A stretch of 30,053 nt of DNA from a virus. Below the pieces are notes generated by a model. The model worked only from the letters and a program-made list of their open reading frames with translations, made no database searches and was not told where the DNA came from. Each line of letters opens with the position of its first letter. Within the stretch, counting starts at the first letter, position 1. The stretch is taken from positions 1 through 30,053 of the IMG/VR virus record IMGVR_UViG_3300032265_000435; one strand, written 5' to 3'. Below are positions 1 through 30,053 of the stretch, one piece after another. Made by a program: the position numbers and the translations under genes.

Positions 1-162
1 AACGTAAGTGTTATCGCCTGTTTTCCTGATATTGTATGGGGGATAGTTTGGGATTGCCTTTGTTAGATCATCATGGATCTTGGATAGGCGATTGAATTGG
101 TCATCGAATCCTACAAAAAATCTGTCGAAATCTTTAGGTAGGTTGTCTAAAAAATATTGCAT
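1..162 (-). CDS. hsp20: Small heat-shock protein Hsp20 (N-terminal 54 residues, runs off window)
   Basis: Reading frame is open from an ATG at 162 to the window edge, so only the N-terminus is present. It begins MQYFLDNLPKDFDRFFVGFD and continues with PPYNIRKTGDNTYV, the N-terminal arm and first strand of the alpha-crystallin domain typical of IbpA-like proteins. The start is fixed by an AAGGAG ribosome site 7 bases upstream. In the family these ATP-independent chaperones hold unfolding proteins; in marine T4-like phages hsp20 is a common core gene and a role in virion assembly or host stress has been proposed. It has its own consensus promoter and a structured leader. The core domain lies outside the window, so identity rests on the N-terminal pattern and context. 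Confidence 0.85.
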   Translation of the reverse strand, partial: MQYFLDNLPKDFDRFFVGFDDQFNRLSKIHDDLTKAIPNYPPYNIRKTGDNTYV

Positions 163-262
163 TTTATGCTCCTTAAATAAGCGAGTTAATAATACTACCC
201 CGAAGGCATAGCGTTGGTGAAGGTTTTTTACAAGGTTACCTTCTCCTTGTCCCATCTCGGGG
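163..262 (-). promoter_or_regulatory. Structured 5' leader of hsp20
   Basis: This 100-base stretch holds no ORF and lies between the hsp20 promoter and its start codon. On the coding strand a 5'-end CCCCGA (257-262) can pair with TCGGGG (198-203), enclosing a second helix between 238-246 and 216-224 with one mismatch (GGAGAAGGT with ACCTTCACC). An AAGGAG near the 5' side sits inside the inner helix and is not the hsp20 ribosome site. The predicted transcript start is near 263, so the outer helix would begin almost at the RNA 5' end. It could stabilise the mRNA, act as a thermosensor or attenuate. No known riboswitch or ROSE/FourU motif is recognisable. Confidence 0.45.
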
Positions 263-269
263 ATTCTTT

Positions 270-298
270 ATTATATATTATTTAGTGCTAGTTGTCAA
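270..298 (-). promoter_or_regulatory. Perfect sigma70-type promoter for hsp20
   Basis: On the minus strand TTGACA (298-293) is followed after exactly 17 bases by TATAAT (275-270). Both hexamers match the bacterial housekeeping consensus completely. The promoter overlaps the last codons and stop of regA, with transcription expected to start near 263, giving hsp20 a leader of about 100 bases independent of the regA message. Confidence 0.8.
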
Positions 299-712
299 CT
301 TTTTCTTACCAATATTATACTTTGTTTCCAATGCCCATTCATTTTTTTCCTTGTGGGAAATTACTTTGATTTGGGATAAGGGAGCATACTCGGTAAAGTA
401 ATCGGGATTATTAATTTTAACTAATCCCCAATCAACCAATAACTTTGAAATTGTGTTTCTGCGCTGTAGATCGTTGTCTGTTAGATCTGCAGATTTACCA
501 TCTAAAGCAAACAGTTCTTTAAAATGGACAATAAAATATCTACCCTGCTTGTGTAAAATATGGCAAGACTGAAATAGTGTTTTGTCCTTACGAGAAGCTA
601 CACCTATTCTAGTTAGAGTTTCACGTACTTTTAAAAAATCGTCGGGTTCGGATAGTATGACTTCCAGAGGATGATACCCCGGGAAATCAATAGAGATTAT
701 ATCAGTACTCAT
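278..712 (-). CDS. regA: RegA translational repressor
   Basis: 144-residue homologue of T4 RegA (about 122 residues), an RNA-binding protein that blocks ribosome access to early mRNAs, including those of the clamp loader genes beside it. The stretch DDFLKVRETLTRIGVASRKD, then LFQSCHIL, YFIVHFKE and the late EWALETKYNIG, all match the family closely. The extra length is a short N-terminal extension (MSTDIISIDFPGYHP). A GTG at 721 is in frame, but ATG at 712 has an AAAGGTGG ribosome site at proper distance and is preferred. It overlaps the gp62 stop by 11 bases, the same gene order as in T4 (45-44-62-regA). In T4 gp43 follows; here hsp20 does. Confidence 0.93.
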   Translation of the reverse strand: MSTDIISIDFPGYHPLEVILSEPDDFLKVRETLTRIGVASRKDKTLFQSCHILHKQGRYFIVHFKELFALDGKSADLTDNDLQRRNTISKLLVDWGLVKINNPDYFTEYAPLSQIKVISHKEKNEWALETKYNIGKKKLTTSTK

Positions 713-1145
713 TCTTACCACCTTTTGTTATTCTTATTCTTAATTCTTTAATAACCGAATCATTTAGAAGTGGGAGTACTTGCTTTGCTTTTTCTGTGCT
801 GTATCCATAGTATTCTTTTACAATTTCCAAATCATCGATTTTCTCAGCCTTGATCCATTTATTGAATCTTTTCTTAGGCCTAATGATATTTATAAGAAAC
901 TGAAATTGTAGCAGTTTATCTATGTGTGGGCGAGAATTCATCTCATTTGCGGGGATTACAGTATCGTGTCCGTATGATAACCCCTTGTTTATAATATAGG
1001 GATTATACTGTTTCTCTGACCAATCGTCAACTATTAGATTTTCCTTACTATGATGTATTGCGTTTATAAAATCAAAGGGGGAGATTGCTGGTGCTTTATA
1101 CGGAACTTCAACAATCTTTTCAACAGATGTTCCAAACAAACTCAT
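702..1145 (-). CDS. 62: Clamp loader small subunit gp62
   Basis: 147 residues, start MSLFG at 1145. In T4 one gp62 joins four gp44 ATPase subunits to open the gp45 clamp and load it at primer ends. The pattern SPFDFINAIHHSKENLIVDD, GLSYGHDTVIPANEMN, FLINIIRPKKRFNKW is that of the short gp62 form seen in marine T4-like phages; T4's own protein is longer. There is no ATPase motif, as expected for this subunit. It starts in an ATGA overlap with the membrane-protein gene's stop and runs into regA, so it is translationally coupled to both. A TTGACG-17-TATAAT promoter-like site lies within it. Confidence 0.88.
   Translation of the reverse strand: MSLFGTSVEKIVEVPYKAPAISPFDFINAIHHSKENLIVDDWSEKQYNPYIINKGLSYGHDTVIPANEMNSRPHIDKLLQFQFLINIIRPKKRFNKWIKAEKIDDLEIVKEYYGYSTEKAKQVLPLLNDSVIKELRIRITKGGKNEY
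1002..1030 (-). promoter_or_regulatory. Near-consensus promoter inside gp62, upstream of regA
   Basis: TTGACG (1030-1025), 17 bases, then TATAAT (1007-1002) on the minus strand: 11 of 12 consensus bases. It would start RNA near 995, about 280 bases before the regA start. The site falls on codons for a conserved part of gp62 (DDWSEKQYNPY), so coding constraint alone may explain part of the match. Confidence is moderate because several perfect sites of the same form occur on this strand. Confidence 0.4.
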
Positions 1146-1429
1146 AATACCATCCTCAATAAACCGATAGTATCTATGGTAGTAAGCAGGAGGTAGTTAG
1201 CAAGCATACCAAATGATTTCCTAGTCCAACTAGCCCAAGCATACATAGCGCAACCACTAATCCAGATAGGGTATAATATAATAAGAGGGGGATTAGGGAC
1301 GGTTGTTGCCATCGTGATAGAACAGCCAACACTGATAGCCCAAGCACAGCACTCAATAAGAAAGCGAAATCTGTTAGAAGCGAAGTCATCTTTTATCCAT
1401 TGTAAGGTAGGTTGAAAAATGTTTATCAT
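1142..1429 (-). CDS. Small inner-membrane protein of unknown function
   Basis: 95 residues with three hydrophobic segments at about residues 22-42, 48-68 and 75-94, and a basic stretch (SWTRKSF) between the second and third, so an integral membrane protein is likely. No enzymatic motif is visible. The sequence pattern (FQPTLQWIKDDFASN, YPIWISGCAMYAWASWTRKS) resembles small proteins I associate with this position in marine T4-like phages, but I know no function. It sits between gp44 and gp62 with ATGA overlaps on both sides, so it is co-expressed with the clamp loader although nothing in it suggests a replication role. A different frame over 1174-1389 is also hydrophobic but is a shadow. Confidence 0.8.
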   Translation of the reverse strand: MINIFQPTLQWIKDDFASNRFRFLIECCAWAISVGCSITMATTVPNPPLIILYPIWISGCAMYAWASWTRKSFGMLANYLLLTTIDTIGLLRMVL

Positions 1430-2367
1430 TTGAATTCTACTGCTGCCATAATCTCAGTCAAACAAGCAACTAGATTAATTTCTTGGTCAGCGCAGAATGC
1501 AGACTTATATTGATAGTCTGCTAATAACAAGACCAACTGTGGAACCTGTTTAACATGATCAGTTAAAGTATCATATAACTTTCTAAAGATAGTTCCAGGA
1601 TCATTGTCAATATTGTTTACGACCCAAGTACGCATCTTTTTCCAATCACCTTCTTTTAAAGAAACAATCAGTTCTTGCATATTGGATTCGCCTAAATTAA
1701 CAAAGATGCCTTCGTCAATCTTTCCCGAGGCTGAGTATCTCTGCAATTCATTTAGAACACGTCTATAGTCAGGGAAATGCTTTTCTATTACCTTTGCGAT
1801 TACTTTGCCGTCGGCATCAATCTTTTCAATTGACATAATCTCGGTAACACGTTTGAAGAATGCTGCCGCAATCTTTGGTCTATCCGCTTTAGGTAATTTA
1901 AACTCAATAACAGCGCATCGAGAATGTAGCGGAGGAATAATTCTATTCTTAAAGTTACAAGTAAGAATGAACCTACAGTTATTTGAAAACTCTTCTATAA
2001 ATGCTCTTAGCGCAGGTTGTGTAGAGTTTGGATTAAGATAATCTGCCTCGTCTAAAATTACAACCTTTGCCTTGCCACTGAATGATACAGTAGATGCAAA
2101 CTGTTTAATCTTTGTACGAAGAACATCAATCCCAGATTCTTCCGAACCGTTAATTACGATATAGTCTGTTTGTAGTTCTTCACATAATGCTCGGGCAACT
2201 GTGGTCTTGCCCATACCTGCCCCACCACATAACAGCATATTCTGTATCTCACCCTTAGACAACATCTCTAGAAAGATGGTCTTTTGGTCTGCGGGTAAGA
2301 TACAGTCTTCTAATTTGCGAGGACGATACTTTTCAACCCACAAAAATTCATTTTCACGATAATCCAT
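1426..2367 (-). CDS. 44: Clamp loader AAA+ ATPase large subunit gp44
   Basis: 313 residues, close to T4 gp44 (319). AAA+ ATPase that forms the motor of the clamp loader. Visible motifs are Walker A GGAGMGKT (residues 48-55), Walker B DEAD (106-109) in VVILDEADYL, a sensor stretch FILTCNFKNRI (about 133-143), and the SRC arginine-finger motif (149-151) characteristic of clamp loaders. The N-terminal WVEKYRPRKLEDCILP is also typical. Start ATG at 2367 has a GAGG ribosome site. It ends in an ATGA overlap with the membrane protein; gp45 lies two small genes upstream, so the whole loader and clamp are in one operon. Confidence 0.96.
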   Translation of the reverse strand: MDYRENEFLWVEKYRPRKLEDCILPADQKTIFLEMLSKGEIQNMLLCGGAGMGKTTVARALCEELQTDYIVINGSEESGIDVLRTKIKQFASTVSFSGKAKVVILDEADYLNPNSTQPALRAFIEEFSNNCRFILTCNFKNRIIPPLHSRCAVIEFKLPKADRPKIAAAFFKRVTEIMSIEKIDADGKVIAKVIEKHFPDYRRVLNELQRYSASGKIDEGIFVNLGESNMQELIVSLKEGDWKKMRTWVVNNIDNDPGTIFRKLYDTLTDHVKQVPQLVLLLADYQYKSAFCADQEINLVACLTEIMAAVEFK

Positions 2368-2385
2368 AATAACCTCATAATATAA

Positions 2386-2730
2386 TTAAATTTCATCATG
2401 CCATTTAAAGCCAAGAAGATGCTTGGCAAAAAATCTGATAACGGCATTTGGTTTAGTGGGTCTATACACAAACATACTGTCTGTAATTTGCCATTTACCA
2501 ACATTCTTTGTAGAAGGTTTAATAACAAAGGTGGACATTGGTGCCTGAGCCCAGGTAGTTACGCCTGTGCCTCCAATCAAAACACTACCACTGGTTCCAA
2601 ATAGACTGGTGTTCCATTGTTTCTTTCTAAACTCAGCAACCCATTGTTCACTAGGAGTGAAGTCTAACTCTAACGGAAGTTGCTCCGTCAGAGGAAAGAA
2701 GAATTCTATTTCACGTTGCGTCTGCAGCAT
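2386..2730 (-). CDS. Conserved hypothetical protein between gp45 and gp44
   Basis: 115 residues beginning MLQTQREIEFFFPLTEQLPL. No recognised catalytic motif; the middle is rich in Gly/Thr/Ser and the C-terminus is a basic-aromatic segment, FFAKHLLGFKWHDEI. I recall proteins of this pattern near gp45 in marine T4-like phages, always without a function. A GTG at 2739 is in frame, but ATG at 2730 gives the more family-like N-terminus. It overlaps the stop of the preceding small gene by 20 bases and has no strong ribosome site, so translational coupling is likely. Function unknown. Confidence 0.75.
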   Translation of the reverse strand: MLQTQREIEFFFPLTEQLPLELDFTPSEQWVAEFRKKQWNTSLFGTSGSVLIGGTGVTTWAQAPMSTFVIKPSTKNVGKWQITDSMFVYRPTKPNAVIRFFAKHLLGFKWHDEI

Positions 2731-2908
2731 CTCTAGCACTCGGGACAGTATTAAGTTCGTTAATACGTTGCTCTAATACACTTATTGTTGTATTAAAATG
2801 TCCCGTGCCTTCTTCCATTGGTTTATAGTAATAACGCTTTAGAGTCTCTACTTCATTCTGAAGAACAGCAATATACTCACGTCTAGGTACATAAAAATTT
2901 TCTTGCAT
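2711..2908 (-). CDS. Small coiled-coil-like protein downstream of gp45
   Basis: 65 residues, starting one base after the gp45 stop, with a GGTGG ribosome site formed by the gp45 end. The sequence (REYIAVLQNEVETLKRYY, then TTISVLEQRINELN) has heptad-like leucine and isoleucine spacing in two segments, so one or two short helices or coiled coils are likely. No homologous family is recognised. Position, frame continuity with gp45 and overlap with the next gene argue that it is a real gene. It could be a clamp- or loader-associated peptide, but that is guesswork from position only. Confidence 0.65.
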   Translation of the reverse strand: MQENFYVPRREYIAVLQNEVETLKRYYYKPMEEGTGHFNTTISVLEQRINELNTVPSARDAADAT

Positions 2909-2909
2909 A

Positions 2910-3566
2910 TTACACCACCGAATCTGGTTCCATTGCGATAAAATATCCCAATGGCTTTGTTGCGTGTTTAAATTGGAATGCTTTCTTCTTCGAGATTGTC
3001 ACTGAATAAGCATCAGGAATAATCTTGAAGTTTTCTACTGCCATATGGCAATCAAATGTGTGCTCGCATTTACCGATAACTTTCTTATAGGTATTTGCTG
3101 TATCATTTTTCTTATCACCGATTGTCAAAGTAACATCATCTCCTTTGCAGGAGATTGTGATTGTTGGCGCACCTGTAATAGCAGCCGCTTTCATAATCAT
3201 GTTAACATCTTCGGATGTAAGTTTAAACTCATAGTGTGTATCTACTTCAATATCCTTTGTAGGTGCCGCAACAATAACTGTAGGGCTAGAATAGAAATAT
3301 TCAAATTTACCTGAGTCTTTAGAAATTGTCAAACTCTTCTCACCAAATTCTACATTTTGATTTTCCATTAATGTCAGCAATGCCAACAATGAATTTAAAT
3401 CATAAATTGCTACTTCTTCAGGGAAGTTCTCGGCAACCGTAGCTTTGGCAAAAATGTTTTTTGCTGTACTGATTGTGGATAAGGTATTACCCTTTCTGAT
3501 AAGAATGTTGCTATTAATAGCAGCAAAATTCTTTAGGGTATCAATTGTCTCTTTACTGATCTGCAT
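2910..3566 (-). CDS. 45: DNA polymerase sliding clamp gp45
   Basis: 218 residues (T4 gp45 has 228). The trimeric ring tethers DNA polymerase to DNA and, in T4, also activates late transcription through gp33 and gp55. The N-terminus MQISKETIDTLKNFAAINSN, the FPEEVAIYDLNSLLALLTLM segment and the PTITISCKGDDVTLTIGDKK strand pair match the family; the protein ends AMEPDSVV. Start ATG at 3566 has an AAGGAG site and shares one base with the DUF3310 stop (TAATG). As the clamp, it is the presumed partner of the LF-ending C-terminal tails on the DpdA-like and GT4 proteins in this window. Confidence 0.94.
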   Translation of the reverse strand: MQISKETIDTLKNFAAINSNILIRKGNTLSTISTAKNIFAKATVAENFPEEVAIYDLNSLLALLTLMENQNVEFGEKSLTISKDSGKFEYFYSSPTVIVAAPTKDIEVDTHYEFKLTSEDVNMIMKAAAITGAPTITISCKGDDVTLTIGDKKNDTANTYKKVIGKCEHTFDCHMAVENFKIIPDAYSVTISKKKAFQFKHATKPLGYFIAMEPDSVV

Positions 3567-3853
3567 TATTTAATCTCCTTAGTTTCAATGTCATGCGTAT
3601 ATAAAAGCATTAAAGCATAGTGTAACACCTTTAGTATATCTTGTCTATTCCTTCCGGCTTTCTTTCCATACCTTTGGACATATTTCATTACGTTACCAAC
3701 GGTAAATCCGACACCGTGCCCACTATCAATGACAAATTCAGTTGCCTGAAATTTATTCATTGAATAATGTTCGCCGTAAGTGGCATCGATATATTCTTTA
3801 AACTCTTTAATAAGAGCATCCTCATTATATTTGTAATCTATTGCTTTCGCCAT
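3566..3853 (-). CDS. DUF3310 family protein
   Basis: 95 residues. The core GHGVGFTVGNVMKYVQRYGKK followed by a helix DILKVLHYALMLL is the signature of DUF3310, a small helical family common in phages of many kinds and of unknown biochemical function; it is sometimes annotated as a nucleotide-kinase-like protein without proof. Start ATG at 3853 follows an AAGGA site and overlaps the end of the upstream glycosyltransferase gene by 16 bases. It bridges the sugar island and the clamp gene, so these two functionally different regions are on one transcript. Confidence 0.8.
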   Translation of the reverse strand: MAKAIDYKYNEDALIKEFKEYIDATYGEHYSMNKFQATEFVIDSGHGVGFTVGNVMKYVQRYGKKAGRNRQDILKVLHYALMLLYTHDIETKEIK

Positions 3854-4569
3854 GGATATCCATCCTTAAATTTCTTTTCCATCAATCCATTACCCCATCT
3901 AAAGAAGTCAGCTTTCACCGAATCTTCTCTATTACCAACTCTGTAATTTAAAGTATACATACCATTTGTATCATAGGTAAATCCATGCTGCAAAAGTACT
4001 TGCATAATAATACGATCTACCTCTGGTTGGTCGTCTGGATGTCTGGCTCTGCGATACCAAAGAGGAGATATTTGAATTGCAATAGATGTGGGTAAAAAGT
4101 ATGCACCAACATCGACAAAAAGTTCTTGTTCACTTAAGCATGTAGGCCATTTACCTAAGTTCTCACAATCATCAAGACAAATATAGTTGCTGTCTTTATC
4201 TATAATTTTTCTTAATGAAAATGCCCAATCATTAGTTTCACATACTTTAACTAATGTTTCCACATGCTTTGGTTCAATATAGTTATCTTCATCTAAGAAT
4301 ATTACATAATCCGAATCAACCAAATAAGGAACTGCACCATAGATTCTATGTCCATTATATTGGCTATGTCCTGTGTTATTAGGCAATGTGAGAAAAGTAG
4401 GATTGGTTTCTAAATCTAATTGTCTGTATGCTTTATCAGCAAATTGCATACCATCGATTACTATGAGATGCTCTACATTATCATACGTCTGTTTTGCTAC
4501 AGAATTAATATTCTGTCTTAGGTAATCAGAACCTGTCGTTGGTGTTATTACTGTTACTCGTTTACTCAT
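3838..4569 (-). CDS. GT2-like glycosyltransferase (GT-A fold)
   Basis: 243 residues. The N-terminus MSKRVTVITPTTGSDYLRQN with SVAKQTYDNVEHLIVIDG is the classic nucleotide-sugar-binding start of family 2 transferases. VIFLDEDNYIEP (DEDN at residues 93-96) is the DxD-type metal-binding motif, and a later HPDDQPEVDR stretch may hold acceptor-site residues. Predicted to transfer a sugar from a nucleotide donor to a glycan; donor and acceptor cannot be deduced. A TTG at 4575 is in frame but ATG at 4569 is preferred. It overlaps the upstream transferase gene by 8 bases. Last gene of the sugar island before the replication genes. Confidence 0.85.
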   Translation of the reverse strand: MSKRVTVITPTTGSDYLRQNINSVAKQTYDNVEHLIVIDGMQFADKAYRQLDLETNPTFLTLPNNTGHSQYNGHRIYGAVPYLVDSDYVIFLDEDNYIEPKHVETLVKVCETNDWAFSLRKIIDKDSNYICLDDCENLGKWPTCLSEQELFVDVGAYFLPTSIAIQISPLWYRRARHPDDQPEVDRIIMQVLLQHGFTYDTNGMYTLNYRVGNREDSVKADFFRWGNGLMEKKFKDGYPWRKQ

Positions 4570-5254
4570 ATTCAACTACCATTATTCCTTCAGGAACTTT
4601 AACGGGGATGCCTCCCAAATCAAGCTTTCTTGCATTATGGTAAAATATTTTGCCCTTGGTCATATTTTTATAATACAATTGAAATACTAAATTATTAATG
4701 CCACTATTAATTACGTGAACTTCTTTAGCAAAACAGATAGCATCTATATAATCTAAAACATCATCAGTATCTTCTTTAACTGCAGTGTGTCTAGGTAAAT
4801 TGGATTCTATTTTAAGATCAAAATTGCCGTATGTACTTGCGTCATGAACAAAAATATAATCTTCCCCTAATTTAGATTTTAAACTATCATACCATTTCCA
4901 AGATTCATCCAATCTTTTAGGTAGTATAAATTTATCATACTCCGCATCAGGATCTACTCCAGATGTCATATAAAACGATTCTTCAAAGTTATCATAATCG
5001 CATTTTTCAAATCCAACTCTCATTAAAGGATAGTTTGTTTCTTGCGAATACTTCAAAACATCTTCTGCCTCATTATCAACAGGAACAATATTCAAATCCT
5101 CGAAGTCCTCATATAAATGCTTTACAGTCTTATTATAATGTCTTTTGCAAATTAAATCTATTGAATAGTGTTCCAATAATGAATGAATTAATCCATTACA
5201 TATAAAATGGTCTCCTAGACCAGTATGGTGGTGTACTATAATTCTTGGTTTCAT
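4562..5254 (-). CDS. Probable GT-B glycosyltransferase, heptosyltransferase-like
   Basis: 230 residues. The N-terminal KPRIIVHHHTGLGDHFICNG with HSLLEHYSIDLICK resembles the GxGD loop and first Rossmann unit of family 9 (ADP-heptose type) transferases. The C-terminal ICFAKEVHVINSGINNLVFQ resembles their donor-binding region with the Ser/Gly-rich loop. It is shorter than the usual 320-350 residues, so it may be a compact form or only fold-related. It starts in an ATGA overlap with the upstream gene, inside a run of six consecutive transferase-like genes. Donor and acceptor unknown. Confidence 0.6.
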   Translation of the reverse strand: MKPRIIVHHHTGLGDHFICNGLIHSLLEHYSIDLICKRHYNKTVKHLYEDFEDLNIVPVDNEAEDVLKYSQETNYPLMRVGFEKCDYDNFEESFYMTSGVDPDAEYDKFILPKRLDESWKWYDSLKSKLGEDYIFVHDASTYGNFDLKIESNLPRHTAVKEDTDDVLDYIDAICFAKEVHVINSGINNLVFQLYYKNMTKGKIFYHNARKLDLGGIPVKVPEGIMVVEYE

Positions 5255-5892
5255 GATAGTGCTTGATCATATACGGGAATATCGTTAGCGTCATATGTTT
5301 GCCCTATAAAATCTTTCCCTATAGATTGATAGGTGTTTCGCATCCACATTGTTTCTTTTATGCCATGTATCATAGCAGTATGTTCTAATCTAGGCCAGAC
5401 TAAGTCTCTCAACCAATACTGATCCATTAGATATGTATGTTGTCTATTATATTTAGACAACCCTTTAATCATTTCTGTATCTAACCCATTCTTTAATCCC
5501 CACATACCTGCTAGTATAGGAAACTCATAATGATTAATATGATCTCTTACTACAGATAACCGACTGTCTGATACGAGCCATTCATCTACAATTTGTCTTT
5601 CTCTTGCAGACAATCTAGAATCACAATCCCGAGATAGAATAATAGTCTCAGGTTGCATTGCGTCAAATCTCCAGAATGCTCCAAATGTAAAATCATCGTC
5701 GGGCCTGATCCAAACCGAAGTATTATCGAAAGCATTTAATGCAGATATATAAATCCCCGGAACATCTCTTCCGCAGTAAAATCTACATTCCCATTGCGGA
5801 AAATGTATCTGTGCTAATTGCGCATTACGAATAGCACCTACACAGTATTTAGGATTGTCTCCCCACAAACTAAATGATATAATTTTCTTCAT
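5251..5892 (-). CDS. Putative glycosyltransferase (GT-A-like, SRDCDSR motif)
   Basis: 213 residues. The start MKKIISFSLWGDNPKYCVGA is followed by NAQLAQIHFPQWECRFYCGR, typical of proteins that process a nucleotide sugar. IILSRDCDSRLSARE holds the likely DxD equivalent (DCD) and HYEFPILAGMWGLKNG matches a pattern I associate with this unnamed transferase family of marine bacteria and phages. Later HTYLMDQYWLRDLVWP could form the acceptor side. No signal peptide or membrane segment, so cytoplasmic. ATGA overlaps on both sides mark it as part of the same translationally coupled set. Confidence 0.6.
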   Translation of the reverse strand: MKKIISFSLWGDNPKYCVGAIRNAQLAQIHFPQWECRFYCGRDVPGIYISALNAFDNTSVWIRPDDDFTFGAFWRFDAMQPETIILSRDCDSRLSARERQIVDEWLVSDSRLSVVRDHINHYEFPILAGMWGLKNGLDTEMIKGLSKYNRQHTYLMDQYWLRDLVWPRLEHTAMIHGIKETMWMRNTYQSIGKDFIGQTYDANDIPVYDQALS

Positions 5893-6602
5893 TTATAATA
5901 AGATGCTAGTAATTCTTTATTGCCTTTGATAAAACCAAATGCTTGTTTTACCTCAGGATCTAAACTATTATACAAATGCCACATTTCTTGTTCTGCTTTA
6001 TTTGTATCGTAGTTTGTTCCTCGAGGGTGTTCTATAGTATGACCGTAGTCTCGTATAACGGGTCTTTTATTAATGAATGATATAGCAGGGAAAATTATAT
6101 CCCAGCCCCAACCCATTTTATAGCCTGTCATATCTATTTTACGAGTTTTGTATTCGTCAATTATATCCTTATGAATAAACCAACAGGTACAATCTGTGTT
6201 AGCAACAATTTTTAATTTATCTACAGGGAAGTCTACCGTTGTAAGATCTGATCTAATAGCATCATACCAAGTATAGTCTACATTTGGAGCATATACTCCC
6301 CAATCTGTCATTTCATAATACTTCTCAGCATCCTCATATAATTGTTGCCAATTATCATATGAAGCGTCTGCCTGAATATGAAATAAGACATCACAATCCG
6401 ATGTATCAAATACTTCTAATGCTTTTAAAAATTGAGCATTGAAATAGCTTTCTTCTCCTATGTTATGCCAATCTCTTGCTCTAAAGTCATCGTCGCTATT
6501 AATTACGATGGGTTCAACTCCGATCTCTCTAAGTTGATCTATCTTTTCAATTGTCTTTTCAGATTGACCACGCCAATTAAATATAACGGTTAATACTTTC
6601 AT
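5889..6602 (-). CDS. GT2-like glycosyltransferase
   Basis: 237 residues. MKVLTVIFNWRGQSEKTIEK with VEPIVINSDDDF is a GT-A nucleotide-binding start. DVLFHIQADASYDNW carries the acidic motif (QAD) where DxD is usually found. TGYKMGWGWDIIFPAISF resembles the WGxxD acceptor/catalytic segment of family 2 enzymes (MGWGWD). The protein ends shortly after, so it is a single-domain transferase. Soluble, with no membrane segments. It overlaps neighbours by ATGA. Substrate unknown; membership of the fucose-related island suggests that it builds the same glycan as the adjacent GT10 enzyme. Confidence 0.7.
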   Translation of the reverse strand: MKVLTVIFNWRGQSEKTIEKIDQLREIGVEPIVINSDDDFRARDWHNIGEESYFNAQFLKALEVFDTSDCDVLFHIQADASYDNWQQLYEDAEKYYEMTDWGVYAPNVDYTWYDAIRSDLTTVDFPVDKLKIVANTDCTCWFIHKDIIDEYKTRKIDMTGYKMGWGWDIIFPAISFINKRPVIRDYGHTIEHPRGTNYDTNKAEQEMWHLYNSLDPEVKQAFGFIKGNKELLASYYK

Positions 6603-7474
6603 TCTCTGCCGTCAATCTTATTATAAACAACAGCATCAAACCAATTCAAGAAATTATTAAACAACATATAATCTTTAGGAATGTTATCGATTAAAGGCGA
6701 TGCATTTACAATATTATTATATAAGTCGTCATCTTGATCTACCATCATTACGTGCTCAAGAAGTTCCTGTTGAGAATCAAAGTCATGTGCATTAATAAAT
6801 GCGCCAGGATTCCAATCCGATGCTACGGTTGGACTACCCCAGTAAATAGGAACTGTCTTAGCATAAAATGCATGTAAGATCTTTTCAGTGACATAACCTC
6901 GGTAAGAACCAGACTCAAAGCAAATATTGAACTTACGTGAAGATAAGAAATCAATCTTTGATACTTCCCCGTCAAGTTTAGCATCAATATTATTGAATAA
7001 CTTACCGCCACTATCAATAGGCTTATATTGATTTAATAGTTGAAAGAAGTCATTTCTTTCTTTACAATTACCATTAGATACAACAAACGAGCAAAAGCTT
7101 GTTTTTTCTTTTGGCTCATGCTCACCTAAAATATGGTAATAGTCGTATCCTGACTTATGAATCATATCAAGTGACCACATATAGATTACATTTAATGGTA
7201 AACGATAATGCCAATTATTATAGTTATGATCAAATGTAATAGCATAATTACAGTCATAATTTTCTGGTCTACGATTTTCGCCTGTATAGAAAATCTTAAC
7301 AACGTTATCTCTACTAAATTTTTTATTATTTGTACCAAAGTTTTCATCACCAAAGATCAAATAGTCGGGATTTTCATTATCAATCTCAACATCGAATCTA
7401 TTAGCAAGAATAGAACTGAAGAACTGAGCCAGATGATCATGGGTATCTGTAAACCCTAATTTAAGTTTTCTCAT
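6599..7474 (-). CDS. GT10 family fucosyltransferase (alpha-1,3/1,4-type)
   Basis: 291 residues. Family 10 transferases move L-fucose from GDP-fucose to a glycan. The strongest evidence is residues 181-213, where KFNICFESG, GYVTEKILHAF and VPIYWG reproduce the GDP-fucose-binding core of bacterial FucT. IFYTGENRRPENYDCNYAIT (61-80) matches the conserved N-terminal motif as well. It is shorter than Helicobacter FucT because it lacks the C-terminal heptad repeats and amphipathic tail, so it is probably soluble. The same island encodes the complete GDP-mannose to GDP-fucose route (gmd, fcl), so donor supply and transfer are linked. Confidence 0.88.
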   Translation of the reverse strand: MRKLKLGFTDTHDHLAQFFSSILANRFDVEIDNENPDYLIFGDENFGTNNKKFSRDNVVKIFYTGENRRPENYDCNYAITFDHNYNNWHYRLPLNVIYMWSLDMIHKSGYDYYHILGEHEPKEKTSFCSFVVSNGNCKERNDFFQLLNQYKPIDSGGKLFNNIDAKLDGEVSKIDFLSSRKFNICFESGSYRGYVTEKILHAFYAKTVPIYWGSPTVASDWNPGAFINAHDFDSQQELLEHVMMVDQDDDLYNNIVNASPLIDNIPKDYMLFNNFLNWFDAVVYNKIDGRE

Positions 7475-8448
7475 AGACTTACTGTCAATTTATCTAGAGC
7501 ATTATTAATATTAGCAACATCATCTGCAGTTAGTGTCTCGATATCACTAATAGGAACAATATCGTACTGGCACTTATAGTTCAAACCATTGGACATTGTC
7601 TCGGTTGGTTTTGTTTGTCCTGTTTGGAATGCAGGACCCCAACTAACATTGAAAGATAAAAACTTCTTTTCAGGATTCATATAGTTATTCTTTGTTTCAC
7701 AGAAAACAAATGGGCCTGAGTTCTTACCCACAATAGCATCAACCTTTTCACTTAAATATGAAATTTCTTGTAGGTCACAATTATTTCTTTGTCTATTTTC
7801 CCAAGGAGCACGTGTCTCTGCTTCCTCGTTATCAATAATGATGTCATCTGTAAATAAAATATTTTGAATCGGCGTCTCAAACTTATTAGTACAAATAAAA
7901 TGAATATTGGTATGTTCTTCTGCAAGAGGTTCTAAGAATTGTTTCATATCATCTGCAAAGGATTGTCCTGACTGAGGAGGACCATTACATAGAAGAACTT
8001 TCTTAAAGTCTGGTGTATTCTTAATATATTCATCAATACTAGATACATCAAATTTAGAAAAATCTATAGAAGGTAAGTATTCTTCTTTATCAGCATACAT
8101 ACCTAGATCAGCTTCAAACACTGCATTGATCTGTGCATAAATTTTTTCCCATTGTGCATATAATGAATTCATGTTAATTCCACCATGTGCGCAGAATAAA
8201 TCCCAGAAACATCCAATCCAAGTATTGATATACAATGTATCTTCTGTTTGATAGAATGGAGTTTTAGCATCCAATTCTGCGGGGGAACCTACTAACGGAA
8301 TATCAAGATCTCTAGTTAATTTAGGATGGTTAAAATGTTTATATTCTAAAGTAACATTTGGCAGATCACTTTTAATCTGACGAATAAATTCTTTATGTGT
8401 TAATAGATCACCTCGGTGATAATGATTGAAAAATATAATCTTATTCAT
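7471..8448 (-). CDS. Putative GT-B-like glycosyltransferase
   Basis: 325 residues from ATG at 8448 (an in-frame TTG at 8457 sits too close to the AAAGGA site). Begins MNKIIFFNHYHRGDLLTHKE, a GD-containing first loop like family 9 transferases. The second half has KVLLCNGPPQSGQSFADDM and VDAIVGKNSGPFVFCETKNN, suggesting a second Rossmann domain with a Ser/Gly donor loop. No clear family assignment; it could be a transferase or a related nucleotide-sugar-binding protein. Overlaps GT10 by ATGA and the DUF4254-like gene by 8 bases. Confidence 0.5.
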   Translation of the reverse strand: MNKIIFFNHYHRGDLLTHKEFIRQIKSDLPNVTLEYKHFNHPKLTRDLDIPLVGSPAELDAKTPFYQTEDTLYINTWIGCFWDLFCAHGGINMNSLYAQWEKIYAQINAVFEADLGMYADKEEYLPSIDFSKFDVSSIDEYIKNTPDFKKVLLCNGPPQSGQSFADDMKQFLEPLAEEHTNIHFICTNKFETPIQNILFTDDIIIDNEEAETRAPWENRQRNNCDLQEISYLSEKVDAIVGKNSGPFVFCETKNNYMNPEKKFLSFNVSWGPAFQTGQTKPTETMSNGLNYKCQYDIVPISDIETLTADDVANINNALDKLTVSL

Positions 8449-8794
8449 TAGTATCAATTCCTTTGTATAATTTAACAGAATCTTCTACCAATGATCTGTT
8501 TTGTTTAATTGCAGTATCAACCATTAGGTTAATAGCTTGTACATAACGAGGGCGCTTTACTTTAAAACAAATATCGCATTTGCGTTTAAGTTCTGCAATC
8601 TCAGTATCAGACTTAGCGGCCTGAATCGCATCTTCCAACATCCACATACGAATATGAATAATAGCAAGTTTTTCAATCACCTCGCCTAGGTTATCAGTTT
8701 CCACATATGTAGAATCAGGCAAGCCGCCTTGATCCAAAACACGTTTAACTGTTTTCTCGATTATTTCCTCAATACTATTACCTAAATTTGACAT
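8441..8794 (-). CDS. DUF4254-like helical protein
   Basis: 117 residues, mostly helical. LGEVIEKLAIIHIRMWMLED followed by SDTEIAELKRKCDICFKVKR resembles the core of DUF4254, a short family whose genes sit beside lipopolysaccharide and capsule transferase genes in many bacteria; its function is unknown. Two cysteines (CDIC) are visible, but a metal site cannot be claimed. GGAG ribosome site precedes the ATG; it overlaps the ColD-like gene by 17 bases. Family placement is from pattern memory and is moderate; position in a sugar cluster fits. Confidence 0.5.
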   Translation of the reverse strand: MSNLGNSIEEIIEKTVKRVLDQGGLPDSTYVETDNLGEVIEKLAIIHIRMWMLEDAIQAAKSDTEIAELKRKCDICFKVKRPRYVQAINLMVDTAIKQNRSLVEDSVKLYKGIDTNE

Positions 8795-9956
8795 CTATTT
8801 TCTCCACTACTTGTTTTAAGAATTGCATATCTTCGACTGTTACAAAATGACTATTACCAATATACACGCCTTGTGAATGTACTAGTTCAGCATTTGTTCT
8901 TTCTTTATCTGTTTCTATTTTATAATCTTTTAAGAAAGGCTGAGCTAATAAATTACCAGAAACTACTGGTCTATATTCAATACCATTTTCAGCAAATGTT
9001 TCTTTCATTGTTAACATGATACCTTTAGACTTACAAATAAAGGGCAAACAGAAACTACTGTTGGTCGTCGAATTTTTAATATTATAAAATAGATTAGGAT
9101 ATTTGTCAATGATACTAGTAAAAATATCATGATTTCTATTTCTAATTTCAATCATTTTATCCAAACGCTTTAATTGCGAAGAACCTAATACTGCACAAAT
9201 CTCATGATTTCTAAAATTGTAACCATCTGTTACAAATAAGAATTGCTTATCAATCTCAGGATATAGGTCTGCATAGTCTTTAAACTTTGTAGACTCTCGT
9301 GCCATTCCATGACTACGCTTAATCTTCATTAGATCATATAAGTCTTTGTTATTTGTAGTGACCATGCCACCTTCAATAGTGGACATATGGTGACCAAAAT
9401 AGAAACTAAATGTTGCACCTAAACTATTAGAACCACGCTTGTTACCTACTATATCTGTACATCCATGCGATTCACACACGTCATCTATAATAATAGCTCT
9501 CTTAAATATCTTTCTAAGTGCTTCATTATCTGCAGAGAATCCTAAAAGATGAGTAACAAAGATCATTTTAATATCATGTTTCTTTGCAATATTTCTAGCA
9601 TCATCTAAATCGAAACTAAAGTTCTCTAAATTAATATCACAGAACACAGGAGTAAGACCAAGTTGAATAACCGGTGCAACATTTGTCATCCATGTGCAAG
9701 CAGGCAATAATACCTTATCGCCTTTCTTAAGACCATACAGTTCCATTACTCCAGCTACAAGTAAAAAGTTTGCTGTACTACCCGAAGAAACATAAAGAGA
9801 ATACGTTTCATTTCTATGATGAATCCAATTACTCCATTCTTGTTCAAACTTCTTTACCTTTTCACCAAATGTAAATTTCTTTGCTGTTAGCGTAAACCAC
9901 GCCATCTTAAGTCTATCAGTAAAGGTGATTGTCTCACCCATTAAAGGCCATCTCAT
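8778..9956 (-). CDS. ColD/E1-like sugar 3-dehydratase of the DegT/StrS family (PLP lysine replaced by His)
   Basis: 392 residues with the full aspartate-aminotransferase fold of the DegT/DnrJ/EryC1/StrS family: substrate and cofactor loop YVSSGSTANFLL (55-66), LLPACTWMTNVAPV, the cofactor Asp in IIDDVCESHG (157-165), then FSFYFGHHMSTIEGG (183-197). In ordinary members the Lys that binds PLP occupies the position of the first His here (about 189). Replacement by His is the hallmark of ColD and the related E1 enzymes, which use PMP to remove the 3-hydroxyl of 4-keto-6-deoxy sugars. The adjacent gmd makes ColD's known substrate, GDP-4-keto-6-deoxymannose. A plain aminotransferase is therefore unlikely. 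Starts in an ATGA overlap with fcl and contains an internal consensus promoter. Confidence 0.75.
   Translation of the reverse strand: MRWPLMGETITFTDRLKMAWFTLTAKKFTFGEKVKKFEQEWSNWIHHRNETYSLYVSSGSTANFLLVAGVMELYGLKKGDKVLLPACTWMTNVAPVIQLGLTPVFCDINLENFSFDLDDARNIAKKHDIKMIFVTHLLGFSADNEALRKIFKRAIIIDDVCESHGCTDIVGNKRGSNSLGATFSFYFGHHMSTIEGGMVTTNNKDLYDLMKIKRSHGMARESTKFKDYADLYPEIDKQFLFVTDGYNFRNHEICAVLGSSQLKRLDKMIEIRNRNHDIFTSIIDKYPNLFYNIKNSTTNSSFCLPFICKSKGIMLTMKETFAENGIEYRPVVSGNLLAQPFLKDYKIETDKERTNAELVHSQGVYIGNSHFVTVEDMQFLKQVVEKIDVKFR
9081..9109 (-). promoter_or_regulatory. Perfect sigma70-type promoter inside the ColD-like gene
   Basis: TTGACA (9109-9104), 17 bases, TATAAT (9086-9081) on the minus strand. 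It lies within codons for IDKYPNLFYNIK of the ColD-like protein. RNA would start near 9074, roughly 280 bases before the DUF4254-like gene, and could serve the transferase genes downstream. Confidence 0.5.
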
Positions 9957-10888
9957 AACAATCCCTTTTCTTTTTTATACCAAGCAATAGTGCGCTTCAA
10001 TCCCTCGTCAAAATTTACCTTGGCATTCCAACCAAGAGATTTTAATTTACTATTATCCATTTTACGTCTAGGGGTACCATTTGGTTTATCTGTATTCCAA
10101 ACTACCCTACCCGTAAACCCAAACTCTTTAGTTAACTTATCAACAAGATCTTTGATAGTTAATTCTTCATCGCTTCCTACATTAACAAATTCTTTTTCAT
10201 TATAGTTTTGCATCAACCAATAACAAGCATCTGCAAGATCATCTACATATAAAAACTCTCTTGTAGGTGTTCCGTCTCCCCAACATTCAATACTGTCTTC
10301 GCCATTCTTTATAGCATTATGCATCTTAGTAATAATACCAGGAATAACATGACCATGCTCAGGAATAAAGTTATCATTAATGCCATATAAGTTTGCGGGC
10401 ATACAACTAATAGCGTTAAACCCATACTGGCGTCTGTAGTATTCGCACATACGTAGACCAGTAATTTTTGCTAATGCATACCCCTCGTTCGTCGGCTCAA
10501 GTGGAGCAGTAAGAAGATATTCTTCCTTGATAGGTTGAGGGGTAACCTTTGGATAGATGCAAGCAGAACCTAAGAACAATAATTTCTTAGCACCGTTCCT
10601 ATAAGCAGCATCTATAACATTCGTTTGAATCTGTAAGTTGTCGTAAATAAATTCACCAGGGTTTGTCCAGTTCCAATTTATACCCCCAACTTTAGCAGCA
10701 CATAAAAATACATAGTCAGGTTTTTCTGTAGCGAAAAATACATTAACTGCAAGTTGATCTCGAAGGTCTAATTCTTGTTTAGATTTAAGAACAAAATTTG
10801 TATAACCTTCTTCTTGTAGTCTTCTAACAATAGAGGATCCTACTAATCCTTTATGTCCTGCTACGTATATTTTACTATCTTTTTCCAT
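9953..10888 (-). CDS. fcl: GDP-L-fucose synthase (epimerase/reductase)
   Basis: 311 residues, the usual length. NADPH-dependent 3,5-epimerase and 4-reductase that turns GDP-4-keto-6-deoxymannose into GDP-L-fucose. Rossmann motif GHKGLVG (11-17), catalytic Ser in GSACIYP (107-113) and YALAK (137-141) with the Tyr/Lys pair are all present, as are VGGINWNWTNPGEF and PANLYGINDNF, which are specific to Fcl/WcaG. AAGGA ribosome site before ATG at 10888. With gmd it forms the complete de novo pathway. ColC, the colitose-pathway reductase, is homologous, so this enzyme might also act on the ColD-like product; fucose is the primary reading because a GT10 enzyme is present. Confidence 0.93.
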   Translation of the reverse strand: MEKDSKIYVAGHKGLVGSSIVRRLQEEGYTNFVLKSKQELDLRDQLAVNVFFATEKPDYVFLCAAKVGGINWNWTNPGEFIYDNLQIQTNVIDAAYRNGAKKLLFLGSACIYPKVTPQPIKEEYLLTAPLEPTNEGYALAKITGLRMCEYYRRQYGFNAISCMPANLYGINDNFIPEHGHVIPGIITKMHNAIKNGEDSIECWGDGTPTREFLYVDDLADACYWLMQNYNEKEFVNVGSDEELTIKDLVDKLTKEFGFTGRVVWNTDKPNGTPRRKMDNSKLKSLGWNAKVNFDEGLKRTIAWYKKEKGLL

Positions 10889-10889
10889 T

Positions 10890-11528
10890 TTAATTCCTTG
10901 CTATAAAAACATAATCATGTTTAGATAATTGTTCTTTGAATATATGTGTTTCATCTAATAGCTTTTTAACATCCTCGATATCTAAATGCCATTCAATTAG
11001 AAGAATCTTTGGGCAATATTTTTTTAAATCTAATCCCTTTAGAACTTCTATCTCATATCCTTCAACATCAAGTGAAAAGAAATCTATTGTCTTTATATCT
11101 TGTGCTTCAAGAATACTATTTAATGTTGCTGTCTGTACTGTAAATTCTTCAGTTTTATCTGAATCTGTTATAGGATTAATCCAATCTGATACTTGACGAA
11201 TAGGAGAATCCGCAGTTGAGGTCATCAAACCTGGGTCGCCGTTATAAACAACCCGTTTCATCATCTTTATTTCTGTATCCTCAAAGTCTTCACCCACTAA
11301 AGCATAGTTATATACTAAAGAATTTAGTCTGTTATTACGACAAACTATAGCAGACTCTATATTAGGTTCAACTAAAATACCTGTCCAATTTTTATATTTT
11401 TCTAAGTACCAAGTATTGCTCTGAGTATATCCATCTGCGCCACCTACTTCAATAAAAAAACCATTATCATAGTTTAGATATTTTTCAGTGACAACCCGGT
11501 TCACATCATTTAACGATGGAGGATACAT
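10890..11528 (-). CDS. FkbM-family SAM-dependent methyltransferase
   Basis: 212 residues from ATG at 11528, one base after the gmd stop. GFFIEVGGADGYTQSNTWYL is motif I with the SAM-binding Gly/Asp; GILVEPN is the acidic motif II; TIDFFSLDVEGYEIEVLKGL is the FkbM signature. These enzymes usually O-methylate sugars in glycans or natural products. In this island it probably methylates a fucosyl or deoxy sugar residue, which commonly caps surface glycans. An in-frame TTG at 11558 would overlap gmd, so it is not preferred. There is no ribosome site, implying translational coupling to gmd. Confidence 0.85.
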   Translation of the reverse strand: MYPPSLNDVNRVVTEKYLNYDNGFFIEVGGADGYTQSNTWYLEKYKNWTGILVEPNIESAIVCRNNRLNSLVYNYALVGEDFEDTEIKMMKRVVYNGDPGLMTSTADSPIRQVSDWINPITDSDKTEEFTVQTATLNSILEAQDIKTIDFFSLDVEGYEIEVLKGLDLKKYCPKILLIEWHLDIEDVKKLLDETHIFKEQLSKHDYVFIARN

Positions 11529-11529
11529 A

Positions 11530-12543
11530 TTACGAAAAGTTAATGCACATGTCTTCAACTAAATCGTTGAAGGAATGTTTAGGAGTCCAACCGAGCACAC
11601 CCCTGGCCTTTGTAGAATCTCCCAATAAAGTTTGAACTTCAGCAGGGCGGAAATACTTAGGATCAACTCTAATAACTACTCTATTAGTATTAGTATCAAT
11701 ACCCACTTCATTTAAGCCTTCGCCTTCCCAGCGAATATTGAGAGCAAAATATGGGGCACAATGTTCCACGAATTGTTTAACTGTATATTGTTCGCCTGTT
11801 GCAATAACGAAGTCATCTGGTGTATCTTGTTGTAACATTAACCACATTGCTTCGACATAGTCTTTAGCATGTCCCCAATCTCTCAATGCTGTTAGATTGC
11901 CTAAAGTCAAACATTCTTGGCGACCAGCACCAACTGCTTCTAATCCATTTACAATCTTCTTAGTAACGAAGTTAAAACCCCTGCGAGGAGATTCGTGATT
12001 AAACAAAATACCTGAGCAACAGAACATATTATATGATTCGCGATAGTTCTTAACAATCCAATATGCATATAACTTAGCAACACCGTACGGTGATCTTGGA
12101 TAGAAAGGGGTAGTTTCTTTTTGTGGGATTTCCTGAACTAATCCATATAGTTCAGATGTTGATGCTTGATAGATTTTGGTTGTTTTTTCCATTCCTAATA
12201 ATCTAACGGATTCTAAAATCTTAAGTGTACCCAATCCATCAACCATTGCTGTATATTCAGGTGTATCGAAGGAAACCTTGACATGGCTTTGTGCTGCTAA
12301 ATTATAGATCTCAGATGGATTATGTTTCTTCAATACGTTCATAATAGATAAAGAATCTGTTACGTCGCCATAGTGAAGATGAAGATTTGGATTGCTATAG
12401 ATATGGTCAATGCGACCGGTGTTCATAGAAGAACTGCGACGAACAATTCCGTGAACCTCATAACCTTTTTCTAATAGTAATTCTGCAAGATAAGAACCGT
12501 CTTGCCCAGTAATGCCCGTAATGAGAGCAACTTTGTTTGCCAT
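11530..12543 (-). CDS. gmd: GDP-mannose 4,6-dehydratase
   Basis: 337 residues from ATG at 12543, chosen because AGGAG lies 7 bases upstream and the protein then begins [18 protein letters not shown], exactly where Gmd proteins start; an upstream in-frame ATG would add 26 unrelated residues. Converts GDP-D-mannose to GDP-4-keto-6-deoxymannose using bound NADP. Rossmann loop TGITGQDG (9-16), catalytic STSELYG (128-134) and YGVAK (153-157) are intact, as are [15 protein letters not shown] and [14 protein letters not shown]. First enzyme of the fucose/colitose branch here. GDP-mannose itself must come from the host, since no manB/manC is in the window. Confidence 0.95.
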
Positions 12544-12544
12544 G

Positions 12545-13372
12545 CTATAGTCTCCTAAATGATATATGATCTTCGTATTGCAAGATCTTATTAATGTCGT
12601 GTTGCGCAGTATTCCACTCACCTACTTTAAAATATTTATTGCCTGAGACATCCGCCATAAGAACATTAAGTTGCTCTTTTAGCATAGTCGGATTCAAACT
12701 ATTTTCCAAGTATAAATCTGTACAGTATAAATTTTCTAAATTAGGCGAACAGAAAGCTGCAGATATTGCAAAAGAACCTGCACCTGATGTTGCTAAATTT
12801 TTTGCTCGTAATAATAAAGTATAACTTTCCATTTCATTTAATGTTAGAATGTTTGGACAGATATATTTCAAGTATCCTACAATAGGGTTATGATTATCCT
12901 CAGCAACAAAGATAACCTTGCCTGAATACATTATGTATAATTGTATATAATATGCCAATGGATTTTGCGTATGTGTCGCAGGCCATCTTGTATACAGATC
13001 TCCACTTCTAATGTGTACTATTAGATCTTCTACCGGGGTGTTCAATTCTTCATGATTAATCTTTAGAGCAGGTAAAATATATTCTTCGCATATACTTTTT
13101 CTTTGCCTATTTAGATCATCTATATCTACATCAAAGTCTGCATCTGGACCATTGTAAAAATAAAACCAATTATGAGAATCTTCTTTTATTTTAAATTGAT
13201 TGCTACCAAAGTTGTAATTTATTGCGTTTAAGTAAACACTCTCAGGAGAAGAAAACGAAATGCCATTTTTTCTACAAAAGTAAATGGCATTGGATATTTG
13301 TTGTATGTTATTTCCTAGTCTACCAAACCATCTAGGAATAAAAGTATCATGAACTATTTCATTAGTGTGCAT
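12545..13372 (-). CDS. Fucosyltransferase-like protein with HxRxGD motif
   Basis: 275 residues. [20 protein letters not shown] near the N-terminus and [15 protein letters not shown] (HIRSGD at 120-125) are the two hallmarks of GDP-fucose-using folds such as GT11 alpha-1,2- and GT23-type transferases, where the HxRxGD Arg binds the donor phosphate. [12 protein letters not shown] and the later [18 protein letters not shown] fit the second, donor-binding Rossmann half. Exact family is uncertain. It is the first gene of the sugar island, directly after the stable hairpin at 13385-13402 and immediately before gmd, consistent with using GDP-fucose. Confidence 0.65.
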
Positions 13373-13384
13373 AAAGATAGGAGT

Positions 13385-13402
13385 AGGGCGCCGAAGCGCC
13401 CT
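13385..13402 (-). terminator. C(UUCG)G tetraloop hairpin between the CobS-like gene and the sugar island
   Basis: On the coding strand AGGGCGC, TTCG, GCGCCCT form a perfect 7-base-pair GC-rich stem with a UUCG loop closed by C-G, one of the most stable RNA hairpins. It lies 20 bases after the CobS-like stop and 12 bases before the next start. No U-run follows, so it is a weak candidate for intrinsic termination. In T4, such CUUCGG hairpins sit between genes and protect or delimit transcripts; that role fits better. Confidence 0.7.
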
Positions 13403-13422
13403 TACCTTAAATTATATTATTA

Positions 13423-14601
13423 TTAGAATGGAACCTCATCATCTAGATTGCTTTCGCTATCAGGATTTTCTTTGACTGCTTGTTCAGTTGGGGCACTCAT
13501 CTTAGTATACAAATCCATAAATGCTGTCTTTGTATCTTCGTCAAATCTATTAATACAATACCTAATTGCTTCTTCGCGATTTTCGAAGATCGAATATGCT
13601 TGTACTATGTTTACCAAACGACGTGTACTGATTATCTCATCTACGCCACCTTCTGTAAATGTCTTACGAATAATCTCAGCCCAATTAACTAGCTTATCTG
13701 CAAAGTCTGTATCTACACGACCATAGAATTCCATTTTATTATTGATAATACGTTTCTCAACTGCGACACTAGGATACTCTTGTTCAACAGTAATAGGGAA
13801 GCGTTCTAGGAATGCTTCATCTAAAATTTGTGCTGCAATAAAACGACCATCCTCAGTACCACGACCTTTAGTATTGGCAGTTGCAATAATTGTGAATCCT
13901 TTTTCCGGATAGATCATCTCGCCTGTTTTCTTATTAAAGAATGGCTTGCCTTCTAGGATACTTTGTAGGCACATCAATTTATTAGATCCACGATCAATTT
14001 CGTCGATTAGAAGAACTGCACCTCGACGCATTGCCATAAGAACAGGACCTTCACGATAAATTACGTTACCGTCGTGCAGGGTATTGCCACCGATTAGATC
14101 ATCTTCATCTGTTTCAATACTAATATTTACTCGAATACACTCGCGTTTAAGTTTAGCTGCAACTTGTTCTACCATAGTAGTCTTGCCATTACCAGATAGA
14201 CCAGTAATAAAAACAGGATAGAAAATATGAGATTTTAGAATTTGTTCCAATTGCTTGAAGAAGCCAAAAGGAACATAAGTATTATCCTTTTGCGGAATAG
14301 TACTGTCTGCATCTACAGTTGCTCGCTTAGGTTTGAACTGCATTACTTGCGCCTGTAATGCTGGGGCAGTTTGTTCTACGTCTTCACGCTTCATTTCTTC
14401 ACCTTTTTCATAAAATAAATCTAACATATAATCTTTACCTGACTTGATGTCGCGCCGAGAAGTCAAGAAATGGGGATTCGGCAGATTATGCTTCGAACAA
14501 AAATCAATAATAGAATCTTTCGATACTCGATTACCAAACTGAGTAACCAATTTAGTAATCAATTCTTTGCGCTGATCTTCGGTAAAGTGCGATTTAGACA
14601 T
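13423..14601 (-). CDS. cobS: CobS/MoxR-like AAA+ ATPase
   Basis: 392 residues. After an N-terminal helical region (1-75) and linker comes the AAA+ core: Walker A GLSGNGKT (134-141), Walker B LLIDEID (197-203), sensor ATANTKGRG (240-248) and arginine-finger region EAFLERFP (262-269). It resembles the CobS subunit of cobaltochelatase and the MoxR class, which act with a VWA-domain partner; that partner is the next gene upstream. Marine phage copies are often called cobS, but no cobalamin genes are here, so chelatase activity is doubtful. The C-terminus NLDDEVPF closely resembles the SSB tip DDDIPF. Transcribed from its own consensus promoter. Confidence 0.85.
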   Translation of the reverse strand: MSKSHFTEDQRKELITKLVTQFGNRVSKDSIIDFCSKHNLPNPHFLTSRRDIKSGKDYMLDLFYEKGEEMKREDVEQTAPALQAQVMQFKPKRATVDADSTIPQKDNTYVPFGFFKQLEQILKSHIFYPVFITGLSGNGKTTMVEQVAAKLKRECIRVNISIETDEDDLIGGNTLHDGNVIYREGPVLMAMRRGAVLLIDEIDRGSNKLMCLQSILEGKPFFNKKTGEMIYPEKGFTIIATANTKGRGTEDGRFIAAQILDEAFLERFPITVEQEYPSVAVEKRIINNKMEFYGRVDTDFADKLVNWAEIIRKTFTEGGVDEIISTRRLVNIVQAYSIFENREEAIRYCINRFDEDTKTAFMDLYTKMSAPTEQAVKENPDSESNLDDEVPF

Positions 14602-14637
14602 AATATAACTCCTGTGGATTGGGACAATTCATACTTA

Positions 14638-14666
14638 ATTATAACACCTTTTGTACCACCTGTCAA
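14638..14666 (-). promoter_or_regulatory. Perfect sigma70-type promoter for the CobS-like gene
   Basis: TTGACA (14666-14661), 17 bases, TATAAT (14643-14638) on the minus strand, in the 61-base gap before the CobS-like start. The -35 overlaps the stop codon of the VWA gene. From the end of the spacer onwards it shares AAAGGTGTTATAATTAAG with the promoter at 16940-16968. Confidence 0.85.
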
Positions 14667-16915
14667 GCAATTTTCTCAACAAATCTACTCAAAAGCACAC
14701 GATTTGTGACCTTACCCTTTTGCATTTTCATAAAGGCCTTTTTGAAGTCGTTTTTATTTGTACCTTCAACTTCTAAAGTATCCTCTTCAATTGAAAGGTC
14801 TTTGCCTCCGGGAATAATGTAGAAATCGTCATACCCAATATCATTGAGCATAATAAATTTGTTCTTTCTAAAACTTTTCATCTTGTCATCTATGTCGTGA
14901 ATGCTAAGACCATGTCTAGACATCTTTGACCTCACTGCACTTTTGATGGCATAACTACCTGTTAGGAAGAATCCTATAACATTAGAACCTGTTGATTCTT
15001 TTAATAAAGATAATAGACCTTGTGTCAATAGAGTACCGGGTAGTGCTACTGCTTGAGAATTGCGTCGCGTATCTCGTATAACAAGATTTCTATCAGTATT
15101 GTTCCAACGCTGAATATGGTCATATCCTTCAGCCTTTTCGCTTGCATACTTTGTATTACATTCATTAGAATCACCATCGGTTAAGAACACAGTATTTACA
15201 ACATCCAATCGATATTTTTTCTTAAATGTTTCTACAATTTCAACACTTGCAACAATAGCCTCATTCAATGGGGTACCATTTAGATTTTCAAATCTAGAAT
15301 TCCTAAAACAGAATAATTCATTTTCTGTTTCTGACTTTGGTCTATTCCAAGCGCGATGTATATGTAACTTACTTGATAGCAACCAATACTTAGTTGCTTC
15401 TCTAAACTCCGAGCCAGACATTTCACTAGAAAGATACTCACGCAATCTAAATGCCTTACTTCCGTTTAGATCAAGCTCTCCATTCTCACTTGAGAATTTA
15501 TTAAATTCATGACGTCTTATTTGTCTAGGACCCTCACAGTAATTATAGAATCCTGTTCGATCTTTGATACCATGCTCATCTATAAGATTTTCTATATCTG
15601 TATAGTCATCTGTGAATGCATATACTCGGAATGGAACATTTACTTTCCTACAGAATGTAGCAAGTACTAGTGTTTGCTCGATTGTTGCTTCAATATTATC
15701 AGACATAGAACCAGAGTAATCGATAAACATAACTAGTCCATGAGATTTACCATTCGGAACTACTGAGATTCGTTTGAATAGATCATCATTAATTTTATAA
15801 GAATAAATTTTCTTAACATCAAGAGAACCTGTCTTTGACACACTTGCTCTTGCAAATTGTCTAGCATTACGACGCAACTCAAACTCTTTAACTAGATATG
15901 AGATATATTTTTTATTTGTGTCATTGAATTCTTTAAAGAATTTGTTCTTTATATTTTCTACACGCCCACGGATTACATCATCGTATTGAGCATTTGTCGC
16001 TTGACCAGATGAAGGGTCTCTATAATCAAAATTATTGTATTTTGTTTTGATATACTGATAAGGTACAATTATTTTATCCAAATTTGCTTTTGGTAAATTG
16101 CAATAATAGTAAGGCTTAATATCGTCAGAAAGTAATTCTGATTCTTTTTTGCGAAAGTACTCATCGGTTGCTGATATAGGTTCATTGTCTTCATAGCTAC
16201 GACCACTGCCAGACATACGACGATTAGTGCGCTTCTTAGCAAACTCGTCTCCGTCTTCTTCAAATGCATCTTCGTCATAATCAAAGTCCATTTCGTCGAA
16301 GTCATCTCCATCCTCGAGACTATCATGGAATTGATCCATAAGTTGTTGTCTTAGTTCATCCTTTGCTAGATTAAATAATTCTCGGGCAAGGGCTTCAACC
16401 TGCTCCCATTTTTTAAGATTGTCTAGCCGTTTTAAATATGGAGCCTCATTTTTTGAGAATTTAATATTTAGATAAGAACCAACTTTATAGTGTAGATTAA
16501 TACGATCAATAAATGGTAGTGCATCTAATTTGTCTCCCATTTCGGATACACCGAAAAAGTCTTTTACCATAAGGTCATTGTAACCTCGAGTAAAGCATGG
16601 CTTGAGACCTGGGAATTTTTCTTGAACTTTCTTTTCAATGCGTACGTCTTCGATAACATTTAAGAATGTTCTGAACGCTCTGCTTTGTGTGGTTATGATT
16701 GCAGTATGCCAACCTTCGGAAGGTGTGTATAAAGCATGACCTGTCTCATGACCAAGCAATAGATCATAAAGGTCGGGGGACATATCTTTCCAAATAGGAA
16801 GAACCATAACTCGGTTCTTGGGATCGAAGTATGCGGTTTGTGTTTTGCGATGCTCGACAGTAATGTTTTCTGCGGCAAGCAATTTTGCTAGAAGAGATTT
16901 TGACTGCACTAACAT
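14663..16915 (-). CDS. VWA-domain protein with N-terminal HExxH metallopeptidase-like motif (CobT-like partner)
   Basis: 750 residues. The N-terminus carries HETGH (56-60) and, about 30 residues on, NVIEDVRIE (86-94), the pattern of gluzincin-type zinc peptidases with a third ligand Glu. A strongly acidic stretch (about 200-224) like the CobT linker follows. The VWA domain starts near 393: GLVMFIDYSGSMSDN holds the MIDAS DxSxS (399-403), and VFLTDGDSNE near 600 is a later MIDAS strand. Such VWA proteins work with MoxR/CobS ATPases, and that ATPase is the next gene. It may be a metal-dependent assembly or protein-remodelling machine; substrate unknown. AGGAG site precedes the start, and it has its own promoter. 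Confidence 0.8.
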   Translation of the reverse strand: MLVQSKSLLAKLLAAENITVEHRKTQTAYFDPKNRVMVLPIWKDMSPDLYDLLLGHETGHALYTPSEGWHTAIITTQSRAFRTFLNVIEDVRIEKKVQEKFPGLKPCFTRGYNDLMVKDFFGVSEMGDKLDALPFIDRINLHYKVGSYLNIKFSKNEAPYLKRLDNLKKWEQVEALARELFNLAKDELRQQLMDQFHDSLEDGDDFDEMDFDYDEDAFEEDGDEFAKKRTNRRMSGSGRSYEDNEPISATDEYFRKKESELLSDDIKPYYYCNLPKANLDKIIVPYQYIKTKYNNFDYRDPSSGQATNAQYDDVIRGRVENIKNKFFKEFNDTNKKYISYLVKEFELRRNARQFARASVSKTGSLDVKKIYSYKINDDLFKRISVVPNGKSHGLVMFIDYSGSMSDNIEATIEQTLVLATFCRKVNVPFRVYAFTDDYTDIENLIDEHGIKDRTGFYNYCEGPRQIRRHEFNKFSSENGELDLNGSKAFRLREYLSSEMSGSEFREATKYWLLSSKLHIHRAWNRPKSETENELFCFRNSRFENLNGTPLNEAIVASVEIVETFKKKYRLDVVNTVFLTDGDSNECNTKYASEKAEGYDHIQRWNNTDRNLVIRDTRRNSQAVALPGTLLTQGLLSLLKESTGSNVIGFFLTGSYAIKSAVRSKMSRHGLSIHDIDDKMKSFRKNKFIMLNDIGYDDFYIIPGGKDLSIEEDTLEVEGTNKNDFKKAFMKMQKGKVTNRVLLSRFVEKIA

Positions 16916-16939
16916 TGAGACTCCTTTGTACTAGTCTTA

Positions 16940-16968
16940 ATTATAACACCTTTAGTGTAAGAAGTCAA
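16940..16968 (-). promoter_or_regulatory. Consensus-like promoter for the VWA gene
   Basis: TTGACT (16968-16963), 17 bases, TATAAT (16945-16940) on the minus strand: 11 of 12 consensus bases, in the 68-base gap upstream of the VWA gene. The 18 bases AAAGGTGTTATAATTAAG are identical to those at the CobS-like promoter, suggesting common regulation of the two partners. Confidence 0.82.
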
Positions 16969-16983
16969 GCCCTCAGTAAACCA

Positions 16984-17259
16984 TTAACTACGGGTTATCG
17001 CCAGGATGCGGTCAATCTGTTTCTCAATAGCGGGGACTCTATTTGGCCAATGTATGTAATCTTTTTCAGGATTCTTCATCAAGTTAACCAAAAGAGGCAA
17101 AATCAATTTTTCAACAGATGCCAACTTTTGCTTTATGTCTGCATCTGCTCCAGATCTAACTTCTGCAATGACCGGATCCAATACATCATTTTCATGTACC
17201 GCAGTGAATCCAAAATCATTACTTAGGTCCAAATACTCTATAGGTATTTTGGTTGCCAT
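16984..17259 (-). CDS. Hypothetical protein
   Basis: 91 residues, start ATG at 17259 with a GGAAG site one codon after the oxygenase stop. Begins MATKIPIEYLDLSNDFGFTA and continues as a mostly helical protein, with KQKLASVEKLILPLLVNLMK suggesting an amphipathic helix. No catalytic or binding motif and no membrane segment. I do not recognise a family with a known function. It sits between the 2OG oxygenase and the VWA promoter, and is the last gene of the gp47-gp46-oxygenase run. Confidence 0.7.
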   Translation of the reverse strand: MATKIPIEYLDLSNDFGFTAVHENDVLDPVIAEVRSGADADIKQKLASVEKLILPLLVNLMKNPEKDYIHWPNRVPAIEKQIDRILAITRS

Positions 17260-17260
17260 A

Positions 17261-17854
17261 TTACTTCCAGCGTGGGCCTAATATCCAACCAACTAATGCT
17301 TTACGTGTACCCTTGGTGATTGGTAGCACATCATGTAATGTGTAAGATGGGAAGAATGTGATAGAACCTTTTGTCTTCGGAATATCAAAAGGAGTCTGCG
17401 AAGTAATTAATCTAGTATTGCCACCTTCATATTCACTAGGATCGGTTAATTGCATACTGAAACTAAGCTTTCTTGGAAACTGCCCTGCACCTTGGAAATG
17501 ATGATCCACATGGGCATCATAGAAATCCCCTACATTATATACGGAATACTGCAGAGCTTCAATAGTATTAAGTTCAAATCCAAACCATTGTGCATTTGCT
17601 TGTAAAATCACATCTGTTAATTTTCTAAAAATCCAAGCATTTTCTTGAGTTCCATTTAACCAAGCAATATCTGTTTTTCTAATTTCTTCAGCAACTCTAC
17701 CTGGAGAGTTAAAATCTCCACCGACATATGCTTTATCTGTGCCAATCTTTTCACCTGCATCTATAATACCTTGAACCATATCATCATCGAAGATATTTTC
17801 GTAGTAGCAATATGCGTTGACCTGATGCGTTTGTAATTCCCATTTATTTGACAT
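17261..17854 (-). CDS. 2-oxoglutarate/Fe(II) dioxygenase, PKHD/prolyl-hydroxylase type
   Basis: 197 residues from ATG at 17854, which has an AGGA site; the longer in-frame start would overlap gp46. Iron ligands are visible as HVD (H115, D117) in FYDAHVDHHF and H174 in SYTLHDVLP; R184 in KGTRKALVGW is the 2OG carboxylate anchor. Length and the EGGNTRLI segment fit the prolyl 4-hydroxylase-like group common in marine T4-like phages. It could hydroxylate a protein or another substrate; none can be named. Placed directly after gp46, 7 bases from its stop. Confidence 0.88.
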   Translation of the reverse strand: MSNKWELQTHQVNAYCYYENIFDDDMVQGIIDAGEKIGTDKAYVGGDFNSPGRVAEEIRKTDIAWLNGTQENAWIFRKLTDVILQANAQWFGFELNTIEALQYSVYNVGDFYDAHVDHHFQGAGQFPRKLSFSMQLTDPSEYEGGNTRLITSQTPFDIPKTKGSITFFPSYTLHDVLPITKGTRKALVGWILGPRWK

Positions 17855-17861
17855 ATAATTC

Positions 17862-19577
17862 CTATACTGATATTCTTGAAAAATTCTGATGCTTCTCAAA
17901 TTTTATGACACTTCTAAATTTGTCAAAGAGAAGATCTCCTTTGTGACTAATAACAAATACATTAGTCTCATCTCCTAATGTATTTATCAGATTCATCACG
18001 TAGTCTGTGCCGTTAGCATCTAAAGAAGAATCAAAAACCTCATCAAGCAATAGAAGGTTCGTGCTAGCACAATTCTTCATCTTGGCTATTGTTCTCCACG
18101 TAAATACTAGCGCTAAATCTATACGCTGTTTCTCACCCTCACTAAATGATGCATATGAAAATTCGTCTCTATGTCTAGATTTAATTTTCTCATTGAATGT
18201 TTCATCTAATTCAAAATGGCAAAAGAAGTCCATTGCCACAAGATACTTATTTACAAGTTTATTGATGACGGGTAAATATTGGCGAATAATCTTTGTCTTA
18301 ATCCCGGTATCTTTTAATAAAATACTTGCAATATCTAAATAGTGTTTTTCCTCAGAAACTTTGCTCTTCTCATCCGCATAGGCCACAACCTCTTTAGCGA
18401 GAGTTTTGAGTTTAGCTTTTTCTCCATTAATGTCGGTTGTCTCCGTACTAGATGGGGACAAGTCTTCCTGCAACTTTTGGATATAGTTTTGGTTAGCAAT
18501 AATGTTTGAATTGATTCTAATGATGTTGCTTTGATGTTCAGATATCTTCTCTTCGATTGAATCAATTTCTGCAAGTCGTTTTTCAATGTCGATAAGCTGA
18601 TTGTTGAGTTCCTCGATAGCCTTGGTAATCTCTCCAACCTTGAGCGCGTGAGATTGTATTGCATCTTTCTTGACTTCTTCATCAAGATTTTGACTACAAG
18701 TCGGACAAACATCATGGTCGTGATAGAAGTGAATATGCCCCTCTTGCGCAGTAACTCGTTCGGAAAGTTTTCTAAGCAAAGATCCCATTTCTGTTCGTTT
18801 GTTACGTTTTTCCTTCGCATCTGATATCGAGGATTTAAGAGTATTCTCGGCATCTTTTTCTGTAGTGACACTTGCATTAAGTTGTGATATTTCTGCAGAC
18901 GTTTCAAGTATTCGCTTTTGTACATCTTCAACCTTCTTCTGTTTATCATTCTCTAGCGTAGCTATGTAATGCTGTTGCATTTTAACTTTATTCTTACCTA
19001 TTTCAATCTGTGTATCTATACTTGTAATTTGATTTTTAAGTTCTGCATTTTTATCTTTAAGTACAGAATTCATTACAGTAAAGATTTGGATATCCAAAAT
19101 ATCCTCAATAATTTCTCTTCTGTGTCCCAGTGGTAATTGCATAAAGGGAGTAAAGGATGCGCTACCTAAGATAACAATTTGAGTAAAAGATTTATAATTC
19201 AACTTAAGAATATTATCTTCAAGGTATTTTTGATAATCTTTAGATGCAGCATCCTGATTCAATAGGTCATCATTGACATATATCTCAAATATACCTGGTC
19301 TGCTACCCCTCACTATCTTGTAGTCTTTGGGACCGATACTAAATTCAATTTCTACTTGTAAACCTTTACCGTTGATACTATTCATCAACTGAGGTTTATT
19401 AATACTGCGAAAAGGCTTATTAAATAAACAGAAACAAATAGCATCTAGAATAGTACTTTTGCCTGCACCATTCTCACCTACAATTAATGTGGTAGTTGCT
19501 TTATCTAATTTGACTTCTGTAAATTGTGCACCTGTCGATAAAAAGTTTTTCCATCTAACTGCGCGAAATCTTATCAT
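17862..19577 (-). CDS. 46: Recombination endonuclease subunit gp46 (Rad50-like ATPase)
   Basis: 571 residues, T4-like length. Walker A GENGAGKST (34-42), a long coiled-coil middle with the zinc-hook CPTC (291-294), ABC signature FSEGEKQRIDLAL and Walker B NLLLLDEVFDSSLD near the C-terminus. With gp47 it resects DNA ends for recombination-dependent replication, and in T4 also degrades host DNA. Starts in an ATGA overlap with gp47, the order normal for this pair. Other frames over the coiled coil are open but are shadows. Confidence 0.96.
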   Translation of the reverse strand: MIRFRAVRWKNFLSTGAQFTEVKLDKATTTLIVGENGAGKSTILDAICFCLFNKPFRSINKPQLMNSINGKGLQVEIEFSIGPKDYKIVRGSRPGIFEIYVNDDLLNQDAASKDYQKYLEDNILKLNYKSFTQIVILGSASFTPFMQLPLGHRREIIEDILDIQIFTVMNSVLKDKNAELKNQITSIDTQIEIGKNKVKMQQHYIATLENDKQKKVEDVQKRILETSAEISQLNASVTTEKDAENTLKSSISDAKEKRNKRTEMGSLLRKLSERVTAQEGHIHFYHDHDVCPTCSQNLDEEVKKDAIQSHALKVGEITKAIEELNNQLIDIEKRLAEIDSIEEKISEHQSNIIRINSNIIANQNYIQKLQEDLSPSSTETTDINGEKAKLKTLAKEVVAYADEKSKVSEEKHYLDIASILLKDTGIKTKIIRQYLPVINKLVNKYLVAMDFFCHFELDETFNEKIKSRHRDEFSYASFSEGEKQRIDLALVFTWRTIAKMKNCASTNLLLLDEVFDSSLDANGTDYVMNLINTLGDETNVFVISHKGDLLFDKFRSVIKFEKHQNFSRISV

Positions 19578-20638
19578 ACTTCCTCATAGTGTTGTGCCTC
19601 AACATATAGTGTCTTAAGCAAACTCTTTAATCTATCTTTGTCTGCATCTGTTTCAACACTATCAACATAATTAGATAATAATGTCATAGTGTCTTCTAAG
19701 TCAACATTTTCATCTATTGCTTCAGATTCAAACTCAGAAAAGTCCTCAATAATTTTTAATTCAATTGGATTTTGTTTATAGATTGCTTCTATAAATTTAT
19801 CAAACTTAATGAAATCTTTTTTATTAACTACAATTAATTTTATTACTTTAGATTCAAATCTTGTAATGTCAATAGACATAGGATCTTCTTTTTCATCGTC
19901 GTAATAATATTTCTCGAATATTGTATTAGGATTTTTAATAAATTCTAACTTCAATGTCTTAGTATCAAAGATATGAAATCCTCTGTCATCTTCAAAATCA
20001 TTCCAATATAACTGATACGGATTTCCAATATACTGTATATTGCCTCTTCCATGCTTATGATGAAAGTGACCAGAACATACTAGTTTAAAATCTTTAAAGA
20101 CTGCAGGATCTAATCCGCCATGCTCTATTTGAATTTCTTGTCCCTTGAACATTATAAATCCAGAAAGTTCTAAATGTCCAAAGCATACAGTTGCTGCTTT
20201 ACTTTCAATTAGTTTTATAGTATATTCATAATTATCTGAGCATATCCACGGCATCAACAATATGTTCAATCCATCATATTGAACTACTTGAGCTCTATCG
20301 TATGTTCTAATACCAGGATAGTTACCTAACAACAAACTAGGTGAATTTACATCGTTGGTATTTTTATAGAATGTATCATGATTACCAATAATCATATCCA
20401 TGTCTATACCTCTAGATTCTATCTCATTGAAAAAATATTTTCTACAATTACTTAAAGAATTAAAGTTAATATATTTTCTACGATCAAAGCAATCACCCAG
20501 ATGAATGATGCTTGTAATTTCTCTTTTATCTAATTCAGGAAAAAATACTTCATCATAGAACTTTTTAAAGTAATTGTCAAACGGTTGTGAATCCGATCTT
20601 GCTCCGAAGTGTGTATCAGTTACTAACGCTATCTTCAT
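19574..20638 (-). CDS. 47: Recombination endonuclease subunit gp47 (Mre11-like)
   Basis: 354 residues. Metallophosphoesterase with all family motifs: DTHFG (8-12), GDCFD (48-52), GNHD (85-88), FGHLELSG and the C-terminal GHFHHKHG. It is the Mn-dependent nuclease partner of gp46. After the catalytic domain a capping and coiled-coil region binds gp46. Its start lies 23 bases inside the DUF2452 gene end, so it is translationally coupled. A TTGACA-17-TATGAT sequence inside it is treated as coincidental. Confidence 0.96.
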   Translation of the reverse strand: MKIALVTDTHFGARSDSQPFDNYFKKFYDEVFFPELDKREITSIIHLGDCFDRRKYINFNSLSNCRKYFFNEIESRGIDMDMIIGNHDTFYKNTNDVNSPSLLLGNYPGIRTYDRAQVVQYDGLNILLMPWICSDNYEYTIKLIESKAATVCFGHLELSGFIMFKGQEIQIEHGGLDPAVFKDFKLVCSGHFHHKHGRGNIQYIGNPYQLYWNDFEDDRGFHIFDTKTLKLEFIKNPNTIFEKYYYDDEKEDPMSIDITRFESKVIKLIVVNKKDFIKFDKFIEAIYKQNPIELKIIEDFSEFESEAIDENVDLEDTMTLLSNYVDSVETDADKDRLKSLLKTLYVEAQHYEEV

Positions 20639-21098
20639 CTACGTACTCCCAAGTTGAATCTCCCTTTTTAATTGCTGATGCAACAAAAGTTAAATGTTCT
20701 GGGGGTTTACCACCTGTCCAATCTTTCGGACCGATTAACCCCATTTGATTTTTATTATGGATTGAATTTAAATAGATATGGTATTCTTTTCCATGTACAG
20801 GGTTGAATGCAAAAGATGTCCCATGCACTAAGTCTGTAGCATCAAGTCTACTTACTAGTTGCTTTGCCTGTTCTTTAAGAATCTCAACCATCTGCATGAT
20901 TCTATCATATTCTTGTCTAGCATGTTCTTTTGCTACATTCAGTGATAAATCTTTTTGATCTTCAACCTTTACTGGGGCAAAAAATGAAGCACCCACTTCC
21001 ACCGGATATTCGCTACTACTACGATTAATAAACGGCACCAATTGATCGCCAATCATTGCATCTTTACTATTGACACCCTTCATCACATTACTTGACAT
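20616..21098 (-). CDS. DUF2452 protein
   Basis: 160 residues. SSEYPVEVGASFFAPVKVED, then HARQEYDRIMQMVEILKEQA and LVSRLDATDLVHGTSFAFNP, ending with a GLIGPKDWTG and HLTFVASAIKKGDSTWEYVD segment, match DUF2452, a family of unknown function found in bacteria and T4-like marine phages. One central helix of about 30 residues is visible. Located immediately upstream of gp47, which it overlaps by 23 bases, and itself overlapped by the cupin-like gene. No enzymatic motif. Confidence 0.8.
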   Translation of the reverse strand: MSSNVMKGVNSKDAMIGDQLVPFINRSSSEYPVEVGASFFAPVKVEDQKDLSLNVAKEHARQEYDRIMQMVEILKEQAKQLVSRLDATDLVHGTSFAFNPVHGKEYHIYLNSIHNKNQMGLIGPKDWTGGKPPEHLTFVASAIKKGDSTWEYVDEDSVSN

Positions 21099-21546
21099 AG
21101 CGCTCCTTTAAGTATTGCTCATGCTGTATCCATTTATCTTTGACTAGAAATCCCCAGTCTCTTTTTTGTGGACCAGGCATAAACAGGGTCCACGCAGTTA
21201 CGCCTTCTTTTAATTCAATACGATGATAAGAAGTACTACGGCAAAAGCGGAAATGGCCGGGTCCGCGCCACATACGAACCTCATTATATTTTGTGCCATC
21301 AGAATTAAATTCAGGTATCCATTCATAATAGCCGCCTTTAAGTATAAAAGTGCAATACGGCCATGGGTGATCATGTACATCGTCAGGGTCTCCTTTTAGG
21401 AATTTATGTAGGAATATGTTAAAGGGGAATTTTTTTCTATCTTTTAGAAAGAGGTAGTATCTTTCAAGGTATGGTTCATTATCTATACGATCCATAACAA
21501 TACGCTTACGGCCAACACTATCAAGCAAATTTAAAAACCAATTCAT
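21088..21546 (-). CDS. Cupin-like protein
   Basis: 152 residues. NIFLHKFLKGDPDDVHDHPW, then FILKGGYYE and a later GHFRFCRSTSYHRIEL, give an H-x-H plus distal His arrangement typical of a small metal-binding cupin barrel. Similar proteins are widespread as unnamed cupins in bacteria and phages. Reaction unknown; a dioxygenase- or isomerase-like role is possible. Starts in an ATGA overlap with a 38-residue ORF and overlaps DUF2452 by 11 bases. Confidence 0.7.
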   Translation of the reverse strand: MNWFLNLLDSVGRKRIVMDRIDNEPYLERYYLFLKDRKKFPFNIFLHKFLKGDPDDVHDHPWPYCTFILKGGYYEWIPEFNSDGTKYNEVRMWRGPGHFRFCRSTSYHRIELKEGVTAWTLFMPGPQKRDWGFLVKDKWIQHEQYLKERYVK

Positions 21547-21659
21547 ATTATTTCTACAATATAGTATTTAGAAAATGGATACTGTTTATGTAACCATTCT
21601 AGTAATCCTTCCTCGTAAGGAAGTTTTACCGTTTCATCTTTATTAGTTATATACTTCAA
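21543..21659 (-). CDS. Very small ORF (38 aa) with TTG start, coupled to the cupin gene
   Basis: Fills most of the gap between queD and the cupin gene. A TTG at 21659 preceded by AAGG opens a frame reading MKYITNKDETVKLPYEEG and ending KYYIVEII, whose TGA overlaps the cupin ATG as ATGA, the junction type used throughout this window. Mixed charged, aromatic composition looks protein-like rather than random. No family recognised. It may be a real small protein or a coupling leader for the cupin gene. Confidence 0.55.
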   Translation of the reverse strand: MKYITNKDETVKLPYEEGLLEWLHKQYPFSKYYIVEII

Positions 21660-21670
21660 TTATAAAAACC

Positions 21671-22120
21671 TTAGCCTTCGTAAATAGCACTGTTAGCACC
21701 ATGTTCTGCACACTCTACACGAACACAATAACAACGACCATTTGTTTTTTCTTCAATTAATTGATTCGCAAAATTAAACGCATGCTCAGCAAATTTCTCT
21801 GCACCAACACCGTCAAAGATTCTAATCTCTGCTAGATCCAGTGCTTCTAATTCTTGGAATTTAGCTAGATGTGGGTCTGCTTTATCCAATGCTAACTTAT
21901 GATCAAAATTGTCTTCGAGCCATGCTTTGAGTGATTTTAATCCACCAAAGTCTACTGCCCAATTTTTATCATCTAATTTATCACAACCAAATGTAAATGT
22001 AAATGCTAGACTATATCCGTGTAGTAAATGACAATGCGAATGATCTGCATTAGGTTGTCTAAATACGGCACTTAAACCAATGTTATGTCCGTAATGTTTT
22101 GTCGAGAAATATTTAGCCAT
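21671..22120 (-). CDS. queD: 6-carboxy-5,6,7,8-tetrahydropterin synthase QueD (divergent zinc motif)
   Basis: 149 residues, T-fold of the PTPS/QueD family. Converts 7,8-dihydroneopterin triphosphate (FolE product) to 6-carboxytetrahydropterin, second step towards preQ0. Cys30 in HSHCHLLHGYS is the expected catalytic Cys; the family's HGH zinc pair appears as HGY (34-36), so zinc ligands must be arranged with nearby histidines. WAVDFGGLKSLKAWLEDNFD and the C-terminal VECAEHGAN are family-like. HGY forms seem common in one bacterial and phage subfamily, so activity is plausible. A GGAGG site precedes the start. Distinct from the second, more divergent QueD-like gene at 24334-24759. Confidence 0.85.
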   Translation of the reverse strand: MAKYFSTKHYGHNIGLSAVFRQPNADHSHCHLLHGYSLAFTFTFGCDKLDDKNWAVDFGGLKSLKAWLEDNFDHKLALDKADPHLAKFQELEALDLAEIRIFDGVGAEKFAEHAFNFANQLIEEKTNGRCYCVRVECAEHGANSAIYEG

Positions 22121-22159
22121 CTCTTGCCTCCAATGAGTAAGTTTGACGACATGCAGAAT

Positions 22160-23194
22160 TTATATAGCGGGTTGAATGACGTTTAAAGACCGCTGCTTTA
22201 ATCTATGATAATATTTAGAGTTATACCAATCGTATAGACTTTCGATAATATCATTTAATTTTCTTTGAGGTTTCCATCCTGTATCTGCTAATAACTTTTC
22301 TGCACTAGCAATCAATGTTGCAGGATCACCTTCTCTTCGTACATCTATATGACATACTATTCTATTGTTTATTGCTTCGTTATCAATTAAAAAATCTTCA
22401 ACTGCAGTAAACACTTCGAGATTGGAATGTCCTTTTAATGTTCCTATATTATATATCCCTTCGATATCTTTGTCAATAGCCAATACATGTGCATCGGCTA
22501 TATCTGATACATGAATATAATCTCTAACACAAGTACCATCTCGTGTAGGAAAGTCTGCGCCATTAATTGTAAAATCTTTACCGTCTAAAGCAGCCTCAAA
22601 TAGTCTAGCAAATATATGTGTGGCATCAGGTTCCTGTCCATGTTCCCCGCCTTCGACTGCACCACATGCATTAAAATATCTATAGGAAACATACTTTAAA
22701 CCATATGCAATTTTAAATCTCTCTAGCATCATCTCTGTAATTAGCTTAGATTCGCCATATGCAGATATTGGTTTAGTTTCAGAACCTTCAGTCAGTATCA
22801 TACCTATTGGTTCGCCATAAACCGAAGCACTGCTACTAAAAATAAACTTAACATTCGGTGCCCAACGGCGAATATAATCTAAATATTTTAATGTCTTTGC
22901 TACATTATTATCGAAGTAGTCTGAAGGTTTTTCTACACTTGGACCAACTAAACTCGTACCTGCACAATGTATAACTGCAACAGGATTACGCTCAAGATGT
23001 TCTAATGAGAATGGATTAGTAAAACATTCATTCTCAAATTGATCTACATAATGTTCCATATGCTTATGTAGTTTTCTTCTGTCAACTCCTATTACTCTAT
23101 ATCCATTTTCCTTCAGTGCAATACATGTAGCGCCACCGATGTAACCTGCAGCACCTGTTACTATAACAGTTTTAGTATTTTGATTCTGGTACAT
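22160..23194 (-). CDS. galE: UDP-glucose 4-epimerase
   Basis: 344 residues from ATG at 23194; the upstream in-frame start would lie deep within the preceding gene. Extended SDR with NAD loop GAAGYIG (14-20), SSSASVYGE and YGESK holding the catalytic Ser/Tyr/Lys, plus RYFNACGA and RDYIHVSDIADAH typical of GalE. Interconverts UDP-glucose and UDP-galactose. Of the sugar genes, this one is not in the GDP-fucose island but between two glycosyltransferase/deazaguanine genes and queD, suggesting it supplies a donor for the nearby transferases. It overlaps the upstream transferase gene by 23 bases and carries an internal promoter-like site. Confidence 0.92.
   Translation of the reverse strand: MYQNQNTKTVIVTGAAGYIGGATCIALKENGYRVIGVDRRKLHKHMEHYVDQFENECFTNPFSLEHLERNPVAVIHCAGTSLVGPSVEKPSDYFDNNVAKTLKYLDYIRRWAPNVKFIFSSSASVYGEPIGMILTEGSETKPISAYGESKLITEMMLERFKIAYGLKYVSYRYFNACGAVEGGEHGQEPDATHIFARLFEAALDGKDFTINGADFPTRDGTCVRDYIHVSDIADAHVLAIDKDIEGIYNIGTLKGHSNLEVFTAVEDFLIDNEAINNRIVCHIDVRREGDPATLIASAEKLLADTGWKPQRKLNDIIESLYDWYNSKYYHRLKQRSLNVIQPAI
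22448..22476 (-). promoter_or_regulatory. Perfect sigma70-type promoter inside galE, upstream of queD
   Basis: TTGACA (22476-22471), 17 bases, TATAAT (22453-22448) on the minus strand. RNA would start near 22441, about 320 bases before queD. The bases encode IDKDIEGIYNIG; the GIYNIG part is conserved in GalE proteins, so the -10 may be partly fixed by coding. Confidence 0.45.
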
Positions 23195-24341
23195 ATTTTC
23201 TATAATCTTTAGTATTACGGAACCAATGGTCATTGGTGCTAAACATGATATCCAAACACCTATCAATAGTGCCGGTTGTCCAATTAGATAAATGACCCAT
23301 TTTCTTTCTAGGATTAACTAGTAAATGATCTAATTTATTTTTAACATCTTCCATAGACCAAGGAATATATAAACATTCTGCATCATTAGCAAATGTTTCG
23401 GGGAAAGATCTATATGCAGGATATAAACAGTTTGTACCTAGTGCATCTGCTTCTGATGCTGTGTTACTTACCCAATCCTGTAACGCACAATTAAACAATA
23501 CTCGAGAGTCAGCTAGTAATTCATAATACTCATTCTTTTTAAGATTTTCATAGATCTTAAAATTGGCAGTCTTTTCTAATTCCTTCGCTCTGCTTAAATA
23601 TTTCTCATCATTACTACGTAATGGTCCGCCGGATAAGACAGCAAACTCCACATCTCGATTATATTTACCATAGTCTTCAATTAGATCCATAAAGAATCCT
23701 GGTTGCTTTTCTTGGTCGAATCTAGCAGCAAACACTACTCTCTTTTTGCGATTAATAAAAGGTTTAATTTCTTGTACGCGACTTTGAACTTCATCTTTGT
23801 CAAATGCTAAACCTGAGATATTGAAGATTGGCGCTTCCCATCCTGCAATCTTCATATGTGCAACCATTTCTTCATTCGAAGCAAGAATGCCTGTGACAAA
23901 ATGATCTGTCATTTTCTCATAGAAGCCCATCCACTTCTGCATATCCCACACGTGCAAGAAATCATCTGGATCGATTGTCTGAGCCAAACAACGAACAAAT
24001 ATACGGGGATGGTATTCCCATTCCATCTGATCCATGATATAAGGTAACACTTCCATTCCAGGAGTAAACATATCCTCAAAGAAAATAGTATCTTCCCAAT
24101 TAATTTCACCTGCCTTCATCTTTGCTACAAGCTTTGCCATTTGTGTCAGAGAATAATAACTACGACCGTGAGCATCTAATACCTGACCAGTTACAATAGA
24201 CTTAGAACTATCTAATAGATCACCATGAATAACCTCATAATCAATACCGCGACGCTTAAACGCATCTTCACTCCAATGTTGGAGTTGTAGTGTATATCGA
24301 CCTTCATAGGGCTCTAAACCCATATAATATAATTTACCCAT
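23172..24341 (-). CDS. GT-B glycosyltransferase (GT4-like)
   Basis: 389 residues. The second half is GT4-like: RKKRVVFAARFDQEKQPGFF (199-218) is the start of the donor domain, AVLSGGPLRSN and FKIYENLKKNEYYELLADSR follow, and DWVSNTASEADALGTNCLYP is the region of the conserved E-x7-E that binds the nucleotide sugar (SEADALG). The N-terminal half, with IFFEDMFTPGMEVLPYIMDQ, is unusual for polysaccharide transferases and may define the acceptor. Lies between galE and the QueD-like gene, overlapping both. Acceptor could be DNA, protein or glycan; DNA is suggested only by context. Confidence 0.75.
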   Translation of the reverse strand: MGKLYYMGLEPYEGRYTLQLQHWSEDAFKRRGIDYEVIHGDLLDSSKSIVTGQVLDAHGRSYYSLTQMAKLVAKMKAGEINWEDTIFFEDMFTPGMEVLPYIMDQMEWEYHPRIFVRCLAQTIDPDDFLHVWDMQKWMGFYEKMTDHFVTGILASNEEMVAHMKIAGWEAPIFNISGLAFDKDEVQSRVQEIKPFINRKKRVVFAARFDQEKQPGFFMDLIEDYGKYNRDVEFAVLSGGPLRSNDEKYLSRAKELEKTANFKIYENLKKNEYYELLADSRVLFNCALQDWVSNTASEADALGTNCLYPAYRSFPETFANDAECLYIPWSMEDVKNKLDHLLVNPRKKMGHLSNWTTGTIDRCLDIMFSTNDHWFRNTKDYRKYVPESKY

Positions 24342-24759
24342 TTACATACATCCTTGGTGTAACATCTTTGCCTTTGATATGCGAGAAATACATTCTGCAA
24401 CCATTCTCTCCATCTTCCGATACTTCAATTACATAGTCTCTATCTGGCCATGTGCTTATACATTTATTATGTAGATCCTTTGCCATCATTTCACAAGACT
24501 TATAATCTAATTGTAATGTTCCATCAGCATACCAACGCTCCATTATTCGTTTTGCTTGAATAAATTCTACATCTCTGTCATCATGAAATACCTGCATCTC
24601 AACTCTGAAATGAAAGATATGTCTATGAGGCGTTCCTAAAAATGAAACATCTAACCAATCGCCTGTAGCCAACTTTGGATCAGTTGCTGCCGCAGGGTAC
24701 TTATGGATACCTTCTTTCTGAAAGGTAACCCAAATATAACTATCTGTTTTTACAATCAT
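24334..24759 (-). CDS. QueD/PTPS-like T-fold protein
   Basis: 141 residues. FLGTPHRHIFHFRVEMQVFH carries HRH (45-47); DYKSCEMMAKDL (86-96) corresponds to the PTAENLA region of QueD; IEVSEDGENGCRMYF corresponds to the ExTxxxxA strand at QueD's C-terminus. Together they suggest a tetrahydropterin-synthase fold, but sequence identity is low and the catalytic Cys before the HxH is missing. It lies directly downstream of the DpdA-like gene in an ATGA overlap. It might bind a pterin or 7-deazaguanine and hand it on, or be a second, specialised QueD. I recall similar phage proteins annotated only as hypothetical. Confidence 0.5.
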   Translation of the reverse strand: MIVKTDSYIWVTFQKEGIHKYPAAATDPKLATGDWLDVSFLGTPHRHIFHFRVEMQVFHDDRDVEFIQAKRIMERWYADGTLQLDYKSCEMMAKDLHNKCISTWPDRDYVIEVSEDGENGCRMYFSHIKGKDVTPRMYVNG

Positions 24760-26045
24760 GCAAATAAGTCCTCAAGTGAAGATGGTGCTACTGCGTTGAC
24801 AGGTTCTGAATCCATGAATCTACCTACGTTCTTTTCCCAATGAATAAAATCATCGTTTGTCTTTACATCAAATAAAGTTGCATATTCATTCTCACAACCT
24901 TTATCTCTACAGAATCTTAAAAATTCTTCTTTACTATTCATTAAATTGGAAACATCCAAAGTAAAATTATGTACATTTGTTAAGATGAATGCTAGTCTTG
25001 CTCGCATAACATCAATGAATTTTCCACCTTGTTCTAAATACAGACCAACAGAAATATTCATTAACTTGTGATATTCTTCGGGTGTGTAATCTGTATCACA
25101 TACTGAATTAATCTCGTTAACAACTGTTCTATAAATGTTAGAATATTCTCTACCCATCTTTACAGAAGAACCACCGTAGTCGCTAGGATTCTTTTTCTTG
25201 CTGTGTGAGAAGTAAAACAATCCATTATCCAAAGACATAGAATGTGTTGTCGAGTCATATGAAATATCAATGCCTTCATATAGACCAGTTTGACTAAATA
25301 ACAAATATGGTAAAATACGTTTAAGCGCACCTACGCCCAATACGTGTAAATGAAATGGTCTTGCCAATGGAACAGAGTTTACATAAAATGCTCTCTTAAC
25401 ATCTTCTAACGGACCCATACCTAGTGCAGCTGATCCCATAGCAACACCGCCAATACGATGATGTAGTTCTTTTGGAACCTCATCTAATAAAAACTCACCC
25501 CATGACTTATAAGTATCTGCACCAGAACCTTGAAGAATGATAAATGGTCTACATTTACTATTCAATGAATCGAATTTTAAAATCTGATCCTTGACGTTTT
25601 TGCCTGTTGCTCTGGCATAAGTCTCGAAATTTGCCATATCAACATATCGACGCTTAGTATCAATCTTTGCCGATATACCATCTGCAGATGTAGACTTTAC
25701 AGGAATCTCATCAAATGCCATTCCAATGTCTGCGTATGTTCCTTGATTCTCATAAACTTTATTTCGTGTTTCTGGAGTATTAGAAAGTCCGCGAGTAACA
25801 ATCTGTAAACCTCCAGAGTCAGCATGAATATTTTTAATGGCAGGTCTATACTTTTGTAGTTTCTTACCAAAGTTCTTTTCTGTAAATCCATTATACAATA
25901 ATGAAAACTGATGATTGTTCTTATTATGAACAGTCTTCCACATCATATCAGTAATCATTTTTAAAGTGTCAGGATCTTCACATTGCTCAGATCCTAGTCT
26001 AAGATATGCGGGACCTGATATAACGTATTCTAATTGTCTGCTCAT
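24756..26045 (-). CDS. dpdA: DpdA-like TGT homologue, predicted 7-deazaguanine-DNA transglycosylase
   Basis: 429 residues. TIM-barrel of the tRNA-guanine transglycosylase superfamily: IHADSGGLQI (73-82) holds the general base Asp76 and substrate-binding loop; HRIGGVAMGSAALGMG (196-211) the GG(V)A segment; HVLGVGALKRILPYL (234-248); EGIDISYDSTTHS (257-269) contains the likely nucleophile, Asp264. The zinc CxCxxC of TGT is reduced to Cys316 followed by non-Cys residues, though the later HN (359-360) is kept. DpdA enzymes replace guanine in DNA with preQ0 or derivatives; the surrounding folE, queD and queE favour that over tRNA. The C-terminus SSLEDLFA looks like a clamp-binding tail. ATGA overlaps on both sides. 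Confidence 0.82.
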   Translation of the reverse strand: MSRQLEYVISGPAYLRLGSEQCEDPDTLKMITDMMWKTVHNKNNHQFSLLYNGFTEKNFGKKLQKYRPAIKNIHADSGGLQIVTRGLSNTPETRNKVYENQGTYADIGMAFDEIPVKSTSADGISAKIDTKRRYVDMANFETYARATGKNVKDQILKFDSLNSKCRPFIILQGSGADTYKSWGEFLLDEVPKELHHRIGGVAMGSAALGMGPLEDVKRAFYVNSVPLARPFHLHVLGVGALKRILPYLLFSQTGLYEGIDISYDSTTHSMSLDNGLFYFSHSKKKNPSDYGGSSVKMGREYSNIYRTVVNEINSVCDTDYTPEEYHKLMNISVGLYLEQGGKFIDVMRARLAFILTNVHNFTLDVSNLMNSKEEFLRFCRDKGCENEYATLFDVKTNDDFIHWEKNVGRFMDSEPVNAVAPSSLEDLFA

Positions 26046-27409
26046 GAAAATAAACTTTCTAAAGTGTGTGCTGTATCTTCTTTTGGAACAAAATTTGGAT
26101 CCTTGGATAGATAGGTGTTCTCATCTGTATAAATTATATTAAATTTTGTCTTGTTTGTCAATACAGAACGGACATCATCCACAGATAAATCTTTCCTATT
26201 TAATTTAACTATGAAATCCGAATAATTGATATTATCATAATCGTTAATTGTTGCCCTATCTGAATTCGATTCTGCAGGCTTAAATGATTCAAAAACATCT
26301 ATCCAAGCCTGTATTCCTACTGCATGTTCTGCTATAATACTTTGTAGTGGCGACTTACTATACCAAACTCTAGAATCGGCAAAGTCCTCGTATAGTTTTA
26401 AAATTAATCTAGGAATGTTTTTCTTTTCCTCAGAAAAATACCATTGATTACTAAAGTTATCTAACCAGGACATGCCCTTTATAGCAACTGTAGGCAACTG
26501 TCCCATACATTCATAAAATGCTAAACCAAAGCTTTCTCTAATTGCGGGGTTATACGCAACTCTAGCAGAAGTCATAAAGTTAACTTTCTCTTGACCATAT
26601 ACGCCTATCTTTATTTCATATTTAGCGCCTATCGCTTTTAGAGCTTCTTCAAACTTTTTGGCTCCGTTTGTATTGGTTATAACCTTTGCAGGTAATCCTG
26701 TTTCCTTAATAACACGAATAAACTCCTCAGGATTTTTTCTAGGCTCCCAACGACCAATCCACAGTACGCCTTCTCTAGGTTTATTATTTTCTTCCAATAA
26801 TGTTTTTTCAGGCATAGGAATAGGAAGCTCATATGAATTAAATAATTTTTGAGCAAGCAGTTCATTGCGATTACGTAAAGTTTGTGTGCCAATAGTAATA
26901 CCTTTAACTCGCATCAACGCATTAAACACTTCATTGAATGATTCTGTAAATTCATTCTTCCATGATCTATCATCTAAAAAGACCATACTTTCATTATGAG
27001 TATAATATATTACCTGCACAGTTTTATGTAGGTTCAAGGCATAGATGCCGGGGAATGATTCTAGCGTATTACAAATAATAATATCATATAGATTTTTATT
27101 CAGAGCGTACATCATAGAATCTCTGAATGAAGACATCTTTTCAAAGTTATACGAGTCCTCAAACATAAATGTTTTGGTATGAGTACTGTAAGATCTTGCT
27201 GTAGGAGACCATATAAAATTAGCTCCAACTGATTCTAGATATTCTTTGAATGCTAGATTAGAGGTTGGCTTATCTGTAATGATATCTATCTTATAACCGA
27301 GAGGCGTAAAAGTCTCAATAAAACTTTTAGCAAATTGACCTAATCCCCCGTGAGGAATAGTGTGTTGATCACTTAAACAAAAAGCAATACGCTTCTTATA
27401 TGTATTCAT
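26042..27409 (-). CDS. GT4 glycosyltransferase with DpdA-like C-terminal tail
   Basis: 455 residues. GT-B fold: HGGLGQFAKSF (20-30) is the acceptor-side glycine loop, LWIGRWEPRKNPEEFIRVIK (216-235) starts the donor domain, ESFGLAFYE (292-300) is the E-x7-E nucleotide-sugar motif. After about residue 380 comes an extension rich in Asp/Asn/Lys that ends HTLESLFS, nearly the same as the SSLEDLFA end of the neighbouring DpdA-like protein. Sugar and acceptor unknown; sharing a tail with a DNA-modifying enzyme suggests DNA as acceptor. In T4 the alpha-glucosyltransferase of DNA interacts with gp45. Last codons contain a perfect promoter for dpdA. TAATG junction with the exonuclease gene. Confidence 0.8.
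   Translation of the reverse strand: MNTYKKRIAFCLSDQHTIPHGGLGQFAKSFIETFTPLGYKIDIITDKPTSNLAFKEYLESVGANFIWSPTARSYSTHTKTFMFEDSYNFEKMSSFRDSMMYALNKNLYDIIICNTLESFPGIYALNLHKTVQVIYYTHNESMVFLDDRSWKNEFTESFNEVFNALMRVKGITIGTQTLRNRNELLAQKLFNSYELPIPMPEKTLLEENNKPREGVLWIGRWEPRKNPEEFIRVIKETGLPAKVITNTNGAKKFEEALKAIGAKYEIKIGVYGQEKVNFMTSARVAYNPAIRESFGLAFYECMGQLPTVAIKGMSWLDNFSNQWYFSEEKKNIPRLILKLYEDFADSRVWYSKSPLQSIIAEHAVGIQAWIDVFESFKPAESNSDRATINDYDNINYSDFIVKLNRKDLSVDDVRSVLTNKTKFNIIYTDENTYLSKDPNFVPKEDTAHTLESLFS
26133..26161 (-). promoter_or_regulatory. Perfect sigma70-type promoter for the DpdA-like gene
   Basis: TTGACA (26161-26156), 17 bases, TATAAT (26138-26133) on the minus strand, in the last part of the GT4 gene. 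RNA would start near 26126, only about 80 bases before the dpdA ATG. The bases encode a non-conserved tail (LTNKTKFNIIY), so coding constraint is a poor explanation and a real promoter is likely. Confidence 0.65.
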
Positions 27410-27918
27410 TATTCACCTAAAATTTTAATTAAGTGTTTAGTCTGGTGCATCGCATCATCTAAAGCATTATGATAAACCCCTTCGCGTGCATCTGCAGGCA
27501 CCCAATGGAATAAAGCCTTTACTGTACGATAGCAACGATCGTCCCAGCATTTCCAAGGCGGTTCTCTATCGGTATTAAAATACGCATTTGCTAATATTGT
27601 ATTATCAAATACTGCACCATTGCCCCAGACAGGTAGGCTTTTAGGTCCGAACCATTCCTCAAAATCATCCAGTGCTTGTTTTAGTGGTACATTGTTGCGA
27701 GTAAGTTCTCGCAGAGCTTCTTTGTTTTGCTCCGACCACCATTTGATTGTCTCTTTAGAAATATGCATACCTGCTTCTTTACAAGTCTTCAAATCAATTG
27801 TGCAGTAAAAAGTATCAAGAATTTCTTTACCTTCAAATTTTACTGCACCTATCGAACAAATTGCTGCATTCGATCTTGTTGACATTGTTTCCAAATCAAC
27901 CATTATATTAACTGCCAT
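27409..27918 (-). CDS. DnaQ-like 3'-5' exonuclease
   Basis: 169 residues. RNase H-fold DEDD exonuclease: MVDLETMS gives the first Asp and Glu (D8, E10), VWGNGAVFDNTIL the third acidic residue, and HNALDDAMHQ the final HxAxxD. Resembles the compact Rv2179c/ExoVIII-like group and functionally recalls T4 DexA (exonuclease A), which trims DNA. It may degrade host DNA or process ends. A TAATG junction with the GT4 gene and one base gap to the upstream gene place it within the deazaguanine operon. Confidence 0.85.
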   Translation of the reverse strand: MAVNIMVDLETMSTRSNAAICSIGAVKFEGKEILDTFYCTIDLKTCKEAGMHISKETIKWWSEQNKEALRELTRNNVPLKQALDDFEEWFGPKSLPVWGNGAVFDNTILANAYFNTDREPPWKCWDDRCYRTVKALFHWVPADAREGVYHNALDDAMHQTKHLIKILGE

Positions 27919-27919
27919 A

Positions 27920-28561
27920 TTATTTTTCCATTAATCTATTCGTAAATTCTAATAATAATTTGTGCTGTTCACCGTTGTGATATTTGCCTTTTAGCCAACT
28001 ATAACTATCATACCAAAATTTTTCACTCTCAGGGTGACATCCTATTATTCCGATGTTCTTTTGTATGACCGCCATAGGGTCACCATTTGCATATGTAGCG
28101 ATTGTTTCATAATCTCCATCGCCAACCACAGCACAACCGTCGTAAAAAAACATTTTTGTATCAGTTCCATGCCAGTTAATTTTAATGTTTTTCGCATGAG
28201 GTCTCCTTGTATCCGTGTTAGGTCTTCTTATATATTGTACTGTATCTATATTGTCTAGTATATTTAGATAATGTTTTCCTGCCCAATATCCGCCCATACA
28301 TATACCTAAATACTTACCACCCTGTTTAACGAATTTCTTAATTCGTTTAGCATTATGCTTAAAAAGATTTTTATATGAATTAGAATCACCAAAGCCCCCT
28401 GGCACAATAATCATATCAACATTGTCGAAGAAGTTTTCTTCTAATTCGTTTTTGCTAAATATTTTAAATGTGTACTTATTGCCTAAGGCTTTCATTATGC
28501 CGTTACTGCTTTGTACAGAACACTTAGGATCTGCTATGAATAAATCACTAGTAGGTTTCAT
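27920..28561 (-). CDS. Class I glutamine amidotransferase-like protein (BPL_N-like)
   Basis: 213 residues. DMIIVPGGFGDS (49-60), then GGKYLGICMGGYWAG with nucleophile Cys88, and GIIGCHPESEKFWY with His177 and Glu179, form the Cys-His-Glu arrangement of class I amidotransferase-like proteins; the PGGF and GxCxG pattern is close to the BPL_N group. There is no fused synthase domain, so ammonia, if released from glutamine, must go to a partner, or the protein is a hydrolase of other chemistry. Its position between folE and the DpdA-like gene invites a role in amidating preQ0, but that is inference. ATGA overlap with the tiny membrane gene. Confidence 0.7.
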   Translation of the reverse strand: MKPTSDLFIADPKCSVQSSNGIMKALGNKYTFKIFSKNELEENFFDNVDMIIVPGGFGDSNSYKNLFKHNAKRIKKFVKQGGKYLGICMGGYWAGKHYLNILDNIDTVQYIRRPNTDTRRPHAKNIKINWHGTDTKMFFYDGCAVVGDGDYETIATYANGDPMAVIQKNIGIIGCHPESEKFWYDSYSWLKGKYHNGEQHKLLLEFTNRLMEK

Positions 28562-28680
28562 TTTTCATCTATTTTCTTTTCAATAGGCGGTGGAAAATAT
28601 GGTTCGATTACATAGTGGTTAGCTCCCCACCAACCAAATGCAGTAATGAATCCATAGCAAAGTATTTCAAGTATCATCAT
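28558..28680 (-). CDS. Tiny single-span membrane protein (40 aa)
   Basis: Occupies the entire gap between folE and the amidotransferase gene, with ATGA overlaps at both ends (start 28680, stop 28558). One hydrophobic helix at about residues 3-20 (ILEILCYGFITAFGWWGA) is followed by NHYVIEPYFPPPIEKKIDEK, a proline-rich acidic/basic tail, consistent with an N-in single-pass topology or membrane anchor. The GWWGAN and VIEP pattern recurs, as I remember, in small proteins of marine T4-like phages; function unknown. Too short for default ORF calling but supported by gene packing. Confidence 0.75.
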   Translation of the reverse strand: MMILEILCYGFITAFGWWGANHYVIEPYFPPPIEKKIDEK

Positions 28681-29363
28681 TTTCCGCACATTCTCGCAAT
28701 GCTTAAAAATTCATTTCTAGCAGATGCGTCAGTTTTAAAGCCGCCACCTAGACGAACTGTTACTGTGGATGAACCTGTATCTTCAACACCTCTAGATTTA
28801 ACACAATAGTGTTGTGCATCAATCATTACCGCAACATCTTCAGTCTCCAGTATAAATTGGAGAGTATGGTAGATCTGTTCAGTGAGTCGTTCTTGGATTT
28901 GAGGGCGCTTGCTGAAATACTCAACAATGCGGTTAATTTTAGATAGTCCGAGGACTTTCTGTTTAGGAACATAAGCAACGGTAGCCAAACCATCAATAAC
29001 AACAAAGTGATGTTCGCAATTACTTTGGACATTGACGTTGCGTTCAACGACCATTTCATTGTAATGCATCTTGTTATCAACAGTCGTACACTTTGGAAAT
29101 GCATCATAATCTAATCCCCAGAAAATTTCATTAACATACATCTTAGCAACACGCTTAGGTGTTTCAATTAAACTATCATCAGTTAAATCTAAACCTAGAT
29201 AACCCATGATCTCTCGAAAATGACTTTCGATTCGCTCAATTTTTTCTTTACGATCTAAGTAATTAATATCTGTTCTTGTAGGTGTTTCAACACCCATTTT
29301 TAATAGATGCTCATGCACCCTTTGCCCTAACTCAGGGTCAGTTTTTGTCTTGTTGTATGACAT
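28677..29363 (-). CDS. folE: GTP cyclohydrolase I
   Basis: 228 residues. Converts GTP to 7,8-dihydroneopterin triphosphate, first step for folate and for 7-deazaguanine synthesis. Zinc ligands are in SNCEHHF (C116, H119 region) and QHYCVKSRGVED (C187); ETPKRVAKMY (67-76) and GLSKINRIVEYFSKRPQIQE are the family's other conserved blocks. Full length. The start has an AAGGA site. Present beside queD and queE and not with folate genes, so it supplies the deazaguanine route. Upstream lies a late-promoter-like sequence. Confidence 0.96.
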   Translation of the reverse strand: MSYNKTKTDPELGQRVHEHLLKMGVETPTRTDINYLDRKEKIERIESHFREIMGYLGLDLTDDSLIETPKRVAKMYVNEIFWGLDYDAFPKCTTVDNKMHYNEMVVERNVNVQSNCEHHFVVIDGLATVAYVPKQKVLGLSKINRIVEYFSKRPQIQERLTEQIYHTLQFILETEDVAVMIDAQHYCVKSRGVEDTGSSTVTVRLGGGFKTDASARNEFLSIARMCGK

Positions 29364-29403
29364 TTTTGAATCCTTCCTTACGCGGATATGATAATTGAAT
29401 TTT

Positions 29404-29432
29404 GTTACCTTTGTGTAACATTAATATTTATG
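29404..29432 (-). promoter_or_regulatory. Late-promoter-like motif and 5'-end hairpin upstream of folE
   Basis: The 64-base gap before folE has CATAAATA (29432-29425), one base from the T4 late consensus TATAAATA and fitting the NATAAATA form described for marine relatives. Just downstream TGTTAC and GTAACA (29420-29403) can form a 6-base-pair hairpin with a 6-base loop, which would sit at the 5' end of the transcript. No sigma70 hexamers with 17-base spacing are present. The motif touches the stop codon of the H1-like gene. Single short match, so support is limited. Confidence 0.4.
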
Positions 29433-29622
29433 CCTTTGCTTTAGCCTCAGCGCGTGCATTCTTCTCTTCGGTAATCTCGTTTCTACGAGCTTTGACCGCT
29501 TTAGCTAATTCTGCTAATGCTTTACGAGCACGCGTTCCTGCAGCATTATTGCCTTTTGTAAATTTTTCGTTTTCAGCTTCGTATGTTACCAAACTTGTTT
29601 TGATGTCGTTTTGTGCGCTCAT
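29428..29622 (-). CDS. Small histone-H1-like basic protein
   Basis: 64 residues from ATG at 29622, which has an AAAGGA site; the longer in-frame start overlaps queE. Lys/Ala-rich, with NNAAGTRARKALAELAKAVK and ARRNEITEEKNARAEAKAKA. The AGTRARKALxxLxKxxKxxR pattern is that of Hc1/H1-like DNA-binding proteins in bacteria and some phages. Probably coats or bends DNA. Located between queE and folE; a chromatin-like protein beside DNA-modification genes is consistent with a role on phage DNA, but this is not shown. Confidence 0.65.
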   Translation of the reverse strand: MSAQNDIKTSLVTYEAENEKFTKGNNAAGTRARKALAELAKAVKARRNEITEEKNARAEAKAKA

Positions 29623-29639
29623 TTTAATTTCCTTTATTG

Positions 29640-30053
29640 TTAAGTTCCCCATGCATTTTTGAACAGAGGTATTTGTAATCGGTCCGAGTATCTATATCCG
29701 TTTCGCATTGCGATTTCAGCCACGGACCTATTATTAAGACTGTACAACTGCTCAGTACCACCGACAGGCATAAGGTAAATATGACCTTTAAACCCAGCTT
29801 TACGATACGCACCAATTGCACATTCTGCATCTTTATAATCCTCTTCTGTAGCAATGACAAATTTTAAATATGTCGTGCCAAGAGATTGATATTGTAAAAC
29901 CACATCGGGTTTAATAGCATCGTCCCATGGCTCACCTGAGCATGGTAATTTTGCACTAACACTAAATGTAATTTCTCTATTTCTCCAACGGCCCCATTCT
30001 GTTAAGTATATTGCAAACTCTTCAGTTATGTCTTGAGTACCATTTGTTTCAAA
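29640..30053 (-). CDS. queE: 7-carboxy-7-deazaguanine synthase QueE (C-terminal 137 residues, start outside window)
   Basis: Frame is open to the window edge at 30053, so the N-terminal part with the radical-SAM CxxxCxxC is not visible. What remains starts FETNGTQ (the ETNGT strand-loop of QueE), continues with FSVSAKLPCSGE, QYQSLGTTYLKFVI, GHIYLMPVGGTEQ and ends YRYSDRLQIPLFKNAWGT, the standard QueE C-terminus. It turns 6-carboxytetrahydropterin into 7-carboxy-7-deazaguanine. QueC, needed next for preQ0, is not in the window and may lie just upstream. A different frame over 29624-29860 with a lipobox-like sequence is a shadow. Confidence 0.88.
   Translation of the reverse strand, partial: FETNGTQDITEEFAIYLTEWGRWRNREITFSVSAKLPCSGEPWDDAIKPDVVLQYQSLGTTYLKFVIATEEDYKDAECAIGAYRKAGFKGHIYLMPVGGTEQLYSLNNRSVAEIAMRNGYRYSDRLQIPLFKNAWGT

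Follow-up and report, generated by a model that had tools for sequence, protein, structure and literature searches.

A DpdA-type transglycosylase and an adjacent glycosyltransferase of a phage share a C-terminal tail resembling the clamp-interacting peptide of gp43

Two adjacent and overlapping phage genes encode enzymes of unrelated fold, a DpdA2-type DNA 7-deazaguanine transglycosylase and a GT-B glycosyltransferase, and both proteins end in a peptide of the kind that terminates the replicative polymerase gp43 of related phages. We consider it very probable that both enzymes are tethered to the sliding clamp gp45 and modify newly made DNA, although binding and the use of DNA by the glycosyltransferase are inferred. 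Recruitment to the clamp as the meaning of both tails is supported by sequence comparison, in the absence of binding data.

Results

The window, meaning the whole stretch of DNA analyzed, is an IMG/VR record of 30,053 bases (Table 1). It carries gp45, gp44, and gp62, and gp43 is absent from it, so the own-polymerase tail had to be sought in relatives. The 7-deazaguanine genes present are FolE, QueD, and part of QueE; no QueC is found in the fragment, and the inserted base therefore cannot be named. Among the neighbors of dpdA, the small phrog_17812 protein has an equivalent position in the related records L014, L042, and L459, and the untailed GLEP-type glycosyltransferase, which ends VPESKY, has relatives adjoining DpdA in phages ZZ01, ACP17, and X1 and in L042 and L374.

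Table 1. Features of the window bearing on the proposed clamp recruitment
Feature	Coordinates	Strand	Evidence or remark
gp62 clamp loader subunit	702..1145	minus	phrog_225 E 1e-39
gp44 clamp loader subunit	1426..2367	minus	phrog_168 E 3e-118
gp45 sliding clamp, proposed binding partner	2910..3566	minus	phrog_223 E 6e-66; PF09116; PDB 1czd and 1b77 E about 1e-17
QueD-like 6-carboxytetrahydropterin synthase	21671..22120	minus	phrog_2389 E 3e-40
Second GT-B glycosyltransferase (GLEPYExRYTLQL type), conserved DpdA neighbor	23172..24341	minus	PF00534 E 9e-7
Small conserved protein 3' of dpdA, phrog_17812, no tail	24334..24759	minus	
DpdA2-type DNA 7-deazaguanine transglycosylase, 429 aa	24756..26045	minus	phrog_10773 E 3e-95
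DpdA tail codons SLEDLFA, clamp-interacting-like	24759..24779	minus	LExLF invariance; short helix after lower-confidence linker
GT-B (GT4-like) glycosyltransferase, 455 aa	26042..27409	minus	overlaps dpdA by 4 bases
Glycosyltransferase tail codons TLESLFS	26045..26065	minus	LExLF invariance; ZZ01 homologue ends SLEDFFND
FolE, GTP cyclohydrolase I	28677..29363	minus	PF01227 E 1e-61
QueE, C-terminal part only, runs off record	29640..30053	minus	C-terminus as in QueE of L014 and ZZ01

Sequence searches with DpdA against Pfam, NCBIfam, and the PDB gave no match, and identification needed a structural model. The AlphaFold2 model (pLDDT 93.6) has among its top matches the tRNA-guanine transglycosylase TGT (7b2i, E 2e-8) and a solved DpdA (7ui4, 8e-8), consistent with a TGT/DpdA fold. 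The TGT-like aspartates D76 (DSGGLQ), D112 (FDEIP), and D264 (ISYDS) are invariant over 54 sequences, and the motifs DSGGLQ, FDEIP, and ISYDSTTH are invariant or nearly so. Insertion of 7-deazaguanine into DNA has been demonstrated for relatives such as that of phage nt-1 (PMC6884629); that the window enzyme would likewise exchange DNA guanine for 7-deazaguanine is inferred from its family, the activity having been shown only in relatives. The adjacent glycosyltransferase has a weak PF00534 match, below the curated cut-off, and a PDB profile match to 6eji. Its AlphaFold2 model resembles GT4 enzymes with E values of about 1e-12 to 1e-9, sucrose-phosphate synthase, MshA, and others at about 1e-11, and displays the two Rossmann domains of a GT-B fold with a GT4 C-terminal domain.

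DpdA terminates in ...VNAVAPSSLEDLFA, that is, SSLEDLFA, and the glycosyltransferase in ...PKEDTAHTLESLFS, that is, HTLESLFS, the motif falling one residue short of the stop in each. The earlier note had described these two ends on neighboring enzymes of unrelated fold, following flexible linkers, and each part of that description holds: both open reading frames and both C-termini are exactly as it gave them, the models are of TGT/DpdA and GT-B type, respectively, and pLDDT drops from about 95 in either body to only 69 over DpdA residues 421-429 and to 65 and then 54 over the two C-terminal blocks of the glycosyltransferase. Residues 424-428 of DpdA and 450-454 of the glycosyltransferase are predicted, at low confidence, to form a short, single-turn helix at the extreme C-terminus beyond the linker.

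The tail is specific. A strict pattern, [ST][LF][DE].[LFMV]F at most 3 residues from the protein end, was searched for in 1,817 open reading frames of 10 sequences, with the chance expectation taken from the frequency of the motif at internal positions. There were 19 matches against 0.09 expected, namely, 8 gp43, 7 DpdA, and 4 glycosyltransferase proteins, and nothing else. This evidence, drawn from sequence and strong of its kind, confirms sharing far beyond chance. A looser pattern was set aside as nonspecific because it also matches the gp26-like baseplate hub protein of ZZ01, and a pattern applied at the DNA level was uninformative, performing no better than a reversed control. The ZZ01 hub protein carries GLE[DT]FF[GA] after a Cys-rich segment, and similar ends occur in phages Ps15 and X1.

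The tails are also conserved. L-E-x-L-F is invariant in all 45 unique DpdA ends and in all 46 unique glycosyltransferase ends from the window clade, despite many synonymous changes. The pN/pS of the tail core is 0.10 in DpdA, compared to 0.44 in the linker, and 0.07 in the glycosyltransferase, compared to 0.82, a linker value inflated by length variation. Codon comparison thus shows purifying selection on the tail motif, not the linker, in both enzymes. At greater distance, the core motif occurs in 39 of 65 nonredundant divergent DpdA lineages, with 1.2 expected. The DpdA of siphophage CAjan, intended as a negative control, comes from another DpdA family and by chance ends in MELF.

The same kind of tail ends the polymerase. 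In ten uncultured relatives with the same DpdA, gp43 ends in ATLEGLF[GSA]; in phage BUCT-ZZ01, which can be cultured on Synechococcus elongatus PCC 7942, gp43 ends in TLDDFFS, DpdA in SLDSFFD, and the glycosyltransferase in SLEDFFND; and the consensus is found on the own gp43 of ACP17, X1, Ps15, and further records, such that a hydrophobic and acidic consensus is common to gp43 and enzyme tails. Unusual variants, too, are shared by proteins of one phage (KSIDDWI/TTIDDWF, NILDL/NTLDF, DISSFF/SIDDFF, and TLEGLIV/TLEGLFE). According to the earlier note, tails lacking in homologues and in the phage's own gp43 would have refuted the idea, and neither proved to be the case: tails persist in virtually every complete close homologue and in the majority of distant DpdA lineages, and the gp43 proteins of relatives, examined since the window has none, bear the same one.

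DpdA tails score higher against the gp43 tail of their own phage than against those of other phages (means of 17.65 and 11.89; 0 of 20,000 permutations), a signal absent from a control segment 14 residues upstream. Corrected for body divergence, the similarity is marginal (partial Mantel r 0.197, p 0.05), and co-inheritance could therefore explain part of it; we do not claim the co-variation as proof of coevolution. This marginal result, and the readiness with which short C-terminal motifs arise, leave some room for tails that are mere chance or the functionless product of descent or recombination. Such an origin is already largely refuted, and we find it scarcely credible, as the observed count so exceeds expectation, core pN/pS is 0.07-0.10 where synonymous change is saturated, and non-homologous enzymes carry the tails.

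In the sister clade of L042 and L049, the position of the glycosyltransferase is taken by an unrelated GT-A-like protein ending in KSSLESLFL, a relative of which in L374 ends in PSLEDLFS. Two motifs, DND and EDxxF, and weak matches to glycosyltransferase PHROGs are the basis of the GT-A assignment, and a profile search of this protein against the PDB gave no credible match. One glycosyltransferase has thus been shown to be replaced by an unrelated one with the same type of tail. The adjacency and overlap of the two window genes, both with tailed products, could instead suggest a docking peptide through which DpdA and the glycosyltransferase assemble, or one for a different partner, the likeness to gp43 being superficial. 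We regard this as very improbable: DpdA is tailed in ACP17, Ps15, and X1, in which no tailed glycosyltransferase was found, gp43 has the tail too, and so does the unrelated GT-A-like protein.

Binding to a clamp leaves the question of which clamp. Bacterial clamp-binding motifs likewise end in Leu/Phe, and the infected cell contains the host beta clamp, which binds ligands with QLxLF-type motifs. A clamp other than gp45, chiefly that of the host, nevertheless seems quite improbable as the partner, since gp43, which in T4 and RB69 partners gp45 (PMC12746103, PMC3012046), terminates in the same tail, the tails lack the Gln of bacterial motifs, their odd variants match the phage polymerase of the same genome, and gp45 is present in 24 of the 30 DpdA records tested.

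For gp45 itself, the polymerase precedent from the T4 family that the earlier note invoked is well founded. T4 gp43 residues 892-SLDFLF-897 constitute a clamp-interacting peptide that forms a single-turn helix in a pocket of gp45, and gp43 no longer associates with the clamp once its last six residues are deleted (PMC12746103). One such tail can be exchanged for another among gp43, gp55, and gp33 (PMC2988020). Of the RB69 pocket residues (PMC3012046), Tyr39, Ile107, Phe109, and Val217 align to F39, I106, V108, and F209 of the window gp45; no residue aligns with Trp199, and Ile stands in place of Arg32, two differences that count against the proposal. That the enzyme tails bind gp45 is an inference in which we have high confidence, with no binding measured or modelled.

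Discussion

The proposed mechanism rests on this kind of peptide, for which attachment to the clamp is structurally established in T4 and RB69 gp43. DpdA and the glycosyltransferase would each present, after a linker, a C-terminal peptide equivalent to that of the polymerase, which would dock in the hydrophobic pocket of any gp45 ring that stays behind on freshly copied DNA, and both enzymes would thereby be held on the nascent duplex. DpdA may then swap guanines for a 7-deazaguanine processively behind the fork, where the glycosyltransferase would probably add a sugar to DNA, most simply onto that 7-deazaguanine. DNA as the substrate of the tailed glycosyltransferase is an inference that we consider likely; deazaguanine as its acceptor, also inferred, we hold with slightly more doubt than belief.

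Alternatively, DpdA alone may act on DNA at the clamp, and the clamp may merely localize the glycosyltransferase, the substrate of which would be a soluble precursor of deazaguanine or a surface glycan. GT4-type enzymes are broad, the close structural matches 5zes and 9v0w glucosylate pterins, and the window has several sugar-nucleotide genes in other places. This possibility is unlikely in our estimation, as a soluble or surface substrate would give little reason for a clamp tail, and the two non-homologous glycosyltransferases occupying the same slot are tailed while the neighboring GLEP-type enzyme is not.

If tethering to gp45 is correct, a portable clamp tag could be a general route to a line of replication-coupled DNA hypermodification in gp45 phages, a generalization that we offer tentatively and with clear reservation. 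Any enzyme needing nascent DNA would acquire the tag that the clamp ligands of its phage carry, which would cover base exchange, sugar addition by two unrelated folds, and perhaps the amide ligation of CmoY, whose LPL tag is of the gp33 type. The tag, being a simple sequence, could then be used to predict unknown DNA-modifying enzymes, including those of uncultured phages, and here it would point to glycosylated 7-deazaguanine, of which we found no description in the literature searched and which we suggest as a target for mass spectrometry. The speed and completeness with which phages modify DNA against restriction are usually discussed as matters of how active and how highly expressed the enzymes are; clamp tethering offers a concrete, testable physical mechanism for base-exchange enzymes as a whole family and for the glycosyltransferases that partner them.

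A search of the literature for DpdA with a clamp, or for clamp-binding motifs with phage DNA modification, returned nothing relevant, and comparison is with systems that are alike in part. The tails resemble the SCBM or CIP of T4 and RB69 gp43, gp55, gp33, and ligase in being C-terminal hydrophobic and acidic peptides after a linker. T4 gp43 SLDFLF, gp55 SLDFLYEAND, and gp33 TLDFLL match the window SLEDLF and TLESLF, and RB69 gp43 SLFDMF aligns directly to the gp43 tail of ZZ01. Unlike those carriers, which are replication, transcription, and ligation proteins, the window carriers are DNA-modification enzymes.

The earlier note had also likened the pair to T4 alpha-glucosyltransferase (AGT), and this analogy stands only in part. 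AGT is a DNA-modifying phage glycosyltransferase that associates with its own gp45, although clamp binding is reported not to mainly determine its share of glucosylation in T4 (PMC13216743). It lacks such a tail, ending in KEQFDIITK, its acceptor is hydroxymethylcytosine, and it is not among the listed structural matches of the window glycosyltransferase. We therefore reject AGT as a tail-bearing precedent, the likeness being one of outcome only.

The DpdA2 of nt-1 and KVP40-like Vibrio phages shares PHROG 10773 and its enzyme family with the window DpdA, yet these Vibrio phage proteins have no recognizable tail. As the nt-1 enzyme is active (PMC6884629), the tail is not needed for catalysis. 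Cyanophage S-B43, with CmoA, CmoX, and CmoY, also hypermodifies its DNA (PMC12783734), and its CmoY ends in GTLPL, resembling the KLPL tail of S-B43 gp33. That pathway differs in its chemistry and in having another, weaker type of tail, and none was found on CmoX or the glycosyltransferases checked. The S-B43 gp43 reading frame is broken in the record. Beyond phages, Dnmt1 differs in being eukaryotic, in its PCNA-binding motif, and in performing maintenance methylation, but it too is an enzyme that modifies new DNA through recruitment by a sliding clamp, PCNA (PMC9690074).

Operon and shared tail

An earlier note on this DNA had proposed clamp-binding-like tails on DpdA, a DpdA2-type DNA 7-deazaguanine transglycosylase, and on the adjoining GT-B glycosyltransferase, and both ORFs were recovered with the coordinates and C-termini reported there (...VAPSSLEDLFA and ...TAHTLESLFS); the two genes overlap by 4 bases. 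The window, one entire IMG/VR record of 30,053 bases, is a piece of a T4-like cyanophage-type genome and encodes the sliding clamp gp45 and the clamp loader subunits gp44 and gp62; the polymerase gene gp43 is absent from these 30,053 bases. Around dpdA lies a 7-deazaguanine operon with genes for FolE, QueD, and an epimerase, for the C-terminal part of QueE, and for a second glycosyltransferase and a small phrog_17812 protein. As QueC is not present in the fragment, the inserted base cannot be named. A glutamine-amidotransferase-like protein (BPL_N/GATase), which the window and locus L014 encode within the operon and the L042 clade lacks, could, given the lack of QueC in the fragment, have a role in the final base chemistry.

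The phrog_17812 protein, of unknown function, directly follows dpdA in the window, L014, L042, and L459. The second GT-B enzyme opens with GLEPYExRYTLQL and has no tail; it is a conserved DpdA neighbor, even in ACP17, X1, and L374. Elsewhere in the window, glycosyltransferase-like and aminotransferase genes run together with GDP-sugar genes (GDP-mannose dehydratase and GDP-fucose synthase-like) in what is apparently a large sugar cassette.

Coordinates of features in the window and related genomes
Feature	Sequence	Position	Remark
gp45	window	2910-3566	sliding clamp
Sugar genes	window	3838-12621	
Second GT-B enzyme	window	23172-24341	
Small phrog_17812 protein	window	24334-24759	
DpdA	window	24756-26045 (-)	429 aa
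Glycosyltransferase	window	26042-27409 (-)	455 aa, GT4-like
Glutamine-amidotransferase-like protein	window	27920-28561	
gp26-like baseplate hub protein	BUCT-ZZ01 (L005)	7844-8554	phrog_150
gp26-like baseplate hub protein	Ps15	95916-96677	
gp26-like baseplate hub protein	X1	84546-85328	
gp55	BUCT-ZZ01 (L005)	8799-9458	
CmoY	S-B43 (L597)	47774-48589	

The tail on phage polymerases

The suggestion that the phage's own polymerase might carry the same tail holds for all close relatives whose gp43 could be read. In Synechococcus phage BUCT-ZZ01, a complete genome with the dpdA and glycosyltransferase genes side by side, gp43 ends in STLDDFFS, DpdA in ASLDSFFD, and the glycosyltransferase in GSLEDFFND, while in ten uncultured relatives whose DpdA is a close homologue, gp43 ends in ATLEGLF[GSA]. 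The respective gp43 and DpdA ends are SLDDLFE and TLDELFE in ACP17, SLEDLFGW and SLDDLFG in Ps15, and SLESLFG and SLEELFG in X1. T4 served as the positive control (gp43, ASLDFLFG; gp55, SLDFLYEAND; gp33, TLDFLL); the C-terminus of T4 AGT has no tail.

BUCT-ZZ01 gp55 also lacks a C-terminal tail; its clamp motif may be an NSLEKFFDD found internally, some 35 residues from the C-terminus. Many of these phages (G008, G019, G029, G030, G040, G063, G064, and G069; loci L521-L530, L138-L140, and L545-L550) have a gp43 that is interrupted or gives two separate matches, as though inteins, introns, or split genes were involved.

Specificity and selection

Ten sequences (the window, BUCT-ZZ01, ACP17, Ps15, X1, three large contigs, and two T4 segments), with 1,817 predicted ORFs between them, were screened for a strict pattern ([ST][LF][DE].[LFMV]F within 3 residues of the end). 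The pattern occurs at the C-terminus 19 times, against 0.09 expected from its internal frequency, and only in gp43 (8), DpdA (7), and glycosyltransferases (4). Near distant DpdA genes, just five non-DpdA proteins among 1,382 ORFs have such ends: three GT-B relatives (L372, L459, and L487), a gp43 fragment, and a GT-A-like protein.

Conservation in homologues, on which the earlier proposal also depended, is strict: all 45 unique DpdA 3' ends and all 46 glycosyltransferase ends of the window clade share L-E-x-L-F, with synonymous positions saturated (pS of 0.57 and 0.90, respectively). The pN/pS of the core is 0.10 for DpdA, compared to 0.44 in the preceding ten residues, and 0.07 for the glycosyltransferase, compared to 0.82, a value inflated by varying linker length. 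At identities down to about 25 to 30%, the core motif ends 39 of 65 non-redundant DpdA lineages (1.2 expected); the other ends are related hydrophobic/acidic (19), LPI (2), or none (5).

Across 31 non-redundant records with both genes, DpdA tails score 17.65 when paired with the gp43 tail of their own phage and 11.89 when paired with those of other phages, a result reached in 0 of 20,000 permutations, and a control segment 14 residues upstream of the DpdA tail gives no own-gp43 signal. Odd variants are common to DpdA and gp43 of one phage (KSIDDWI/TTIDDWF, NILDL/NTLDF, DISSFF/SIDDFF, and TLEGLIV/TLEGLFE). Correction for protein-body divergence leaves a marginal association (partial Mantel p 0.05), and thus shared descent accounts for part of it.

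A clamp-tail look-alike occurs in gp26-like baseplate hub proteins, which end in GLETFFA, GLEDFFG, and GLDDFFL after a Cys-rich segment. Tail-bearing DpdAs also occur in MAG contigs binned as a bacterium (L358, Anaerolineae; TTLDDFFE) and an archaeon (L359, Nitrosarchaeum; SSLEEFF). These are probably phage contigs, as both assemblies contain gp45 and gp43 homologues; in L358, DpdA adjoins gp45.

Exchange of the partner glycosyltransferase

The L042/L049 clade has the same operon as the window with a different gene in the glycosyltransferase slot, immediately upstream of dpdA and with the same 4-base overlap. Its 300-aa product is unrelated to the GT-B enzyme and ends in KSSLESLFL; DND and EDxxF motifs suggest a GT-A-like protein, the PHROG glycosyltransferase match being weak. 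Among its distant relatives, encoded near other DpdA genes, the ends are PSLEDLFS and ASLEDLF, with SILDMM in the L358 and L607 group and KLF in the distant L615. That either of two unrelated glycosyltransferases, bearing the one tail, can fill the slot is hard to explain other than by tail function, and this sharing argues that the glycosyltransferase step occurs on DNA.

Folds and proposed mechanism

DpdA has no match in Pfam or NCBIfam and falls in PHROG 10773, to which the DpdA proteins of KVP40-like Vibrio phages also belong; a related enzyme, nt-1 DpdA2, inserts dPreQ0 (PMC6884629). Structural matches to the AlphaFold2 model of the window DpdA (mean pLDDT 93.6) include tRNA-guanine transglycosylase and a solved DNA preQ0 insertase, DpdA 7ui4. 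Across 54 homologues, the motifs DSGGLQ, FDEIP, and ISYDS show little or no variation. The glycosyltransferase is modelled (pLDDT 89.6) as a GT-B enzyme of the GT4 type; between fold and tail, at residues about 385 to 437, lies a conserved C-terminal extension of unknown role (LSVDDVRSVLTNKxKFNIIYTDxxTYLSKD). Both models place a short helix at the last few residues after a lower-confidence linker, like the T4 polymerase peptide SLDFLF, a single-turn helix when bound in gp45; loss of the last six polymerase residues abolishes clamp association (PMC12746103). Of five pocket positions in RB69 gp45 (taken from PMC3012046), four are occupied by an aromatic or aliphatic residue in window gp45; RB69 Trp199 falls in an alignment gap, and Arg32 is replaced by Ile.

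Most probably, gp45 rings remaining on new DNA hold DpdA and the glycosyltransferase, docked via the same pocket as the polymerase tail, such that modification trails the replication fork. The sequence features of the tails described here are observed; binding, fork coupling, and the glycosyltransferase substrate are all inferred from sequence. Three observations speak against a strict need for the tail: KVP40-like DpdA2 lacks it, nt-1 DpdA2 is functional (PMC6884629), and the T4 AGT-clamp interaction is not the main determinant of AGT's share of glucosylation (PMC13216743).

A second type of end may be a gp33-type clamp tag. CmoY, a DNA-modifying amide ligase of cyanophage S-B43, ends in GTLPL and S-B43 gp33 in AKLPL; [TIV]LP[LI] ends 28/28 CmoY homologues, and LPI ends some DpdAs (L447, L469, and L360). 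The motif is short and less specific (LP[LIV] ends 5 of 1,817 ORFs, about 1.3 expected) and is therefore only a lead. In many of these phages, the end of gp33 is KLPL, KLPI, or KLPV, not TLDFLL (L555 in G001, L554 in G002, L557 in G003, L561, L560, and others).

Relation to known systems

The peptide is of a kind already described, namely the gp45 clamp-interacting peptide. In the literature searched, we found no precedent for a 7-deazaguanine transglycosylase, or for either kind of partner glycosyltransferase, with such a tail, and as far as that search shows, the arrangement is new. The proposed system would work like AGT-gp45 of T4, with the difference that AGT has no tail, and like Dnmt1-PCNA, where a DNA-modifying enzyme is tethered to a sliding clamp.
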